From an uncultured Lachnospiraceae bacterium (GTDB taxonomy: Bacteria; Bacillota; Clostridia; Lachnospirales; Lachnospiraceae), in NCBI GenBank assembly GCA_947625015.1, contig CANQMR010000008.1, forward strand, positions 36,852-100,851: DNA of 64,000 bases, in the 5' to 3' direction. The translations under genes and the position numbers were made by a program. Positions 1 through 64,000 of this stretch are shown one piece after another (the stretch's first letter is position 1; each line of letters opens with the position of its first letter). The notes below the pieces were generated by a model. The model was not told where the DNA came from and made no database searches. It worked only from the letters and a program-made list of their open reading frames with translations.

Positions 1-108
1 GGCTCCGTCCAGACCTGTTGCGCAGACAGTAATATCATCTTCCTGTTCTAAAATCATTTTTAATGAGGTGCAGACCAGTTGGTCGTCGTCGATAATGATA
101 ATGCGCAT
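1..108 (-). CDS. Response regulator, NarL/FixJ type (partial, N-terminus only)
   Basis: This is the first 36 codons of a receiver domain on the minus strand; the gene runs off the left edge. The protein begins MRIIIIDDDQLVCTSLKMIL, with the acidic DDD pocket typical of receiver domains. The start at 108 follows a GGGGG ribosome site. It lies 20 bp downstream of the lipoprotein gene and in the same orientation as the HisKA_3-type kinase at 1993-3084, so it is probably that kinase's partner. The NarL/LuxR class is inferred from the kinase type; the DNA-binding domain is outside the window. Confidence 0.8.
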   Translation of the reverse strand, partial: MRIIIIDDDQLVCTSLKMILEQEDDITVCATGLDGA

Positions 109-128
109 ATTTGTCCCCCGTTTTTCAT

Positions 129-1877
129 CTATTTTTTCTGGGCAGCCCCGTTAATATAAAGGGTGTGGCCATTCATATCTATGGAATCTAAAGAACCCTC
201 TAAGGAGGTAATGTAACTGTCTCCGGTTAATTTCCAGGTGCTTGTGTCGTCCAGTGTTACCGTTACGGCGCCGCCTTCATTTTCTTCATTAATGCTGCCC
301 TCTAAAGTACTGTTTGAGGACAAGGAAAGGTTTAGGGAGGAAATCTCATCTACAATAATTTTGCCGGTTAAAGTCTGCTCGGTTGCATTTAACTCCATAT
401 CAGCGCCGTTGCTGCCGGATTCTCCCCAGCCCCGGGAGCCGTCGTTGCCGCATACTCTTAAAAGGGTGTCGTTGGCAGGAGTGAGCGCTACATGATTTAA
501 GTTTACCACAGAAGAAGTGTTGGTGGAATAGATTAAATCACCATTTAATGAAGTAATGCTTCCTCCGGTAACAGAAAAGGAGGCCCGGCCTTCTTCTGCA
601 TCTCCGGACATACTCTGATAAATCATAATTCCATGGAGATTTTCACTTTCATCACCCTGATAGGTTCCCTGCATATTTCCTGTCACCTGGCAGTTTTCCA
701 ATGTGACAGAATTGTTCCCTTCAATTACTACACCTTCGGAGGCGTTGGCGGTAAGCTTTGCATCCTTTACCGCAATATCTGCTGTACAGTAAATGGCAGG
801 AGAGCCTGTTCCGTTGGTGGTATAATCGCCGGCGGTTACATCTAATGTTCCGCCGCCCCGGTCACTGCGGAGGGCGGCAGAGGAATTTCCACTTGTTTCA
901 ATGCTTAAATTTTCTGCTGTGATGCTGGCGCCGCCGGTCACATCAACGCCGCCGGAGTTGTCTGCCTGAGTGGTAATACTGGTATTTTTGAGGGTTACGG
1001 CTGTGCCCGAGCCGTAAGCGAATACACCGTTTGCCCCTTTGGCAGTAGTGGAGATAGCAGACTGGGAGAGCGTAAGATTTGCTCCCTCAAGGCCAAGGAC
1101 ACTGGCGTTTAAACCGTAAAAATCACTGGCTTCCGTATTACTGGTATCCCCTGAAGATTTGGTAACATTAAGATTGGCGCCAAGGTAGCTGATATCTCCT
1201 TCAATACGGAGGGCATTTTCATCTGCCTTTTCAGAGGTATAGGATGTACCTTCTTCTTCTGCGTCCGCTGTGATGGTATTGGCTCCGGTTCCGGTGTTGA
1301 CAGAATTATTTGAGGAGCTATTGGGATTTTCACCGGGATTACCGCCCATTTCTGCTTTTGCGACGCCGGTAATCTGATTATTGTCACCAAAGGATATGGT
1401 TAGGAAGGTCCCTTCGGTAATATCGGAAAGGGCAATATCCTGTAACACAGATTCGTCTGTAATCGTCAGGGTAACCGTTGAAGTGTTATCGGTATTCATA
1501 TGGCCCATTTCCCCGTTGTTACCAGAGGGAGCGTCGGGAGGAGTCTGGTCCGTTTCCCCGCCGTTACCGGAAGGAGCATCAGGAGGAGTCTGGTCTGTTT
1601 CCCCGCTGTTACCAGAGGGGGCATCGGGCGCTTGCATTCCTTTGCCCTGTCCTGCCCGCATATTCATTCTGCCGTTTAAAGATAGGGTAATGACATTGTC
1701 ATCCACAGAGGTTACGATTCCGTTCAGCGTACTGTTGCTGAAATCAAGCTGGGCAGCGGCAGTACTCTTTGAGGTACTGCTCGTTGTGTCTTTGTTATTC
1801 TTTGTACAACCGCCAAGCAATGAACAGGCAAGCATTGCCGTCAGAGTGACAGCGGCTATTTTCTTTTTTGTATGCAT
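129..1877 (-). CDS. Surface lipoprotein with beta-helix-like, carbohydrate-binding-type repeats
   Basis: The 582-residue protein has a lipoprotein signal peptide with lipobox LLGGC near residues 20-24, followed by a Ser/Thr-rich linker. Around residues 75-125 is a Pro/Gly-rich stretch with three near-identical units of the form DAPSGN.GE(TDQTPP). From about residue 200 to the end the sequence is a Gly/Ser/Thr/Asn-rich series of short beta strands that looks like a parallel beta-helix, similar to proteins annotated as carbohydrate-binding domain-containing. It should be anchored on the outer face of the membrane. The start at 1877 follows AAGGGA. It sits between a histidine kinase and its regulator, so it may be a signal-binding accessory protein or a co-regulated adhesin; neither role is shown by the sequence. 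Confidence 0.75.
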   Translation of the reverse strand: MHTKKKIAAVTLTAMLACSLLGGCTKNNKDTTSSTSKSTAAAQLDFSNSTLNGIVTSVDDNVITLSLNGRMNMRAGQGKGMQAPDAPSGNSGETDQTPPDAPSGNGGETDQTPPDAPSGNNGEMGHMNTDNTSTVTLTITDESVLQDIALSDITEGTFLTISFGDNNQITGVAKAEMGGNPGENPNSSSNNSVNTGTGANTITADAEEEGTSYTSEKADENALRIEGDISYLGANLNVTKSSGDTSNTEASDFYGLNASVLGLEGANLTLSQSAISTTAKGANGVFAYGSGTAVTLKNTSITTQADNSGGVDVTGGASITAENLSIETSGNSSAALRSDRGGGTLDVTAGDYTTNGTGSPAIYCTADIAVKDAKLTANASEGVVIEGNNSVTLENCQVTGNMQGTYQGDESENLHGIMIYQSMSGDAEEGRASFSVTGGSITSLNGDLIYSTNTSSVVNLNHVALTPANDTLLRVCGNDGSRGWGESGSNGADMELNATEQTLTGKIIVDEISSLNLSLSSNSTLEGSINEENEGGAVTVTLDDTSTWKLTGDSYITSLEGSLDSIDMNGHTLYINGAAQKK

Positions 1878-1896
1878 TATAATCCCTTCTTTCTTA

Positions 1897-1920
1897 GGGC
1901 TGTGAACAGGCTCACAGCCC
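1897..1920 (-). other. Intercistronic hairpin upstream of the lipoprotein gene
   Basis: A perfect 9-bp inverted repeat (GGGCTGTGA / TCACAGCCC) with a 6-nt loop lies between the kinase and lipoprotein genes, ending about 20 nt before the lipoprotein start. On the minus strand no T-run follows, so it is not a standard terminator. It may protect, process or attenuate the downstream message. Confidence 0.45.
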
Positions 1921-1992
1921 TTCGTTCTTGATGATTACAGCGTACTCCTCAAATCTTGATAAAAGATTAATAAAATGTGAAGATTATATGTT

Positions 1993-3084
1993 TTAATCCG
2001 GGAAAGCCTCCTTGGGTATGCTGATAAATACCCGGAATCCTTTTTGATTTTGTATATTGATAGTGCCATGGAGCGCCTGTACCCGCTCCTGCATACTGTA
2101 AAGTCCCAGGCCGGAGGAAGAGTTTATGTCCGGCTGTGTTTCCCCGGAACCCTTGGTGCCGTTATCCTCTATGGTCAGTTGGTAAAAGGCAGGATGCTCC
2201 CTGACTGTGATGTGGGCGGAGGTTGCGTTGCTGTGTCTGGCAATATTGTTAAGCCCCTCTTTGGCAATGGTCAGGAAACAGTATTTTACCGGGGTGGGAA
2301 TCTGCCGGGAAATGCTGCATTGCAGATTCACCGGACAGAAGGTAAACTGTTCGGTAAGCTGTGTCAGGACCTCCTTCATGTCAATGGCTTCATTGTGCAG
2401 GTCATGTACGCTGTGGCGTATGCTGGACATGGCTTCGTCTAATGTATTTTTAAGGGTTTCCACATAGGGCAGCAGGGTTTCATTTTTACAGACAGCTAAT
2501 AGGGCGCCGGTCTGTAAAAGGGAGCTGGTCAGCAGATGCCCCACATTGTCGTGGATTTCCTTGGCAATACGGCTTCGTTCCTTTAGTGTGGCAATGTAAA
2601 TCTGGTTGTTTTGGTTTTCCAGAAGCTGGGCGTTGGCGTATTTTAAGGTAAGCTGCTGCTCTATGCTGTGATCCCGCATGGCGTGAAGGTCGGTGATTAA
2701 GCGGGCCTGCTTATTGTTGCGGAAGGCGAGATAAAAGGAAAGGGCAGCCAGAAAACAGAAGGCTGAATTTGCAGTATATGGATTGTCCGCCGCCATTGTC
2801 AGAAAGGGAAGGAAAAACAGGGCAGCTATGGCGTATTGCCTCCGGTAAAAACAGACATATACATAAAAGGGAATAAAACCGATAAGTCCGGGAACTAAAA
2901 AAAAGAGAATCAGGGCCGGAACGCACATTCTCCGGAACATTTTCATATCTGAAAGACAGTATTGGAACAGGTACAGGGAGACGAACAGCAGAAGGCACAT
3001 AATAAAGAGCGCATTCCATTTTTGCACCGGATATAGAGCGGCGCATAAGATGAATATTACAATAGAATCTATAATGGTTGACAT
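1993..3084 (-). CDS. Sensor histidine kinase, NarL-partner type (HisKA_3)
   Basis: This 363-residue kinase has several N-terminal membrane segments (about residues 1-125) with almost no extracellular domain, a short coiled region, a HisKA_3 dimerisation motif (RIAKEIHDNVGH, phospho-His near 178) and a C-terminal HATPase domain with N box (EGLNNIARHSNA) and G boxes (EDNG, GLGLYSMQER). A longer reading frame starts at 3153, but the ATG at 3084 has AAGGAGA at the right distance and is preferred. Intramembrane-sensing kinases of this shape often detect membrane stress or antibiotics and control ABC exporters. A divergent promoter and a palindrome lie upstream (3161-3260). The cognate regulator is probably the partial gene at 1-108. 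Confidence 0.9.
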   Translation of the reverse strand: MSTIIDSIVIFILCAALYPVQKWNALFIMCLLLFVSLYLFQYCLSDMKMFRRMCVPALILFFLVPGLIGFIPFYVYVCFYRRQYAIAALFFLPFLTMAADNPYTANSAFCFLAALSFYLAFRNNKQARLITDLHAMRDHSIEQQLTLKYANAQLLENQNNQIYIATLKERSRIAKEIHDNVGHLLTSSLLQTGALLAVCKNETLLPYVETLKNTLDEAMSSIRHSVHDLHNEAIDMKEVLTQLTEQFTFCPVNLQCSISRQIPTPVKYCFLTIAKEGLNNIARHSNATSAHITVREHPAFYQLTIEDNGTKGSGETQPDINSSSGLGLYSMQERVQALHGTINIQNQKGFRVFISIPKEAFPD

Positions 3085-3160
3085 AACACATCTTCTCCTT
3101 TTCATCTCATTTCTTTCAGACAATACAAAATGTATTTTGATATGATTTATCATTGCTTAT

Positions 3161-3189
3161 ACAATAATAGAAAATCTCAGGATTGACAA
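3161..3189 (-). promoter_or_regulatory. Promoter of the kinase-lipoprotein-regulator operon
   Basis: On the minus strand a -35 TTGTCA (3184-3189) and a -10 TATTGT (3161-3166) are separated by 17 bp. The predicted start of transcription, near 3155, leaves a leader of about 70 nt before the kinase ATG at 3084. Confidence 0.5.
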
Positions 3190-3206
3190 GCCTTTTCAAA
3201 AGGATG

Positions 3207-3218
3207 TGACAATTGTCA
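3207..3218. promoter_or_regulatory. 12-bp palindrome between divergent promoters, candidate regulator site
   Basis: TGACAATTGTCA is a perfect palindrome centred at 3212.5. It lies about 57 bp upstream of the predicted kinase-operon start site and about 54 bp upstream of the predicted start site of the 3351 operon. A related, longer palindrome (6739-6766) precedes the ABC-exporter operon. The position and sharing suggest a binding site for the neighbouring response regulator; this is inference. Confidence 0.5.
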
Positions 3219-3231
3219 GTCAAATTTACGG

Positions 3232-3260
3232 TTGACGAATAAAAAGGGTTATGCTACCAT
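3232..3260 (+). promoter_or_regulatory. Promoter of the immunity-like operon
   Basis: A -35 TTGACG (3232-3237) and a -10 TACCAT (3255-3260) are separated by 17 bp and lie about 90 bp upstream of the preferred ATG at 3351. Confidence 0.5.
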
Positions 3261-3350
3261 ACGGGTAATAAAACTATTACCACACAGTTAAGCATGTATA
3301 ATTTTAAATGCAGGATATATTACCGGAAACAGAGAAATTGGAGCAAAATT

Positions 3351-4298
3351 ATGGGATTTTTAGAGAAATACCTAAGAAAGAACAGTCAATCGGTGAAACC
3401 GGCTATGGTACACATATATTATAATTCTCAATGGGGATATATTGTTGCTTCATCTACCAAATTGCAGGATTCCGTAATGAATGTAACAATGGAGCCTGTG
3501 CTTACGGAAAAAAATGATATCACGCCAAGTCAACTGGGAAAGACTGTGCTGGAGGGATTGGAAAAGTCAGGAAAAGCGGAACCGGTTGGAAGGGAGGAAC
3601 TGAAGGGCTTTCATTTTTGGCAGATTTCAGGAATAAAAGGCTTCGCGGCGTTTAGCAAAAGGTTTAAATGTGTGGAGGTTACGGAAAATGAGAATGTGTT
3701 AAAAGTGCAGAGAATGATAAGAGATTCCGATGGCGGATATATTTGGATTAAAAATAATCCGGGAGTGGAATTGCCGTTATCAACATCATATGAACAAATA
3801 GGACAGACGGTTTGGAACCTGCTGCATGATGAAGAAACGGATTCTCAAAACGAGGAGCAAACCGCTTCTTTTCAAACCTTAAATGCTAATACGGTTGCAT
3901 ATCAGCTTCCCTCAGATGATTTTGTGGATAGAGGGGACGGACATACAGACGCATATCAGATTTATGAATATGAAAGTGAGGAGGGCAGTCACAGCCTGAT
4001 TGCCTTTATGATTGATAATGGTTATTCAGAGGTAAGCAGTCAGGGAATCAAAAAGCGGTGGGAGCAGATATGTGGCAATGTAGAGGAATACCGCTTTGAA
4101 GAACAGGAGAATACTTTGTATAAGGTAATGGCCAGTGCCAGAACGAAACAGGGTGATGTCAGGAGTTATTTTTTTCAGGACGGGGAGGATTTGCTGGAGG
4201 TATTCGTTGAAATCAATAACGGTTTTTCTGCCGAACAGCGGGAAAAGATAGAAAAGGAAGTAAAGCGGGTAATGGATTCTATTACAATCACGCAATAG
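3351..4298 (+). CDS. Unknown protein with CdiI-like immunity module
   Basis: This is a 315-residue cytoplasmic protein with no signal peptide or membrane segment. The first half (about residues 15-155) contains an LGKTVLEGLEKS segment, a GFAAFSKRFKCVEV stretch and a repeated Q(I/L)G.TV motif. This recalls the CdiI family of contact-dependent inhibition immunity proteins, but only by eye. The second half (about 185-315) is an unrelated alpha/beta module ending in an amphipathic helix. I chose ATG 3351 over an in-frame ATG at 3294 because GGAG lies 7 nt upstream. It begins a three-gene operon with an ankyrin protein and a DUF4304-like protein. No toxin gene is seen nearby. Confidence 0.6.
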   Translation: MGFLEKYLRKNSQSVKPAMVHIYYNSQWGYIVASSTKLQDSVMNVTMEPVLTEKNDITPSQLGKTVLEGLEKSGKAEPVGREELKGFHFWQISGIKGFAAFSKRFKCVEVTENENVLKVQRMIRDSDGGYIWIKNNPGVELPLSTSYEQIGQTVWNLLHDEETDSQNEEQTASFQTLNANTVAYQLPSDDFVDRGDGHTDAYQIYEYESEEGSHSLIAFMIDNGYSEVSSQGIKKRWEQICGNVEEYRFEEQENTLYKVMASARTKQGDVRSYFFQDGEDLLEVFVEINNGFSAEQREKIEKEVKRVMDSITITQ

Positions 4299-4350
4299 CC
4301 GGGAACATTTTTATAATATTTTTAACAGCAGCCAGCAGACAAAACGGGAG

Positions 4351-5997
4351 GTGTCAGAGAGTATAGAATATGAAACGGAGGGCTTCATCAGCCCGGAGGC
4401 TAAGGAGTACATGGCAGGGGAAATAGAGGAGTATTATGAATATCTATTAGGACATGCTGAGGAAAAGCTAAAGCAGTATGGTGAAAACAGTACGGAATAT
4501 CTGTTGTGGCTTTTACATGGCGTCTATAGCGGTTATTATTATCTGGCCCCGCTGTATGAAAGAGAGATGAAGACGGCAGTACAGGAGGAGGACTATGAGC
4601 GGATGCAGCGGATTTTTCTTCATATGGCAAAAACTGTGGCGCTGCCTGAGGCGTCTTCCGGATACGACCATTCCCATGTGTTTGGGACGATATGGAGCTT
4701 ACTGGCATGTTCGGATTTTGATAACATTTACCGGCTTTTACCGGAGGGACTACCGCTGGCAAAGAACGGGTATGCCGCCTATGTGCAAGGTACGAATCTT
4801 TTACTCTGCCTGCTTTATAACAAGCCTGATAAGGATGTGTATGACCAGGAAAAGATTATGGCAAAAGCAGAGAAATTTACAACCTCCAAGAAGTCAATCT
4901 GGGACAGGGCGTTGGTATCCTGTCTGTTGGCGGTGATGAACCACGATATCGGGAGGCTTTCACAAAACTTACAGACATTATGTGATGTTTACAGCAGGCA
5001 GGATTTTGCCGACTGGCTTAAGATACAGTGTTGGTGGGCCTATGGACTTTTAGTTTTGGCAAAGCATTTTTGGACTGACGGGGAGTTTGCCGAAGTAAAA
5101 CTGCCGGAGCATAAAAACTTCTCTCAGGGCTATGCCAGGTGGCTGGCTATTCAGACCATTTTTTCTGACGAAATGTGCGTGCCTTATGACAGGCCGCCTC
5201 TTGATAAGGTGGGGCTGGTGTTAAAAAAGCCGGTGGCAGTTACGCAGATTCATCAGCCTTATCTTGGTACGGATAATCCCTATCTGAAACCCCATGAAAA
5301 GGAGATGCTTCTTGATACGCACAAAATGATGGAAAATCTTTTAGGAGTTGAATTTGAAAATCCGGCGCCCCATGACAGGGAACCGGCTGGACTGCCGGAG
5401 GAGGAGCTTAAAAAACTGCAAAGATATATTGGACACAATACAGATGTACTTTCCCCGGAGCAGATTATTGACCACATTGAAAAAATACATGACAAAACGC
5501 CGCTGCCGGAGGACGATTGGGAAAAACTGCTGATTCCCGCCTGTGGCAATCACAATCTGGAAGTGCTTGCGTATCTGCTTAACAGGCTGGAAAATGTGAA
5601 AGATATCATGAAGTATATGGAGCATACAGTTATGGGGCAGGAAAAGCGGAAAGAGTATCTTGCCAGACGGATAGAAGTTCTAAAGCGGCTTATGCCCTAT
5701 ATTCCGAAAAATGAAAAAGTGACAGTGCTGTCGGAAACCTTGTTAAGCGCAGCATGGTACGGAGAGACGGAGGTTGTCGCATTTCTGATAAAAAATGGCG
5801 CCGATGTGCATTATCAGAACCAAAAGGGCGAAGACGCTTTTGCTTATGCCCGGGAGTTTGCACAGAAATTTGGCGATGATACGCTTTATCAATATCTGGA
5901 TTCTTTCTGTGGAGAAGGAAGGAAAAAAGAAAGCATTTTTGGACGGCTGGCGGGCCGGCTGTTTTCATCAAAAAAAGGGGATAGAAAGAATGAGTAA
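4351..5997 (+). CDS. Helical-repeat protein with C-terminal ankyrin repeats, possible immunity protein
   Basis: The protein has up to 548 residues. The N-terminal two thirds is predicted all-helical (motifs such as YYYLAPLYEREM and a Trp-rich WLKIQCWWAYGLL) and may belong to an Imm49-like or TPR-like fold, which I cannot confirm. The C-terminal part (about residues 390-530) carries ankyrin-type repeats; the clearest is LSAAWYGETEVVAFLIKNGA. The start is uncertain. GTG 4351 directly abuts its GGGAG, while ATG 4411 has AAGGAG only 3 nt upstream. The stop overlaps the next gene by 8 bp, indicating translational coupling. Ankyrin immunity proteins are known in polymorphic toxin systems, which fits the neighbours, but function is not established. 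Confidence 0.65.
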   Translation: MSESIEYETEGFISPEAKEYMAGEIEEYYEYLLGHAEEKLKQYGENSTEYLLWLLHGVYSGYYYLAPLYEREMKTAVQEEDYERMQRIFLHMAKTVALPEASSGYDHSHVFGTIWSLLACSDFDNIYRLLPEGLPLAKNGYAAYVQGTNLLLCLLYNKPDKDVYDQEKIMAKAEKFTTSKKSIWDRALVSCLLAVMNHDIGRLSQNLQTLCDVYSRQDFADWLKIQCWWAYGLLVLAKHFWTDGEFAEVKLPEHKNFSQGYARWLAIQTIFSDEMCVPYDRPPLDKVGLVLKKPVAVTQIHQPYLGTDNPYLKPHEKEMLLDTHKMMENLLGVEFENPAPHDREPAGLPEEELKKLQRYIGHNTDVLSPEQIIDHIEKIHDKTPLPEDDWEKLLIPACGNHNLEVLAYLLNRLENVKDIMKYMEHTVMGQEKRKEYLARRIEVLKRLMPYIPKNEKVTVLSETLLSAAWYGETEVVAFLIKNGADVHYQNQKGEDAFAYAREFAQKFGDDTLYQYLDSFCGEGRKKESIFGRLAGRLFSSKKGDRKNE

Positions 5998-6592
5998 GAA
6001 ATTCATTTTACAGGGAAACCGGAGCCATATGAGATTAGAGGAGGAACTGCTCTGCGTCAATAAAGCTGCGGCAGATATGGCGTTCAAAAATTGCAGTAAG
6101 GAGATTTTGAAAAGTTATTTGAGCGAGCAGGGCTTTTATCAATGGAAAACGAACAGTTTCGTCAGACGGAACGGGATTGATTTGCTGGAATATGTCGATT
6201 TACAAAAAGAAGCGCATGGCTCTAAAACCTTTACGGTCAATTATGCTTTAATGCCCTTGTATGTTCCGGAAGAAGATATGGTAATCGGTCTGGGCGGCAG
6301 GCTCGGCGAATTGATTGCAGGTAAGGATGTGTGGTGGGATTATGCAGATGAGAATGTGGCAAGGATAAGTTTTCTGAACATTGTAGATGCAATCCGGCAA
6401 TTTCTCCTGCCTTGGTTTCACTATATGAATGATGAGGGCGCATATAAAAAACGGCTGCAAAAAGATATAAGAAAGTCGATTGGCGGCTATGACAGCAAAA
6501 ATTGGCTTGAAGCGGCAAAATCGTGCCAGGACAGAGAAGCGGTAATAGAAGAGATGATTAGGCGGTTGAAACTGCCTAAGAATTTAGGTTAA
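5990..6592 (+). CDS. DUF4304-like protein, possible immunity protein
   Basis: This 200-residue protein starts at ATG 5990, which overlaps the previous stop by 8 bp and has AGGGG 9 nt upstream. It resembles DUF4304 proteins: a FYQWKTNSFVRRNGIDLLEYVDLQK segment-like core (about residues 45-70), a TFTVNYALM strand, an LGGRLGELIAGKDVWW motif (about 100-115) and a C-terminal helical region. DUF4304 genes often lie in clusters of toxin-immunity or SUKH-type genes. Together with the CdiI-like and ankyrin genes before it, this suggests an orphan immunity cassette. Confidence 0.6.
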   Translation: MSKKFILQGNRSHMRLEEELLCVNKAAADMAFKNCSKEILKSYLSEQGFYQWKTNSFVRRNGIDLLEYVDLQKEAHGSKTFTVNYALMPLYVPEEDMVIGLGGRLGELIAGKDVWWDYADENVARISFLNIVDAIRQFLLPWFHYMNDEGAYKKRLQKDIRKSIGGYDSKNWLEAAKSCQDREAVIEEMIRRLKLPKNLG

Positions 6593-6607
6593 TTTGTGGA
6601 AACAATA

Positions 6608-6703
6608 ATTCCGAAATGGGAATATATAGACAAATAAAGATAAAAATATTCCGAAATGGGAATATAAAGACATGTAAAGATAAAAATATTCCGAAATCGG
6701 AAT
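6608..6703. repeat. Three palindromic direct repeats with exact 40-bp period
   Basis: Copies of ATTCCGAAATGGGAAT occur at 6608-6623 and 6648-6663, and ATTCCGAAATCGGAAT at 6688-6703. Each is an inverted repeat and the starts are exactly 40 bp apart, about four helix turns, with related AT-rich spacers. They lie between the DUF4304-like gene and the ABC-exporter promoter, so they look like a multi-site operator on one face of the helix. Confidence 0.75.
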
Positions 6704-6738
6704 TTAAAACGAGCGTAAGCACATAATCTGCATGAGAT

Positions 6739-6766
6739 AAACGATGTGACATTTGTCACATCGTTT
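6739..6766. promoter_or_regulatory. 13-bp-arm palindrome: operator and/or terminator
   Basis: The arms AAACGATGTGACA and TGTCACATCGTTT are separated by 2 nt and followed by a short T-rich stretch (TTCTT). On the RNA this could end the upstream operon. As DNA it contains the TGACA..TGTCA core also found at 3207-3218, and it lies about 60 bp upstream of the likely start site (-10 near 6802-6812) of the ABC operon. It may serve both purposes. Confidence 0.5.
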
Positions 6767-6853
6767 TCTTACATTTCACACTTCATTTTTCTGCACAAAA
6801 TGATAATATGAAAGCATAGCAACAACAAAACTTTGATGCGGGAGAGGAAAATC

Positions 6854-7786
6854 ATGATTGTAAAGATTGAGAACTTAGTCAAGCGCTATGGAGAACTGGT
6901 CGCCTTGGACCATTTTAATCTGGCCATTGAGGAGGGCGAGATTTTCGGCCTCTTAGGACCGAACGGCAGCGGGAAATCCACCACAATTAACTGCCTGTTG
7001 TCGCTTTTGGAATACGACAAGGGAAAGATTGAAGTATTTGGCCGGGAGATGAAACCGGGCAGCTATGACCTGAAAAAAGATATCGGCGTGGTCATGCAGA
7101 ATGTGGCGGTATTTGACGAGCTGACGGTCTATGAGAACATTGATTATTTCTGCGGCCTCTATGTAAAGGATAAGGCAAAGCGGCGGGAGTTAGTGGAGGA
7201 GGCCATTGCCTTTGTGGAGCTTTCCGATTACAGAAAGTTTCTTCCCAAGAAGTTATCCGGCGGACTGCTGCGGCGGTTAAACATTGCCTGTGGCATTGCC
7301 CACAAGCCTAAGCTGATTATTATGGACGAGCCGACGGTGGCTGTGGACCCCCAGAGCCGGAATAAGATATTAGAGGGCATCAAGCAGTTGAATGAAAACG
7401 GGGCAACGGTCATTTATACCTCCCATTACATGGAGGAGGTGGAGCAGATATGCACCCGCATTGCCATTATGGACAAGGGAAAAAATATAGCCATTGGCAC
7501 CAACGACGAGCTGAAATCCATGATTGATTTCGGAGAGACAATCAGCATGGAGGTAATGGAGCTTTCCGGGAAGCAGGTGCAGGAAATTGAGGCGCTGCCC
7601 CATGTGCAGCGGATTTTGTATGAGGCCCCCTATTTGAAGGTGTATTTTTCCAAAGGCAGGCATAACCTTTTAAGGCTTCTTGACTACATGAAGGAGAAGG
7701 ATATTTCCTTCTGGAGCGTACATTCGGCGCTGCCCACCTTAAATGATGTATTTTTAGAGATTACCGGCAAAGAGCTGAGAGATTAG
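6854..7786 (+). CDS. ABC transporter ATP-binding protein (ABC-2 exporter)
   Basis: This 310-residue ATPase has Walker A GPNGSGKST (about residues 38-46), a Q loop (VVMQN), a signature LSGGLLRRLNIA in which the usual Gln is Leu, Walker B KLIIMDEPT and a switch His (YTSHYMEE). A C-terminal extension of about 90 residues is typical of drug or lantibiotic export ATPases. ATG 6854 is preferred to an ATG at 6833 because GGGAGAGG lies 6 nt before it. It is followed at 12 bp by two ABC-2 permeases, giving a complete exporter. The substrate is unknown. The palindrome upstream suggests control by the two-component system at the left edge. Confidence 0.93.
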   Translation: MIVKIENLVKRYGELVALDHFNLAIEEGEIFGLLGPNGSGKSTTINCLLSLLEYDKGKIEVFGREMKPGSYDLKKDIGVVMQNVAVFDELTVYENIDYFCGLYVKDKAKRRELVEEAIAFVELSDYRKFLPKKLSGGLLRRLNIACGIAHKPKLIIMDEPTVAVDPQSRNKILEGIKQLNENGATVIYTSHYMEEVEQICTRIAIMDKGKNIAIGTNDELKSMIDFGETISMEVMELSGKQVQEIEALPHVQRILYEAPYLKVYFSKGRHNLLRLLDYMKEKDISFWSVHSALPTLNDVFLEITGKELRD

Positions 7787-7798
7787 GAGGGGAGCGGT

Positions 7799-8932
7799 AT
7801 GCAGCATTTTTTGTATCAGATAAAAAAGATTCTCCGAAGCCCTATGGTGCTGTTCTGGTCAATCAGCTTTCCGTTAATCTTAGGGACACTGTTTTACTTT
7901 GTGTTTTCCAATCTCAATGAGGCCAGCCTGTTTTCCCGGATTCCCGTAGGGGTGGTGGGAGAAATGGAGGAGCCTTATTTTATGGAAATGCTGAAAGGCG
8001 CCGAGACCGGAGAGGGAAAGGCGATGTTTGAGGTGACTGCCTATGAGCGGGAACCCCAGGCCCAAAAAGCCTTAAAGCAGGATAAGCTTGAGGGATATAT
8101 TTTGATTGCAGATGAAGATTTTGAACTGGTGGTAAAGGATTCTACGGTAAGCGCCTCTATCATAAAGGTCTTTTTGGACCAGTATAAGCAAAACCGCGCG
8201 CTGATAGAGCGGGCAGCCGCGCATAATCCGGAAAAGATACAGGACCTGGTTATGGCCATGCTAAAGGACGGGGAGGTGGAAATCGAGGACATTCCCTTAA
8301 AGGGACAGGACAAGGACCCCTATAACCAGTATTTCTACGCCCTGCTTGCCATGGCCTGCCTGATGGCGGCAGAGGTAGGGGTGCAAAACGGGCTTTCCAT
8401 TCAGGCGGATTTATCTCCTTTGGGAGCCAGAAGAAATGCGTCGGCAAAGGGAAAAATCAGTCAGGTGGTGTCCGATTTTCTGGCCACGCTGTTCATCTAC
8501 TGTGTTCTGATGGCCGGGATTTTGGCGGTTTTGGTCTATGTCTTTCATCGGGACTTTGGCAGCAGCAAAGGGCTGATTTTCTTAGGCGTCTGCGCGGGCT
8601 GCTTTACCGGGCTTGCGGCAGGCACCATGATTGCCGTTGTCTTCCGGGGCTCGCCCCGCGCAAAGGATGCAATTAGCGTTGCCTTTTATATGGCCAGTTC
8701 ATTTTTGGGCGGATTGCAGTGGGTAAAGATTACCTACTATTTAGAGGAAACCTGTCCGATTGTCAACCGGATCAATCCGGCTACCCTGATCGTAAACGCC
8801 TTTAAAAGTCTGGCGGTATTCGGAGATGTTCGGCAGTATTGGATCAATCTGGCTACGCTGGTGGGGATTGGTCTCCTCTTTATCGCAGTCAGTATAGTAA
8901 AGCTGGGGAGGACGAAGTATGCAAGTATTTAA
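7799..8932 (+). CDS. ABC-2 type permease, first subunit
   Basis: This 377-residue membrane protein has the ABC-2 permease layout: one N-terminal membrane segment (about residues 18-38), a long extracytoplasmic domain to about residue 175, then five membrane segments to the end. RBS AGGAGGGG precedes the ATG. It follows the ATPase by 12 bp and overlaps the next permease by 14 bp, so the two permeases are probably coupled and form a heterodimeric channel with the ATPase. Confidence 0.88.
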   Translation: MQHFLYQIKKILRSPMVLFWSISFPLILGTLFYFVFSNLNEASLFSRIPVGVVGEMEEPYFMEMLKGAETGEGKAMFEVTAYEREPQAQKALKQDKLEGYILIADEDFELVVKDSTVSASIIKVFLDQYKQNRALIERAAAHNPEKIQDLVMAMLKDGEVEIEDIPLKGQDKDPYNQYFYALLAMACLMAAEVGVQNGLSIQADLSPLGARRNASAKGKISQVVSDFLATLFIYCVLMAGILAVLVYVFHRDFGSSKGLIFLGVCAGCFTGLAAGTMIAVVFRGSPRAKDAISVAFYMASSFLGGLQWVKITYYLEETCPIVNRINPATLIVNAFKSLAVFGDVRQYWINLATLVGIGLLFIAVSIVKLGRTKYASI

Positions 8933-10085
8933 GACATTTTTTAAGATGTTATATCATTACCGGGGAACAGTAATATTGTATTTGTGCGTTTTTCTGGGCG
9001 CATCTTTGGCGATGTCTTCTGCAAACTCTGTGGATTCCCGGAAGGAGTTTGAGAATACCGGTATCTCTTTCGGACTGGTCGATGAGGAACAGGCGGCCTT
9101 TGGAGAGGCCGTTCGGAAATATTTTGGCGGAGAGCATGAGATAAAGGAGCTTGCCTATGATGAGGAGAAGATAAAAGAGGCGCTTTACTGGAAGGAAATC
9201 AGTTATGTGCTGGTTATCCCCAAAGGCTTTACGGAGAGCCTGCTTTCCGGGCAAAAGGAGAAAATACAGCTAAAACGCATGAAGGTGCCGGGGGTCTATG
9301 AGTCTGACTATTTTGAGGCGGAGCTTGATATGTACCTTTCCAAGTTGACAGGCTTCTTAGAGGCGGGGTATACTTTAGAGGAGGCGGCGGAGGAACTCAA
9401 TCAGTTAAAAAAGGAAGATACCAAAGTGCGCATGGCTTCCTTTGTCAACGCCGACCAGCATGATTTTATTACGGAATTTTTTGTGTATGTGCCATATCTT
9501 TTTATCACCCTGGGTATGAACGGAGCAGGGCTTATCCTGTTTTGCTTTAACAGGCCGGGCGTGAAAGAGCGGACGGAGTGCGGCGCTGCGCCCATAAAAG
9601 CAAGGCTTTTAAGCCTGACTTTGGCTGTGCTTGTATTCGGTCTGATGGAGTTTGCACTGGTGTTTGCCATAGCGGGAATTGCCTCGAAGGGGGCAATCTT
9701 TACGGATGTCCGGCTGCCCTATTTCATGGTGAATATAGGAGTGATGCTGCTGTTTGGCTTAAGCCTTGCCATTTTGACCGGAACCATATCCTCGAATTTG
9801 CAGACCGTAACCGGCTTGACGAATGTCTTAAGTCTGGCGCTCTGTTTCCTGGGCGGGACATTTGTTCCTGTGCAGTTTTTCACCGGCGGAGTGGAACGGG
9901 TGGCCCGGTTTACGCCCGTATACTGGTATACGGTCAATAATGCGGCGATTGGCGCTATCAGTGAGACCTCCGAGGGCATTTTTACGGATTTTCTGCCCCA
10001 GTTGGGCGTCGTTGGCGGTTACGCCCTGGTGGTGTTTGCGGCTGCCGTAGTCTGCATATATCATAAACGGCGGAGGGCGGCATAA
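8919..10085 (+). CDS. ABC-2 type permease, second subunit
   Basis: This 388-residue paralogue of the preceding permease has the same layout: an N-terminal membrane segment, an extracytoplasmic domain (about residues 40-195) and five or six membrane segments, with a short basic tail (HKRRRAA). The ATG at 8919 lies inside the end of the previous gene behind GGGGAGG. It completes the three-gene exporter operon 6854-10085. Confidence 0.88.
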   Translation: MQVFKTFFKMLYHYRGTVILYLCVFLGASLAMSSANSVDSRKEFENTGISFGLVDEEQAAFGEAVRKYFGGEHEIKELAYDEEKIKEALYWKEISYVLVIPKGFTESLLSGQKEKIQLKRMKVPGVYESDYFEAELDMYLSKLTGFLEAGYTLEEAAEELNQLKKEDTKVRMASFVNADQHDFITEFFVYVPYLFITLGMNGAGLILFCFNRPGVKERTECGAAPIKARLLSLTLAVLVFGLMEFALVFAIAGIASKGAIFTDVRLPYFMVNIGVMLLFGLSLAILTGTISSNLQTVTGLTNVLSLALCFLGGTFVPVQFFTGGVERVARFTPVYWYTVNNAAIGAISETSEGIFTDFLPQLGVVGGYALVVFAAAVVCIYHKRRRAA

Positions 10086-10111
10086 AATGTAAGAGTAGGC
10101 AAAAATGTTGC

Positions 10112-10140
10112 TTGAAATTAATTCCTGTCATATATATAAT
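10112..10140 (+). promoter_or_regulatory. Promoter of the surface protein-amidase operon
   Basis: -35 TTGAAA (10112-10117) and -10 TATAAT (10135-10140) are separated by 17 bp, 38 bp before the start of the surface protein. Confidence 0.65.
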
Positions 10141-10178
10141 GATGTAAAAGGATTGGAAATTTCAAGGAGGAGGCGCCT

Positions 10179-13100
10179 ATGAACAGAGAAAGATTATGGT
10201 TTTGCCGGTTTATATTTATGTTGTTGGGTTTTGTGGCAGTGTGGATTCCGTCTGTTGATTCAAAGGCGAGCTACATTGAATTGTCCAAGACTATGTCGGT
10301 AGGAGAGACCTCGTCATTAAGGCCTAATGTTGCTTCTTCATATCCGGGAGCTGTTAATATGACGATTACTCCGGGAGGCTGGAGTCTTTCAGGTACAGCG
10401 GTATCCATTGTTTCCCAGAATGGTGAATCCTGTGTAATAAAGGCGAATGCTGTCGGAACTGCAACTGTTATCTATAGGGTGACGGTATCAATTCGGTATT
10501 CTGTTATGGTAGGAGGAAAGATAAAGTGGTATACCAACAGCGACGCCCATACATATGCGTATAATATTACCGTATGCAATGAGCATACGCTTTATTTTGA
10601 TGCTAATGGAGGCACAGTTTCCCCTGTCTCGCAGAAGATAAAATATGGAGGCAGCACGACTTACGGAACATTACCCCATCCGGTAAGACAGGGATATGTA
10701 TTTGACGGTTGGTATACTGAGCGCACAGGCGGGAAGAAGGTAACAGAGAATAGTGTGGTAAGTGTCAATGCAGACCACACCCTCTATGCGCATTGGACAA
10801 AGGATTATTACTATACCATCCATTTTGACAGCAACGGTGGTACAGGCGATAAGCTGGAAGATATGGTTTGCAAATACGCATACCCCTACAAAATCCCTAC
10901 TAATCCTTATGTGCGTCCGGGATATCGATTTATAGGCTGGGGAACATCTCCGTCAGCTTCTTCCGGCACAATATACGATGAGAAACAATCCATATCGAAT
11001 TTACTTCAATCTGCAGGAACGATTACACTTTATGCCTTGTGGACAGATGAGCCTTATGGGTCGGGACATATAGATGGTACAGATATTGACTGGAAAGTTA
11101 CGGCTGATGAGGAATTGGTTATAAACGGGAGCGGAACGATAACGAAAGATAAAGAGTGGAGCCATTATATAGGACATATAAAAGGCGTTACCCTCAATGC
11201 GGGTATTACGGCGATAGGTGACTATGCGTTTGATTCGATTTCTTTCCAGACAATACAGCTTCCGGACACTCTTGAAACGATAGGAAGAGGAGTGTTTGAC
11301 AGTAATTATGAGCTGAAAGAGATACGGATACCGGCTTCCGTGAAGGTCATTTATCCAGATGCTTTTATGGGATATATACATAATCAAGGTTTGTACTATG
11401 TGGGCTGTATGCATTTAAAAAACATTTTTGTTGATAAAGATAACCCATACTACACAGATGTGGATGGTGTTTTGTTTAACCGTGAGCGAACGGAACTAAT
11501 CGTTTATCCCCCCGAACATGATAATACAAGTTATATTATTCCTTCCGGTGTGGAGAAGATAATGCCATATGCTTTTTGTGGCACAGTGTACTGGCTTAAA
11601 AAAATTATAGTGCCTGCGTCGGTTAAGTTGATTGGTATGTATGGTTTTTATTCTTCTGATGTTGAGGAAATTTATTTCCGCGGAGATCTGCCGGAATTGC
11701 AGAACCCATCTGCTTCCCGTGCTTTTGAATATGTTGAAGCAACAGTGTATTATCCTGCATCTCTTGGTTCAAAATTGCCCAGCAATGCTATATACTATAA
11801 ATATGCCAGCTACAGAAGTAAAGCTACAGATCCGAAACTGACCTTTTCCACTATATCCCTTCATGATACTATAGCGGATTGTGTTGTAGAGCCGTCAGAG
11901 GAGTGCGTTTACAATGGGGAGGCGCTGACACCGAAGCTGTATGTGTCAGACGGTGGTCTGCTGTTGGAGAAGGGAGTGGATTATGAGGTATCCTGTGAGA
12001 ACAATATTAATGCGGGAACCGGAATGGCGACAGTCAAAGGCATAGGGGAATACTCAGGCGAAAAGAATGTGGAGTTTACAATCCTGAAAGCAGAGCAGTC
12101 GATAAAGGTTAAATCCCCTGAAACGGTAGAGTCGGAAAAGAGTATAGAGATTGAAGAAGTTTCTTCGGCATTTGGTGATATAACTTACAAGAGTAATAAT
12201 CCGAATATTGCGGAGGTTGATGAAAAAGGCAGGATTACCGGACATAAGGTAGGGAAGGCAGCTATTGTGGTAAGCGCCGCAGGAGATGATAACCATGAAG
12301 CCGGTGAGTATGTGCTAAATATTACAGTCAGCCATAATAGTTCTATCCCGCCGGAGAGCCTTGTCGCTCAAAAGGGGGTGTTGGCTTCCCATATAGGGAT
12401 GCCTGTTAGCTTGACTGACCTGACAGTTACTGCCAATTACCGGGATGGATATAGTCAGCCGGTAACCGGATATACCACAAATGTCGGTAGCCTTGATGTG
12501 AATACTGTGGGCGAAAAGGAGCTTATAATATCCTATAAGAAAAACGGAAGTGTCGTTCAGACGAAATTAAAAATTAATGTGGAGGATCATACGGCAGGAA
12601 AACCGGTTCGTGAGAATGAGAAAGACGGCGGATACGATGAAGTGGTGTATTGTAGTGTTTGTCATGCGGAAATAAGCCGCCAACAGAAGCAGCAAAACCA
12701 AAATCAGCTTTCTGTTCAGATAAGCAGTAATACTTATGTGTTGAATCAGGGCAGCATGACTGCGGCATTTAAAGCTACAAAGAGTAAATCATCTAAAGTT
12801 AAAGTTCCTGCAACGGTTAAAGCAAACGGGCAGGTATACAAGGTGACTTCCATAGCAAGCAAAGCCTTTGCGAAGAATAAGAGACTTAAGAAGGTGGAGC
12901 TTGGTAAGAATATAGAAACCATTGAAAGTTCTGCATTTTTCGGCTGCAGGAAGTTAAAGAGCATAATATGTAATTCAAAACTGAAAAAGATAGGAAACAG
13001 CGCTTTTGAGGGATGTACTGCACTGAAAAAGATAATATTTCCGTCAAAGCTTAAAAGTATAGGGAAGAAGGCATTCAAAGACTGTAAAAAGCTATCCACA

Positions 13101-13259
13101 GTGCAGTTTAAAGGAAAAACACCGCCTTCTTTCGGAAAGGACTGTTTTAAGGGAATAGATAAAAAGGCCGGATTTAAGGTTCCTTCTAAGGCGAAGAAAA
13201 TATACGAAAAGAAACTGACCGGTAAAACAGGAAAGAAAAAAACCATGACAATTAAATAG
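10179..13259 (+). CDS. Large secreted surface protein: InlB repeats, BspA-type leucine-rich repeats, Ig-like domains
   Basis: The 1026-residue protein begins with a signal peptide (about residues 1-30) behind AAGGAGGAGG. Next come an Ig-like (Big_2-type) region (about 31-135), two InlB B-repeats (LYFDANGG...GWYTE and IHFDSNGG...GWGTS, about 140-290), and a BspA-type leucine-rich repeat block (about 295-530) with ...AFDSISFQTIQLPDTLETIG-like units. Two further Ig-like domains (about 570-800), a small CxxC module (VYCSVCHAEISR) and a second LRR block rich in Lys (about 870-1000) follow. No LPxTG anchor is seen, so it is released or held non-covalently, perhaps through its basic C-terminus. It is probably an adhesin. 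The amidase gene follows at 23 bp. Confidence 0.85.
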   Translation: MNRERLWFCRFIFMLLGFVAVWIPSVDSKASYIELSKTMSVGETSSLRPNVASSYPGAVNMTITPGGWSLSGTAVSIVSQNGESCVIKANAVGTATVIYRVTVSIRYSVMVGGKIKWYTNSDAHTYAYNITVCNEHTLYFDANGGTVSPVSQKIKYGGSTTYGTLPHPVRQGYVFDGWYTERTGGKKVTENSVVSVNADHTLYAHWTKDYYYTIHFDSNGGTGDKLEDMVCKYAYPYKIPTNPYVRPGYRFIGWGTSPSASSGTIYDEKQSISNLLQSAGTITLYALWTDEPYGSGHIDGTDIDWKVTADEELVINGSGTITKDKEWSHYIGHIKGVTLNAGITAIGDYAFDSISFQTIQLPDTLETIGRGVFDSNYELKEIRIPASVKVIYPDAFMGYIHNQGLYYVGCMHLKNIFVDKDNPYYTDVDGVLFNRERTELIVYPPEHDNTSYIIPSGVEKIMPYAFCGTVYWLKKIIVPASVKLIGMYGFYSSDVEEIYFRGDLPELQNPSASRAFEYVEATVYYPASLGSKLPSNAIYYKYASYRSKATDPKLTFSTISLHDTIADCVVEPSEECVYNGEALTPKLYVSDGGLLLEKGVDYEVSCENNINAGTGMATVKGIGEYSGEKNVEFTILKAEQSIKVKSPETVESEKSIEIEEVSSAFGDITYKSNNPNIAEVDEKGRITGHKVGKAAIVVSAAGDDNHEAGEYVLNITVSHNSSIPPESLVAQKGVLASHIGMPVSLTDLTVTANYRDGYSQPVTGYTTNVGSLDVNTVGEKELIISYKKNGSVVQTKLKINVEDHTAGKPVRENEKDGGYDEVVYCSVCHAEISRQQKQQNQNQLSVQISSNTYVLNQGSMTAAFKATKSKSSKVKVPATVKANGQVYKVTSIASKAFAKNKRLKKVELGKNIETIESSAFFGCRKLKSIICNSKLKKIGNSAFEGCTALKKIIFPSKLKSIGKKAFKDCKKLSTVQFKGKTPPSFGKDCFKGIDKKAGFKVPSKAKKIYEKKLTGKTGKKKTMTIK

Positions 13260-13282
13260 TAAGAATAAGAAAGAGGATATAT

Positions 13283-14542
13283 ATGCAAAGGTCGTTTAAG
13301 GTATTCTTAAGTATATGTTTAATTTGGCTGGGGGTGTGCCTGTGGGGTTTGCAGGCGTCCGCCCGGACGGTTGCCATTGCCCTAGACCCGGGGCATGGGG
13401 GTGAGGAAGAGGGGGCCATGTACTACGGTTTGCTGGAAAAGGATTTGAACCTGAAAATGGCAAAGTTTCTCAAGGAGGAGCTTTCCCGGTATCCGGAAGC
13501 GGAGGTGATGCTGACCAGAGAGGAAGACGAGCAGGTGCCCCTCTATGAACGGGCCCGCCGGGCTTCGGAGGGCGGGGCGGACATCTTAATCAGCCTTCAT
13601 TTCAACGCCAGCGTGTCCCACCAGTCTAAGGGAGCGTCTGTGTATATCACAACGGCAGAAGCCTATCGGGAAAATCTCAGGCATTTTGCAGATTATCTGT
13701 TGGGGGAATTTGAGGCTGTCGGCCTTGATAATGCGGGAACCTTTGCCAGAGTGACCCAGATGGGCGGAAGGCGCGGGGACGGAAGCTTTGACGACTATTA
13801 CGGGGTAATCCGCCATGCCGTCAATTACGGTATGCCCGCGATGATTATTGAGCACTGTTACATGGATGCGGAAGCAGATAAGTCTTTTTTTGCCTCCGAG
13901 GAAGGACTTAGAAAGCTGGCGAAGGCAGACGCCAACGGCATTGCGGCTTACTACGGGCTTCAGGCTGCCGACGGAACCACTGTCACTCCGAAGACGGCAA
14001 AGAAATACGGCGCTACAACCAAGGCTTTGGAGAACGGTTATTATGAGGCGCCGGAGATAACCGGACTTCGGTTGCTCCAATATGACGGCATGACGATGGG
14101 GAAGGCCAGATTTCAGGTAAGCGTGGAGGACGGCGTCGGCGTCACATCCATTTATCTTGTGTATAAGCATAGGGAAACCGGAGCTTCGGCGGAATTTTCC
14201 CTGATTTTGCCGGAAAGTCTGATGACGGGAACCTATGAATTAGAGGCGTATATTCCGCCGTATCTGGAACTGGGGAAATACGACCTTTCCTATATCGGCG
14301 CCTACAATGCGTCGGGGTATGACGCAGGCTATAATTATGCCGGCGGTTCCATGGTGGGCTTTGGAAAATGCGACTGGCTTAACAGCTTTTCCTATGGACA
14401 GGAGGCGGATTTGACAGTGACAAAAAAGGGAACATTAGCAGATTTGCATTTAGATAAAATTATCCGCAGACTTGCTGCGGATATGGAAAGCGGCCTTGGC
14501 CGCTGGCAGTCTCTTAATCTGGCGCCGGCGGGAAGGAAGTAA
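13283..14542 (+). CDS. N-acetylmuramoyl-L-alanine amidase (Amidase_3), secreted
   Basis: This 419-residue protein has a signal peptide (about residues 1-27) followed directly by a zinc amidase domain. Zinc ligands are His38 in DPGHGG, Glu52 in GLLEKDLN and His106 in SLHFNA; the catalytic Glu is E190 in IIEHCY. The enzyme cleaves the bond between MurNAc and L-Ala in peptidoglycan. The C-terminal part (about residues 245-370) is an Ig-like or GW-like beta domain that may bind the wall. It is co-transcribed with the large surface protein, so it may help place that protein or remodel wall around it. Confidence 0.92.
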   Translation: MQRSFKVFLSICLIWLGVCLWGLQASARTVAIALDPGHGGEEEGAMYYGLLEKDLNLKMAKFLKEELSRYPEAEVMLTREEDEQVPLYERARRASEGGADILISLHFNASVSHQSKGASVYITTAEAYRENLRHFADYLLGEFEAVGLDNAGTFARVTQMGGRRGDGSFDDYYGVIRHAVNYGMPAMIIEHCYMDAEADKSFFASEEGLRKLAKADANGIAAYYGLQAADGTTVTPKTAKKYGATTKALENGYYEAPEITGLRLLQYDGMTMGKARFQVSVEDGVGVTSIYLVYKHRETGASAEFSLILPESLMTGTYELEAYIPPYLELGKYDLSYIGAYNASGYDAGYNYAGGSMVGFGKCDWLNSFSYGQEADLTVTKKGTLADLHLDKIIRRLAADMESGLGRWQSLNLAPAGRK

Positions 14543-14548
14543 ATATAT

Positions 14549-14899
14549 TTACCCTTCGATAAATTTCTCATATTCCGTAAATACGGAGTCAAAGATACCG
14601 GCCAGCCCGACAAATTCACAACCGTAACGGTACAGACCATTTTCTAATTCAGTCCTGTGGAGAATCTTGACAACGGTCAACAGCTTTTGGTCCGAGTTCT
14701 CCAACAAAATGGTGGCGTTGAAATAATAGTCGTTGGGAATAAAGGTTGTCGTCGTAAATCCGATTCCCGCCTTGGAAATATCAAATACATCAATCTGGGC
14801 GTTCAAATCATGGATTACATCATTGTCCTGCTTGAAAACCTCGGATACTTCTAACTTTAACTGAATCGGTAATCTTTTATATCGTCTCTTCTCCTGCAT
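14549..14899 (-). CDS. PilZ-domain protein, c-di-GMP receptor
   Basis: This 116-residue protein is essentially a single PilZ domain with both c-di-GMP-binding motifs: RRYKR (RxxxR) near the N-terminus and DISKAGIG (D/NxSxxG). ATG 14899 is preferred to 14917 because GGAGGAG lies 7 nt upstream. It converges on the amidase gene with a 6-bp gap. Overlapping TATAAT boxes on the minus strand (14920-14930) may be its -10. It could read out the second messenger controlled by the HD-GYP protein at 32119-33144. Confidence 0.9.
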   Translation of the reverse strand: MQEKRRYKRLPIQLKLEVSEVFKQDNDVIHDLNAQIDVFDISKAGIGFTTTTFIPNDYYFNATILLENSDQKLLTVVKILHRTELENGLYRYGCEFVGLAGIFDSVFTEYEKFIEG

Positions 14900-14980
14900 G
14901 GCATATCTCCTCCGCATACATTATATTATAAAGCATTGTAGCATAAAACAATAAAAATAACAAATAAAATCCGATATCCA

Positions 14981-15009
14981 TTGACAGTTTTATGAAAAAA
15001 GGATAACAT
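14981..15009 (+). promoter_or_regulatory. Promoter of purF-purB
   Basis: -35 TTGACA (14981-14986) and -10 TAACAT (15004-15009) are separated by 17 bp. The short leader (about 60 nt) leaves no room for a purine riboswitch. Confidence 0.65.
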
Positions 15010-15075
15010 AAAAGCCGGTATCTGATGTGATTCAGAGAGCATATTGACAAGTGATAAATAGTAGGAGACTTTTAC

Positions 15076-16545
15076 ATGAGCGATATTATGGATTACAGCT
15101 TTGATGAGGATGCGCTCCATGAGGAGTGCGGGGTTTTCGGTATTTATGATTTTGACGGCGGTGATGTGGCGGCTTCCATTTATTACGGACTGTTTGCCTT
15201 GCAGCATAGGGGACAGGAGAGCTGCGGGATTGCAGTGTCAGATACGGAGGGACCGAAGGGAAAGGTGCTTTCCGCTAAGGGCATGGGGCTCGTCAATGAG
15301 GTGTTTACGCCGGAGGATTTAGACAAGCTAAAGGGCAACATCGGGGTAGGCCATGTCCGCTATTCTACAGCGGGCGCTTCCACCAGAGAGAATGCCCAAC
15401 CTTTGGTTTTAAATTATGTAAAGGGAACTTTGGGACTGGCCCATAACGGCAATCTGGTCAATGCGCCGGAGCTTCGGCGGGAGTTAGAGCTTAACGGGGC
15501 GATTTTCCAGACCACCATTGACTCGGAGGTCATTGCCTATCACATTGCCAGGGAGCGGGTGAAGGCCCCCAATGTGGAACAGGCGGTATTGCAGGCACTC
15601 AAGAAGGTAAAGGGTTCCTACTCTTTGATTATTATGAGCCCCCGGAAGCTGATTGGGGCAAGAGATCCATTCGGGTTCCGTCCTCTTTGCATTGGCAGGC
15701 GGAACAATACCTACATACTGGCCTCTGAAAGCTGCGCCTTAGACACTATCGGGGCGGAGTTTGTGCGGGATGTGGAGCCGGGAGAGATGGTAGCCATATC
15801 GCCGGAAAATGGTCTTGTATCCTATAGGGATATGTGTCAGGACAAACATGCGAGATGCATTTTTGAATATATCTATTTTGCGAGACCGGACAGCGTTTTT
15901 GATAAAATGAGCGTCTATGAGTCGAGGATTATTGCCGGAAGATGTCTTGCCAAGGACTCCCCTGTGGAGGCGGATTTGGTGGTGGGCGTGCCGGAGTCCG
16001 GCAATGCGGCGGCGTTAGGCTATTCCCTGGAATCAGGGATTCCCTATGGAACGGCGTTTGTCAAGAACAGCTATGTGGGAAGGACATTTATTAAGCCCAA
16101 ACAGAGCCAGCGGGAGTCCAGCGTACAGGTAAAGCTGAATGTGTTAAAGGACGCCGTTAAGGGCAAGCGGGTGATTATGATTGACGATTCCATTGTCCGG
16201 GGAACCACCTCTGACCGGATTGTCAGCATGTTAAAAGAAGCAGGGGCAACGGAAGTGCATGTGCGGATTTCGTCGCCGCCTTTTTTGCACCCTTGTTATT
16301 TCGGAACCGATATTCCCAGTGAGGACCAGTTGATTGCCCACAACCGCACTACGGAGGAAATCCGGGAGATATTAGGAGCGGATTCGTTAGGGTATTTAAG
16401 GTTGGAACGGCTTAAGGAGCTGTCTGCCGGAAGGCAGTACTGCGACGGCTGCTTTAGCGGCAATTATCCGTTAGAGCCGCCGAAGGAGGACATACGGGGG
16501 GAGCATGACGCCACCGTAAGAGAGAACAGGAAGAAAAGGATATAG
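15076..16545 (+). CDS. purF: Amidophosphoribosyltransferase
   Basis: This 489-residue enzyme catalyses the first step of de novo purine synthesis, PRPP plus glutamine to phosphoribosylamine. A 17-residue propeptide precedes the nucleophile Cys18 (EECGVFGIYDF), as in the B. subtilis-type enzyme. The glutaminase site is intact (RYSTAG, LAHNGNL), the PRPP loop is MIDDSIVRGTT, and the C-terminal CDGC plus upstream Cys residues fit the 4Fe-4S ligands. AGGAG lies just upstream. purB follows at 13 bp. A glutaminase-deficient paralogue lies at 30319-31728. Confidence 0.97.
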   Translation: MSDIMDYSFDEDALHEECGVFGIYDFDGGDVAASIYYGLFALQHRGQESCGIAVSDTEGPKGKVLSAKGMGLVNEVFTPEDLDKLKGNIGVGHVRYSTAGASTRENAQPLVLNYVKGTLGLAHNGNLVNAPELRRELELNGAIFQTTIDSEVIAYHIARERVKAPNVEQAVLQALKKVKGSYSLIIMSPRKLIGARDPFGFRPLCIGRRNNTYILASESCALDTIGAEFVRDVEPGEMVAISPENGLVSYRDMCQDKHARCIFEYIYFARPDSVFDKMSVYESRIIAGRCLAKDSPVEADLVVGVPESGNAAALGYSLESGIPYGTAFVKNSYVGRTFIKPKQSQRESSVQVKLNVLKDAVKGKRVIMIDDSIVRGTTSDRIVSMLKEAGATEVHVRISSPPFLHPCYFGTDIPSEDQLIAHNRTTEEIREILGADSLGYLRLERLKELSAGRQYCDGCFSGNYPLEPPKEDIRGEHDATVRENRKKRI

Positions 16546-16558
16546 ATGAGGAGGAAGT

Positions 16559-18007
16559 ATGAAGGATAAGTATGTAAGCCCATTGTCAGAGAGGTATGCC
16601 AGCCGGGAGATGCAGTATATTTTCTCGCCGGATATGAAGTTTAAGACTTGGAGAAAGCTGTGGATTGCATTAGCGGAGACGGAGCACGAGCTGGGATTGT
16701 CAGAAAACGGCAAGCCGGTCATTACGGAGGAACAGATTGAAGAGCTGAAGGCTTTTCAGAATGATATTAATTATGATGTGGCGAGAAAACGGGAAAAACA
16801 GGTGCGTCATGATGTGATGAGCCATGTCTACGCCTACGGCAAGCAGTGTCCGGCGGCGGCGGGCATTATACATTTAGGCGCGACCAGCTGCTATGTAGGG
16901 GACAATACGGATGTAATCATTATGACCGAAGCGATGAAATTAGTCCGTAAGAAGCTGTTGAATGTCATCAATGAGCTTTCCCAATTTGCGATGAAATATA
17001 AGGATCTGCCAACCCTTGCCTTTACGCATTTCCAGCCTGCGCAGCCCACGACCGTAGGAAAGCGGGCAACCCTCTGGTTAGAGGATTTAATGCTGGATTT
17101 ATCCGATTTGGAATATATGATCAGCCAGCAGAAACTCTTAGGCTGTAAGGGGACGACAGGAACCCAGGCCAGCTTTATGGAGCTGTTTGACGGGGATCAC
17201 GATACAGTGAGAAAGATTGACGGCATGATTGCCGAGAAGATGGGATTTAAGGAGTGCTATCCCGTCTCCGGACAGACCTATTCCCGGAAGGTGGACACAA
17301 GGGTGCTGAATGTGTTAAGCGGCATTGCGCAAAGCGCCCATAAGTTCTCCAACGATATCCGTCTGCTCCAGCATTTAAAGGAGATTGAGGAGCCTTTTGA
17401 AAAGAACCAGATCGGTTCCTCTGCCATGGCCTACAAGCGGAACCCCATGCGGTCTGAACGGATTGCCTCTCTTGCCAATTATGTTATGGCAGATGCGTTA
17501 AATCCGGCGATTACAGCGGCAACCCAGTGGTTTGAACGGACGCTGGACGACTCCGCCAACAAGCGCATTTCCATTCCGGAGGCATTTCTTGCAGTGGACG
17601 GGATTTTGGATCTGTATTTAAATGTAGTGGACGGGTTGGTGGTATATGACAAGGTTATCTATCAGCGGTTCATGAAGGAGATTCCGTTTATGGCGACAGA
17701 GAATATTATGATGGACGCAGTAAAGCGGGGCGGTGACCGCCAGGAGCTTCACGAGCGGATTCGGGAACATTCGATGGCTGCCGGCGCAGTAGTCAAGCAG
17801 GAAGGCAAAGAAAATGACTTGGTTGACCGTATCGCAGGCGATCCGGCCTTTGGCATGACAAAGGAAATGATTGTGGAATTGTTAGAGCCAAAGAATTTTG
17901 TGGGAAGGGCGCCGCAGCAGACAGAGGAGTTTATCACAGAGGTGGTTAAACCTGTGCTTGCCGCAAACAGCGACCTTCTGGGCATGACGGCAGAGATTAC
18001 CGTATAA
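16559..18007 (+). CDS. purB: Adenylosuccinate lyase
   Basis: This 482-residue enzyme splits SAICAR and adenylosuccinate, releasing fumarate, in purine synthesis. The fumarase/lyase signature GSSAMAYKRNP is present, as are the TFSRQ-like substrate loop (VSGQTYSRK) and the HFQPAQPTT segment with active-site His. It follows purF by 13 bp behind GAGGAGG and is closed by a strong terminator. Confidence 0.96.
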   Translation: MKDKYVSPLSERYASREMQYIFSPDMKFKTWRKLWIALAETEHELGLSENGKPVITEEQIEELKAFQNDINYDVARKREKQVRHDVMSHVYAYGKQCPAAAGIIHLGATSCYVGDNTDVIIMTEAMKLVRKKLLNVINELSQFAMKYKDLPTLAFTHFQPAQPTTVGKRATLWLEDLMLDLSDLEYMISQQKLLGCKGTTGTQASFMELFDGDHDTVRKIDGMIAEKMGFKECYPVSGQTYSRKVDTRVLNVLSGIAQSAHKFSNDIRLLQHLKEIEEPFEKNQIGSSAMAYKRNPMRSERIASLANYVMADALNPAITAATQWFERTLDDSANKRISIPEAFLAVDGILDLYLNVVDGLVVYDKVIYQRFMKEIPFMATENIMMDAVKRGGDRQELHERIREHSMAAGAVVKQEGKENDLVDRIAGDPAFGMTKEMIVELLEPKNFVGRAPQQTEEFITEVVKPVLAANSDLLGMTAEITV

Positions 18008-18032
18008 GAGATAAATTCAATCGATATAAAGC

Positions 18033-18074
18033 AAAGACCTGTTTCAGTGCAGAACTGGGGCAGGTCTTTTTCTT
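18033..18074 (+). terminator. Rho-independent terminator after purB
   Basis: The outer arms AAAGACCTG and CAGGTCTTT, with an inner CAGT/ACTG pairing, are followed by a T-run (TTTTTCTTTG). Confidence 0.9.
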
Positions 18075-18136
18075 TGATTTTTTTGTCATTAAAAATTTTT
18101 TGTTTGGGTAATTAAAACAGGTGAGTAAAATTCAAT

Positions 18137-18207
18137 TTAAGATATGTTAAGAATTTTTTAAGAGAGTAGTTAAGAATTAAATTGTATTTTAAGAATGGTT
18201 ATATAAT
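18137..18207 (+). promoter_or_regulatory. Regulated promoter with five TTAAGA(AT) direct repeats
   Basis: TTAAGA boxes begin at 18137, 18147, 18158, 18170 and 18189; three extend to TTAAGAAT. Spacings of 10, 11, 12 and 19 bp put most on one face of the helix. The -10 is TATAAT (18202-18207), but the position 17 bp upstream has a poor -35 (AAATTG). This is the pattern of an activator-dependent promoter bound by an OmpR-type regulator, which fits autoregulation by the regulator encoded at 19987. Confidence 0.7.
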
Positions 18208-18281
18208 CAGAATAAGTTAATTAACTAAAAAATCGGAATCGGTTGATACAGCGATAATTGTTAAAAAGGTGGAGATGTAAA

Positions 18282-19961
18282 ATGGCAGTCAGTAAAAGAA
18301 ATATATTTATACATGTTATAGTAATGTATTTCGTGTTCTTGTTGGGCGAATGGACACGAATGTTTGCATTTCATATGAATCTTACGGAACCTTATGATGA
18401 AATGATGTCAGTTCTGATTAATATCAGCATTGTTATATTGTTTACATGGTTATATGCAGTGTTTGTATTAAAAATGCCAATGAAAAAGTTTATGATTTGT
18501 GGTCCATTGCCGAAGTTTAAATGGTGTGTGGTTGCAGTGCTTATTCCCAGTGCTATTTGCCTTTTTTATATATTTTTCTTAGATGGCACATTACAAAAAA
18601 ACATCTTAAGCCATACAGACTTGGTATATATTTATTCTTATACTATTTTACGGACAGGTGTGTTATCTGGAATAGTAGAAGAAATTATTTTTCGCGGAAT
18701 GATTATGAATATTTTGGATGGTTTTTTTTCCAGAAAATGGGCAATTTTTATCTCAGCTTTTCTGTTTGCCTCTATTCACTTAGAGAATATGGAGCTTTCA
18801 CATATTACAGATACAATTATGATGCTGATATCTATTACAATAGCGGGCATTGCTCTTTCTGCGGTGGCTTATGAAACGGGTTCCATATGGTCTGGCGTTA
18901 TAATACATGGAATGTACAATATTATTACTTCCGGACAAATTCTGGAAATAGCAACAGAGCATAATTTTTTGACAATTTGGAATTATACGCCTGATACAAG
19001 AAATAAGTTATTTACAGGTGGAGATTATGGTATAACAGCAGGTATTCCTACGGTTATTGGTTTTTTAATTATTATAGTGATAGCTAAAAAGGGATTGCAA
19101 GAAAAAAATAAGACAGCAATAGAAAAAGAACAATATGTGTCTGCTGCAAAGAAAAATATGCAATATATATTTTGTGTGATTTTGCTGATTATAGTATTTT
19201 GTTATGGGATAGTTTTGAAAAACCACTCCCTTAATATGTGTGTAAGTGATGAAATAGAAGAGACCGTACAGGCTTTTGCATTAAATGAAAGTGATAAAGA
19301 TGTTATACGAAAAAGCAGGCGTTATTGTGCTATTCTTAAACAACGGGACGCCTATCCGACAAGAATGATAGAGGATTTAGAACGAAATCCTGAAATGTTA
19401 GATTTTGTAGAGCAATATGGAAAGCAAACGAAACTGCTTTCCGAAGAATTTACACAGACTGAAAAGGAAACGGAATTTCCATTACTGATACAATGGGACA
19501 GCAGATGGGGATATAAACCATATGGAAATAGTATAATCGGGCTGTCAGGCTGTGGGCCTACCTGTTTGTCTATGGTTCTCTTTGCTTTAACAAGGAATCC
19601 ACAATTAACACCGGATTTTATTGCGGGTTATAGCATGGACAAGGGATATTATATTGAGGGTGTTGGAACATCATGGGACTTAATGACAGATATTGCAGAA
19701 TATTATGGCGTTACAGTGGAGAATATAGAGGTTTTGGCAGAAGATGAGATGAAAAAGTATCTTTCGGAGGGAGCGGTGCTGATTTGTTCGATGGGACCTG
19801 GGGATTTTACAGATCAAGGACACTTTATTGTAATTAGAGGTTATAATAAAAACGGGTTTATAGTGAACGATCCTTTCAGCTATACAAACAGTTCGCACGA
19901 ATGGAGTTATGAAAAATTAATTCCTCAAATTTGCCAAACCTGGATTTATACGCTAGAATAG
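18282..19961 (+). CDS. CPBP intramembrane protease fused to C39-like cysteine peptidase
   Basis: The 559-residue protein has two parts. Residues about 1-275 form a multi-spanning CPBP/CAAX-type protease domain with EExxxR (E133, E134, R138 in VEEIIFRG), FASIH and IIHGMYN motifs. After a further membrane segment (about 290-312) a stalk leads to a C39-like papain-fold domain (about 400-555) with Cys424 in SGCGPTC, His514 in GHFIVI and Asp530 in VNDP, predicted outside the cell. Start ATG 18282 follows GGTGGAG. The gene is AT-rich, unlike its purine-gene neighbours, suggesting transfer. It leads an operon with a response regulator and a kinase. The fusion suggests peptide processing, signalling or self-protection; the substrate is unknown. 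Confidence 0.85.
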   Translation: MAVSKRNIFIHVIVMYFVFLLGEWTRMFAFHMNLTEPYDEMMSVLINISIVILFTWLYAVFVLKMPMKKFMICGPLPKFKWCVVAVLIPSAICLFYIFFLDGTLQKNILSHTDLVYIYSYTILRTGVLSGIVEEIIFRGMIMNILDGFFSRKWAIFISAFLFASIHLENMELSHITDTIMMLISITIAGIALSAVAYETGSIWSGVIIHGMYNIITSGQILEIATEHNFLTIWNYTPDTRNKLFTGGDYGITAGIPTVIGFLIIIVIAKKGLQEKNKTAIEKEQYVSAAKKNMQYIFCVILLIIVFCYGIVLKNHSLNMCVSDEIEETVQAFALNESDKDVIRKSRRYCAILKQRDAYPTRMIEDLERNPEMLDFVEQYGKQTKLLSEEFTQTEKETEFPLLIQWDSRWGYKPYGNSIIGLSGCGPTCLSMVLFALTRNPQLTPDFIAGYSMDKGYYIEGVGTSWDLMTDIAEYYGVTVENIEVLAEDEMKKYLSEGAVLICSMGPGDFTDQGHFIVIRGYNKNGFIVNDPFSYTNSSHEWSYEKLIPQICQTWIYTLE

Positions 19962-19986
19962 TTGCAGAAAGAAGGTGAAGACAGAA

Positions 19987-20703
19987 ATGGAGCAAACCGA
20001 AATTTTAATAATCGAAGACGATGCCGATATCCGGGAGGGGATACGAATTCTTTTGAGCAGTGAGGGTTATCGTATAACGGAAGCATCTAATGGAATGGAG
20101 GGCTTGAAACTTTTATCTGATGATATAGATTTAGTTATTTTAGACATAATGATGCCGGGAATTTCAGGTTTGCGTGTTTGTGAGGAAATACGAAAAATAT
20201 CTTATGTTCCGGTTCTGTTTCTAACTGCAAAAGCACAGGAATCCGATAAATTGATTGGCTTGATGGCTGGTGGTGATGATTATTTAATAAAACCATTTTC
20301 ATATGCAGAATTATTGGGACGAGTAACATCTCTGCTGCGCAGATATCAGGTATATGGAGGAATGAAGGGAGTGAGCAGTCCCTCCAATGAGTGGGTAGAA
20401 TATCTTGATATTCGCCTGAATAAATCAAACAACGAAGTTATCAAAAAGGACGCAGATTTAGAGCTTACAGATATTGAATACAAAATTCTTCGATTACTCA
20501 TGGAAAATCCTAAAAAAATTTTTTCCATTCAAAATCTTTATGAAAGCGTATGGGAGGAACCATTTATATATTCATCTGGTAATACGGTTATGGTTCATAT
20601 TCGAAAACTGCGTTTAAAGATTGAGGATAATCCTGATAATCCTGATTACATTCAAACGGTTTGGGGAAAGGGGTATCGACTTGGTAATGAAACAAAAAAA
20701 TAA
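19987..20703 (+). CDS. Response regulator, OmpR/PhoB type
   Basis: This 238-residue regulator has a receiver domain (acidic pocket IIEDDAD, phospho-Asp53 in VILDIMMPG, Lys in LIKPFSY) and a C-terminal winged helix (about residues 140-236, ending TVWGKGYRLG). ATG 19987 follows GAAGGTGAAG. It lies 25 bp after the fused protease gene and overlaps the kinase gene by 17 bp. It probably binds the TTAAGAAT repeats upstream of the operon. Confidence 0.93.
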   Translation: MEQTEILIIEDDADIREGIRILLSSEGYRITEASNGMEGLKLLSDDIDLVILDIMMPGISGLRVCEEIRKISYVPVLFLTAKAQESDKLIGLMAGGDDYLIKPFSYAELLGRVTSLLRRYQVYGGMKGVSSPSNEWVEYLDIRLNKSNNEVIKKDADLELTDIEYKILRLLMENPKKIFSIQNLYESVWEEPFIYSSGNTVMVHIRKLRLKIEDNPDNPDYIQTVWGKGYRLGNETKK

Positions 20704-22045
20704 ACCGATTTTTTGTGGATTTTTTAAGGGAAAGTATAGAAAAAGTTTAACTGGAGAGATGATGTTACTGCTTTGCAAATCAATGGTTATCGCAGTTTTT
20801 TTCTTTGCTTTATTCTATTTGGGAAGTAAGACAATATTAGATTTCTATTTTGAAGACTCAGATTATTTAAAACGGGTTGAAAACAAACGGATAGAAGAAT
20901 TTCAGAAGTATATTACCCAAAATAATATTTCAACAAAAGATACTACATTATTAACAGATTGGATTCATGAACGGAATATTCCTCTTGTTACCATATCAAG
21001 AAAGCGCGAATTATTATATGATAGTACATATATGGCAAGAACACCGATTGGAAAAACAGATGCGGATTACCTTCACAAGTCATGGCAATATTTTCACACT
21101 GTCGAATTTGCAGATGGGACCGCTGATGTTTTGATTTATGAGGGTTACGAAGAAAAATATTATATTTCAGTTCTTGTACTGTCCATTCTGTTAAGTGTGG
21201 TGGTAATGTTGATTATATTTGTACAAGGTATGAAAAAAAGAGTTATTTATATTAAGGCATTGAAAGAAGAAATTGACATGATTGGCGGAGGCTGTCTTAC
21301 ACATTCGATTGTGATACAGGGTGAAGATGAGTTGGCCGGACTTGCAGATGGATTAAACAAAATGCGAATGTCTTTATTAGAGACACAGGAAATGGAAGAA
21401 AAATTGAGGATTGCAGAAGAAGAACTCGTTACAGGAATGTCGCATGATTTACGAACGCCGCTTACCGGTTTGATGACATATTTGGAGATTATGCGAAAGC
21501 AAGATGAAAACGGGGAAAAGATTGAAAGAAAATATATAGAAAAATCTTTTGATAAAGCAGTTCAAATGCGAACTCTGTCAAATCAAATGTTTGAGTATTT
21601 CCTTGCAAAACGAGAACAAAATATTTTATTAAACCCGCCGGTAGATTGGCAATCCGTTACCGGGGACTATCTCTCTGAATTTGTTTGTTCCATGCAGAAA
21701 GCAGGGCTTGTGGTAGAATATAAAAATCCGGGAGATGTTTGTGCTAAAATTGCAATCAATGATGATTTCTGGGGAAGAATATTTGATAATATTATTTCTA
21801 ATTTTGAAAAATATGCCGATCCGTCTATTCCGGTTAAGCTGAATATTTTATTTGAAGAAAAATGGTTTGGAATAAGAATAGAAAATAAAATTATAGATGA
21901 CTGGAAAGAAAAAAGGGGAAATAACATTGGAATGAAAAATGTTTGTTTTATGATGAAAAAGATGAACGGACAATGTGAGACGCAAATACATGATGGTAAA
22001 TATATTGTAATATTATGGCTGCCCATAAAGAGTGAGATTATATGA
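20687..22045 (+). CDS. Sensor histidine kinase with degenerate ATP-binding G1 box
   Basis: This 452-residue kinase starts inside the regulator gene (17-bp overlap). It has two membrane segments (about residues 28-52 and 165-190) flanking an extracellular domain of about 110 residues, a HAMP-like linker, a HisKA domain with His253 in GMSHDLRTPLTG, and a HATPase domain. The N box (FDNIISNFEKYAD) is clear, but where DxGxG is expected the sequence reads RIENKIID. GNNIGMKNV supplies a G2-like loop. Short, divergent ATPase domains of this sort occur in Firmicutes kinases and can still work. It is presumably the sensor for the protease operon. Confidence 0.88.
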   Translation: MKQKNKPIFCGFFKGKYRKSLTGEMMLLLCKSMVIAVFFFALFYLGSKTILDFYFEDSDYLKRVENKRIEEFQKYITQNNISTKDTTLLTDWIHERNIPLVTISRKRELLYDSTYMARTPIGKTDADYLHKSWQYFHTVEFADGTADVLIYEGYEEKYYISVLVLSILLSVVVMLIIFVQGMKKRVIYIKALKEEIDMIGGGCLTHSIVIQGEDELAGLADGLNKMRMSLLETQEMEEKLRIAEEELVTGMSHDLRTPLTGLMTYLEIMRKQDENGEKIERKYIEKSFDKAVQMRTLSNQMFEYFLAKREQNILLNPPVDWQSVTGDYLSEFVCSMQKAGLVVEYKNPGDVCAKIAINDDFWGRIFDNIISNFEKYADPSIPVKLNILFEEKWFGIRIENKIIDDWKEKRGNNIGMKNVCFMMKKMNGQCETQIHDGKYIVILWLPIKSEII

Positions 22046-22088
22046 TTGCCATATATTTTTTATACAAAATAAGACTATAATAAAAAAA

Positions 22089-22121
22089 TTGCTAGGTAAA
22101 ACGGGTATTTTATGTTATACT
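22089..22121 (+). promoter_or_regulatory. Candidate promoter of citrate synthase
   Basis: TTGCTA (22089-22094) is followed after 16 bp by TATGTT (22111-22116), overlapping TATACT (22116-22121). The spacing fits the first -10 box only. The best -10 cannot be decided by eye. Confidence 0.35.
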
Positions 22122-22165
22122 ATCATCTGGAGTATAATTGTTATTAGAAAAGAAAGGGTGATTGA

Positions 22166-23554
22166 GTGAACGATAACCACATGGAGAAGATTAATTCATA
22201 TTCAATGATTACAGAGGAGATACAGGGATTGTCAGAATTATGCATGGAGAATCTCTATATTGATCCGGAACTGTTTACCAAATATGAAGTAAAGAGGGGT
22301 CTTAGAGATATCAATGGTAAGGGCGTGCTTACGGGCCTTACGGATGTCTCCAGGATTCAGTCATATATTGTGGAAGACAATGATATGATTCCATGCGACG
22401 GTAAGCTGTATTATCAGGGTGTGGATGTAGAGGATATAGTGGCAGGATTTATCAAGGAGAAACGGTTTGGCTATGAGGAGACGGTGTATCTGCTCCTGTT
22501 TGGAAAGCTGCCCAATGAAGGTGAACTTGCCAAAATTACAAAGATATTAGCGGATTACAGGTCCTCCCTGCCGACGCATTTTGTCAGGGATATTATCTTA
22601 AAAGCGCCCAGCAAGGATATGATGAATACCCTTCAGAGAAGTATATTGACTTTGTATGCCTATGATGAAAAAGCAGACGACACATCGATTCCCAATGTGC
22701 TGCGCCAGTGCCTGCAATTAATTTCAGTAGTTCCGCTGCTGTCCGTATATGGATATCAGGCCTACAGCCATTATCACGATGGCAACAGCTTATACATACA
22801 TACGCCTCAGCCTCAGTTGTCTACGGCGGAGAATATTCTGTATCTCTTAAGGCCGGACAGCAAATATTCGGAGTTAGAGGCAAGAATCTTAGATTTGGCG
22901 TTAGTTCTTCATGCAGAGCATGGTGGCGGTAATAATTCCACCTTTACCACCCATGTTGTAAGTTCTTCCGGAACGGACACTTATTCTTCCATGGCGGCTT
23001 CCTTAGGCTCCCTTAAAGGACCGAAGCATGGCGGCGCCAACATCAAGGTGACTAAGATGTTCGCAGACATGAAGGAACAGGTAAAGGACTGGGATGATGA
23101 TGAGCAGATTAAGGCTTATCTCAAGAAGCTGTTGAATAAAGAGGCGTTTGACAGGGCAGGCTTAATCTATGGTATGGGACATGCGGTCTATTCCATTTCC
23201 GACCCCAGAGCCAAGGTGTTTAAGGGCTTTGTGGAGAAGCTTTCTGTGGAAAAGGGTTACGAGAAGGAATACCGGCTTTATTCCAATGTGGAACGGTTAG
23301 CGCCGGAGGTTATTGCAGAGGAGCGCAGGATTTATAAGGGCGTAAGCGCCAATGTGGATTTCTATTCCGGCTTTGTGTATCAGATGTTGGGACTGCCGGT
23401 GGAACTGTTTACCCCGCTGTTTGCCGTTGCCAGAATGGCAGGCTGGAGCGCACACCGCATTGAGGAGCTGATTAACCAGGGTAAGATTATCCGTCCGGCC
23501 TATAAGGCGGTAAAGAAACAGCAGCCTTATATTCCAATGGCTGAGCGGGAATAA
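22166..23554 (+). CDS. gltA: Citrate synthase (citrate/2-methylcitrate synthase family)
   Basis: This 462-residue enzyme condenses oxaloacetate and acetyl-CoA. Catalytic motifs include LHAEHGGGNNSTFT (active His), LGSLKGPKHGGAN and YGMGHAVY, with a C-terminal RMAGWSAHRIEE. The GTG start at 22166 has AAAGGG about 8 nt upstream; an ATG at 22181 is an alternative. In strict anaerobes of this group the enzyme usually feeds 2-oxoglutarate and glutamate synthesis rather than a full TCA cycle. Confidence 0.93.
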   Translation: MNDNHMEKINSYSMITEEIQGLSELCMENLYIDPELFTKYEVKRGLRDINGKGVLTGLTDVSRIQSYIVEDNDMIPCDGKLYYQGVDVEDIVAGFIKEKRFGYEETVYLLLFGKLPNEGELAKITKILADYRSSLPTHFVRDIILKAPSKDMMNTLQRSILTLYAYDEKADDTSIPNVLRQCLQLISVVPLLSVYGYQAYSHYHDGNSLYIHTPQPQLSTAENILYLLRPDSKYSELEARILDLALVLHAEHGGGNNSTFTTHVVSSSGTDTYSSMAASLGSLKGPKHGGANIKVTKMFADMKEQVKDWDDDEQIKAYLKKLLNKEAFDRAGLIYGMGHAVYSISDPRAKVFKGFVEKLSVEKGYEKEYRLYSNVERLAPEVIAEERRIYKGVSANVDFYSGFVYQMLGLPVELFTPLFAVARMAGWSAHRIEELINQGKIIRPAYKAVKKQQPYIPMAERE

Positions 23555-23588
23555 TTTGTTGAGCGGTTATATAAAAGGAGGTAGAGAG

Positions 23589-24191
23589 ATGGATAGCAAG
23601 GTGATGAACAAGTTAAGCTATGGTTTGTTTGTACTGACAGCGAAGGACGGAGATAAGGATAACGGGTGTATTATCAATACCGGCGCACAGGTTACTACAT
23701 CGCCTAACCGGATTATTATCACTGTGAATAAGGATAACTATACCCATGATATGGTGATGAAGACGAAGGAATTTAATCTCTCCATATTAGATGAGAGCGC
23801 TTCCTTTGCCACATTCCAGCATTTTGGGTTTCAGAGCGGACGGGATACGGATAAGTTTGCGGATTATGAATACAGCAGGGCACAAAATGGCGTCGCTTAC
23901 CTGACAAAGGAGTGTAACGGTTATATTTCCGGTAAGGTGGTTGATACAGTGGATTTGGGCACCCATACATTATTCATTGCAGATGTGACCGGCGGCGAAG
24001 TACTGTCGGATAAGCCTTCGGCTACTTACACCTACTATCATGCCAACATTAAGAAGGCGCCGGGGACAGAGGAAAAGAAGAAGGGCTTTGTCTGTACAAT
24101 TTGTGGTTATATCTATGAGGGAGATACTCTGCCGGCGGATTTTGTCTGCCCGATTTGTAAGCATGGAGCGGAGGATTTTCAGCCTTTATAG
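23589..24191 (+). CDS. Flavin reductase-rubredoxin fusion (high-molecular-weight rubredoxin)
   Basis: This 200-residue protein has a flavin reductase (FMN-binding split-barrel) domain (about residues 1-150) and a C-terminal rubredoxin with iron ligands in CTICGY and CPICKHG (about 163-198). Proteins of this layout pass electrons from NAD(P)H to flavodiiron proteins or oxygen/peroxide-reducing partners in anaerobes. ATG 23589 follows GGAGG, and the gene lies 34 bp after citrate synthase. Confidence 0.92.
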   Translation: MDSKVMNKLSYGLFVLTAKDGDKDNGCIINTGAQVTTSPNRIIITVNKDNYTHDMVMKTKEFNLSILDESASFATFQHFGFQSGRDTDKFADYEYSRAQNGVAYLTKECNGYISGKVVDTVDLGTHTLFIADVTGGEVLSDKPSATYTYYHANIKKAPGTEEKKKGFVCTICGYIYEGDTLPADFVCPICKHGAEDFQPL

Positions 24192-24231
24192 GAGAAATCC
24201 GGTTGTAGTATAGTAGAAATCAGGTGAGGGA

Positions 24232-25377
24232 ATGATTCGGGAGCGGGATAAGGCAATATTAAAATGCGGATTTTTGATTGTGATTTTCTATGTGGCGGTA
24301 GAGCATTTGTCGCTGATTAAGAGCATAGCGCTTGCCTGCTATAATGCAATATCACCTTTGTTATACGGGGTGGTAATCGCCTTTGTTATTAACCTGATTG
24401 TAGTTAAGTTAGAGCAGTATATGACAAAGGGGATTTTTGAAAATCAGGTAATCCGGCGAACCGTATCCATTATCATATCGGTGTTGATTTTAGCGGGAAT
24501 GATTACCATTGTGTGTTTTAATGTGATACCGGGAATTGTGGACAGCGTGAAGCAGATTGCAGCAAGGGTTCCGCATGCCTTAGATACGACTGGTGCATTT
24601 TTAGAAAAGAATTTCGGAATTTCCAAGGATTTAATTGATACGGTACAGAATTTCAAGATAGATGAAGACATTGTCAATGATATGTTCGGCCTGATAGAAA
24701 ATGAGTCGGTTATGGGCGCGATTAAGGCCAGCGGCAATGTGGTCGGAAGCGTGTTCTCTGTCTTTGCCAAATTTTTTATCGGTTTGTTCTTTGCCTTTTA
24801 TATTCTGGCAAAGAAGGAGGCGATTCTAGTCTGGATACGCCGCTTTATGGAGTCTTATTTTCCCGATAATGTGGCGGCAGAGCTTGAAAAAATCGGACAC
24901 ATCTTCTATGAGACCTATGCCAGCTTTATTTCCGGCCAGTGCTTAGATGCCGTAATATTAGGCGGCCTGATCGCCTTTTCCATGGGTATTGCCGGAATGC
25001 CCTATCCGGTATTAATCGGCGTGATCGTGGCAGTGACCGCTTTAGTTCCTGTGGTGGGCGCATTTTTCGGCGGAGCAGTCGGGGCAATCCTGCTGGTTAT
25101 GGAATCGCCTGTGCAGGCGCTTACCTTTATTGTGATGTTCCTGATTTTGCAGCAGGTTGACAACCGCCTGATTTATCCCCATGTTGTGGGCAACGCCATA
25201 GGGATTCCATCCATTTTAATATTTGCAGCCATCATCATCGGCGGTGAATTTAACGGTGTAATCGGTATGTTTTTGGGGATTCCCTTTACCGCGGTAATAT
25301 ACACCCTTATAGAAATGGACATGGAACGCCGCAAGAAGAAAAAGATAGCGGCTGCGAACCAGGAAAATAAGACCTGA
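24232..25377 (+). CDS. AI-2E family transporter
   Basis: This 381-residue protein has about eight membrane segments and the family's hallmark C-terminal stretch (QQVDNRLIYPHVVGNAIGI), with a basic tail. Family members include sodium/proton antiporters and a proposed AI-2 exporter, so the substrate is not predictable. The start follows GGTGAGGGA. It is probably the last gene of the citrate synthase group. Confidence 0.88.
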   Translation: MIRERDKAILKCGFLIVIFYVAVEHLSLIKSIALACYNAISPLLYGVVIAFVINLIVVKLEQYMTKGIFENQVIRRTVSIIISVLILAGMITIVCFNVIPGIVDSVKQIAARVPHALDTTGAFLEKNFGISKDLIDTVQNFKIDEDIVNDMFGLIENESVMGAIKASGNVVGSVFSVFAKFFIGLFFAFYILAKKEAILVWIRRFMESYFPDNVAAELEKIGHIFYETYASFISGQCLDAVILGGLIAFSMGIAGMPYPVLIGVIVAVTALVPVVGAFFGGAVGAILLVMESPVQALTFIVMFLILQQVDNRLIYPHVVGNAIGIPSILIFAAIIIGGEFNGVIGMFLGIPFTAVIYTLIEMDMERRKKKKIAAANQENKT

Positions 25378-25395
25378 TTGCAAAACCTTAGAAAA

Positions 25396-25496
25396 CAATA
25401 TCGCATTATATGAGCAAAACAATTACCGCAGATTTAGCAGCTCTGATACCATTACTAAAGTCAATATCGCATTATATGAACGAAACAATTACCATA
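25396..25496. repeat. Two imperfect 35-bp direct repeats, 66 bp apart
   Basis: A unit beginning CAATATCGCATTATATGA and ending AAACAATTACC occurs at 25396-25430 and 25462-25496, differing at a few positions. The second copy runs into the inverted-repeat element at 25481. Nothing coding is seen in 25378-25668. Confidence 0.8.
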
Positions 25497-25601
25497 CGCA
25501 GGCACTGCGAGCCCGCCGGTGCTTAGGCGGTGCGCAGCAGCGCCTTATGTACCGTTGCGTGGCGAGGGTAGCGGGAGCGTGCCTGCGATGGTATTGTTTC
25601 G
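25481..25601. repeat. 121-bp GC-rich element with inverted ends, copy 1
   Basis: The left arm (25481-25505) and right arm (25579-25601) are imperfect inverted repeats (CGAAACAATTACCATACGCA against the complement of TGCGATGGTATTGTTTCG). The interior is GC-rich and can fold further. A part of it (about 25559-25590) recurs at 31804-31845. It ends about 70 bp before the ABC ATPase start. It may be a MITE-like element or a leader RNA motif. Confidence 0.7.
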
Positions 25602-25668
25602 TTTGTAAAAATTATATAAAAGCCTAAAATTTGCAACAGTGCATGAAAAATGTAAAAGGGGAACAAAA

Positions 25669-26373
25669 ATGGGTTCTTTTGTAGAGTTTAAAAATGTCAG
25701 TAAATGCTATCACACCGGGGAAGTGGAAATCCATGCGCTTTCCGGTGTGAATTTTTCTCTGGAAAAAGGGGAATTTACGATTATTGTAGGCGCCTCCGGA
25801 GCCGGAAAGACGACCATACTGAATATTCTGGGCGGAATGGACACGCTGACGGAGGGCGAGGTATGGTTAGACGGCAAACAGATATCCAGCCTGAATAAAA
25901 AGGAGCTTACCACTTATAGAAGGTATGATGTGGGATTTGTGTTTCAGTTTTATAATCTGATTGGCAATTTAACGGCGCTGGAAAATGTGGAGTTAGCCTC
26001 CCAGATTTGTAAAAATCCGTTGGACGCCAGAGAGGTACTTGATAAGGTGGGACTTTCAGAGAGAATGTCCAATTTTCCGGCGCAGCTATCCGGCGGCGAG
26101 CAGCAAAGGGTTGCCATTGCCAGAGCACTGGCTAAGAATCCCAAGCTGCTTCTCTGTGACGAGCCTACGGGAGCCTTGGATTACAAGACAGGAAAGGCAG
26201 TGCTTAAGCTGTTGCAGGATACCTGCCGGCAGACCGGCACTACAGTGGTCGTTATTACCCATAACCAGGCGTTGACAGGAATGGCGGACAGAGTCATAAC
26301 GGTAAAGAGTGGGCAGATTGACAGCATCCGGAAAAATGAACGCACAGTGGATGTGGAAGAACTTGAATGGTGA
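25669..26373 (+). CDS. ABC transporter ATP-binding protein (MacB/LolD-like)
   Basis: This 234-residue ATPase has Walker [10 protein letters not shown], a Q loop (FVFQFYN), a perfect signature [14 protein letters not shown], Walker [13 protein letters not shown] and switch His (VVITHN). This is the form that works with FtsX-type permeases in lipoprotein release, peptide export or antimicrobial-peptide resistance. ATG 25669 follows AAGGGG. The permease starts 4 bp after its stop. Confidence 0.93.
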
Positions 26374-26377
26374 TGTG

Positions 26378-29300
26378 ATGAATAAGGGAATGATAAAATC
26401 AACCTTCCGGGAAATAAAAACCAGCTTTGGAAGATATATGGCCATGCTGTTAATTGTGGCTCTGGGAATCGGATTTTTTGCAGGGCTTAAGGTGGCGTAT
26501 CAGCTGATGTTAGACAGCGCAGATTATTATCTGGACAATCATGAGATGTATGACTATCAGATGATTTCTACCCTGGGCTTTGACGAGGAGACCGCAGATA
26601 TACTGTCGAAGGAGCAGGGCGTCAGGCAGTCTGAGGGCAGTAAGAGCATGGATGCGCTGATGATGGGAGAGGGCGGCAATGAGTGGGTAGTTCGTGCGCT
26701 GGAGCTTCCAGAAAAGGTAAATGTGCCGGAACTGACAGCCGGGCGGATGCCGGAACATGCCGGGGAATGTTTGGCGGATGAACACGCTTTTTCCAAGGAC
26801 AGCATTGGAACAACACTCACCCTTTCCGACGCCAATGAAGAGGAGACCGCAGATGCCTTTCAGGTGCAGGCCTATACCATTGTGGGACTGGTGCGCTCTC
26901 CGATTTATATCTATTACCAACGGGGGGCGACCTCTGTGGGGGACGGTATGATTGACGGCTATATCTATCTTAAGCCGGAAGCCTTTGACATGGATTACGA
27001 TACCAGCATTTATGTGATGTTTGACCAGAATATGCCCCTTTATTCCAAGGAGTATGACGACTTGATTTCCGCGAAGGAAGACATATGGGAACAGCTTAAC
27101 GAAGAGGCTGCGAATAGCCGCTACGACCGCATTTACAACGACGCCAGAGAGAAAATTGCCGATGCGCAGCAGACATTAAATGAAAACAAAAGCGAGGGAG
27201 AACAGGAGCTTTCCGACGCTTTGAAGGAATTGGAGGATGGAAAAAGCCAACTTGCAGACGGAAAGCGTCAGATCCGCAACGCAAAAAAGACCATAGCGGA
27301 AAATGAAGAAAAGCTTGAAAAAAGCGAGAAGGAATATAAAGAAGGACTTAAGACATACCGCAAAAATAAAAAGGAGTTTGATAAGGGAAAGGCGGAGTAT
27401 CAGGCGGGGCTTTCGGCTTACGAGACCGGTTATGCGGAGTATCAGACAAAGAAAGCAGAATATGATTCCGGGAAAGCCGCCTATGAGGAAAGCGAGAAGC
27501 AGTATGCAGAGGCCATGGCCGCTTATGAAGCAGGAAAGGCGTATTTGAGCGAGGCGGACAGACAGGCAAAGGAGAAGGAGCTTGCCGGATGGCGGGCAAC
27601 GCTTGACGCTACCGGAACCGGGCTTACAGAGGCGGAGATTACGCTTAGCGCCGCAGAAGCTGACTTTGCGGCAAATAAAGCCCGGCTTGACCAGTCCGGC
27701 AAAGAGATTGCTAAGGGAGAAAAGGAGCTTGCCAAAGCGAAAAAGAAGCTGGATGAGGCGGCGTTACAGATCAAAGAGGGGAAGGAAGAGTTAGAAAAGG
27801 CGAAAGGCCAGATTGCGGATAAAGAGCGGGAATTAGTCACCGCAGAGCAGGAACTTGCAGACGGGCAGGCGGAATATGAGGACGCCCGCGGGGAATTTGA
27901 CGAGGAAATCGGGAAGGCGGAAAAAGAGCTTGCAGATGCAAAAGAAGAGGTGGCGGACATAGAAAAACCGGATACCTATCTGTTAGGCAGGAGCAGCAAT
28001 ATCGGTTACGAGAGCTTTAAAAATGACGCGGGTATTATTGAGGGCGTGTCGAGAGTATTTCCCATTTTTTTCTTCCTGGTGGCAGCGTTGGTTTGCATGA
28101 CTACCATGACGAGAATGATGGAGGAGCAGCGCACCCAGATTGGCGTGCTAAAGGCGCTGGGGTATTCTAATAGCGCCATTATCGGAAAATATATTACCTA
28201 TTCCGGCAGCGCGGCGGCGATTGGAGCAGTTCTTGGTTACTTTGCGGGAACCTGGGTATTTTCCATGGTAATCTGGACGGCCTATAAAATGATGTATGAT
28301 ATGGGTTCGCTGCGGTATCTGTTTAAGCCGGGGTGTCTGCTGATGTCTGTTTTGGCGGCGCTTATATGCGCAGGAGGCGCGACCTTTATTTCCTGTTACC
28401 GCGAATTGCAGGAGATGGCGGCAGCACTGATGCGGCCTAAGGCGCCGAAGACCGGAAAACGCGTATTTTTAGAACGGATTTCCCCGCTGTGGAACCGGCT
28501 GAAATTTTTAGATAAGGTATCTATCCGGAACCTGTTCCGCTATAAAAAGCGTCTTTTTATGATGATAGTAGGCATCAGCGGCTGTACGGCCCTGTTGGTA
28601 ACGGGTTTAGGCATCCGGGATTCCATTGCGGGAATTGCCAATACCCAGTTTGATACCATATTCGTCTATGATCTGGCAGTGGGATTAGAGGAAGAAGAGT
28701 CAGTGGAAGTAGATGGGGTAACGGATTCCCTGCTTGTCTGCGGGCAGAGCGTGGAGCTTCATTCGGAAGGCAGGACAAAGGATGTCAATCTCTTAGTTCC
28801 TGAGGAAAGGGAAGACTTTGGACAGTATGTTGACCTCCATGATCAAGCAGGAAACGCCATTGCTTTTCCGGGGAAAGGCGAGGCTGTCATTTCCTTTAAG
28901 ATTGCAGAGAATTATGATATTCATGAAGGGGACAGGATTCACTTGCAAAATTCGGACTTAAAGGGCGGCGAGGTTACGGTTACCGGTATTTTTGAGAATT
29001 ATTTTAACCATTATGTGGTTATGGAACCGGAAACCTATGAGGCTCTCTTTGGGGAGCAGGCCGATTTTAATGAAATGTTTGTCAATGTGGAAGAAGACAG
29101 AATCCATGAGACGGCGGCTGCGTTTATGAAGCAGGACGGCGTGACGACGGTGTCCATCAGCGAGGATGCTAAGACGCATGTGTCCGATATGATGAAAAGT
29201 CTGGATTATGTGGTGATTCTGGTGGTAATCTGCGCGACTCTGCTGGCATTTATTGTAATCTACAACCTGAACAATATCAATATCACAGAGCGGATACGGG

Positions 29301-29602
29301 AGATTGCCACCATAAAGGTGTTGGGATTCTATAAGGAGGAAACCCATTCTTATGTGTTCAGGGAAAATATGGCGCTGACTCTGTTGGGAAGCCTTGTGGG
29401 CATTGGCCTGGGATACTGCCTTCATGATTTTGTCATGAAACAGATTAACATTGATGCAGTGGCCTTTGATGTGCATATTACTTTGCTAAGCTACATCATC
29501 AGCATTGTGCTGACGCTGCTGTTTAATCAGTTAGTCAATCTGTTCATGTCCAGAAAGTTAGAGGCTGTGGACATGGCAGAATCCCTGAAATCAGTTGAAT
29601 AA
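26378..29602 (+). CDS. FtsX-family ABC permease with very long extracytoplasmic coiled coil
   Basis: This permease of about 1074 residues has an N-terminal membrane segment (about residues 17-40), a MacB-like periplasmic-type domain, then a charged Lys/Glu/Ala coiled coil of about 260 residues (about 265-530). Three membrane segments with an FtsX domain follow (about 565-690). A second extracytoplasmic region and a final FtsX domain with three membrane segments complete it (about 940-1060). The ATG at 26378 has only a weak ribosome site and is probably coupled to the ATPase gene. Such permeases are common in gut Firmicutes. The coiled coil should reach well into the wall. Confidence 0.88.
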   Translation: MNKGMIKSTFREIKTSFGRYMAMLLIVALGIGFFAGLKVAYQLMLDSADYYLDNHEMYDYQMISTLGFDEETADILSKEQGVRQSEGSKSMDALMMGEGGNEWVVRALELPEKVNVPELTAGRMPEHAGECLADEHAFSKDSIGTTLTLSDANEEETADAFQVQAYTIVGLVRSPIYIYYQRGATSVGDGMIDGYIYLKPEAFDMDYDTSIYVMFDQNMPLYSKEYDDLISAKEDIWEQLNEEAANSRYDRIYNDAREKIADAQQTLNENKSEGEQELSDALKELEDGKSQLADGKRQIRNAKKTIAENEEKLEKSEKEYKEGLKTYRKNKKEFDKGKAEYQAGLSAYETGYAEYQTKKAEYDSGKAAYEESEKQYAEAMAAYEAGKAYLSEADRQAKEKELAGWRATLDATGTGLTEAEITLSAAEADFAANKARLDQSGKEIAKGEKELAKAKKKLDEAALQIKEGKEELEKAKGQIADKERELVTAEQELADGQAEYEDARGEFDEEIGKAEKELADAKEEVADIEKPDTYLLGRSSNIGYESFKNDAGIIEGVSRVFPIFFFLVAALVCMTTMTRMMEEQRTQIGVLKALGYSNSAIIGKYITYSGSAAAIGAVLGYFAGTWVFSMVIWTAYKMMYDMGSLRYLFKPGCLLMSVLAALICAGGATFISCYRELQEMAAALMRPKAPKTGKRVFLERISPLWNRLKFLDKVSIRNLFRYKKRLFMMIVGISGCTALLVTGLGIRDSIAGIANTQFDTIFVYDLAVGLEEEESVEVDGVTDSLLVCGQSVELHSEGRTKDVNLLVPEEREDFGQYVDLHDQAGNAIAFPGKGEAVISFKIAENYDIHEGDRIHLQNSDLKGGEVTVTGIFENYFNHYVVMEPETYEALFGEQADFNEMFVNVEEDRIHETAAAFMKQDGVTTVSISEDAKTHVSDMMKSLDYVVILVVICATLLAFIVIYNLNNINITERIREIATIKVLGFYKEETHSYVFRENMALTLLGSLVGIGLGYCLHDFVMKQINIDAVAFDVHITLLSYIISIVLTLLFNQLVNLFMSRKLEAVDMAESLKSVE

Positions 29603-29697
29603 AGGTATGGGTGGCATAAAAAACTTCATTGTATTTAATTAATGATAGCCTAAATCTCATATCCTACAATTTACACTATCATTTTGTGAATAATTTA

Positions 29698-29760
29698 TTG
29701 ACATACGCATATGCTTAAAATATAATAAAAGTACTAAAATAAGTACCGTTTTTGGTACAG
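29698..29760 (+). promoter_or_regulatory. Promoter and operator of the toxin-antitoxin operon
   Basis: A consensus promoter, TTGACA (29698-29703), 17 bp, TATAAT (29721-29726), is followed by three GTAC-centred boxes (AGTACT at 29730, AAGTACC at 29741, GGTACA at 29754); the last two form an inverted repeat. These lie at and just after the predicted start site, where the antitoxin-toxin complex would block transcription. Confidence 0.8.
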
Positions 29761-29776
29761 AAAGGAAGTGCATAAA

Positions 29777-30025
29777 ATGATTGCCACAAAACCGATTGAC
29801 CTCAGGGCTAACCTGAAAAGCTATCTTGATAATGCTTTTAATGGAGAACCAGTTATTGTCTCACGTAAAAATAATAGAAATGTGGTTATTGTTTCCGAGC
29901 GTGAGTATAACGACATGATGAAAGCAAAACAGAACGCCGAATATCTGGAAAAGCTGCAACGTGGTATCGCTGCCCTTAATGCTGACAAGGGTATAGAACA
30001 TGAGATAATCGAGGATATAGACTAA
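29777..30025 (+). CDS. yefM: YefM/Phd-family antitoxin
   Basis: This 82-residue antitoxin has the Phd/YefM N-terminal DNA-binding fold (IDLRANLKSYLDNAF, then PVIVSRKNNRNVVIVSEREYNDM) and a C-terminal acidic tail that would wrap the toxin. ATG 29777 follows AAGGAAGTG. Its stop overlaps the toxin start (TAATG). Confidence 0.92.
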   Translation: MIATKPIDLRANLKSYLDNAFNGEPVIVSRKNNRNVVIVSEREYNDMMKAKQNAEYLEKLQRGIAALNADKGIEHEIIEDID

Positions 30026-30285
30026 TGAAAAAGATATGGTTTGATGAAGCATGGGAAGAATATCTTTACTGGCAGACGCAAGACAAGAAAACTATAAAAC
30101 GGATAAATGCACTCATAAAGGACATAGAAAGAGCGAATTTTGACGGTATAGGAAAGCCAGAACCATTAAAGGGAGATTATGCCGGATTCTGGAGCCGTCG
30201 CATAGATGATAGTAACCGTTTGATATATCGCATCAATAATGGCATACTTGAGATATTGTCTTGCAAAGGGCATTACGAGGAGTAG
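30025..30285 (+). CDS. yoeB: YoeB/Txe-family mRNA-cleaving toxin
   Basis: This 86-residue RelE-superfamily toxin cuts mRNA on the ribosome. Typical features are the N-terminal WFDEAWEEYLYWQTQDKK, the central GIGKPEPLKGDYAGFWSRRID with basic residues, and the C-terminal CKGHYEE carrying the conserved His-Tyr. It is the usual length for YoeB and looks intact, coupled one base after the antitoxin. Confidence 0.93.
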   Translation: MKKIWFDEAWEEYLYWQTQDKKTIKRINALIKDIERANFDGIGKPEPLKGDYAGFWSRRIDDSNRLIYRINNGILEILSCKGHYEE

Positions 30286-30318
30286 CTACCCCTCGGATGC
30301 TCTTTGTCACAATTACAG

Positions 30319-31728
30319 TTATTCTTTTCCGTTCCAGCAGTAGGTGCACAGCTTGTCCTCCGGAAGTCCCACTGCCGCTAACATATCATCCAGCCGGTTG
30401 TAGCGGAGGGTGGTAAAATTAAGCTCCTTACGAATCTCCTCCACCATCTGGTCATACTTTGGAGATTCCGGATCGGTGTACTGCTGTAATACTTCTTCGG
30501 ATACCTCTTCTGTTCCTTCCAGCTTTGCAATGACCCGTCTGGTAATTAAGTCCATTTCTGAGGAAGAACGGGAGAAGTTCAGGTATTTGCAGCCGTATAC
30601 CAAAGGTGGACAGGCAGGGCGGATATGTACTTCCTTTGCGCCGCTTTGGTATAAAAATTCTGTGGTTTCCCGAAGCTGGGTTCCCCGCACAATCGAGTCG
30701 TCAATTAATAACAGGCTCTTATCTTTGATTAAATCATGAACAGCCAGCAGCTTCATTTTGGCGATCAGGTTTCTCTTGCTCTGTATGGTAGGCATAAAGG
30801 AACGGGGCCAGGTGGGCGTGTACTTGATGAACGGTCTGGAAAACGGAATGCCGGACGCATTGGAATATCCGACGGCGTGAGCGGTTCCGGAATCCGGTAC
30901 CCCGGCAACGATATCCGGTTTTACATTATCCCGCTTTGCCAGGCTTGCTCCGCAGTTGTAGCGCATCTGCTCCACGCTGACGCCCTCATAGGAGCTGGAT
31001 GGATAGCCGTAGTAAACCCACAGGAAAGTGCAGATTTTCATTTTGTCCCCCGGCGGCACTAAGGTCTTGACGCCCTCCTGCGTTACAATGTCAATTTCTC
31101 CGGGCCCTAATTCTTTATAATCCTCATAACCCAGATTGCGGTATGCAAAATCCTCAAAGGTCAGGCACCAGGCGTCTTCCTTTTTGCCGATGATAACCGG
31201 CGTACGCCCGTACTTATCCCTGGCCGCATAGATGCCCTTCGGCGTCATAAGCAGGATCGTCAGGGAACCGTCAATTAACTCTAAGGCATAGTGTATGCCG
31301 TCGATAATATTTTCCTTCTGGTTGATAATGGCGGCGATTAACTCGGTTGGATTGATATCTCCGCCGCTCATCTCTAAAAAATGAGAATTGCCATGATGAA
31401 AAATGGTATTGACAATCTCATCTGTGTTATTAATCTTGCTGACTGTAGTAATGGCGTAGGTGCCATGATGGGAGCGCACGATTAAGGGCTGCGGCTCATA
31501 GTCCGATATGCAGCCGATTCCCATATAACCATGCATTTCCCGCATGTCCTTGTCAAACTTGGTACGGAAGGGGGCGTTCTCGATATTGTGAATGGAGCGG
31601 TCAAAGCCTTTCTCTCCATAGACAGCCATACCTCCCCGCCTGGTACCTAAATGCGAATGGTAGTCGGTTCCAAAAAATAAATCAAACATACAGTCTTCTT
31701 TTGCGACAACTCCAAAAAATCCACCCAT
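30319..31728 (-). CDS. PurF paralogue lacking the glutaminase catalytic residues
   Basis: This 469-residue protein aligns by eye with PurF along its length. The PRPP loop (LLIDDSIVRGTQ), the GVPDSGTAHAVGY segment and the C-terminal CTYC with upstream Cys (the likely Fe-S ligands) are kept. In the glutaminase domain the N-terminus is MGGFFGVV where PurF has a Cys nucleophile, RYSTAG is replaced by GIGCIS, and the NGN oxyanion motif is gone. ATG 31728 has AAAGGAGA 6 nt upstream, so a missed N-terminal Cys is unlikely. It might use free ammonia, make another phosphoribosyl product or regulate purF. The intact purF is 15 kb away. Confidence 0.88.
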   Translation of the reverse strand: MGGFFGVVAKEDCMFDLFFGTDYHSHLGTRRGGMAVYGEKGFDRSIHNIENAPFRTKFDKDMREMHGYMGIGCISDYEPQPLIVRSHHGTYAITTVSKINNTDEIVNTIFHHGNSHFLEMSGGDINPTELIAAIINQKENIIDGIHYALELIDGSLTILLMTPKGIYAARDKYGRTPVIIGKKEDAWCLTFEDFAYRNLGYEDYKELGPGEIDIVTQEGVKTLVPPGDKMKICTFLWVYYGYPSSSYEGVSVEQMRYNCGASLAKRDNVKPDIVAGVPDSGTAHAVGYSNASGIPFSRPFIKYTPTWPRSFMPTIQSKRNLIAKMKLLAVHDLIKDKSLLLIDDSIVRGTQLRETTEFLYQSGAKEVHIRPACPPLVYGCKYLNFSRSSSEMDLITRRVIAKLEGTEEVSEEVLQQYTDPESPKYDQMVEEIRKELNFTTLRYNRLDDMLAAVGLPEDKLCTYCWNGKE

Positions 31729-31803
31729 GGTTTTCTCCTTTTGCAATTGAGATGTAATTTAGCAACAGCGAAACGCAGCATGCTTTTTAAATTGCGTAGC
31801 TTA

Positions 31804-31845
31804 ACCATACCGACGCAGGCACGCTTGCGCTACTCTCGCCACGCT
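31804..31845. repeat. Partial copy of the 25481 element, inverted
   Basis: The segment CGCAGGCACGCT..CGCTAC.CTCGCCACGC matches the complement of the segment inside the 25481-25601 element at nearly every position. Relative to the downstream gene (PurF paralogue, minus strand) it has the same orientation and the same distance, about 75 bp before the start codon, as copy 1 has to the ABC ATPase gene. Confidence 0.7.
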
Positions 31846-31852
31846 CTTAAAA

Positions 31853-31881
31853 AGTATAACAAGCAATGAAAGAACTGGCAA
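31853..31881 (-). promoter_or_regulatory. Promoter of the PurF paralogue
   Basis: On the minus strand -35 TTGCCA (31876-31881) and -10 TATACT (31853-31858) are separated by 17 bp. The leader of about 120 nt would contain the repeat copy at 31804-31845. The 390 bp between 31728 and 32119 otherwise hold only the divergent promoter and leader of the signalling operon. Confidence 0.6.
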
Positions 31882-31914
31882 GAGGAAATTGTGATTGTGA
31901 AATACAGTTTATAA

Positions 31915-31943
31915 TATACAAGGTTTAAATATTGTGGTATAAT
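31915..31943 (+). promoter_or_regulatory. Promoter of the signalling operon
   Basis: -35 TATACA (31915-31920), 17 bp, and an extended -10 TGGTATAAT (core 31938-31943). The predicted start site is near 31950, giving a leader of about 170 nt. Confidence 0.55.
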
Positions 31944-31949
31944 GTCCGC

Positions 31950-32034
31950 GAAAGCAATAAGCCGTGCGGAGATGGCGAATGACAAAACGTCTGCTTGCAG
32001 ACAGATTTGTCAGACGGCATCGAGATACGGCTTA
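31950..32034 (+). promoter_or_regulatory. Structured 5' leader with alternative pairings
   Basis: An 8-bp closing stem TAAGCCGT (31958-31965) / ACGGCTTA (32027-32034) encloses a hairpin GTCTG-CTTG-CAGAC (31989-32002). CGTCTG (31988-31993) can instead pair with CAGACG (32011-32016), and GCCGT (31961-31965) with ACGGC (32014-32018). I did not recognise a known riboswitch class. A weak reading frame (TTG 31995) through this region has no ribosome site. Confidence 0.45.
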
Positions 32035-32118
32035 ACAAAAAAGATGGTATAACTGAAGTAGCAATCAGGGAAGCAGGATTGCTGCACTGGGGAGAAAAGA
32101 GAAAGTGGGATGTATATT

Positions 32119-33144
32119 ATGAGTATGTGGATATTAGTTGTAGACGACAACACATCGAACCTGACCATGGCCAACCATATATTAGGGGAGGCAGGAATTA
32201 AAGTGAGCTGCGTAAAGTCCGGTGAAGCGGCAGTCAAGTTCTTACAGTTTAACAAACCGGATTTGATTCTTCTTGACATACATATGCCGGAGATGGATGG
32301 ATTCGAGACCATCTCCATAATCAGGGAACGCTACGGTATAGTGGATATACCTGTGATTTTCTTAACGGCAGATGATGACAGCGAGACGGAGACAATGGGC
32401 CTGAATACAGGTGCGATTGATTTTATTAAGAAGCCCTTTGTGCCGGAGGTCCTTTTGCTGCGGGTGAAAAATGCCATTGAACTGAACCGGCTGCAAACGA
32501 ACTTAGCCCAGGAGGTAGAGGAAAAGACGCATGAAGTGTTAGAGCAGCACAGGAAGTTAGAAGCCCTGTTTATCCAGATTATCAAGGCCCTTTCCGGCGC
32601 CATTGATGCCAAGGATACTTATACGAAAGGGCATTCCTCCAGAGTGGCGGAATATTCGATGCAGATTGCGAAAAGAGCGGGACTGTCCCGGGAACAGCAG
32701 GAGGACATTTATACCATCGGACTTCTTCATGATGTGGGCAAGATCGGGATTCCCGACACCATTATCAATAAGCCATCTGCGCTTAGTGATGAGGAATACA
32801 ATATCATCAAGACGCACCCCGCATTAGGAGAGACCATTTTAAAAAATATTAAGGAATTTCCGAAGCTCGTGACCGGAGCCAGATACCACCATGAACGCTA
32901 TGACGGCGGCGGTTATCCCGATGGATTATCCGGCAAGGACATTCCTTTAGAGGCCCGGATTATTGCGGTTGCGGATTCCTATGACGCGATGACGTCGAGA
33001 AGAAGCTACCGGGACGCCCTGCCGCAGGAGAAGGTGCGCGCTGAGATTGAAAAGGGGAAGGGAACCCAGTTCGATCCCGCATTTGCAGATATTATGCTGG
33101 CAATGATAGATGAAGACAACGATTACCTTATGCGGGAAAGATAA
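32119..33144 (+). CDS. Response regulator with HD-GYP c-di-GMP phosphodiesterase domain
   Basis: This 341-residue protein has a receiver domain (WILVVDDN, phospho-Asp53 in LLLDIHMPEMDG, Lys in FIKKPF), a short coiled coil (about residues 125-150) and an HD-GYP domain (about 160-335). That domain has the metal-binding GLLHDVGKIGIPD, HHERYDGGGYPDGLSG and ADSYDAMTS motifs. It should hydrolyse c-di-GMP under control of one of the following hybrid kinases. Start ATG 32119 is preferred; ATG 32110 is also possible. It begins an operon running to 43041. Confidence 0.93.
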   Translation: MSMWILVVDDNTSNLTMANHILGEAGIKVSCVKSGEAAVKFLQFNKPDLILLDIHMPEMDGFETISIIRERYGIVDIPVIFLTADDDSETETMGLNTGAIDFIKKPFVPEVLLLRVKNAIELNRLQTNLAQEVEEKTHEVLEQHRKLEALFIQIIKALSGAIDAKDTYTKGHSSRVAEYSMQIAKRAGLSREQQEDIYTIGLLHDVGKIGIPDTIINKPSALSDEEYNIIKTHPALGETILKNIKEFPKLVTGARYHHERYDGGGYPDGLSGKDIPLEARIIAVADSYDAMTSRRSYRDALPQEKVRAEIEKGKGTQFDPAFADIMLAMIDEDNDYLMRER

Positions 33145-33160
33145 CAGGAGGAAATGTTCT

Positions 33161-36004
33161 ATGCATGAACAGGAAAAGAGACAGGAATCATATCTGACGC
33201 TGCTGCTCTGCTACACATTTTTTCTGGCGTTGTTGACTGTGGAGGCGCTTTTGCTGGACTGGGATATGTCTGTGGTGCTTAGGCTGTTTTTATGGCTGGT
33301 GGCATGCTGGGTGATTTTTGTCAGCAGGAGGGTTCCGGGAGAACTGAAAAAATGGCTGTATTTCGTGATGAGCATGTGCGCTTTTTTCTTTTTTGGCATC
33401 CATGAGACCAGCTTTTTTGACCTTGCGCCTGTCATGATTGCAGTGATTATCATCTATTATGTTGCGGGAATGTACAGCATGATTCGTTTTTGCATGGCTG
33501 TGTATTATGCGGTCATGGTCTATGATCTTGTTTTTGTCTTTGGCAGGGATTTTTCCTATACGCCGATTATGATTTTCCGGATACTGTTTCATTTTCTGAT
33601 GGTCTTTTTAGTGGGGCGCATCCTCGGTCATCTGGTTGACAAATCCGACAGGGAGCGGAGGGAAATGGACGTGCGTATTGCAGAATTAGAGGATACCAAC
33701 CGCCGGACGGAGGATTTTTTGACCAATGTGTCCCATGAACTTCGGACGCCCATTAATGCGGTGACGGGACTGACGACGGTCATGCTGAAAAAACGCCGTA
33801 ATGCGCAGGATCGGGATAACCTTCTTTCTATCCAGCAGGCAGGACACCGTCTGTTCCGGCAGATTGAGGACATTCTGGATTTTACTGAGATTGATACGGG
33901 CAGAGTGACTTTAAGCGAAGAGGATTATATGATCGCCTCCCTCGTCAATGACATTATCTCTGAAAGCCGCGTGATGAACAACAAGCAGGGACTGGAGTTG
34001 ATATTTGACGTGGATGCGGGCATACCCGCCATGCTGCATGGAGACGCAAGAAAGATAAAGAAGATTATCAAGCATTTGTTGGACAACGCCATCAAATTTA
34101 CGGATAAGGGCGGCGTCTGCGTAAGAATATGCGGACTGCCTAAGCCTTACGGAATCAACCTGTGTATCCGGGTTACGGATACCGGAACCGGGATGGACAA
34201 AAAAAGCATGGAAAAAATCCGGGAGAAGTTCTACCAGTCCAGCGCCGGAAGAAACCGAAAAGCGGGCGGACTTGGTCTTGGCATTCCGATTGTCTATGGC
34301 ATGGCGTCCGCCATGGAAGGCTTTGCCCATGTAGAAAGCAGGGAGGGGAGCGGTACCTGCGTTACCGTCAGCATTCCCCAGAAGGTGACGGATGATACTA
34401 AGTGTATGAAGGTGGACCGGCGCAGGGAGCTTTGCCTGGCCTGTTATCTTCGGCCGGAGAAATATGAGACTCCGGAGGTCAGAAAATTCTATGATGAAGT
34501 CATTACCCATATTGCCTGCGAACTGGATGTTTCCGTTCACAGGGTGTTTAATATGGATGAGTTAGATAGCCTTGCGCGGGCTTATGAGCTGACGCATTTG
34601 TTTGTGGCAAAAGAGGAATATGAGGATGACCCGGATTGGTTTGAGTCATTAGATGAGGAAGTGCAGGTTGTCCTGATTGGAAACGAGGACTATATTCTGC
34701 CGGAGGGAAGCCGGGTAAAACTGCTGGCGAAGCCGTTTTCCGCTTTTCCGGTTGTCAATATATTAAATACGGTGCCGGAGGAACAGGAGGGCGAGCAGAC
34801 AGAAAGACGGATGCTTTGTCCGGGCGTCCGGGTTTTAGTTGTGGATGACGAACCCATGAACCGTATGGTGGCAGAGGGAATTTTCCGGGATTACCGGATG
34901 GAAGTGGAGACTGCGGAGAGCGGCAGAAAGGCGATCGAAATCTGCGGCAGGAAAGAGTTTGACCTGATTTTTTTAGACCATATGATGCCGGAGATGGACG
35001 GGGTGGAGACCTTAAAGCATCTGCGCAGATTAAAGACCGGTTCCGCCAATTCCCTCACCGTCATTGCCTTTACTGCTAATGCGGTCAGCGGCGCAAGGGA
35101 GATGTTCTTAGGGGAGGGCTTTGATGAGTTTGTGCCCAAACCCGTAGAGACCGCTGAATTAGAAAGGGTTTTGCGTAAAGTACTGCCCAAGTCCCGGATT
35201 CAGTATGTGGACGGCAGCCAGCTACAGGAGCAGACGGCGCAGCCAGACGAAGAGCTTGCAGAGAATGAAAAAGAGCCGGAAGGCGAAAGACAGGCGGGCA
35301 TGAAAAAGGCTGATGAAAAGAAGGCGCCGAAGGGAAAATTAGCGCCGTTTCGGGAACTGGGCGTCAACACGAAAGAGGGCATGACTTATTGCAGAGGAGA
35401 GGAAAACTTTTATCTGCAAATGCTTGAGATGTATGCAAGGGAAGCGGAGCAGAAGGCGGAGCAGTTAGAGAGCCTGTATGCGGCGAAGGATTATGAAAAT
35501 TACCGGATTCAGGTTCATTCCCTGAAAAGCACATCTAGGCTGTTGGGCGCAGATGCGATTTTTGAGATGGCAAAAAACCAGGAAACGGCGGCCAAGGAAA
35601 GCGATCTTGCATATATGGAAGGCCACCATGAAGAACTGTTAGACGCATATAGAACGCTTGGCGGCAGGTTCCGGGAGATTCTTGGCATAGAGGAGGACTT
35701 CGGGCCGGATAACCGGGAGGAGGTAGCTGAGGAAGAAGCATCTGAGGAAGAATTGCCGCAGGGCAGGGCTTTGTCAGATGAAGAACTGTTTGAACAGTTA
35801 GAGCTTCTACAGGAAAGCCTTGCCACCTACGAATCTGACGGCGCAGAGCGGATTCTCAGTGAATTGGGAGAAACCATGTGGCAGGGAAAGAGAGTGAAGA
35901 AGCTGCTCCGGGAAATCAGCCAGGCGATGGAGCAGTTCGAGTTTGAGGAGGCAGCCCGGAAACTTACCGATCTGACTAAGAGCCTGAAAGAAGGTGAAGC
36001 GTGA
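33161..36004 (+). CDS. Hybrid histidine kinase (membrane sensor, HisKA, HATPase, pseudo-receiver, receiver, HPt)
   Basis: This 947-residue phosphorelay kinase starts at ATG 33161 behind AGGAGG. It has five or six N-terminal membrane segments (about residues 10-165), a HisKA domain with His192 in NVSHELRTPINAV, and a HATPase domain with DTGTG and GLGLGIPIV. A receiver-like region without clear phosphorylation residues (about 430-545) and a true receiver (about 560-685, Asp606 in FLDHMMPEMDG) follow. After an acidic linker comes an HPt domain with His786 in QVHSLKSTSRLLGA, then a helical tail. The order implies a full internal relay. The stop overlaps the next gene. Confidence 0.92.
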   Translation: MHEQEKRQESYLTLLLCYTFFLALLTVEALLLDWDMSVVLRLFLWLVACWVIFVSRRVPGELKKWLYFVMSMCAFFFFGIHETSFFDLAPVMIAVIIIYYVAGMYSMIRFCMAVYYAVMVYDLVFVFGRDFSYTPIMIFRILFHFLMVFLVGRILGHLVDKSDRERREMDVRIAELEDTNRRTEDFLTNVSHELRTPINAVTGLTTVMLKKRRNAQDRDNLLSIQQAGHRLFRQIEDILDFTEIDTGRVTLSEEDYMIASLVNDIISESRVMNNKQGLELIFDVDAGIPAMLHGDARKIKKIIKHLLDNAIKFTDKGGVCVRICGLPKPYGINLCIRVTDTGTGMDKKSMEKIREKFYQSSAGRNRKAGGLGLGIPIVYGMASAMEGFAHVESREGSGTCVTVSIPQKVTDDTKCMKVDRRRELCLACYLRPEKYETPEVRKFYDEVITHIACELDVSVHRVFNMDELDSLARAYELTHLFVAKEEYEDDPDWFESLDEEVQVVLIGNEDYILPEGSRVKLLAKPFSAFPVVNILNTVPEEQEGEQTERRMLCPGVRVLVVDDEPMNRMVAEGIFRDYRMEVETAESGRKAIEICGRKEFDLIFLDHMMPEMDGVETLKHLRRLKTGSANSLTVIAFTANAVSGAREMFLGEGFDEFVPKPVETAELERVLRKVLPKSRIQYVDGSQLQEQTAQPDEELAENEKEPEGERQAGMKKADEKKAPKGKLAPFRELGVNTKEGMTYCRGEENFYLQMLEMYAREAEQKAEQLESLYAAKDYENYRIQVHSLKSTSRLLGADAIFEMAKNQETAAKESDLAYMEGHHEELLDAYRTLGGRFREILGIEEDFGPDNREEVAEEEASEEELPQGRALSDEELFEQLELLQESLATYESDGAERILSELGETMWQGKRVKKLLREISQAMEQFEFEEAARKLTDLTKSLKEGEA

Positions 36005-38706
36005 TGAAACTGGAAAAACTGGGACAAAAAATTGCAGGTAACAGCGGGCAGTCCTTACAGGAGCGGGTGTTTCGCTTAATTACCAATATTGGCATTGTCG
36101 GTCTGGTGTTGGGCAGCGTTACCGGTTTCTTTGCGGGGGAGAGCCTGATCAACCAGCTTTCCATATTGGCGGCGGTTGTTATTTTTGCCATTATTGTTAT
36201 TATCACCCTGCGCACCCACAAAATCCAGCGAGGCGCGATCATCATATCCGCACTGGCTATGTTTTTAGTGCTGCCCTTTAATTTCCTGACTGCCGGAGGG
36301 GTATTCGGGGGCGGCCCGATCTGGTTTGTATTAGGCTTTGTCCTCGTCACGCTTACGGTAGAGGGAAAAGCAAAATATATCCTGCTTGCGGGCGGTTATA
36401 TCATGTTTTTAATCTGTTATTACATTGCCTATTTTTATCCCCAGCGCATCACGCAGCACAATCTGGAGATGACCTATGTGGACTCCGCCATGACCTTAAC
36501 CATTGTTTCCTTTGTGACCTGCGGCATGCTCTTGTTCCAGAAGGGCTCCTACAAGACGGAAAATGAGATGGTGCGGGAGCAGAACAAAAAGATTGAAGAG
36601 CTGAATAAGGCGCAGAACCGTTTCTTTTCCAGCATGAGCCATGAAATCCGCACGCCGATTAATACCATTATCGGCCTGAATGAAATGATTCTGCGGGAAG
36701 AGGTATCGGACGAGGTAGTGGAGGATGCGAAAAATATCCAGAATGCCAGCAAGATTTTGTTAGCCCTTATCAATGATATCCTGGATATGTCCAAGATGGA
36801 ATCGGGGAAAATGGATATCGTCACAGAGGTCTATGATGTGGGCGATTCCCTTTCCGACATCGTCAATATGATCTGGGTAAGGGCAAAGGAAAAGGGGCTT
36901 AGTTTCCACATTGACGTGGCGGAGGATATTCCGTCTAAACTCTATGGAGACGAGGTGCGGATTAAGCAGATTCTTATCAATCTGTTAAATAATGCGGTGA
37001 AATATACCCCGGAGGGCTCCGTTACCCTGTCCATTCAGTGCAGGAAAAAAGAGGGGGACATTGTGCATGTGGTGTATTCGGTGACGGATACCGGCATGGG
37101 CATCAAAAAGGAAAGCATTCCCCATCTGTTTGACGCATTCCAGCGGGTGGATGTAAAGGAAAACCACTATATTGAAGGAACCGGACTGGGACTTTCCATT
37201 GTAAAACAGCTAGTGGATCTGATGGGCGGCGAGATCGGCGTGGACAGCGTCTACCGGAAGGGCTCCAGCTTTGTGGTTACTCTGCCCCAGAGAGTGGCAG
37301 AGGAGAAAAAGTTAGGAGAACTGGATTTTGAAAAGAAACGGACGCTAAATGCTCATGAACACTATAAAGCGTCCTTCGAGGCGCCAAAGGCCCATATCCT
37401 GATTGTAGATGATAACGAAACCAATCTGTTAGTGGCGGAAAAACTGCTTCAGGCAACCAGGGTAAATGTGGATAAAGCCAAAAGCGGCGCAGAATGTATC
37501 AGGCTTTCTTTACAGCACCGCTACGACGTCATATTTATGGACCACCTTATGCCGGAGATGGACGGCATCGAGTGTCTCCACCAGCTCCGCAGCCAGGTGG
37601 GCGGACTGAATATGGAGACGCCTGTGGTAATCTTAACGGCCAATGCAGGCGGGGAGAATCAGGCGCTTTATAAGCGGGAGGGCTTTGACGGTTATCTGTT
37701 AAAGCCCGTAAGCGGCGCCCAGCTAGAGGAAGAACTGCTTAAGCATCTGCCAAGGGAGATGGTGAGCCTTGCCAATGCCCAGGAGTTTAAGGACATGGTG
37801 GTGGGACCGGTTTTGGGACACAAGAGAAAGCTGCCGATAATGATTACAACGGACAGCGTTAGCGATATTCCTGTGGAGTTGGCGAAGAAATACCGGATTG
37901 AGGTCATGCCGTACCGGGTTCTCACAGAAGGCGGAGAATTTAAGGACGGCGAGGAGATTGAAACGGAGGGCGTGCTTACCTACATTGGAGAGAATGGCAA
38001 AAATGTGCGCTCCGAAGCTCCCGAACCGGAGGACTACGAGGTGTTCTTCTCCGAGCAATTAGCCGGCGCCCAGCATATTATACATATTGCCATGGCAAAA
38101 CATGCCAGCCAGGGTTACGAAAATGCGTTAAAGGCTTCGAGAACATTTGACAATGTGACGGTAATCGATTCCGGACACCTTTCCAGCGGCATGGGACTGA
38201 TTGTCCTGTATGCCGCCATGCATGCCGCAGAGGGAATGAATGTGGAGGCGGTATTAAAGGAGATTGACCGTATGAAAGCCCGGACAAAGACCAGCTTTAT
38301 TGTGGGGGACACAGAATATTTAGCCCGGGCCGGCAGGATTCCCGACAAAGTCAACGCTATCTGCCAGGCGTTCATGCTGCATCCGGTCATTGTACTGAAA
38401 AACAGCAGCATGACGGTCGGGGCGATTCGCATGGGTGGCAGGGACGTCATATGGAGAAAATATATTGACTCTGTTTTGAAGAACGCGCCAAAGATTGACA
38501 GGCGCATGTTATTTATTACCCATGCGGGGCTGAATCAGGACGAATTGGACGGAATTGCAGACCGGGTACGGGAAAAGATTCCTTTTGAACAGGTGATTTA
38601 CCAGAAGGCTTCGCCGGCGATTTCCGCCAACTGCGGGCCGGACAGTTTTGGCCTTTTGTATATGCAGAAATCAGAGCATGAAACAGCAGATGAAGCAATA
38701 AAGTAA
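36004..38706 (+). CDS. Hybrid histidine kinase fused to a DegV fatty-acid-binding domain
   Basis: This 900-residue protein has about six membrane segments (about residues 25-180), a HisKA domain with His213 in SMSHEIRTPINT, a HATPase domain (DTGMG, GTGLGLSIV) and a receiver (about 460-585, Asp513 in FMDHLMPEMDG). It ends with a DegV/EDD domain from about residue 610, marked by MITTDSVSDIP, VIDSGHLSSGMG and EYLARAGRIP. DegV/FakB proteins bind a fatty acid in a deep pocket, so a lipid could modulate the kinase or receiver from inside the cell. Unlike its two sister kinases it has no HPt. Start ATG 36004 overlaps the preceding TGA. Confidence 0.92.
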   Translation: MKLEKLGQKIAGNSGQSLQERVFRLITNIGIVGLVLGSVTGFFAGESLINQLSILAAVVIFAIIVIITLRTHKIQRGAIIISALAMFLVLPFNFLTAGGVFGGGPIWFVLGFVLVTLTVEGKAKYILLAGGYIMFLICYYIAYFYPQRITQHNLEMTYVDSAMTLTIVSFVTCGMLLFQKGSYKTENEMVREQNKKIEELNKAQNRFFSSMSHEIRTPINTIIGLNEMILREEVSDEVVEDAKNIQNASKILLALINDILDMSKMESGKMDIVTEVYDVGDSLSDIVNMIWVRAKEKGLSFHIDVAEDIPSKLYGDEVRIKQILINLLNNAVKYTPEGSVTLSIQCRKKEGDIVHVVYSVTDTGMGIKKESIPHLFDAFQRVDVKENHYIEGTGLGLSIVKQLVDLMGGEIGVDSVYRKGSSFVVTLPQRVAEEKKLGELDFEKKRTLNAHEHYKASFEAPKAHILIVDDNETNLLVAEKLLQATRVNVDKAKSGAECIRLSLQHRYDVIFMDHLMPEMDGIECLHQLRSQVGGLNMETPVVILTANAGGENQALYKREGFDGYLLKPVSGAQLEEELLKHLPREMVSLANAQEFKDMVVGPVLGHKRKLPIMITTDSVSDIPVELAKKYRIEVMPYRVLTEGGEFKDGEEIETEGVLTYIGENGKNVRSEAPEPEDYEVFFSEQLAGAQHIIHIAMAKHASQGYENALKASRTFDNVTVIDSGHLSSGMGLIVLYAAMHAAEGMNVEAVLKEIDRMKARTKTSFIVGDTEYLARAGRIPDKVNAICQAFMLHPVIVLKNSSMTVGAIRMGGRDVIWRKYIDSVLKNAPKIDRRMLFITHAGLNQDELDGIADRVREKIPFEQVIYQKASPAISANCGPDSFGLLYMQKSEHETADEAIK

Positions 38707-38712
38707 AGAAAA

Positions 38713-38742
38713 GGAGCGCCGTCGGAAAACGGCAGGCGTTCC
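38713..38742 (+). other. Intercistronic hairpin between two kinase genes
   Basis: GGAGCGCC and GGCGTTCC can pair around an inner region that also folds (GCCGT/ACGGC). No T-run follows, so partial termination or message stability is more likely than full termination. Confidence 0.4.
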
Positions 38743-38757
38743 GGTTTGGAGGCAGTG

Positions 38758-41700
38758 ATGAAAAGAAAGAATACAAACCATAGGCGGAGTCGGATTATGA
38801 TTTTGGTTATGGCAGTCGTAATTTTAGTGGGACTGCTGGGCAATATCTTACTGATGTATACCATTTCAACGAAGCAGGCGCAGGAGCTTGGCCGGATGCG
38901 CGTGCAGAACATTGCCGCCAATTTTCAGGGCTCCCTGACCAGGGCGGAGAATGCATTGGAGCGGGTAGGCGAGGATTTAGAGCAAATTATACAGCAGGGG
39001 GCTTCGGAGAAGGAGATTCGGGATTTTCTTTTGCGTCAGAGGGAATTAGAGTATGATTTGTCCGACGGATTAATTCTGAACCTGTTCTGCGTGGTAGACG
39101 GGCAGGTTCTCATATCGGGCATGGAAACGCCGGAGGACTATGTTCTTCAGGACCGGAGCTGGTACCGGGGATTGCAGACAGTGAAAAAAGGGGATGTATA
39201 CATTTCCTCTACCTATGACGACGCTTTTACGGACAATATGTGCTTTACTGTGGCAAAGAAGTTAGGGGATGGCGTCACGATCATGGGAATGGATTACAGC
39301 GTATCGGAAATACAGAGCTATGTCAGCGCCCTTGTGGGGGACGGATACGGGGAGGCCATTATTGTAGATGCAAATGAAGTGATTGTGGGGTATTCGGATT
39401 CGGATAAGATTGGAAAAAAACTTTCCGCTGAACTGCCCCAGTACCGCAACATCTTTCTCCGGCTTCTTGCCACAGACGGGGACAGCATTTCCCTGAAGAT
39501 GAAGCAGGAGGGAACTGACAGTACGGTATTTTGCAGTAAAACGGAAAACGGCTGGTACCTGATCTCCAATGTGAGCAACCAGATGCTCTATCAGGAAAGC
39601 TATCAGCAGATTGTCCGAAGCCTGCTGCTGCTTGTTCTTTTAGTGTTTGCCATGATTGTCTTCTATGCGGCGTATCTCTGGAATGTGAGCAGAAAAAAGA
39701 GGCTTTCGGAGGCAGAGGAAACGACAGAGGGAATGGAAGAACAGAAGAGGTTTAAGAAGGAAAAAAAGACCGGATCCCAAAAAGACGGACGCAGGCATGC
39801 CGGGGACGGAATCGAACAAAACGATCTGACGATTCAGGAGCAGCGGAAATTCCAGGTGGGGATTACCTCTATTTTTGTGGTGTCCATGATTGTAACCATT
39901 GTCATCTGTGCAAGAATGGCGGTCAACGACAGCCGGATTAAAATGGAGGAGGAGCTGCGGAAATATAATTATGAGGTGGGCGACTGGGTACTGGAACAGA
40001 AAAGTATTCTGGATATGTTTCAAAATGTAGTGGCGGCCAAGCCGGAGATTCTGGAAGACTATGACGAGATGGTAAAATTCTTAGATGATATTACCAGGCA
40101 TTATCCCAAGATATCAGCCACCTATATTGCCAATCCGAATTTTGCCCATGGTCATCCCATGGTCATGAATAACGGCTGGGTACCGGAGGCGGATTATGTG
40201 GAGGAGGAACGTGTATGGTATGTGGGGGCGCTGACGGCGGAAGATTTTAATATTACGGAGCCCTATTACGACGCCCGGACAGGAGAATACTGCATTACCT
40301 TTTCCAAGATGGTACAGTCGGAGCAGGGAGAGTTTTACGGCGTATTTGCCATTGACTTTTATCTGGATGTGCTGACGGATATTTTAGGAGAGGGATATTC
40401 GGATACGGGTTATGCGTTTCTGGTGGATAAAAACGGACTGATTATCGACCACCCCAATTCGGAATATGAATTTTCAGATGAGGATTCGGTCAATATCCAC
40501 GATCTGGTGTATGACAAACTGTATAGCGAAAATGGGATTGTCACGCTCAAGGACTATGACGGAACGCTCCGGGTAGGGGATTCTTTAGAGGAGACGGCTT
40601 CCGGCTTCCGGATAATCGTGCTGAAGAACTGGTGGAGCATCTATGGCAATGTCCTGGAATATATCCTGCTGTTTTTGGGACTTTTTGGCATATGTATTCT
40701 GGGCATGAATATCGTCATGCATAAAATGATATACTGGCAGCAGCAGACCAATGACAACTTAAAGGAAATGGCGGACTCCGCTATCCGGGCGGAACGTGCC
40801 AAATCCCTGTTTTTGTCCAATATGTCCCATGAAATCCGCACCCCGATTAATGCGGTATTGGGAATGAATGAGATGATATTAAGGGAGTGTAATGACGAGC
40901 AGCTGTTAGGCTATGCAGAGAATATCCAGAACGCCGGCAAGACGCTGCTGTTCCTGATTAATGATATCTTAGACCTGTCAAAGATTGAGTCCGGCAAGAT
41001 GGAGATTGTTCCGGTGGAATATGAGGCAGGGGATTTGTTCTTAAATCTGTGGAATGTGATTTACCTGAAAGCCAATGAAAAGGGACTGGGCATTTCCTTC
41101 CGGATTCCGCCGGATATGCCGGGAAAACTCTTTGGTGACGATATCCGCATTAAGCAGATTGTGACGAACCTTTTAACCAATGCGGTAAAATATACGGAGC
41201 AGGGAAATGTGGAGCTGATTGCAGCATATGAACGGACCGAGGAGAAAAAGCTGCTGCTTACGATATCCGTTAAAGATACCGGCATGGGAATCAAGGAAGA
41301 AGACTTAGGCAGGCTGTTTGAGAAATTCCAGCGGTTAGATGAGGAGAAGAACCGTAACATAGAGGGTACGGGACTTGGAATGAATATTACTGTGTCATTG
41401 GTAAAGCTTATGGACGGGGATATGAAGGTGGACAGCGTCTATCAGCAGGGTTCCACCTTTACCGTAACCATTCCTCAGGAGATTGTGGAGGAAACGCCGG
41501 TTGGCGATTTCCAAGAAATTTTAAACCGGCATACGGAGAAGCACACTGTGGAGCAGCAGGTCTTTGAGGCGCCGGAGGCAAGGGTTTTAGTAGTAGATGA
41601 CAACGCCATGAACCTTACGGTATTCCAGGCGCTCTTGAAGCGGACAAAGGTCCATATCGATACTGCCTCATCAGGAAAAGAATGTCTGTCCTTAGCGGAA

Positions 41701-42621
41701 CAGGAGAAATACCATATGATTTTCATGGATCATATGATGCCGGAAATGGACGGCATACAGACGCTCCACAAGCTGCGGGAGATGCCCGGCGGGCCCAATG
41801 AAGGGGTTCCTGTGATTGCCCTGACCGCCAACGCCATTGTGGGCGCCAAAGAGATGTATTTAAGTGAAGGGTTTGTGGATTTCCTGACCAAGCCGGTGGA
41901 CGGCCTCCTGTTAGAAAACATGGTTATGAAATATCTGCCGGAAGAGCTGATTCTTACCGGAGACCAGACAGGCGGAGAAATTCCGCCGGAGGAACCGGAA
42001 GACGAGGACGAACAGCAGCGGGAGCAGTTATACTTAGAGCAGGGAATCTCTATCCGGAAAGGACTTGGCTATGCCGCTGGCAGCCTGGATGTCTATCTGG
42101 ATTTGATGAAAATGTTCATCCGCCAGAAGGAGACGATGGAGCAGGAGATTGGTAACTTCCTGAAGGAAGGGGACATGGAAAATTACGGCATACAGATGCA
42201 CGCCCTTAAGGGGAACGCCCGGATGCTGGGCGCGGATCAACTGGCGGATATTGCTTTCGAGCATGAGAAGGCAGGAAAGGCCGGAGATTTGACCTATGCA
42301 AAAGAGCATTGGGAGGAACTGACGACGGAATGGGAGACCTATCGCCAACGCTTTGACGCCCTCTATCATGAATACCGGCCGGAGGAAGAGGAGAAATATG
42401 CGGCAGTAAGTGACGGGGAGGAGATAGAGATTGCGCAGGAGGAGATTGACCAGGTTGTGAAATGGCTGGATGAATTTCAGACCGATCAGGCTGTGGAACA
42501 GTTAAAGGCATGGCTTGCCAGTCCTCTCGCACCACAGATGCATGAAAAGATTAAAAATGCCTTGTTGGCTATCGAGGAAGAATTTGACGAAGATAAGGCA
42601 ATGGAAATATTAAAAGCGTAA
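38758..42621 (+). CDS. Hybrid histidine kinase with two tandem extracellular sensor regions
   Basis: This 1287-residue kinase starts at ATG 38758 behind GGAGG. It has a membrane segment, a Cache-like extracellular domain (about residues 45-280), a second membrane segment, and a basic cytoplasmic or linker stretch (about 310-360). A third membrane segment, a second, larger dCache-like domain (about 390-625) and a fourth membrane segment follow. The catalytic part has HisKA (His691 in NMSHEIRTPINAV), HATPase (DTGMG, GTGLGMNI), a receiver (Asp991 in FMDHMMPEMDG) and HPt (His1148 in QMHALKGNARMLGA). Cache domains usually bind small molecules such as amino acids or organic acids, so two signals may be combined in one protein. 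Confidence 0.92.
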   Translation: MKRKNTNHRRSRIMILVMAVVILVGLLGNILLMYTISTKQAQELGRMRVQNIAANFQGSLTRAENALERVGEDLEQIIQQGASEKEIRDFLLRQRELEYDLSDGLILNLFCVVDGQVLISGMETPEDYVLQDRSWYRGLQTVKKGDVYISSTYDDAFTDNMCFTVAKKLGDGVTIMGMDYSVSEIQSYVSALVGDGYGEAIIVDANEVIVGYSDSDKIGKKLSAELPQYRNIFLRLLATDGDSISLKMKQEGTDSTVFCSKTENGWYLISNVSNQMLYQESYQQIVRSLLLLVLLVFAMIVFYAAYLWNVSRKKRLSEAEETTEGMEEQKRFKKEKKTGSQKDGRRHAGDGIEQNDLTIQEQRKFQVGITSIFVVSMIVTIVICARMAVNDSRIKMEEELRKYNYEVGDWVLEQKSILDMFQNVVAAKPEILEDYDEMVKFLDDITRHYPKISATYIANPNFAHGHPMVMNNGWVPEADYVEEERVWYVGALTAEDFNITEPYYDARTGEYCITFSKMVQSEQGEFYGVFAIDFYLDVLTDILGEGYSDTGYAFLVDKNGLIIDHPNSEYEFSDEDSVNIHDLVYDKLYSENGIVTLKDYDGTLRVGDSLEETASGFRIIVLKNWWSIYGNVLEYILLFLGLFGICILGMNIVMHKMIYWQQQTNDNLKEMADSAIRAERAKSLFLSNMSHEIRTPINAVLGMNEMILRECNDEQLLGYAENIQNAGKTLLFLINDILDLSKIESGKMEIVPVEYEAGDLFLNLWNVIYLKANEKGLGISFRIPPDMPGKLFGDDIRIKQIVTNLLTNAVKYTEQGNVELIAAYERTEEKKLLLTISVKDTGMGIKEEDLGRLFEKFQRLDEEKNRNIEGTGLGMNITVSLVKLMDGDMKVDSVYQQGSTFTVTIPQEIVEETPVGDFQEILNRHTEKHTVEQQVFEAPEARVLVVDDNAMNLTVFQALLKRTKVHIDTASSGKECLSLAEQEKYHMIFMDHMMPEMDGIQTLHKLREMPGGPNEGVPVIALTANAIVGAKEMYLSEGFVDFLTKPVDGLLLENMVMKYLPEELILTGDQTGGEIPPEEPEDEDEQQREQLYLEQGISIRKGLGYAAGSLDVYLDLMKMFIRQKETMEQEIGNFLKEGDMENYGIQMHALKGNARMLGADQLADIAFEHEKAGKAGDLTYAKEHWEELTTEWETYRQRFDALYHEYRPEEEEKYAAVSDGEEIEIAQEEIDQVVKWLDEFQTDQAVEQLKAWLASPLAPQMHEKIKNALLAIEEEFDEDKAMEILKA

Positions 42622-42633
42622 AGGAGAATGTGT

Positions 42634-43041
42634 ATGGAAGAGATCAGTGTAGAAAGCCAGAAAGTGGACGGAAGAAAGATGATTGTGGCTGTGGACGACA
42701 GCCCCATGGTGTTGAAAACCTTAGAGAGCATGCTGCGGGACAAATATAATATTGTGCTTTTTTCCAAGGGTATGCGGGCTTTAGGGTATTTTAAGCAGAA
42801 CAGGCCGGACATGATAATCTTAGACGTGGATATGCCGGATATCAACGGGTATCAGCTTTTACGCCAGATTAACAATCTCTATTCAGCGAAGAGTAAGGTG
42901 CCGGTTATCTTTCTCACCTCTAATAATGAAAAGAGTTATGTGGAGAAGGCGGTCATGTTTGGGGCTGTAGATTATGCAGTGAAACCGATTAAGGAGGATG
43001 TGCTTTTACAGAAGATTCACAGGGTGCTCAAGGATGCGTGA
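42634..43041 (+). CDS. Stand-alone receiver-domain protein
   Basis: This 135-residue single-domain receiver has the acidic pair in AVDDSP, phospho-Asp64 in ILDVDMPDINGY, Thr in FLTSN and Lys in AVKPIKED. There is no output domain, so it probably acts as a phosphorelay shuttle, sink or CheY-like effector for the kinases upstream. ATG 42634 lies 7 nt after AAGGAG; an ATG at 42628 is too close. It is the last gene of the operon. Confidence 0.9.
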   Translation: MEEISVESQKVDGRKMIVAVDDSPMVLKTLESMLRDKYNIVLFSKGMRALGYFKQNRPDMIILDVDMPDINGYQLLRQINNLYSAKSKVPVIFLTSNNEKSYVEKAVMFGAVDYAVKPIKEDVLLQKIHRVLKDA

Positions 43042-43096
43042 GAATCTCATAATAATGAAATTCAAATTAGATGTATTTGAATAATCTATAGTATAG

Positions 43097-43146
43097 TACC
43101 CCTTTTGGCCATAATTATTGATGTGGTTAGAAGGGGTATATTATTT
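43097..43146. terminator. Bidirectional terminator
   Basis: TACCCCTT (43097-43104) pairs with AAGGGGTA (43131-43138), followed by TATTATTTTTAT. It is AT-rich on both sides, so it can serve both the signalling operon and the converging XRE regulator gene. Confidence 0.65.
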
Positions 43147-43455
43147 TTATCTGATTAAATCTTTTACAAGGCAAGATATGTTTTCTAACTGTCTTGCATT
43201 TAATTTTTTCAAGTTGGCTATTAGATCATTTAATTCTTTTGGCTGCTTTGAATCTAAATCAAAAAAATCCTTAGGAGTAATATCCAAATATTCGCATATA
43301 AAAAAGAAAGCAGACATAGATGGGAGTGCTTTTCCGGTTTCTATATTATTAATATATCCGGCATTTTGGCCGATGGACAGGCTCATATCACGGGCAGATA
43401 TGCCTTTCTTGGTGCGTAACATGGCCAAACGCACTGGAAATTCTTGTTCATACAT
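43147..43455 (-). CDS. XRE-family transcriptional regulator
   Basis: This 102-residue protein has a Cro/C1-type helix-turn-helix in its N-terminal two thirds (LAMLRTKKGISARDMSLSIG, then YINNIETGKALPS) and a short C-terminal helix. ATG 43455 is preferred; AAAGGTGG lies 9 nt upstream. It is divergent from loaP with a 228-bp shared upstream region, so it may control the EPS island. That region is AT-rich, and I see only weak promoter candidates in it (TACAAT at 43617-43622 for loaP). Confidence 0.85.
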   Translation of the reverse strand: MYEQEFPVRLAMLRTKKGISARDMSLSIGQNAGYINNIETGKALPSMSAFFFICEYLDITPKDFFDLDSKQPKELNDLIANLKKLNARQLENISCLVKDLIR

Positions 43456-43683
43456 ATTATTGCACCACCTTTCTGTATTATTGTACATGATACTTATAAA
43501 ATTTATACTTGATTTAATCCGTTATTACTGCTAAAATGTAGGAATGAAAGCGATACAAAGAAAAAAACATTTGAACTAAAGCGATATATTCCTGATTAGA
43601 GACGTTTGGATAGTCATACAATGTTTCGCTTTGTAATTATTAATCAAGTATTGATAGAACATTTCATAAAATGAGGTGGCAAT

Positions 43684-44193
43684 ATGTGGTATGTCCTTTA
43701 CACAAAGGCAGGAGAGGAAGAAAAGTGCGCAGATAAATGCAGAAATGCGTTTTCTATTCAAGCGTATTGCAGCGTTTTTGTTCCTCGGTATATATGTATG
43801 AAACGATACCAGGGAGAATGGCATGAAGAAAAAAAGGTGCTGTTTCCGGGATATTTTTTTGTAGATACGGAATGTCCAAAAGATATTGAGGCAATGATTA
43901 CTTCTACTTTGTCTGACCTTGTGTCGCCGGTTCGCGTTGGGCGTGATTTTGTCCCGATTTATCCGGAAGAACAGAAGTTTCTGGATGAGTTGTTTGATGC
44001 GGATTATACGGTCCCCATGTCTAGGGGGGATATTGTATCGGGCAGATTTGAAATCTATGAAGGTCCTTTGATGGACAAGCCGGAGCATATATGCAGAGTA
44101 GACCGACATAAGAGATTAGCCGAATTTACATTACCTATTCATGGTGAGATCAGAAAAATAAGGCTTGGATTGGAGATCGTTAATAAGTCTTAA
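43684..44193 (+). CDS. loaP: NusG-paralogue antiterminator LoaP
   Basis: This 169-residue protein has an N-terminal NGN domain (WYVLYTKAGEEEK at the start, VLFPGYFFVDTE in the core) and a C-terminal KOW-like domain (about residues 110-165). Specialised NusG paralogues of this type, in Firmicutes LoaP, lie at the head of long polysaccharide or natural-product operons and let RNA polymerase pass terminators. They act through an RNA hairpin in the leader. RBS GAGGTGG precedes the ATG. Its place directly before a 20-kb EPS operon fits this role. Confidence 0.88.
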   Translation: MWYVLYTKAGEEEKCADKCRNAFSIQAYCSVFVPRYICMKRYQGEWHEEKKVLFPGYFFVDTECPKDIEAMITSTLSDLVSPVRVGRDFVPIYPEEQKFLDELFDADYTVPMSRGDIVSGRFEIYEGPLMDKPEHICRVDRHKRLAEFTLPIHGEIRKIRLGLEIVNKS

Positions 44194-44342
44194 AAGCAGG
44201 CAGATTTCTCTTTGCCGTTCGTGCCTTTTGCCGGGCTATGGAGTGGGAGGATGTTGGTCTCGTAGGAGATGGAATATAACAGCGGCCTTCTTGGACGGCT
44301 AGTGTTAAATAAAGGAGGGTTTGTCTGATACAAGACAAAGAT
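44194..44342 (+). promoter_or_regulatory. EPS operon leader with hairpins, candidate LoaP-responsive region
   Basis: Between loaP and the first EPS gene the RNA can form a small hairpin (TCTC 44258-44261 / GAGA 44266-44269) and a larger imperfect one at 44281-44300. A third, perfect hairpin (TTTGTCT 44320-44326 / AGACAAA 44333-44339) lies between the strong AAGGAGGG (44312-44319) and the ATG at 44343. Folding it would shorten the effective ribosome-site spacing from 23 to about 3 nt. Confidence 0.45.
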
Positions 44343-45152
44343 ATGAAGGATATAAAAGTAATTGTAGCTACACACAAGAAATATTGGATGCCTGAGGACA
44401 AAATATATCTTCCTCTCCATGTGGGAGCAGAGGGAAAAAAAGATAGAAATGGTAATGTGTTGGAATTAGGATTTGTTAAGGATAATACAGGTGACAATAT
44501 ATCTTTAAAAAATCCGTATTATTGTGAATTGACAGGCTTGTACTGGGCATGGAAAAACCTGCATTGTGAATATATAGGATTAGTACATTACAGAAGGTAT
44601 TTTACAGTAAAACCTGGCTTACATAATAATTTAGCCAGTCGTAGGAACTGTGTGTTGACTGGAAAAGAGGCTGAAAAAGTATTATCCAGATGTAATGTGA
44701 TTGTACCCAAACCGCGAAATTACTATATTGAAAGTTTATATACCCATTATGCCCATACGCATTATGAGGAACACCTTATCGAAACAAGAAAGATAATCCG
44801 AAAAAAGTGTTCTGATTATCTGAAAATCTTTGACAGGGTGATGAAACAGAAACATGGGTACATGTTTAATATGTTCATTATGAAAAAAGAATTGGCGGAT
44901 GCTTATTGCGAATGGCTGTTTCCCATATTGGAAGAACTGGAAACGAAAATAGATTATAAGCAGTATGATGCATTTCAGGCTAGATTATTTGGACGGTTAA
45001 GCGAATTGCTGTTCAATGTTTGGCTTAATAAAAATAACATTCCGGTTAAGGAGCTTCGAACGCTCCATATGGAGAAAATTAATTGGTTTGTGAAAGGAAA
45101 GGCTTTTTTGGATGCGAAGTTTAGGCATAGGAAATTTGAGGGGAGCTTTTAA
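44343..45152 (+). CDS. DUF4422-family glycosyltransferase
   Basis: This 269-residue protein of the DUF4422 family is common in capsule loci and usually annotated as a glycosyltransferase. Hallmarks are the N-terminal KVIVATHKKYWMP, LPLHVGAEGK, the YCELTGLYWAWKN stretch and GLVHYRRYF. It lacks membrane segments. It is the first gene of the EPS operon. Its ribosome site is far from the ATG unless an intervening hairpin forms. Confidence 0.82.
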   Translation: MKDIKVIVATHKKYWMPEDKIYLPLHVGAEGKKDRNGNVLELGFVKDNTGDNISLKNPYYCELTGLYWAWKNLHCEYIGLVHYRRYFTVKPGLHNNLASRRNCVLTGKEAEKVLSRCNVIVPKPRNYYIESLYTHYAHTHYEEHLIETRKIIRKKCSDYLKIFDRVMKQKHGYMFNMFIMKKELADAYCEWLFPILEELETKIDYKQYDAFQARLFGRLSELLFNVWLNKNNIPVKELRTLHMEKINWFVKGKAFLDAKFRHRKFEGSF

Positions 45153-45171
45153 TATAAGAACAGAAAAAATT

Positions 45172-46368
45172 ATGGTGTTAAATAAAGAGAATATAATGCA
45201 GTTGTCTTTATTGATCTTTATTTTTTCCATGCCTTTTGGATTTAAAATATTTGGCCGGTTTGCAATTTCAAACATAGGTCAGATAGTGTCATTTTTATTG
45301 CTGGCTCCACTTATTCTTACAGAATTGAAAAAGAGGTATTTATCCTATAATGTATGCATGATTACGCTTATGATTTTAGCTTCTGCATTTTCGGCATTAA
45401 GGTATGGAATATCAATGCATTGGGGGCATATTGGATTTTTTTCAATGATTAGCCTTTATATTAGTTATTTTGTTATGTGTTTAAGCATGAACACCTCTCA
45501 ACTACTGCTAAAGGTACAGGATTGTTTTAAAGTAAGCGCATATGTATTCTTAATTCCGTATATTGTAATGGGATACAATGGAATTGTAATAAATAAAAAA
45601 GCCTATCTGTCATATTTGTTTGATGATAAATCACATGCGGTAATATTTTTTGCTTTTTATGCATTTATTTCTTTGGGCTTGATTTCATCCTCAAAAAAAT
45701 ATGTAATTTCAATATTATATTTTATTTTGTCGCTAACAACGACTTCAAGATTAGGGATAATATTTATTCCGTTTTATTTATTAGCCTTTTACAGAGAAAA
45801 TATGGCTCATGTAAAAGTATTTTGGAAAAAACTTGTCTTATTGGTAGTAGTAGGAATAGTAATAGGCTGCGGTATCTGGTTTGTATACCAAAATGCAAAG
45901 TATTTTTCAGTTTTTGGTCGTATTGGAAATTCAAGTGGTTCTACGAGATCACACTTAATATTAATTTATTATTCCTTACAGATAAAGTTTAGCAATATAA
46001 TTAATATTCTGTTTGGTACTGGGCCGGGCAGCTTTTCCAATATTCTGATATGCAGCCATATGAATTTATCTGAAATCATGAGGGATGGTGGTTCCTATCG
46101 GGCAATTATAAATGGGGTATTACCGGTTCATTCAAGTCATTTTGAATTGTTAATGGATTTTTCTTTGATAGGTTTTTTTGTATATATAAAATTTTTATGG
46201 GTAGTTTTTCAAAAATTAAGAAAACAAAAATTAATTATTGATTTGCTATTTTTCATTGCATTTATGGGGGCAGAATTATTTTATAGTACTTTTCATGAAG
46301 GACTTTTTTATATGATTTTATTGTATTTATACATTAGAAGTCTACAGATAAATAAAGAATGGAAATAG
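45172..46368 (+). CDS. Wzy/O-antigen-ligase-like polysaccharide polymerase
   Basis: This protein of about 398 residues has 10-12 membrane segments and an extracytoplasmic loop before the last ones (GTGPGSFSN..., PVHSSHFELLMDF). This loop, with a conserved His, is the pattern of Wzy polymerases and O-antigen ligases that join repeat units outside the membrane. The start is uncertain. ATG 45172 avoids overlap but has a weak ribosome site; ATG 45112 has AAGGAAAGG but overlaps the previous gene by 41 bp. Confidence 0.75.
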   Translation: MVLNKENIMQLSLLIFIFSMPFGFKIFGRFAISNIGQIVSFLLLAPLILTELKKRYLSYNVCMITLMILASAFSALRYGISMHWGHIGFFSMISLYISYFVMCLSMNTSQLLLKVQDCFKVSAYVFLIPYIVMGYNGIVINKKAYLSYLFDDKSHAVIFFAFYAFISLGLISSSKKYVISILYFILSLTTTSRLGIIFIPFYLLAFYRENMAHVKVFWKKLVLLVVVGIVIGCGIWFVYQNAKYFSVFGRIGNSSGSTRSHLILIYYSLQIKFSNIINILFGTGPGSFSNILICSHMNLSEIMRDGGSYRAIINGVLPVHSSHFELLMDFSLIGFFVYIKFLWVVFQKLRKQKLIIDLLFFIAFMGAELFYSTFHEGLFYMILLYLYIRSLQINKEWK

Positions 46369-46380
46369 GATGATTTATAG

Positions 46381-47424
46381 ATGAAACCAAAACTTCAAAT
46401 TATACAATTAATAAGGGGATATGCGGCAATATCGGTTTTTTTATGTCATTTTTTAGAAGAGTATACTATAAAAATTCATTTGACAGGTCAACTAGGCGTA
46501 GCGGTGTTTTTCTGGATTAGCGGTTTTTTGATGATATACACCACATATGGAAAAACAAATAATTATTTAGTGAATCGCTTACTCCGAATATTACCTTTAT
46601 ATTATCTTACAACGCTTGGCGTGTTTGTAATCGGGCATATTGCACCCGGACTTTTGCATACAGCAGATCCGACTGTTGAAAATCTCCTTAAATCATTGCT
46701 CTTTATACCATGCAGGATAGAGGGGACAAATTTGATACAGCCGCTATTAGCTGTAGGCTGGACATTATATTTGGAAATGTTTACTTCAATTATTTTTTAT
46801 ATAGCGCTTAAGATTTTTAAATCCAATGTAAAGGCTGGTTATACAGTTGTAGTTGTTTTGCTGATGTTTGTATTCATAAATGAAGTAACGAAGACAAATG
46901 TAGTATGGCTGAATATATATGGTGGAAGAGTTTCTTTATATTGGGCAGCAGGTATCCTGTTTTCTATCTTTTATAGCAAAAAGGCTTCGTTAAAACAACG
47001 GTACAGTAAAGATATTTCCAATATATGGAAGTCTGTGTTAGTGGTTTTAGGTTGTGGAGTTTTTTTGATTTGTGAAAATTATTATAGGCTTACCATTATA
47101 GAGATATTATTGATTTCAGTATTGATGAGCGTAGCTATTTTGTTATTTTCAAATATCAGGTTTCCAAAGACATATTTGTTCTTAGGAAAAATCAGTTATT
47201 CCTTTTATTTGCTGCATTATTTTGTGATAAAGGCATTTTCAAGGTTAATAGCGCCAAAAATGAAATCGGGGGGGGTAATTCTAAATCTGATATTATCATT
47301 TGCTATTACGGTGTTTATGTCGCTTATTTCTTATGAACTAATAGAAAATAGAGCAACAAGTTGCTTGAGAAAAACAATATGTAACATTTCTATGGAGATA
47401 AAAAATGATAAATTTAAAAATTAG
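46381..47424 (+). CDS. Acyltransferase 3 family membrane O-acyltransferase, with poly-G tract
   Basis: This 347-residue protein with about ten membrane segments has the family motif near the N-terminus (QLIRGYAAISVFLCHF, with Arg and His) and FFWISGFLM. Such enzymes usually acetylate or acylate sugars of surface polysaccharides. The gene contains an 8-G run (47268-47275) near codon 296, now in frame, so loss or gain of one G would cut off the last membrane segments. It overlaps the next gene by 20 bp. Confidence 0.88.
   Translation: MKPKLQIIQLIRGYAAISVFLCHFLEEYTIKIHLTGQLGVAVFFWISGFLMIYTTYGKTNNYLVNRLLRILPLYYLTTLGVFVIGHIAPGLLHTADPTVENLLKSLLFIPCRIEGTNLIQPLLAVGWTLYLEMFTSIIFYIALKIFKSNVKAGYTVVVVLLMFVFINEVTKTNVVWLNIYGGRVSLYWAAGILFSIFYSKKASLKQRYSKDISNIWKSVLVVLGCGVFLICENYYRLTIIEILLISVLMSVAILLFSNIRFPKTYLFLGKISYSFYLLHYFVIKAFSRLIAPKMKSGGVILNLILSFAITVFMSLISYELIENRATSCLRKTICNISMEIKNDKFKN
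47268..47275 (+). repeat. Poly-G tract (8 G), in frame
   Basis: The run lies inside the acyltransferase gene, in an AT-rich context. The current length keeps the frame open (codons for K-S-G-G-V-I). Confidence 0.95.
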
Positions 47425-48427
47425 CATAATAATACCAGTTTTTAATGCGGAGCGTTACTTAGATAATTGTATTAAAGCGATTATAAATCAAACTTATTCT
47501 AATTTTGAATTGTTATTGATTGATGATGGTTCTACAGATGAATCATATCAGATTTGTAAAAGATATGAAACGGATAGTCGTGTCCGCATTTATAAACAGG
47601 GAAATGCAGGAGTTTCTGCTGCAAGAAACAAAGGAATACAGTTGTCTACGGGAGATTACATTTGGTTTATAGATGCTGATGATTGGATTGAGCCGGAAGC
47701 ACTGGAAAAATTTGTGGAAGCATATGAACGGTTTAATGGAAGGATAGACATTTTTTCTTTTAATTATATGAAATATCAAAAGGGAAAAAAGATACCAATA
47801 TCCAATATTCAGCAAGGCTACTATACCAATGAAGAATATTTGAAATTTATGCTTAATCCGTCTAATCATTTTGGGTTGGTCTGGAGCAATATATATTCAT
47901 CAAAAATAATGAAAGGCCATAGGGTAATGTTTGATGAAAATCTTACCCAATCAGAAGATGTGGATTTTTCGGTTCGCATTGGCAGGTATGTGGATAATAT
48001 TTATGTATCTGAAAATGTATTTTACAATTATCGGATTACCAGCGGATCATTAAGCAGAAAATATAAAGAGGGGATAGCAGATAGTTATATAACATCACTT
48101 GAAAAGATTCAAGAAAATGTAGCGGATTATCATAATAGCAGCATGCAAAATGATTTTAATGCGTACATTAGAGTTATTGTAATTTTTATTATTTTAAATG
48201 ATTACTATCATCCTGAAAATAATAAAAGCAGGCAATGGAAATTAAGCAAACTAACAGAACTGTTAAGGCAACCATTGATTGCGGAAGCCTTGAAGCGAAT
48301 GGATAGTAAATCAATGAGTAAGGATAAAATGATATTATTGCATTTTATTAAATCCAAAAATGTTGCGGGAATAAAATTCATTTCAAAGGTAAGGTATTTG
48401 AAAATGAATGAAATAGATAATGAGTGA
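47405..48427 (+). CDS. Family 2 glycosyltransferase
   Basis: This 340-residue GT-A enzyme starts with SIIIPVFNAERYLDNCI, followed by LLIDDGSTD, a DxD motif in FIDADDW (metal and sugar-nucleotide binding) and the acceptor-site TQSEDVDFSVR (ED motif). RBS TGGAG lies before the ATG, which overlaps the acyltransferase gene. It adds one sugar to the repeat unit on the lipid carrier at the cytoplasmic face; donor and acceptor cannot be read from sequence. Confidence 0.92.
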   Translation: MINLKISIIIPVFNAERYLDNCIKAIINQTYSNFELLLIDDGSTDESYQICKRYETDSRVRIYKQGNAGVSAARNKGIQLSTGDYIWFIDADDWIEPEALEKFVEAYERFNGRIDIFSFNYMKYQKGKKIPISNIQQGYYTNEEYLKFMLNPSNHFGLVWSNIYSSKIMKGHRVMFDENLTQSEDVDFSVRIGRYVDNIYVSENVFYNYRITSGSLSRKYKEGIADSYITSLEKIQENVADYHNSSMQNDFNAYIRVIVIFIILNDYYHPENNKSRQWKLSKLTELLRQPLIAEALKRMDSKSMSKDKMILLHFIKSKNVAGIKFISKVRYLKMNEIDNE

Positions 48428-48473
48428 TAGTGAATTATATATCAGTCAAAAATAGCTTATTGGAGGAGAGCAT

Positions 48474-49418
48474 ATGAAAACGGCATTTATTTGTCCATTA
48501 TATGACATGGTAAATCATTTTGATTTAGCAATAAATTTGTATAAGAGTAAAATAAAATACAAGATAGAAGCGGATCTTATATTTATTTTTTCAAATGGTG
48601 AGCATAAGGATAAGTTTTTACATAGAGTGAAAAATGAAATCGGTATTGATTCAATATTATATAGTATTATTCCGGCAAAATTAAATGAATACAGTGCGAA
48701 GGCAGTCACAAAAAAGCTATACGGACTCAGGAAATATATGAACGATTATAATTATATAATTTTAGTGGATTGTGAGTCGGTGTTTCTCAGGAGTTTTGAT
48801 GTGGATGCATTGGCTGAAGAAATATGGGAATCGAGGAGTATGCTTGCCTCTAATCTGTCTCCCAATGGTTTTTTGATAATGAGAAAATGTTATAAAGCTA
48901 TGGGATTATACTATAACAAAAAATTGCGAAAGGCATTAGATTTTTTTAAATATAACTTCTGGTTTAATGAATTGCAGGTTTATAAATGTTCATACCTGCG
49001 AGGCTTTTTTGAGTGGCTTAAAAATTTTGATATTGAAAAAATATGTAATACATGGGAGTGCTTTGAATATTATGTATTTTATGCCTATTTATGCATTGAA
49101 CATGATATGGGGATAAAAAAATACCATTATTTAAGTTCGGGAGGAATCAATGAATATTTAGACATTTTTAGTATTAAAAAGCAGAGAGAAATTATTGATA
49201 AGATGAATGTGCACTGGGTTTCTTCAAAGGAAGCGATAACTGATGCGGTTGTTATGCAGTTTCATCTCGACAGGAGTCGGCAAACAGAGGGACATGGCTA
49301 TAAAACGGCTCGAAGTGTGACAAGAAAATTAATATTAATTTTATTGCGCTATATCATTTATGTTATAGAAATTCCGGAAATGTTAGTAAAATCAAAAACA
49401 GCGTATAACGATAAGTAA
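48474..49418 (+). CDS. Unknown EPS protein, possibly GT-A-like glycosyltransferase
   Basis: This 314-residue protein has no convincing family assignment. The N-terminus (KTAFICPLYDMVNHFDLAIN) and an acidic segment in the middle (YIILVDCESVFL) resemble the strand and DxD-like site of GT-A fold nucleotide-sugar enzymes. A late HWVSSKEAITDAVVMQFHL contains possible metal-binding His residues. A hydrophobic C-terminal helix (about residues 285-305) could attach it to the membrane. RBS GGAGGAG is strong. Its place among glycosyltransferases supports a sugar-transfer role. Confidence 0.55.
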   Translation: MKTAFICPLYDMVNHFDLAINLYKSKIKYKIEADLIFIFSNGEHKDKFLHRVKNEIGIDSILYSIIPAKLNEYSAKAVTKKLYGLRKYMNDYNYIILVDCESVFLRSFDVDALAEEIWESRSMLASNLSPNGFLIMRKCYKAMGLYYNKKLRKALDFFKYNFWFNELQVYKCSYLRGFFEWLKNFDIEKICNTWECFEYYVFYAYLCIEHDMGIKKYHYLSSGGINEYLDIFSIKKQREIIDKMNVHWVSSKEAITDAVVMQFHLDRSRQTEGHGYKTARSVTRKLILILLRYIIYVIEIPEMLVKSKTAYNDK

Positions 49419-49454
49419 TCAAAAAACGGATGCAGAAATATAAGAGAGGTTAAA

Positions 49455-51113
49455 ATGTCTGATTCAAGAATAATAATTCCAAGTGCTAAAATAGTTCCCG
49501 AAGATTTATGGAGTCTTGGTAAGTTACCGGGGATTATATATCCAATCAATCAGCAGATTGTCTTTGATTATCTCTATGAGCAATATAGAGATTTTCCTGT
49601 TATTGATATTATCTGCTATGAAAAATCAGATAAGGTGCGGCGTCGGCTTAATAAATATACAAAAAAAGGAGTTAATATAAAAACGCTTGATGAACTTAAA
49701 GACTTAGGGCATACGATATATTTTGCATTAGAGGGTGTCGATGAGCCAGTTATCATAAATTTTGCTGATACAATCGTTACCGAAGATGTTTCATTGATTG
49801 CTGATCGTGATGCTTTTTACTGTTATGAAGATTATATGTGTGAAACATGGACATATTTTGATGAACAGGCTGGCTTCATCACTAACATATATGACAAAAA
49901 TTCTGTTAATCCTGAAATGCAAAAAAAACTTTTTGTGGGTGTATTCAGTATTACAGATACAGCTTATTTTAGAGAATGTCTTCAAGAGGCTTTTGCTTGT
50001 AAAGAACTTGGTATGAGTACATTCTATTATGCTATTCGGACTTATAGCAACAAGCATCCTATGGAAGCAGTTTCTACTAGGAATTGGTTTGATATCGGCC
50101 ACCAGGACAAGTATTACAATTCGAAACTTGAGGTAAGGGCTAGAGAATTTAACCATATTACGATTGATAAAAATAGAGGGATTTTAAAAAAAACCAGTGA
50201 TGACAAGGACAAGTTTATTGGAGAAATTAAATGGTATATAAAGCTGCCCATGGATATTGAGTATGTAAGACCTAGAATTTTTGATTATTCAACTGTGTAT
50301 GAAGAGCCATATATATCAATGGAGTATTATGTGTATCATACATTGCATGAACTTTTTTTGTATGGTGAATTAACGAAACAACAGTGGATAGATATTTTTA
50401 GGCATATACGTTTTGTTTATGATGATTTTAAAAAGTATACGGTAAATGATGATAAGATTGTGGCGTCGTTAGAAGATATGTACTTAACAAAAACACTTCA
50501 AAGACTTAATAAATTAAAGGCTGATAAGAGATTCCTCGGATTTTTTACAAAGCATATTACTGTAAATGGTAAAGTATATATTTCACTTGATGAGGTCGTG
50601 CAAAGACTCAAAAAAATTATTCCGGAATATCTTTATGACGTAAGCGAATTTGCCATTATCCATGGAGATTTATGTTTTTCCAATATAATGGTCGATAGCA
50701 ATTTGACTTTTATAAAAGTGATAGATCCGCGTGGAAAGTTTGGCTTTTTTGATATTTATGGAGATCAAAGATATGAATTAGCAAAGTTATTTCATAGCAT
50801 AGATGGTAAATATGATTACATTATAAAAGATCTGTTTGAAACAACATATGAATTAGACAACGCTGAAATAAATTATATGATTTCAGAGAGAAATATGGAT
50901 TTTGATTTATATGAAATTTTCAAAGAGGCATTTAAAAATGAAATAGGGGGCGATATAAAAAAGATAGAACTTATAGAAGCGTTGTTGTTCTTAAGCATGA
51001 TACCGCTTCATGGAGAGAGTATTGACCATCAGATGACTATGCTTGGAACAGGATTAGATATTCTCAACAGGGTAGTTGATATTACAGTAAGCGGAGGGGA
51101 TAGGGATGTTTGA
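49455..51113 (+). CDS. Nucleotidyltransferase-like / choline-kinase-like fusion protein
   Basis: This 552-residue protein has two parts. Residues about 1-240 look like a nucleotide-sugar pyrophosphorylase fold (IIIPSAKIVPEDLWSLGKLP, a domain resembling sugar nucleotidyltransferases but without a clear G-rich loop). Residues about 270-530 resemble APH/choline kinases, with IHGDLCFSNIMVD (Brenner motif, catalytic Asp) and VIDPRGKFG (metal-binding Asp). The gene overlaps the next (HAD) gene by 8 bp and is followed by a nucleotidyltransferase. The set probably phosphorylates and activates a small polar substituent for the polysaccharide; the substrate is not identifiable. Confidence 0.7.
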   Translation: MSDSRIIIPSAKIVPEDLWSLGKLPGIIYPINQQIVFDYLYEQYRDFPVIDIICYEKSDKVRRRLNKYTKKGVNIKTLDELKDLGHTIYFALEGVDEPVIINFADTIVTEDVSLIADRDAFYCYEDYMCETWTYFDEQAGFITNIYDKNSVNPEMQKKLFVGVFSITDTAYFRECLQEAFACKELGMSTFYYAIRTYSNKHPMEAVSTRNWFDIGHQDKYYNSKLEVRAREFNHITIDKNRGILKKTSDDKDKFIGEIKWYIKLPMDIEYVRPRIFDYSTVYEEPYISMEYYVYHTLHELFLYGELTKQQWIDIFRHIRFVYDDFKKYTVNDDKIVASLEDMYLTKTLQRLNKLKADKRFLGFFTKHITVNGKVYISLDEVVQRLKKIIPEYLYDVSEFAIIHGDLCFSNIMVDSNLTFIKVIDPRGKFGFFDIYGDQRYELAKLFHSIDGKYDYIIKDLFETTYELDNAEINYMISERNMDFDLYEIFKEAFKNEIGGDIKKIELIEALLFLSMIPLHGESIDHQMTMLGTGLDILNRVVDITVSGGDRDV

Positions 51114-51504
51114 GGATTATTCGTTCATATTTGATATTGATGGTACACTTTGTCCAATCAAGAAACGAGATGAACAATATGAGGATATTGTGCCATATAA
51201 AAACATAGTGGATAAAATTAGATATTATAAAGAGCATGGCGCTAAAATCGTATTGTTCACATCGCGGAATATGAATACTTACAATGGAAATATGGGCCTG
51301 ATTAATAAGAAAACAGCCAGAGTTCTTACGGAATGGCTTGATAAGTGGGATATCCCTTACGATGAAATTATTTATGGTAAGCCATGGCCAGGACATAAAG
51401 GATATTATGTTGACGATAGAACAATAAGGCCGGATGAATTTTTAAATTGTACAATAGATGAATTAAATGAAATATGTAAAAAATGTAAAGAACAGTCCCA
51501 ATAG
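51106..51504 (+). CDS. HAD-family phosphatase, small capsule type
   Basis: This 132-residue protein has HAD motif I FDIDGTL, motif II LFTSRN, a Lys in KPWPGHKG and motif III YVDDRT. Such minimal HAD proteins without a large cap occur in capsule loci next to nucleotidyltransferases. The ATG overlaps the end of the preceding kinase-like gene and has GGAGGGG upstream. Confidence 0.85.
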   Translation: MFEDYSFIFDIDGTLCPIKKRDEQYEDIVPYKNIVDKIRYYKEHGAKIVLFTSRNMNTYNGNMGLINKKTARVLTEWLDKWDIPYDEIIYGKPWPGHKGYYVDDRTIRPDEFLNCTIDELNEICKKCKEQSQ

Positions 51505-51516
51505 GAGAAATTTAAT

Positions 51517-52233
51517 ATGACGATAATTATTACCATGGCTGGACTTGGTTCCAGATTTAGAAAAGCAGGATATGACTGCCCTAAATATAAAATAGAGGCA
51601 AAGGGTAAAACACTATTTCAATGGTCTATGGATAGCCTTATAGGTTACAACAAGATTGTATCAAAATATATATTTGTTGTTCGGAAGGAGGATAAAAGTG
51701 AAAACTTTATTCGAGATAACATGGCCCAATATAACATTTCTAACATTGAAGTAGTCGAGATAGATTATGCTACGGATGGACAGGCAACTACCTGTATGCT
51801 TGCGATTCCTTATTGCAATCCTGATGAGGAGATAATGATATACAATATTGATACATATGTAGAGCCAAATGAAATGAGGTACGAAAGTATTGAGGGTGAC
51901 GGGTATATTCCATGTTTTCATGCGGCTGGAGAGCATTGGAGTTTTGCGAAAGTCGGTCCAGATGGCAATGTGACGGAAGTAAGGGAAAAAGTAAGAATTT
52001 CAGATAATTGTACCTTAGGGGCCTATTATTTCAAATCAGCGGCTCTTTTTAAAGAATTATATAAAGAATATTATGCTGACGATAGCAAAATGGAGAAAAG
52101 CGAAAAATATATTGCGCCACTTTACAATCGTATGATTGAAAGGGGCATGAGCGTTACGATAAGTATTGTAAATGAAAAAAGGGTTCATGTGTTGGGAACG
52201 CCGGAAGAACTGGAAAATTTTTTGAAAGAGTGA
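51517..52233 (+). CDS. Sugar or cytidylyl nucleotidyltransferase
   Basis: This 238-residue NTP-transferase has the G-rich loop in TMAGLGSRFRKAGYDCPK and a substrate-binding IYNIDTYVEP. Together with the kinase-like and HAD genes just upstream (12-bp gap) it likely makes an NDP-activated precursor. RBS AGGAGA precedes the ATG. The downstream 80 bp lead to the frameshifted GT4 gene. Confidence 0.85.
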   Translation: MTIIITMAGLGSRFRKAGYDCPKYKIEAKGKTLFQWSMDSLIGYNKIVSKYIFVVRKEDKSENFIRDNMAQYNISNIEVVEIDYATDGQATTCMLAIPYCNPDEEIMIYNIDTYVEPNEMRYESIEGDGYIPCFHAAGEHWSFAKVGPDGNVTEVREKVRISDNCTLGAYYFKSAALFKELYKEYYADDSKMEKSEKYIAPLYNRMIERGMSVTISIVNEKRVHVLGTPEELENFLKE

Positions 52234-52312
52234 ACATGAGATACAGAAAGATAAACTGCTGCTTATATTTAGCCTGTCATATAGTGCGAAGGAAAGTGAG
52301 GATATCGAGAAA

Positions 52313-53399
52313 ATGAAAAAAATCACATTTTTAATAAATGATATGAGCGGCGGGGGGGGGTACTGAGCGTGTTACAGCACAGGTTGCCGGGGCATTAGCA
52401 GATACATATACTGTATCTATTTTATCCCTCACGTTGAAAGAAGAGATAAAATTTCATCTGGATGAAAGAATTTGCGTCATATCACTTCAGGGAGAAAAGT
52501 TTGATAACAAATTTCAAAAAAGAATATATGCAATGAAAAGTATCAGGCACTTTTGCCATAAGACAAAAGTTGAGACATTGATTGTAGTGGAAACCTATAA
52601 AATTTTTAATGTCTTGCCTGCTATCAGAACGATAAAAAAGCAGGGAATCAAACTGATTACTTGGGAGCACTTTAATTATTTTGCAGATAAAAAATATTCT
52701 ATCCGGTGGTGGTGCAGGTATTTTGCAGCAAGATATTCCGATGCAGTAGTGGTGTTGGGAAAGGAAGATAAAGCAAATTACATGGATAATCTGAAAAATA
52801 TAAAAAGAGTTGAACACATCTATAATCCAGTGATTTTTCATACATCAGAAAAAGCGGATTTGTCAGTAAAGAGGGTATTAGCTGTGGGTAGACTGGAGGA
52901 GCAAAAAGGATTTGATATGTTGTTGGATATATGGAAGCAAATAGAGGATAAGGGAGAGTATGACGAGTGGAAATTAAGCATAATTGGCAGTGGCTCAAAA
53001 CAACAGGAATTGCTGGAACAAAAGGAAAGTCTGGGATTAAAACAGGTTGAGATTTTGCCCTTCCAGCGAAGAATAGAGGATTTTTATAAAAGCAGTTCTG
53101 TTTTTGTGCTTTCTTCAAGATATGAAGGATTTGGACTTGTGCTTTTAGAAGCGCAGGCATATGGACTGCCGTTGCTAAGTTTTGATGTGAAAGAGGGGCC
53201 GAATGAAATCATTACTGATGGCGAAAATGGATATTTGGTAAAAGCGTTTGATGAGAAAGAATTTGCCGAAAAATTGCTATATTTAATGGGGGATGAAAAA
53301 GAACGCCTTCGCTTGGGTGCAAATGCTGATAAAGATTTATGGCGGTTTTCGCAGGAGAATGTGATTCCGCAATGGATAAAATTAATAGAAGGACTGTGA
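52313..53399 (+). pseudogene. Family 4 glycosyltransferase, switched off by +1 G in a poly-G tract
   Basis: The gene starts at ATG 52313 (MKKITFLINDMSGGG...), then 9 G at 52352-52360 push the frame into TGA at 52364. With 8 G the frame reads on as SGGGGTERVTAQVAGAL into the open frame that ends at 53399, giving about 361 residues. This restored N-terminus is the usual GT4 start. The rest has GT4 features: AVGRLEEQKGF, EGFGLVLLEAQAYGLP and the donor-binding EGPNEI. Without the tract fixed, translation could only begin at a poor TTG near 52434, lacking the N-terminal Rossmann strand. It is either phase-variable and now OFF, or a homopolymer error. Confidence 0.88.
52352..52360 (+). repeat. Poly-G tract (9 G), out of frame
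   Basis: The run begins after codon 13 of the GT4 gene. An 8-G tract restores the GGTERV motif. Confidence 0.95.
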
Positions 53400-53405
53400 G
53401 AAATT

Positions 53406-54560
53406 ATGGACAGGGTTGGAATCATAACAAGATATTTCAATAATTTTAATTATGGCGGCTTGCTCCAAAGTTACGCTTTGCAGCAATTCATACAGAGTAT
53501 GGGATTTGATGTAAAACAGATTTCCTTTACTTATACGAAAAGCAGGGGCAGTTTATATATAAATACAGCAATAAAAAATATAATTAAAAGTTTATTTTTT
53601 CACGAATATAGCAGGCATGTCCGTAGATGGCGCACCGGGCTAAAAGCGTTTGAAAGGACAATTCCCCACACTGAGCAGATTTATTCAAATAAAAACATAA
53701 AAGACTGTGTGAAGGAGTTTGATATTTTCATATGTGGCAGCGACCAGATATGGAACTTGGATTTTTCAAATTTATATTATTACGCGCTCGGTTTCGTACC
53801 TGACAATAAGAAAAAAATATCTTACAGTGCCAGCATCGGAAAAAGCAGGCTGGATAAGAACGAAAAAGCACAGATGTATCCTTATCTAAAGCGGTTGGAT
53901 TATATTTCCCTGCGCGAAACCCAGTTGCAGGCGGAAATTTCAAAGGATATACAAAAAGAGGTGGAAGTTGTCTGCGATCCGGCAATGCTGTTGAACCGGA
54001 AACAATGGGATAAAATTAAAAAAGCAAGTGATTTGAAAAATTATATATTTGTGTATTTATTAGGTGATGATGAAAACCAGAGGAGACTGGTTACACAGTT
54101 CGCGAAAAAGAAGGAATTACAAATTGTATTTATTCCTTATACGCTGCGCCTTTTCCGCCTGAAGAAGATTTCCCAATTTGGCGATGTTCAGCCTGATAAC
54201 ATTGACCCGGCTGGATTTATAGGACTCATAGAAAGTGCAGAATATGTAATTACGGATTCATTTCATGCCAGCGTATTTTCCATACTATACCATACGGATT
54301 TTTATGTTTTTGAAAGAAAAGGCGGAGAGGGAGATGAGAATATGGGTTCAAGATTACACACGCTGCTGGATAAGATGCTTTTAAAGGATAGGTTATTGCC
54401 GGATGATGTCACTTTAGAGGAAATGTTATCGGCAGATTCCATATCAGAAGCAAAATGGGAGACTGTAGATAAGGAAGTGGAGGCATATAGGGAGAAATCT
54501 ATATGTTTTTTGAAAAAGGCATTGTGCTTTCATAAGGGGGCAGAAAGGATGAAGATATGA
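53406..54560 (+). CDS. Polysaccharide pyruvyl transferase family protein
   Basis: This 384-residue protein has the family start (VGIITRYFNNFNYGGLLQSYALQQ), FICGSDQIWN and the late TDSFHASVFSILYHTDF motif. Family members add pyruvate ketals from phosphoenolpyruvate to sugars, introducing negative charge, though some act as glycosyltransferases. The ribosome site is weak (GAAGGA), so coupling to the preceding gene is likely and could depend on its phase state. The 3' end overlaps the next ATG by 4 bp. Confidence 0.87.
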   Translation: MDRVGIITRYFNNFNYGGLLQSYALQQFIQSMGFDVKQISFTYTKSRGSLYINTAIKNIIKSLFFHEYSRHVRRWRTGLKAFERTIPHTEQIYSNKNIKDCVKEFDIFICGSDQIWNLDFSNLYYYALGFVPDNKKKISYSASIGKSRLDKNEKAQMYPYLKRLDYISLRETQLQAEISKDIQKEVEVVCDPAMLLNRKQWDKIKKASDLKNYIFVYLLGDDENQRRLVTQFAKKKELQIVFIPYTLRLFRLKKISQFGDVQPDNIDPAGFIGLIESAEYVITDSFHASVFSILYHTDFYVFERKGGEGDENMGSRLHTLLDKMLLKDRLLPDDVTLEEMLSADSISEAKWETVDKEVEAYREKSICFLKKALCFHKGAERMKI

Positions 54561-55436
54561 AGAAAATATTTAATTATTTAAAGAAAATACTTAAGTACAT
54601 GAGGAATACCCTTAACTTTTTCCTAATAGGTGGATTTAAAAATGGAGGGATAACATATGTCAATGTAGCTCTCTTGAATGACTGCGCTTTACTGGAAGGA
54701 AAGAATGTGGTTATTACGGGGGGGGTATAGTGGAATCGGATTGGCGATTGCGAAAAGGTGTATCGAATCCGGGGCCAATGTGCTCATTACGGGAAGAAAC
54801 GAGGAAAATTTAAAAGGGTGTGTGGAAAGACTGGGAGAAAGAGCATCATATTATGTGCATGACATTCGTGAGGTACATGAAAAAAGTTATGATGAAATTT
54901 TGGGAAGATTTGATCAGGTGGATTGTCTTGTTAACAATGCGGGTATTTCTCCTACATCGTCTCTTTTTCCTGAATGTGAATATGATTTGTATAATGATGT
55001 TTTTGATACAAATCTGAGAGGATTATACTTTCTGACGCAAGCATATGTCAGGCAGTGTATAGAAAAAAAGGTCAAAGGCGTAATAGTAAATGTGGCTTCT
55101 AATAGTGGTCTTGTGGGAGTGACTTCCCCTTATGGCTTGAGCAAAAAGGCAGTTGTATCTTTTACGGAGGGAATAGCGAAAAAATGTTACAAATATGGAA
55201 TCCGATGCAATGCCGTAGCGCCGGGAGTGACATTGTCAAATATTACAGGCTGGAGCAGGAAATATTCGCCGGAAGGAAATCTGTACGATATAAATGTGAG
55301 AACAAAAAGGGTTTTACGGGCTGAGGAGATTGCAGAAGTGACATTATTTCTCCTTAGTAACCGTTCCGCCTGTGTGAATGGACAGACAATCGTTTGTGAT
55401 AATGGAGGCACTCTGGCAGCGGGCTCTATTGAATAG
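54557..55436 (+). pseudogene. Short-chain dehydrogenase/reductase, switched off by +1 G in a poly-G tract
   Basis: ATG 54557 overlaps the preceding stop and reads through an N-terminal extension of about 45 residues into KNVVIT. An 8-G run (54718-54725) then gives a TAG at 54728. With 7 G it would continue ITGGYSGIGLAIAKR, the NAD(P)-binding TGxxxGIG motif, to the stop at 55436. The rest is an intact SDR: NNAGISPTS, active-site Ser and YGLSK (Tyr, Lys), and a C-terminal SACVNGQTIVCDNGG. The gene at 57997-58839 is a close paralogue with the same extension. It probably modifies a sugar intermediate. Confidence 0.88.
54718..54725 (+). repeat. Poly-G tract (8 G), out of frame
   Basis: The run lies exactly in the glycine-rich NAD(P)-binding motif of the SDR gene. 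A 7-G tract restores the frame. Confidence 0.95.
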
Positions 55437-55474
55437 GAAAGAATAGATAGTATGGGAAGGGTAGGTGAAATGCG

Positions 55475-57025
55475 GTGGCAGACCGTGTGGAGCGGAGCAA
55501 AAAGAATATTATATGGACCTTTGTCGGGAAAATCGTAAATTTATTATTTCCTTTTATCACGCAAACCTGCCTGATTTACATATTAGGAGTTCAGTATATA
55601 GGATTGGACGGATTGTTTAAGTCCGTTTTGATGATATTGAGTTTAACGGAGCTTGGCATAGGCAGTGCGCTTGTATTCAGCATGTACAAGCCGATTGCTG
55701 ATGGGGATGATGAAAAGGTATGTGCCCTGCTAGCGTTTTATAAAAAATGCTACTATGTTATCGGAAGCGTCATATTAGTATTGGGACTTGCCCTTCTTCC
55801 CTTTATACAGAATTTAATTTCAGGGGAAGTGCCGGATGACATTAACATTTACGTCTTGTACAGTGTTTACCTGTTAAATACGGTATTGAGCTATTACCTG
55901 TTTGCCTATAAAACTTCCCTACTGAATGCCTGTCAGATGGTGGATATGATAAGCAGGGTGGATATTGTCGCAAACAGCGCCAAGTGTATACTGCAATGTG
56001 TAGGGTTACTTTTATTGCCTTCCTATTATATGTTTGTCTGGGTGATTCCGTTAAGCACCGTATTGCGCAATTTGTTTGTGGAATATCTTTCAAGAAAAAA
56101 ATATCCCCAATATGTATGCAGGGGCAAACTGCCGGCAGAGGATATTCATGTAATTAAAGATAAAGTAAAAGGATTGTTTTTTCAGAGTATAGGAAATGTT
56201 GTGCTGTTCGGTGTGGATAATATTGTTATATCGGCGTTTTTAGGTTTGAGTCTGCTTGGAAAATACAATAATTACTTGTATATACATAATGCTTTGGTAA
56301 ATTTGGTGGGTGTAATATCAGCTTCCATTATACCGGTAGTTGGGAATAGCATTGCGGTGGAGGATAAGGAGAAAAATTACAGAAATTTCCGTCAGTTTAA
56401 TTTACTGTGGCTGTGCCTGATATCATGGTGTGCCATATGCCAGATGTGCCTGCTTCAGCCTTTTGTGAAAGTATGGGCAGGGGAGAACTTTCTGTTTTCA
56501 AAAAAAATTGCTTTTTTGTTTGTACTCTATTTTTATACCAATAAGATGGGGGATATCATATGGGTTTACAAATCTGCCGGAGGTATATGGAAAGAGGGAA
56601 GATATATACGCTTGCTAGGAGCGACAGTTAATTTATGTTTAAATATTTTTTGGGTTAGCCGCATAGGTATTGCCGGTGTTTTACTCTCTACTGTCATAAG
56701 TCTGGTTGTTATCATTGACCCATTTGGTGGGAAAGTATTATTTGATGTTTATTTTGATTATAAGCATGCATGGTTAGAGTATATAGGAACACTGCTTATG
56801 CATTTTTTGATAACAGTGTTAATCGGAGGCATTACTTATGGAATGTGCGCCCACATTTCTGAAAGTGGGATTGTGGGATTAGTTTTGCGTACGCTCATAT
56901 GTGTGCCTGTACCAATCATCTTATTGTTTTTAATATATTGCAGGGATACAAGGTTAAAGCAAACAGGAGCACTTGTTAAGCGACTTGTCAAAGCACAGGC
57001 AAGACAAAGTGATAAATCAGGTTAA
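55475..57025 (+). CDS. Wzx-type polysaccharide flippase (MOP superfamily)
   Basis: This 516-residue protein with 12-14 membrane segments begins KKNIIWTFVGKIVNLLFPFI and has GLDGLFKSVLMILSLTELGIG, the usual pattern of oligosaccharide flippases. It moves lipid-linked repeat units across the membrane for the Wzy-like polymerase at 45172. The GTG start at 55475 follows AGGTG; no in-frame ATG is near. The stop overlaps the next ATG (TAATG). Confidence 0.9.
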   Translation: MADRVERSKKNIIWTFVGKIVNLLFPFITQTCLIYILGVQYIGLDGLFKSVLMILSLTELGIGSALVFSMYKPIADGDDEKVCALLAFYKKCYYVIGSVILVLGLALLPFIQNLISGEVPDDINIYVLYSVYLLNTVLSYYLFAYKTSLLNACQMVDMISRVDIVANSAKCILQCVGLLLLPSYYMFVWVIPLSTVLRNLFVEYLSRKKYPQYVCRGKLPAEDIHVIKDKVKGLFFQSIGNVVLFGVDNIVISAFLGLSLLGKYNNYLYIHNALVNLVGVISASIIPVVGNSIAVEDKEKNYRNFRQFNLLWLCLISWCAICQMCLLQPFVKVWAGENFLFSKKIAFLFVLYFYTNKMGDIIWVYKSAGGIWKEGRYIRLLGATVNLCLNIFWVSRIGIAGVLLSTVISLVVIIDPFGGKVLFDVYFDYKHAWLEYIGTLLMHFLITVLIGGITYGMCAHISESGIVGLVLRTLICVPVPIILLFLIYCRDTRLKQTGALVKRLVKAQARQSDKSG

Positions 57026-57969
57026 TGATGAACAGCAGAAGGGAAAAATTAGTAATGAAATATTTTTTGATTTTATTTATAACAGGTATTATTTTGGAGC
57101 AATGTCTGGAGTTGATTTACAGGCATACAAATAGATATAGAATTTCTCAAGGAGGAACGGAGAACTTTCGAAAAGGAGTTCCGTCAGAGTTGGAAATTGT
57201 AAATATTGGTTCAGGACCTGGACTATATGCAATTTCTTATGAATATTCAAATAACTCAGGATTTAACTTGAGTACGGCACCTCAAAGCTATAAGTATGGT
57301 TTTCGTCTGTTAAAAAGATATAAAGACCATATTAAAAATGGCGCTATTATTATTATTATTATTATGTGTCCGCTGTCTTTTGCTTGGGTGCGCGGGACGG
57401 ATAAGCCAGGTTATTCTGATAAATTTTATGGAATTTTACCTAAGGAAGATATTGACCAGTATACGCGCGGGAGAGAATTTGCCTTAAAATGGTTTCCGCT
57501 TTTAACCAAGGTCGTTTCAAAAATTCAGACTATGAATATTAAGCAGATTACGAAAAAGGCTAATAAAGATGAGTTACCGATTGTTGCTCATTGGAAAGAT
57601 GAGTGTAAATTACAGGATTTAAAAAATCCCAGACAAGCAAAAGAGCATGAAAGGGCGTTTATGGAAAAAGTGCAAATTATAAAAAATGGCATTGACTTTT
57701 GCCTTGAAAATAATTGGCGTCCCATTTTTGTTATTCCACCTGTCCCAAGACTGACAAAAAAATTTATAAGCGATGAATTTGTTAACGTATTTGTGCGACA
57801 GAATTTACAGAAAATACGGTTGGAGTATCCGGACATTCCGCTATTGGACTATTATGTAGACGACCGTTTTACAGATGATATGTTTCAAGATGACATATTT
57901 ATGAATAAAAAGGGACAGGCAGTATTTTCACAAATTCTATTTAAAGACGTGCAGGAGTTGGAGTGTTAA
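57025..57969 (+). CDS. Unknown membrane-anchored SGNH/DltD-like EPS protein
   Basis: This 314-residue protein has one N-terminal membrane segment (about residues 10-28), and the rest is predicted outside. An IVNIGSGPGLYAISY block early and DIFMNKKGQAVFSQIL late recall the block I Ser region and the block V region of SGNH/DltD-like esterases, although the catalytic residues cannot be assigned surely. Such proteins often partner membrane O-acyltransferases, here the one at 46381. It contains a run of six ATT codons (Ile6) at 57346-57363. ATG 57025 overlaps the flippase stop; ATG 57055 is an alternative. Confidence 0.5.
   Translation: MMNSRREKLVMKYFLILFITGIILEQCLELIYRHTNRYRISQGGTENFRKGVPSELEIVNIGSGPGLYAISYEYSNNSGFNLSTAPQSYKYGFRLLKRYKDHIKNGAIIIIIIMCPLSFAWVRGTDKPGYSDKFYGILPKEDIDQYTRGREFALKWFPLLTKVVSKIQTMNIKQITKKANKDELPIVAHWKDECKLQDLKNPRQAKEHERAFMEKVQIIKNGIDFCLENNWRPIFVIPPVPRLTKKFISDEFVNVFVRQNLQKIRLEYPDIPLLDYYVDDRFTDDMFQDDIFMNKKGQAVFSQILFKDVQELEC
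57346..57363 (+). repeat. Trinucleotide repeat (ATT)6
   Basis: Six tandem ATT codons encode a run of Ile in a beta strand or buried segment. Slippage would change the number of Ile without changing frame. Confidence 0.9.
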
Positions 57970-57996
57970 TTGGGGAAGAGCGAGGTTGATATCAAG

Positions 57997-58839
57997 ATGA
58001 AGATAATAAAGAGCATCAAAAATACGGTGCGGGGTTTTCGTAAGAAAGGCTTTATACAGATTGGAGCAACTACTTACGTTCAAATAAAGCAGATTAAAGA
58101 TTGCGAAATGCTTTTGGATAAAAATATTGTGATAACCGGTGGGGGAAGCGGAATAGGATATGCCATTGCTAAGCGTTGTATTTCCATGGGCGCAAAAGTT
58201 TTGATTACAGGTAGAAATGCTAACAAATTGGAAAATGCTGCAAAAGAACTGGGAAATAATTGTAAATTTTTAGTGCATGATGTTGGAGATATCTCTCAGT
58301 TAGAAAAAGCTGTTTCGCAAATTATAAATATTTTTGATGGACGTATTGATGCACTGGTAAATAATGCAGGAATCAGCAATGGGAAAAAGTTTGATGAGGT
58401 AACAGAAGAGGATTGGAATACTTTAGTGAATGTTTTGCTGAAAGGACCATATTTTTTGACGCAACGAGTTTATCAGGAAATGCTCGGTCAAAAAAGCGGA
58501 AACATAGTAATGATATCATCAAACGGGGGGGTGATAGGGCACACAAAACCATATGGAATACTGAAAGCTGGAATCAATAATTTTGTATGCGGATTGGCGA
58601 AGGAGGGTGCAAGATATGGAATCAGGTGTAATGGTGTAGCTCCAGGTTATACAATATCATCAATCCAAAAAGAATTTGAATTAAACACAGAGGGTAATTT
58701 GTACAAGCCGGATGTGATAGATTCGAGGTGGCATTTAGCAGAGGAGATTGCTGAAATGGTATGCTTTTTATTAAGTGAGCGGTCCGTTTGTTTGAATGGA
58801 CAGGTTTTGGTTTGTGATGGCGGGGATACTTTAGTATAG
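57997..58839 (+). CDS. Short-chain dehydrogenase/reductase with N-terminal extension and poly-G tract
   Basis: This 280-residue SDR has NAD(P)-binding ITGGGSGIGYAIAKR, NNAGISNG, the catalytic Ser and YGILK (Tyr, Lys), and a C-terminal SVCLNGQVLVCDGGDTL. About 45 residues precede the Rossmann fold and match in style the extension of the frameshifted paralogue at 54557. ATG 57997 follows GAGCGAGG; a TTG at 57970 is an alternative. A 7-G run (58525-58531) lies just after the catalytic serine region and is in frame. It could stand in for the disabled paralogue or give a different stereoisomer. Confidence 0.88.
   Translation: MKIIKSIKNTVRGFRKKGFIQIGATTYVQIKQIKDCEMLLDKNIVITGGGSGIGYAIAKRCISMGAKVLITGRNANKLENAAKELGNNCKFLVHDVGDISQLEKAVSQIINIFDGRIDALVNNAGISNGKKFDEVTEEDWNTLVNVLLKGPYFLTQRVYQEMLGQKSGNIVMISSNGGVIGHTKPYGILKAGINNFVCGLAKEGARYGIRCNGVAPGYTISSIQKEFELNTEGNLYKPDVIDSRWHLAEEIAEMVCFLLSERSVCLNGQVLVCDGGDTLV
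58525..58531 (+). repeat. Poly-G tract (7 G), in frame
   Basis: The run lies in the SDR gene within the codons for S-S-N-G-G-V-I. A one-base change would remove the catalytic Tyr-Lys pair. Confidence 0.95.
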
Positions 58840-58868
58840 AAGATAACAGAATTTTAAGGAGGTTAATT

Positions 58869-60641
58869 ATGCTGGAAAAAATGCGATTTACTGATAGATG
58901 CACCGGATGTAAAATGTGTGCGGATGTCTGCCCGGTTTCTGCGATTTCTTTTGAGGAGGATAACGGAGGTTTTTGGTATCCTAAAGTTGATTCTGATAAA
59001 TGCATTGAATGTGGCTTGTGTGAAAAGAAATGTCCCAATTTAAATAATTATAAAAGTATAAAACAAGAACCCAAGGTGTATGCTGCTTGGACGAGAGATA
59101 CAAAGACGAGATTAAACTGTACCTCAGGCGGAATTTGTTATGAATTGTCAAAATATGTTATTGAACAGGGCGGATATGTGGCGGGGGTTGCATATGCTGA
59201 GGATTTCAAAAGTGCCAGATACATACTGGTCCACGATATGGAGGGTTTGACGAAAATCACACAGACAAAATACTTTCAGGCAGATACAAATGGAATTTAT
59301 GGAAAAATAAAAGAACAATTAGACAAGAGTAATATAGTATTGTTTGTTGGGACGCCTTGTTATAATGCGGCATTACATTCTTTTTTAGGGAAGGAATATA
59401 ATAATTTGATTCAATGTGATTTTGTGTGCAGGGGAAACCCTTCTCCACGTGTACATAGACTGCACATTGAGTATCGGGAAAAGATGTATGGCGGAAAAAT
59501 AGTAGTTGCCCATTCAAAGAATAAGAGGAAAGGCTGGAGTTGCTTTGGAACATATTTTAAATTTGATAATGGCAAGGAGTTTTACAAAGATCGATATCAT
59601 AATCCGACAACAATTATGTTTATTGGAAAAAATATGAATATTAGAGATTCGTGCTTTTCTTGTCATTATAGGACGATACCGAGAGTTGCAGATATAACGG
59701 TAGGTGATTTTTGGGGAATTACAGGAGTGGAAAAACAAGATTATTTTAACGGATGTTCTCTGTTGATGTTAAATTCTGAAAAGGGGGAATTGCTTTTTGA
59801 AAAGGTTAAAGGTTCGCTGAAGTATATAGAACGGACGCTTGGTGATGTGGCAAAAGGAAATCCTGCATTATATTATAATCCAGTAAAAAGCGATAAGATT
59901 GGGCAATTTCGGGAAGACATAAATGAACTGCCTTTTGGACAGGTCTTAAAAAAGTATGTAAATAAAAAGGATATTGGACAGAAAAAGGTGAGACATGGAT
60001 TACGAAAAATAATGAATTTGATTCGCAAAATCCATAAGATAGATTTAATAAAATTAATATATTATAACTTTTTTTGTGGGCGGATTGAACGAAAAAAAGG
60101 GAAATATATTATTCCATGTAAAGGGAGCTGCATTGATATTGAAAAAGGAGCTAAAGTATACATTGGAGATAATTTTATTTTAAATACTTTGCGTGTAAAA
60201 GGCTCTAAGGCAGAGTGTTATTTAAAAGTGCAAAATGGCGGTCAGTTAACTATAACGGGAAGAGTGAGGCTTGCTTATAATTCTACGCTTCATGTGAACA
60301 GAGGTGGATGTTTGAAAATTGGACAAATGGCAACTAATGCAAATTGTAATATTCAATGCTCAAACACGATTACAATCGGACATGATGTAATGATTGGCAG
60401 GGATGTTACAATTTATGATAGCGACTATCATAAAACCGGAGTCAATGATAAAAAGAGCACAGTGACAATAGGAAATCATGTATGGCTTTGCAGCAGATGT
60501 ATGGTGATGAAGGGTTCAAGAATCGGAGATGGTGCAATTATAGGAGCAGGTTCTTTTATAACCGGAAAAGTAAAATTGAGAGCAATGACTTCTCCCATGC
60601 CGACAAAGGTAATCATGGAAAATGTAAGCTGGGAAAAATAA
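58869..60641 (+). CDS. F420 hydrogenase beta subunit-like iron-sulfur protein fused to hexapeptide acyltransferase
   Basis: This 590-residue protein has two 4Fe-4S clusters at the N-terminus (CTGCKMCADVCP and CIECGLCEKKCP), then an FrhB/FdhB-type domain to about residue 370 (SGGICYELSKY, GTPCYNAAL, VGDFWGI). After a basic linker the C-terminus is a left-handed beta-helix acyltransferase (about 420-585; repeated I/V-G-x-x units, IYDSDYHKT with active His, IIGAGSFITG). Proteins like the N-terminal part occur in EPS loci and may reduce a flavin or a sugar intermediate. The fused acyltransferase suggests reduction and acylation of the same residue. RBS AAGGAGG is strong. Confidence 0.88.
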   Translation: MLEKMRFTDRCTGCKMCADVCPVSAISFEEDNGGFWYPKVDSDKCIECGLCEKKCPNLNNYKSIKQEPKVYAAWTRDTKTRLNCTSGGICYELSKYVIEQGGYVAGVAYAEDFKSARYILVHDMEGLTKITQTKYFQADTNGIYGKIKEQLDKSNIVLFVGTPCYNAALHSFLGKEYNNLIQCDFVCRGNPSPRVHRLHIEYREKMYGGKIVVAHSKNKRKGWSCFGTYFKFDNGKEFYKDRYHNPTTIMFIGKNMNIRDSCFSCHYRTIPRVADITVGDFWGITGVEKQDYFNGCSLLMLNSEKGELLFEKVKGSLKYIERTLGDVAKGNPALYYNPVKSDKIGQFREDINELPFGQVLKKYVNKKDIGQKKVRHGLRKIMNLIRKIHKIDLIKLIYYNFFCGRIERKKGKYIIPCKGSCIDIEKGAKVYIGDNFILNTLRVKGSKAECYLKVQNGGQLTITGRVRLAYNSTLHVNRGGCLKIGQMATNANCNIQCSNTITIGHDVMIGRDVTIYDSDYHKTGVNDKKSTVTIGNHVWLCSRCMVMKGSRIGDGAIIGAGSFITGKVKLRAMTSPMPTKVIMENVSWEK

Positions 60642-60713
60642 TGGCGTATAGGAATATAGCAGTTTTAAAAAGACTGTTGTATTAATAAAAAATGAATCTA
60701 GGAGGAAAGAATT

Positions 60714-60935
60714 ATGTCAGAAAGAGAAAAATTAGCGTTACTGGAGGATATGCTGGAGTTGGATGAAGGAGAGCTGTCTGCCGAGATGAAACTGGAAGAT
60801 GTATTACAGTTTGATTCCATGGCGCGCCTTTCTTTAATTGTCTTATTTGAGGATGAATTTGGAAAGAAGATAGTAGGAAAGGATATTGATGGATTTGATA
60901 CCATTGGGGATATCCTGGCAAAGATGGAGGAGTGA
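60714..60935 (+). CDS. Acyl carrier protein
   Basis: This 73-residue acidic protein has the phosphopantetheine site DSM (Ser35 in QFDSMARLS) and the four-helix ACP pattern. RBS AGGAGG is present. It opens a four-gene acyl module (ACP, SDR, KAS III-like, AMP-ligase) within the EPS operon, and is probably dedicated to that module rather than to housekeeping lipid synthesis. Confidence 0.9.
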   Translation: MSEREKLALLEDMLELDEGELSAEMKLEDVLQFDSMARLSLIVLFEDEFGKKIVGKDIDGFDTIGDILAKMEE

Positions 60936-60980
60936 AATCGTTGCATACCAAAACTTCTATAAAGGAAGGGATAGAAAAAT

Positions 60981-61739
60981 ATGTACAATCTTGTAAATTT
61001 AAAGGACAAAACAATATTAATAACCGGGGCATCCTCCGGTATCGGACAAGCTATTGCTGAGCTGCTGGATAAGCTGGAGGCGAGAGTGATTCTGGTAGCA
61101 AGGAGAGAGGATAAGCTCCGGGAGGTGCTGGACGGATTAAATAATCAGTCATCCTGTTATTATGTGGCGGATTTATCAAAACTGGATGGGATAGAGGAAC
61201 TGATAAAAGGAATTATCGCAGAACAGGGCGCGCTTGATGGTTTTGTACATAGTGCAGGAATCGGAAGTTCAAGGCCCCTCAAAACAATAAAGCCCAATAT
61301 TCTACAGGAAGTGATGAGCATTAATTTTTCTTCATTTGTAGAAATATGCAGATGCATATCTATTAAAAAGAGGTATGCAGAAAGTGGTTGCAGCATTGTA
61401 GGTATTTCATCCATAGCCTCTTGTCAGGGGAATGCAAGCAAGACCGCATATTCCGCATCAAAGGCTGCCATGGATGCAGCAGTGCGTTGCATGGCAAAGG
61501 AATTGTCAGTAAAGGGCTTTCGTGTGAATACGGTTATGCCGGGCTGGATTGAAACAGCGATTTATGAGCAGCATATGCAAAACACAAAAGGTTCTGCTGA
61601 TGTGGAGGCTGTGAGGGCAAGACAGTATTTAGGTGTTGGAAAGCCTGTTGATGTAGCAACTCTGGTGGCATTTTTATTAAGTGATGCGGCCCGTTTGATA
61701 ACCGGGGCTTCTCTTGATGTGACGGGGGGGGGCGCTTAA
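60981..61739 (+). CDS. FabG-like 3-oxoacyl-ACP reductase (SDR), with poly-G tract at its end
   Basis: This 252-residue SDR has ITGASSGIGQAIAE, HSAGIGSS (the NNAG position), Ser in GISSIAS, YSASK (Tyr, Lys) and a C-terminal GASLDVTGGGA. It lacks the N-terminal extension of the other two SDRs here and resembles ketoacyl reductases, fitting the ACP before and the KAS III after it. A 9-G run (61724-61732) ends the gene; slippage would add or change only a few C-terminal residues, so its effect is likely small or on the spacing to the next gene. Confidence 0.88.
   Translation: MYNLVNLKDKTILITGASSGIGQAIAELLDKLEARVILVARREDKLREVLDGLNNQSSCYYVADLSKLDGIEELIKGIIAEQGALDGFVHSAGIGSSRPLKTIKPNILQEVMSINFSSFVEICRCISIKKRYAESGCSIVGISSIASCQGNASKTAYSASKAAMDAAVRCMAKELSVKGFRVNTVMPGWIETAIYEQHMQNTKGSADVEAVRARQYLGVGKPVDVATLVAFLLSDAARLITGASLDVTGGGA
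61724..61732 (+). repeat. Poly-G tract (9 G), in frame at gene end
   Basis: The run encodes the last Gly residues of the FabG-like protein, directly before its stop codon. Confidence 0.95.
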
Positions 61740-61816
61740 CATGTTAGGTTTAGGTCTGTTATCCGGATTGCCGGAGAAAGATAGAATGAAGGAGTAATGG
61801 AAAGGAAGACGAGATA

Positions 61817-62920
61817 ATGCCATTTTTTCAATACGAACATATAAAAATCAGTGCCGTTGCCAGCGCAGTTCCCGCACAAACAGTAAGAGCGGATGATTTT
61901 AAAGAAGTTTTTGGCAAGGAGCAGGTGGATAAATTTAAGGATATGGTAGGTGTTCAGGAGTATCGGAAAACAAGGGAACATCAGACGGCTTCAGATTTAG
62001 GCTTTGCAGCGGCAGAAAAAATTATCCAGGAAAAGAAGATTGACAGAGAGGAAATTGGCGCATTGGTATTCGCCTCTCATTCTCCTGATTACAGGAAGCC
62101 TGCTACAGCCTGTGTGCTTCATAAGCGGTTAGGACTGTCCAAAGATTGCGCGGCTTTTGATATAGGTTTGGGGTGCAGTGCTTTTGTATATGGAACACAG
62201 GTGATTTGTTCTATGCTTGCTAATTCGGATATAAAAAAGGCGCTGTTGATTGTAGCAGAGAGCTGTACAAAAATGATTAATCCAGAGGATAAATCGATTG
62301 TAATGTTGTTTGGGGATGCCGGAAGCGCTGTTTTATATGAGAAAACAGAAGAAACTGCGTCGATTAAAGCCCTGTTGCGAACAGATGGAACAGGTTATAA
62401 GACGATTATTGTACCTGGTGGTGGAGCTCGTAACCTTACACCAAGCCCGGAGCCATTGATGTGGAAAGATGGTAATGAGAGAACATTATACAATACTAAC
62501 ATGAATGGCGTGGCAGTCTTTACATTTACTATTTCAGATGTTCCCGATACAATAGGGGAATTTTTAAACAAGACAAATACTGTTGTTGAAGATTATGACT
62601 GTTTTGCAATGCATCAGGCCAATAAATATATTCATAAACAGTTGTCTAAAAAACTCAAAATCCCCATGGAAAAAATGCCGGTATGTCTTGATCATTATGG
62701 AAATACATCTGCTCCTGCAATTCCTCTTACATTATGTGATACATATGGACAAAAAGAAGAGGATAAGGATATTCAGACATTGATGTGTGGTTTTGGCGTA
62801 GGGCTTTCGTGGGGTGTTGTTAGTGCAAAAATAAATATGGCAGATATCTATGAAGTGATAGAAACAGATGATATTTATGAGAATGGAATTATTAACTGTC
62901 AGGAAGATTTTGATAATTAG
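61817..62920 (+). CDS. 3-oxoacyl-ACP synthase III-like enzyme (KAS III, FabH-like)
   Basis: This 367-residue thiolase-fold condensing enzyme has the catalytic triad: Cys120 in GLGCSAFVYG, His in FAMHQANKYIHK and Asn in HYGNTSAPAIPL. It is slightly longer than housekeeping FabH, with an acidic C-terminal tail. In context it would condense a starter acyl-CoA with malonyl-ACP, or simply transfer an acyl group, producing a substrate for the reductase at 60981. RBS AAGGAAG lies before the ATG. Confidence 0.92.
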   Translation: MPFFQYEHIKISAVASAVPAQTVRADDFKEVFGKEQVDKFKDMVGVQEYRKTREHQTASDLGFAAAEKIIQEKKIDREEIGALVFASHSPDYRKPATACVLHKRLGLSKDCAAFDIGLGCSAFVYGTQVICSMLANSDIKKALLIVAESCTKMINPEDKSIVMLFGDAGSAVLYEKTEETASIKALLRTDGTGYKTIIVPGGGARNLTPSPEPLMWKDGNERTLYNTNMNGVAVFTFTISDVPDTIGEFLNKTNTVVEDYDCFAMHQANKYIHKQLSKKLKIPMEKMPVCLDHYGNTSAPAIPLTLCDTYGQKEEDKDIQTLMCGFGVGLSWGVVSAKINMADIYEVIETDDIYENGIINCQEDFDN

Positions 62921-62976
62921 TAAAAATAAATATTATAATTTGACTGAAATGGAACAGCGGATAGGAGGAGTCTGGA

Positions 62977-63939
62977 ATGAACCAATGTTATCTTTGGGAA
63001 AAAGTGCAGGAATATGGAGAGGTATTAAAAGATAAACCAGCAGTAATAGTGGGGGATGTGGTGACAACTTATGGACAGTTAGCAGATAAGGTTCGCACAG
63101 CACAGATGAATCTTCTGGCATTGGGTGTAAAGGAACAGGAGGCGGTTTTGTTCAGTGCACCCTCCAGAGTGGAGTATATTGTTGCTTATCTGGCTTTGCT
63201 GGGAATAAATGCGATAGCAGTGCCCCTTCACAAGTCTGCTTCCTATGATGAGGTAAAATATATCTTGGATTTAACGAAAGCGCATCTGATTTTGACGGAT
63301 CACCCAAAGTTGAAAGAAATTCCGCACAGCTATTCCTTAAATCATATATGTAATAGTAAATTACCTGATTCCAGAAACTGTGCTGTAGAAATGTCAAAAA
63401 CAGGGGAGACGGAAATCAGTGAAATTCTCTTCACATCTGGAACTACGGGGAAGCCCAAGGGAGTTGTCCTTTCTAAAGCGGCAATAGCAGCCAGCATATA
63501 TAATACTGCAACAGGTATCGGCATGCGGCAGGAGGATGTTTTGCTGCTGCCTTTACCGCTTAACCATTCTTTTGGTATGCGTGTGTTAAGATCGGCCTTA
63601 TATAATGGGGAAACCATAGTTCTTCAAAACGGTTTTTCTTTTGCCAAAGAATTGATTAAGAATATTGAAGTATGGCATTGCAACTGTATGGCGTGTGTGA
63701 ACGCTGGTTTTGAGATGATCAGGCAGCAGATATCCGATGAATATATTGAGGTGCTGGGTAAATTGAGATATATTGAATTTGGTGCGGGTGCAGTACCTGT
63801 CAGTACCAGAAAACTGCTTCGAAAAAAATTGCCGGATACATTAATATATAACACATGGGGTTCTACGGAGACGGGCGGCGCGCTTTTTTTGGATATCAGC
63901 AATCAAGAGGATAAGTTGGAAACAGGTAGTGTCAAGTGA
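62977..63939 (+). CDS. AMP-dependent acyl ligase, truncated at the C-terminus
   Basis: The 320-residue remnant of an adenylate-forming enzyme has the P loop TSGTTGKPKG (about residue 152), LPLNHSFG and the YNTWGSTETGG motif. Full-length relatives are about 480-520 residues. Here the frame ends (stop 63937) right after ETGSV, where GxP should follow, so the ATP-binding Asp motif and the C-terminal lid with its catalytic Lys are missing. None of the three forward frames after 63933 continues the protein. It is probably interrupted by an inserted element and inactive. It would have loaded an acyl group onto the ACP at 60714. Confidence 0.87.
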   Translation: MNQCYLWEKVQEYGEVLKDKPAVIVGDVVTTYGQLADKVRTAQMNLLALGVKEQEAVLFSAPSRVEYIVAYLALLGINAIAVPLHKSASYDEVKYILDLTKAHLILTDHPKLKEIPHSYSLNHICNSKLPDSRNCAVEMSKTGETEISEILFTSGTTGKPKGVVLSKAAIAASIYNTATGIGMRQEDVLLLPLPLNHSFGMRVLRSALYNGETIVLQNGFSFAKELIKNIEVWHCNCMACVNAGFEMIRQQISDEYIEVLGKLRYIEFGAGAVPVSTRKLLRKKLPDTLIYNTWGSTETGGALFLDISNQEDKLETGSVK

Positions 63940-64000
63940 CATATGAAAAACTGAGCTGAAAAAAACAGGCTCTGATGAACCTTGAAAAATGCAGATATTG
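63930..64000. mobile_element. Possible edge of an inserted element
   Basis: The AMP-ligase reading frame stops abruptly near 63930 inside a conserved motif, and the following about 70 bp do not encode the rest in any forward frame. This fits an insertion sequence end, but the sequence is too short to name a family and the window ends here. Confidence 0.35.

Follow-up and report, generated by a model that had tools for sequence, protein, structure and literature searches.

In Campylobacter jejuni, many of the genes for capsule and LOS contain runs of at least seven G, and the length of each run sets the reading frame (PMC4965091, PMC8437040, PMC9561416). Slipped-strand change of run length is described as the established cause both in Campylobacter (PMC9561416) and in the pili of Bifidobacterium breve (PMC9187656), and C. 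jejuni is reported to be without key repair enzymes (PMC9561416). In B. breve, a gut commensal, a pilus gene lies in two open reading frames (ORFs) that meet at a G run, and slippage joins or splits them; Maximum Depth Sequencing was applied there to two pilus loci with runs of G10/G11 (PMC9187656). Helicobacter canadensis is described as using homopolymers at gene ends for C-terminal switching (PMC2823697). Phase-variable capsule loci with loaP nearby are known from Eggerthella lenta, where large DNA inversions switch whole loci (PMC13174815, preprint). Orsi et al. reported that poly-A/T tracts are over-represented (PMC2831843). Among the matches listed in a search of open-access full text, no paper dealt with switching by poly-G runs in Clostridia, Lachnospiraceae included.

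Here, we analysed a stretch of 64 kb (the window) from the genome of an uncultured Lachnospiraceae bacterium. The probable reading of our data is that poly-G runs of 7 to 10 make many of the polysaccharide genes phase-variable by strand slippage. We also lean towards the broader view that this lineage, in which no such system is known, has a poly-G phasome similar in size to that of Campylobacter, which would give every cell its own combination of coat features. The mechanism itself is well known; the unusual part is where it occurs. Whereas switching has been proven in C. jejuni, we infer it here, in another lineage and in loaP-linked operons. The system also differs from that of B. breve in comprising many polysaccharide loci with 7–10 G, seen at the level of sequence only, and from that of E. 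lenta in that single enzymes would be switched via run length. As the term phase variation requires a reversible, high-rate change that precedes selection (PMC11868660), the poly-G system is treated throughout as candidate phase variation. The relevant features of the window are:

43684..44193, + strand: loaP, which heads the operon and encodes a NusG-type antiterminator (131.8 bits with NCBIfam NF033641, against a cut-off of 125; Pfam NusG)
44343..62920, + strand: co-directional surface-polysaccharide operon (ORFs, family matches)
46381..47424, + strand: Acyl_transf_3 acyltransferase carrying an in-frame G8 (family match)
47268..47275, + strand: G8 run, in frame, codon 296 of the 347-aa Acyl_transf_3
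52313..53399, + strand: GT4 glycosyltransferase, two frames joined at G9 (family match, frame analysis)
52352..52360, + strand: G9 run, out of frame, in the N-terminal part of GT4 (sequence, frame analysis)
54557..55436, + strand: SDR A, two frames joined at G8 (family match, frame analysis)
54718..54725, + strand: G8 run of SDR A, out of frame (sequence, frame analysis)
57970..58839, + strand: SDR B, intact paralogue of SDR A (family match)
58525..58531, + strand: G7 run, in frame, codon 186 of the 289-aa SDR B, at a site different from that of the SDR A run
60981..61739, + strand: FabG-like SDR with a run within its last codons (family match)
61724..61732, + strand: G9 run, in frame, codon 248 of the 252-aa FabG-like SDR, where a length change affects the C-terminus only

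The original prediction, made from the sequence of the window, named five G runs of 8, 9, 8, 7 and 9, and a sequence scan found each of them at its place and length. It was also right that no further G or C run exceeds 6 anywhere in the 64 kb (the longest others are three G6 and one C6) and that the EPS region is the most AT-rich part: in steps of 4 kb, GC content is 0.32–0.38 from 44 to 60 kb, 0.40 over the final 4 kb of the window and 0.39–0.49 elsewhere. All five runs lie within coding sequence, so that a change in length would alter the product. Two of the five genes had been called out of frame; GT4 and SDR A are indeed each divided between frames exactly at the run. At the other three runs (47268, 58525 and 61724) the frame is intact, an observation that speaks against switching, as do the lengths of 8–9 G, shorter than the G10–G11 of B. 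breve (PMC9187656).

The proposed connection with LoaP holds for its gene part, since a loaP gene scoring above the NF033641 cut-off heads the long co-directional operon. The operon encodes DUF4422, acyltransferase, GT2, GT4, pyruvyltransferase, SDR and flippase families, together with a hexapeptide/FrhB protein, an ACP, a FabG-like protein and KAS III. Promoter- or terminator-like sites inside the operon showed no excess over shuffled sequence.

Both split genes are disrupted at the run alone and remain open over the rest of their length (350 and 252 aa). A stop shortly beyond the run closes the GT4 frame from ATG 52313 at 17 aa, and a 350-aa open frame continues from 52347 to 53399; the two pieces align to residues 1–16 and 14–361 of a single homologue, P0122, with 203 of 348 positions identical in the second piece. 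The frame of SDR A, starting at 54557, ends after 57 aa, and its pieces align to residues 8–56 and 52–292 of a single homologue, P0002. Because both match P0002, the listed ORF of 252 aa at 54678 represents the later part of the split gene. The GT4 run encodes what we take to be the N-terminal glycine motif of the enzyme, and the SDR A run presumably encodes the TGxxxGIG motif. A pairwise comparison of SDR A and SDR B found neither paralogue to have a run at the run site of the other, which suggests that the two runs arose separately.

Among 5.8 billion proteins searched, the nearest match of SDR A was the same out-of-frame product, from another contig of 1,883 bases, and the next-nearest was a full-length protein of 81% identity. 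The nearest match of GT4 (98%, 288 residues, present on two contigs) starts at an internal methionine, corresponding to position 52533 of the window, and is therefore out of frame or cut too; the next-nearest has 59% identity. Among these proteins, no in-frame copy more than 81% identical to SDR A, or more than 59% identical to GT4, was found. In 397 genomes of the family, a subset of a larger set, a search with SDR A at E ≤ 1e-70 detected this genome alone. Protein searches for other strains returned few close copies, and a related-locus search of genome contigs, from which records of the genome itself were possibly excluded, gave two remote loci only. As far as such sequence matches go, the database copies back the DNA reading of SDR A and GT4, yet supply no in-frame sister.

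The original prediction called for a comparison of run frequency with codon-shuffled controls. Within the called ORFs of 44300–63940, we counted four runs of at least seven G and three of at least eight, where synonymous shuffling gave means of 0.49 and 0.13; none of 1000 shuffles equalled the observed runs, in a count that omits the GT4 run, which falls outside its called ORF. Chance arising from glycine codons is thereby ruled out for the window operon. The non-glycan sequence nearby, namely the other 44 kb of the window and 20 kb preceding the window, contains no run of at least seven G (shuffle means 1.6 and 0.76). Elsewhere in the genome, locus C2 is also unusual, with 5 of 1000 shuffles reaching its observed number of such runs; loci C4 and C14, taken singly, are not significant (53 and 83 of 1000). 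Runs of 5, 6, 7 and 8 or more number 30, 2, 5 and 8 in four glycan loci and 27, 4, 0 and 0 in 64 kb of non-glycan sequence (p = 0.0005), a comparison that is partly circular because three of the four glycan loci were chosen for their runs.

The genome as a whole, a draft of 2,824,709 bases, contains 26 runs of at least seven G, made up of 12 of at least eight and 14 of exactly seven; this is similar to the 29 loci of C. jejuni NCTC11168. These runs are clustered: 17 pairs lie within 14.5 kb of each other, a number reached in 1 of 20,000 simulations, whose mean was 3.3. Glycan genes or loci hold 11 of the 12 runs of at least eight, pointing to surface structures as the targets; C2:82948 and C24 were classed from the gene itself. 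The 11 comprise two Acyl_transf_3 proteins (one with the run as C on the coding strand, and with a SASA domain), a GT4, a formyltransferase, an MBOAT protein (G10), two FkbM methyltransferases, two SDRs placed in the glycan class by their operon, a hexapeptide acetyltransferase (G9) that is EpsC-like though below the EpsC cut-off, and a CpsD-type tyrosine autokinase (scoring above the TIGR01007 cut-off) in which the run marks the end of a tyrosine-rich tail. The twelfth lies in a 335-residue protein without a clear family. Runs of length seven are more mixed, with 5 of 14 in the four glycan loci and the remainder identified in part. An oddity of a single operon is ruled out by the runs in other loci of the genome. 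A formyltransferase paralogue (locus C14) and an MBOAT paralogue (C23) have no run at the corresponding site. The protein database yielded no length variants of FkbM, all 19 matches being 360–389 aa long.

Run lengths in related genomes had been proposed as a further check. Among the 25 other genomes of the genus, that of a sister species, G025, contains much of the operon as a mosaic, in blocks of 74–99% identity. Its homologue of the C2 formyltransferase, 69% identical at the DNA level, has 7 G at the same site and is split there; the two parts, 71 and 230 residues long, align with positions 1–61 and 58–291 of the protein from the in-frame G8 gene of our genome. This G8/G7 couple is the nearest thing in the data to a putative ON/OFF pair, though it lies between species. 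The FkbM gene of G025 has 95% protein identity and the same G8. The check yielded the other frame state for one formyltransferase, between two species, and none for GT4 or SDR A. SDR A is absent from G025, and homology to GT4 begins at 52600, so that the 5′ part of that gene is missing there; at the site of 47268, G025 reads GGAGGAGG, with no run. These states of the three window genes in the sister species tell against switching.

Across the genus, runs of at least eight G occur at 92 places in 21 of 26 genomes, many of them in ordinary genes or between genes, a point against switching. Of the runs in gene bodies, 7 of the 19 in glycan genes and one of the 20 in non-glycan genes are out of frame (p = 0.02, a descriptive value). 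The tally comes from hand sorting of the 92 places (two with the same flanks), in which 39 were counted and 53 in leaders, intergenic sequence, gene or contig ends or unassigned positions were left out; glycan row G015:C81 is uncertain, L159, L160 and L164 were classed by visual inspection alone, and the 'other' rows L020, L132 and L136 have no clear family. The sole out-of-frame non-glycan gene of the tally is spoIIR of G008, whose split is a further observation against switching. The clearest split in the genus is that of a G015 acyltransferase, which matches profile positions 3–102 and 115–325 on either side of a G10; two G015 acetyltransferases and one G017 acyltransferase appear to be split likewise, from scans of at most one side each. 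One conserved element has 6, 7, 8 or 10 G across 25 genomes; a comparison of the poly-C element with Rfam gave no match near the gathering score. In 40 stretches from four genomes of the family, at least five genes are split at a run, and most of the other stretches have no assigned function. The split genes include a GT2 (profile positions 1–66 and 63–164 on the two sides), a GT4 and a methyltransferase, as well as a BspA-type LRR surface protein and one uncharacterised gene, both at G11, in G095, whose 3.83-Mb contig is approximately the whole genome. Runs at contig ends (G20 in G013; G21 and G23 in G127 and G115) resemble sequencing artefacts and were not considered further.

Polysaccharide genes are often dispensable and pass between species, and frameshifts at accidental G runs may have been fixed in them as ordinary loss. 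The lack of an in-frame sister of SDR A and GT4 is the chief argument for such mutation-prone decay, and the nearest database copies of both, not full length either, agree with it, as do the 5′-truncated GT4 of G025 and the mosaic relationship of the operon to that genome. However, the two broken genes are damaged nowhere but at the run, the excess of runs of at least seven would be left needing a separate explanation, and the position of the run is conserved both in the formyltransferases, despite their 69% DNA identity, and in FkbM, with G8 in both genomes. We therefore consider decay rather unlikely.

A second possibility is that the extra Gs are absent from the DNA and reflect assembly or base calling, as could be suspected of a draft in 47 contigs and in view of the artefact-like runs at contig ends in G013, G127 and G115. 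Errors of this kind would have no reason to favour glycan genes; the window runs lie deep inside a 100.9-kb contig, save the last, 2.3 kb from its end; the out-of-frame SDR recurs on the separate 1,883-base contig (possibly from the same sample); and in G095, whose assembly is almost unbroken, a G11 run divides each of two genes. An error of this type is thus very improbable. Slippage at the level of RNA or of the ribosome would leave the length in DNA fixed and shift the frame in a share of transcripts or ribosomes, giving both products in every cell. It would account for the open frames after the runs and for the out-of-frame nearest copies, but not for homologous formyltransferase runs that differ in DNA length and frame or for the conserved element with its four different lengths. 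These differences mean that the run length in DNA itself changes over evolution. Slippage in RNA or on the ribosome is the least probable of the explanations weighed here.

Slipped-strand switching is a likely candidate, within which we infer slippage as the cause, reversibility, rate, the effect on the surface and the role of LoaP. The predicted phase-variable capsule system is partly borne out, as a candidate, by runs that codon usage does not explain, by their location in surface-glycan enzymes, by two genes broken at the run and by the other frame state in G025; its extent, however, is wider than the one operon that had been claimed. According to the proposed mechanism, copying slips would add or drop one G and move an enzyme in or out of frame, such that cells of one clone would carry differing sets of active sugar-modifying enzymes. 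Most of the targets are decorating enzymes (acyl-, acetyl-, formyl- and methyltransferases), the loss of which would be expected to alter rather than abolish the polymer. LoaP-type antitermination might, as a guess, let transcription continue into downstream genes while a gene ahead of them is out of frame. Where the run lies near the end of a gene, which is the case for the FabG-like SDR and, elsewhere in the genome, the CpsD-type kinase, slippage would change C-terminal tails instead of switching a protein off. This resembles H. canadensis (PMC2823697), in another organism and other genes, with the exchange of tails here predicted from sequence.

If the switching reading is true, multi-locus phase variation at simple repeats would not be confined to pathogens, and this would matter for how a mainly commensal lineage varies its phage receptors and antigens. 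Genes that a frameshift has caused to be annotated as pseudogenes in such genomes may then be switches. The run lengths of a poly-G phasome aimed at surface sugars would be readable in existing shotgun reads. A run of at least nine G is present in 107 of 160 genomes of the family, themselves a selection from a larger set. By hand count, about 50 of the 160 have at least three such runs, and a few in other genera have many (33, 31, 26 and 20), so that the four of the genome studied here are not exceptional in number, which tells against the switching reading.

Aligned with the corresponding stretch of the sister species G025 (L047), positions 44343–63925 of the window are resolved into blocks of 95–99% identity, interspersed with unrelated genes. 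By this alignment, the surface-polysaccharide operon is a mosaic between the two species, with a pattern that looks as if single genes had been exchanged between them. The AMP-binding gene (window 62977–64000) stops at 320 residues, near the end of the contig, which coincides with that of the window; the gene in G025 has a 690-residue form.

G runs were also found in other genes and intergenic regions of the genus:

G000:C23:49294 (L021:1501), source genome of the window: G8 run in a gene for a CpsD-type exopolysaccharide tyrosine kinase.
L088:1901-2879 (G008:C127), another genome of the genus: spoIIR, with a G9 run close to the gene start.
G000:C19:28126-28149, source genome: conserved intergenic element beside ftsH, found also in stretches L116, L117 and L064 near 1500-2030.

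The tyrosine-rich tail of the kinase terminates at its G8 run, and a change in run length would yield alternative tails, one of about 38 residues. In G008, spoIIR appears to be split at the G9 run, a non-glycan example of gene splitting at such a site. Other runs, of G8–G9, lie in the ribosome-binding region directly 5′ of start codons (stretches L079, L082, L063, L158 and L119), where their length could tune translation; genes for an acyltransferase and a cupin are among those concerned, as is one for polysaccharide synthesis.

Of the 26 genomes in the genus, 25 carry the ftsH-side element, TATAATGTATT-G(n)-TTACAAG; n is 6 in 6 of them, 7 in 16, 8 in two and 10 in one. We read its opposite strand as a putative promoter with poly-C in the spacer, preceding a short transcript that would end in a terminator-like hairpin. 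An Rfam search with this poly-C element returned no family. A similar element, with G10, occurs in G127, which belongs to another genus. Runs of at least nine G are numerous in four family genomes, all from other genera: 33 in G074, 31 in G115, 26 in G047 and 20 in G170.
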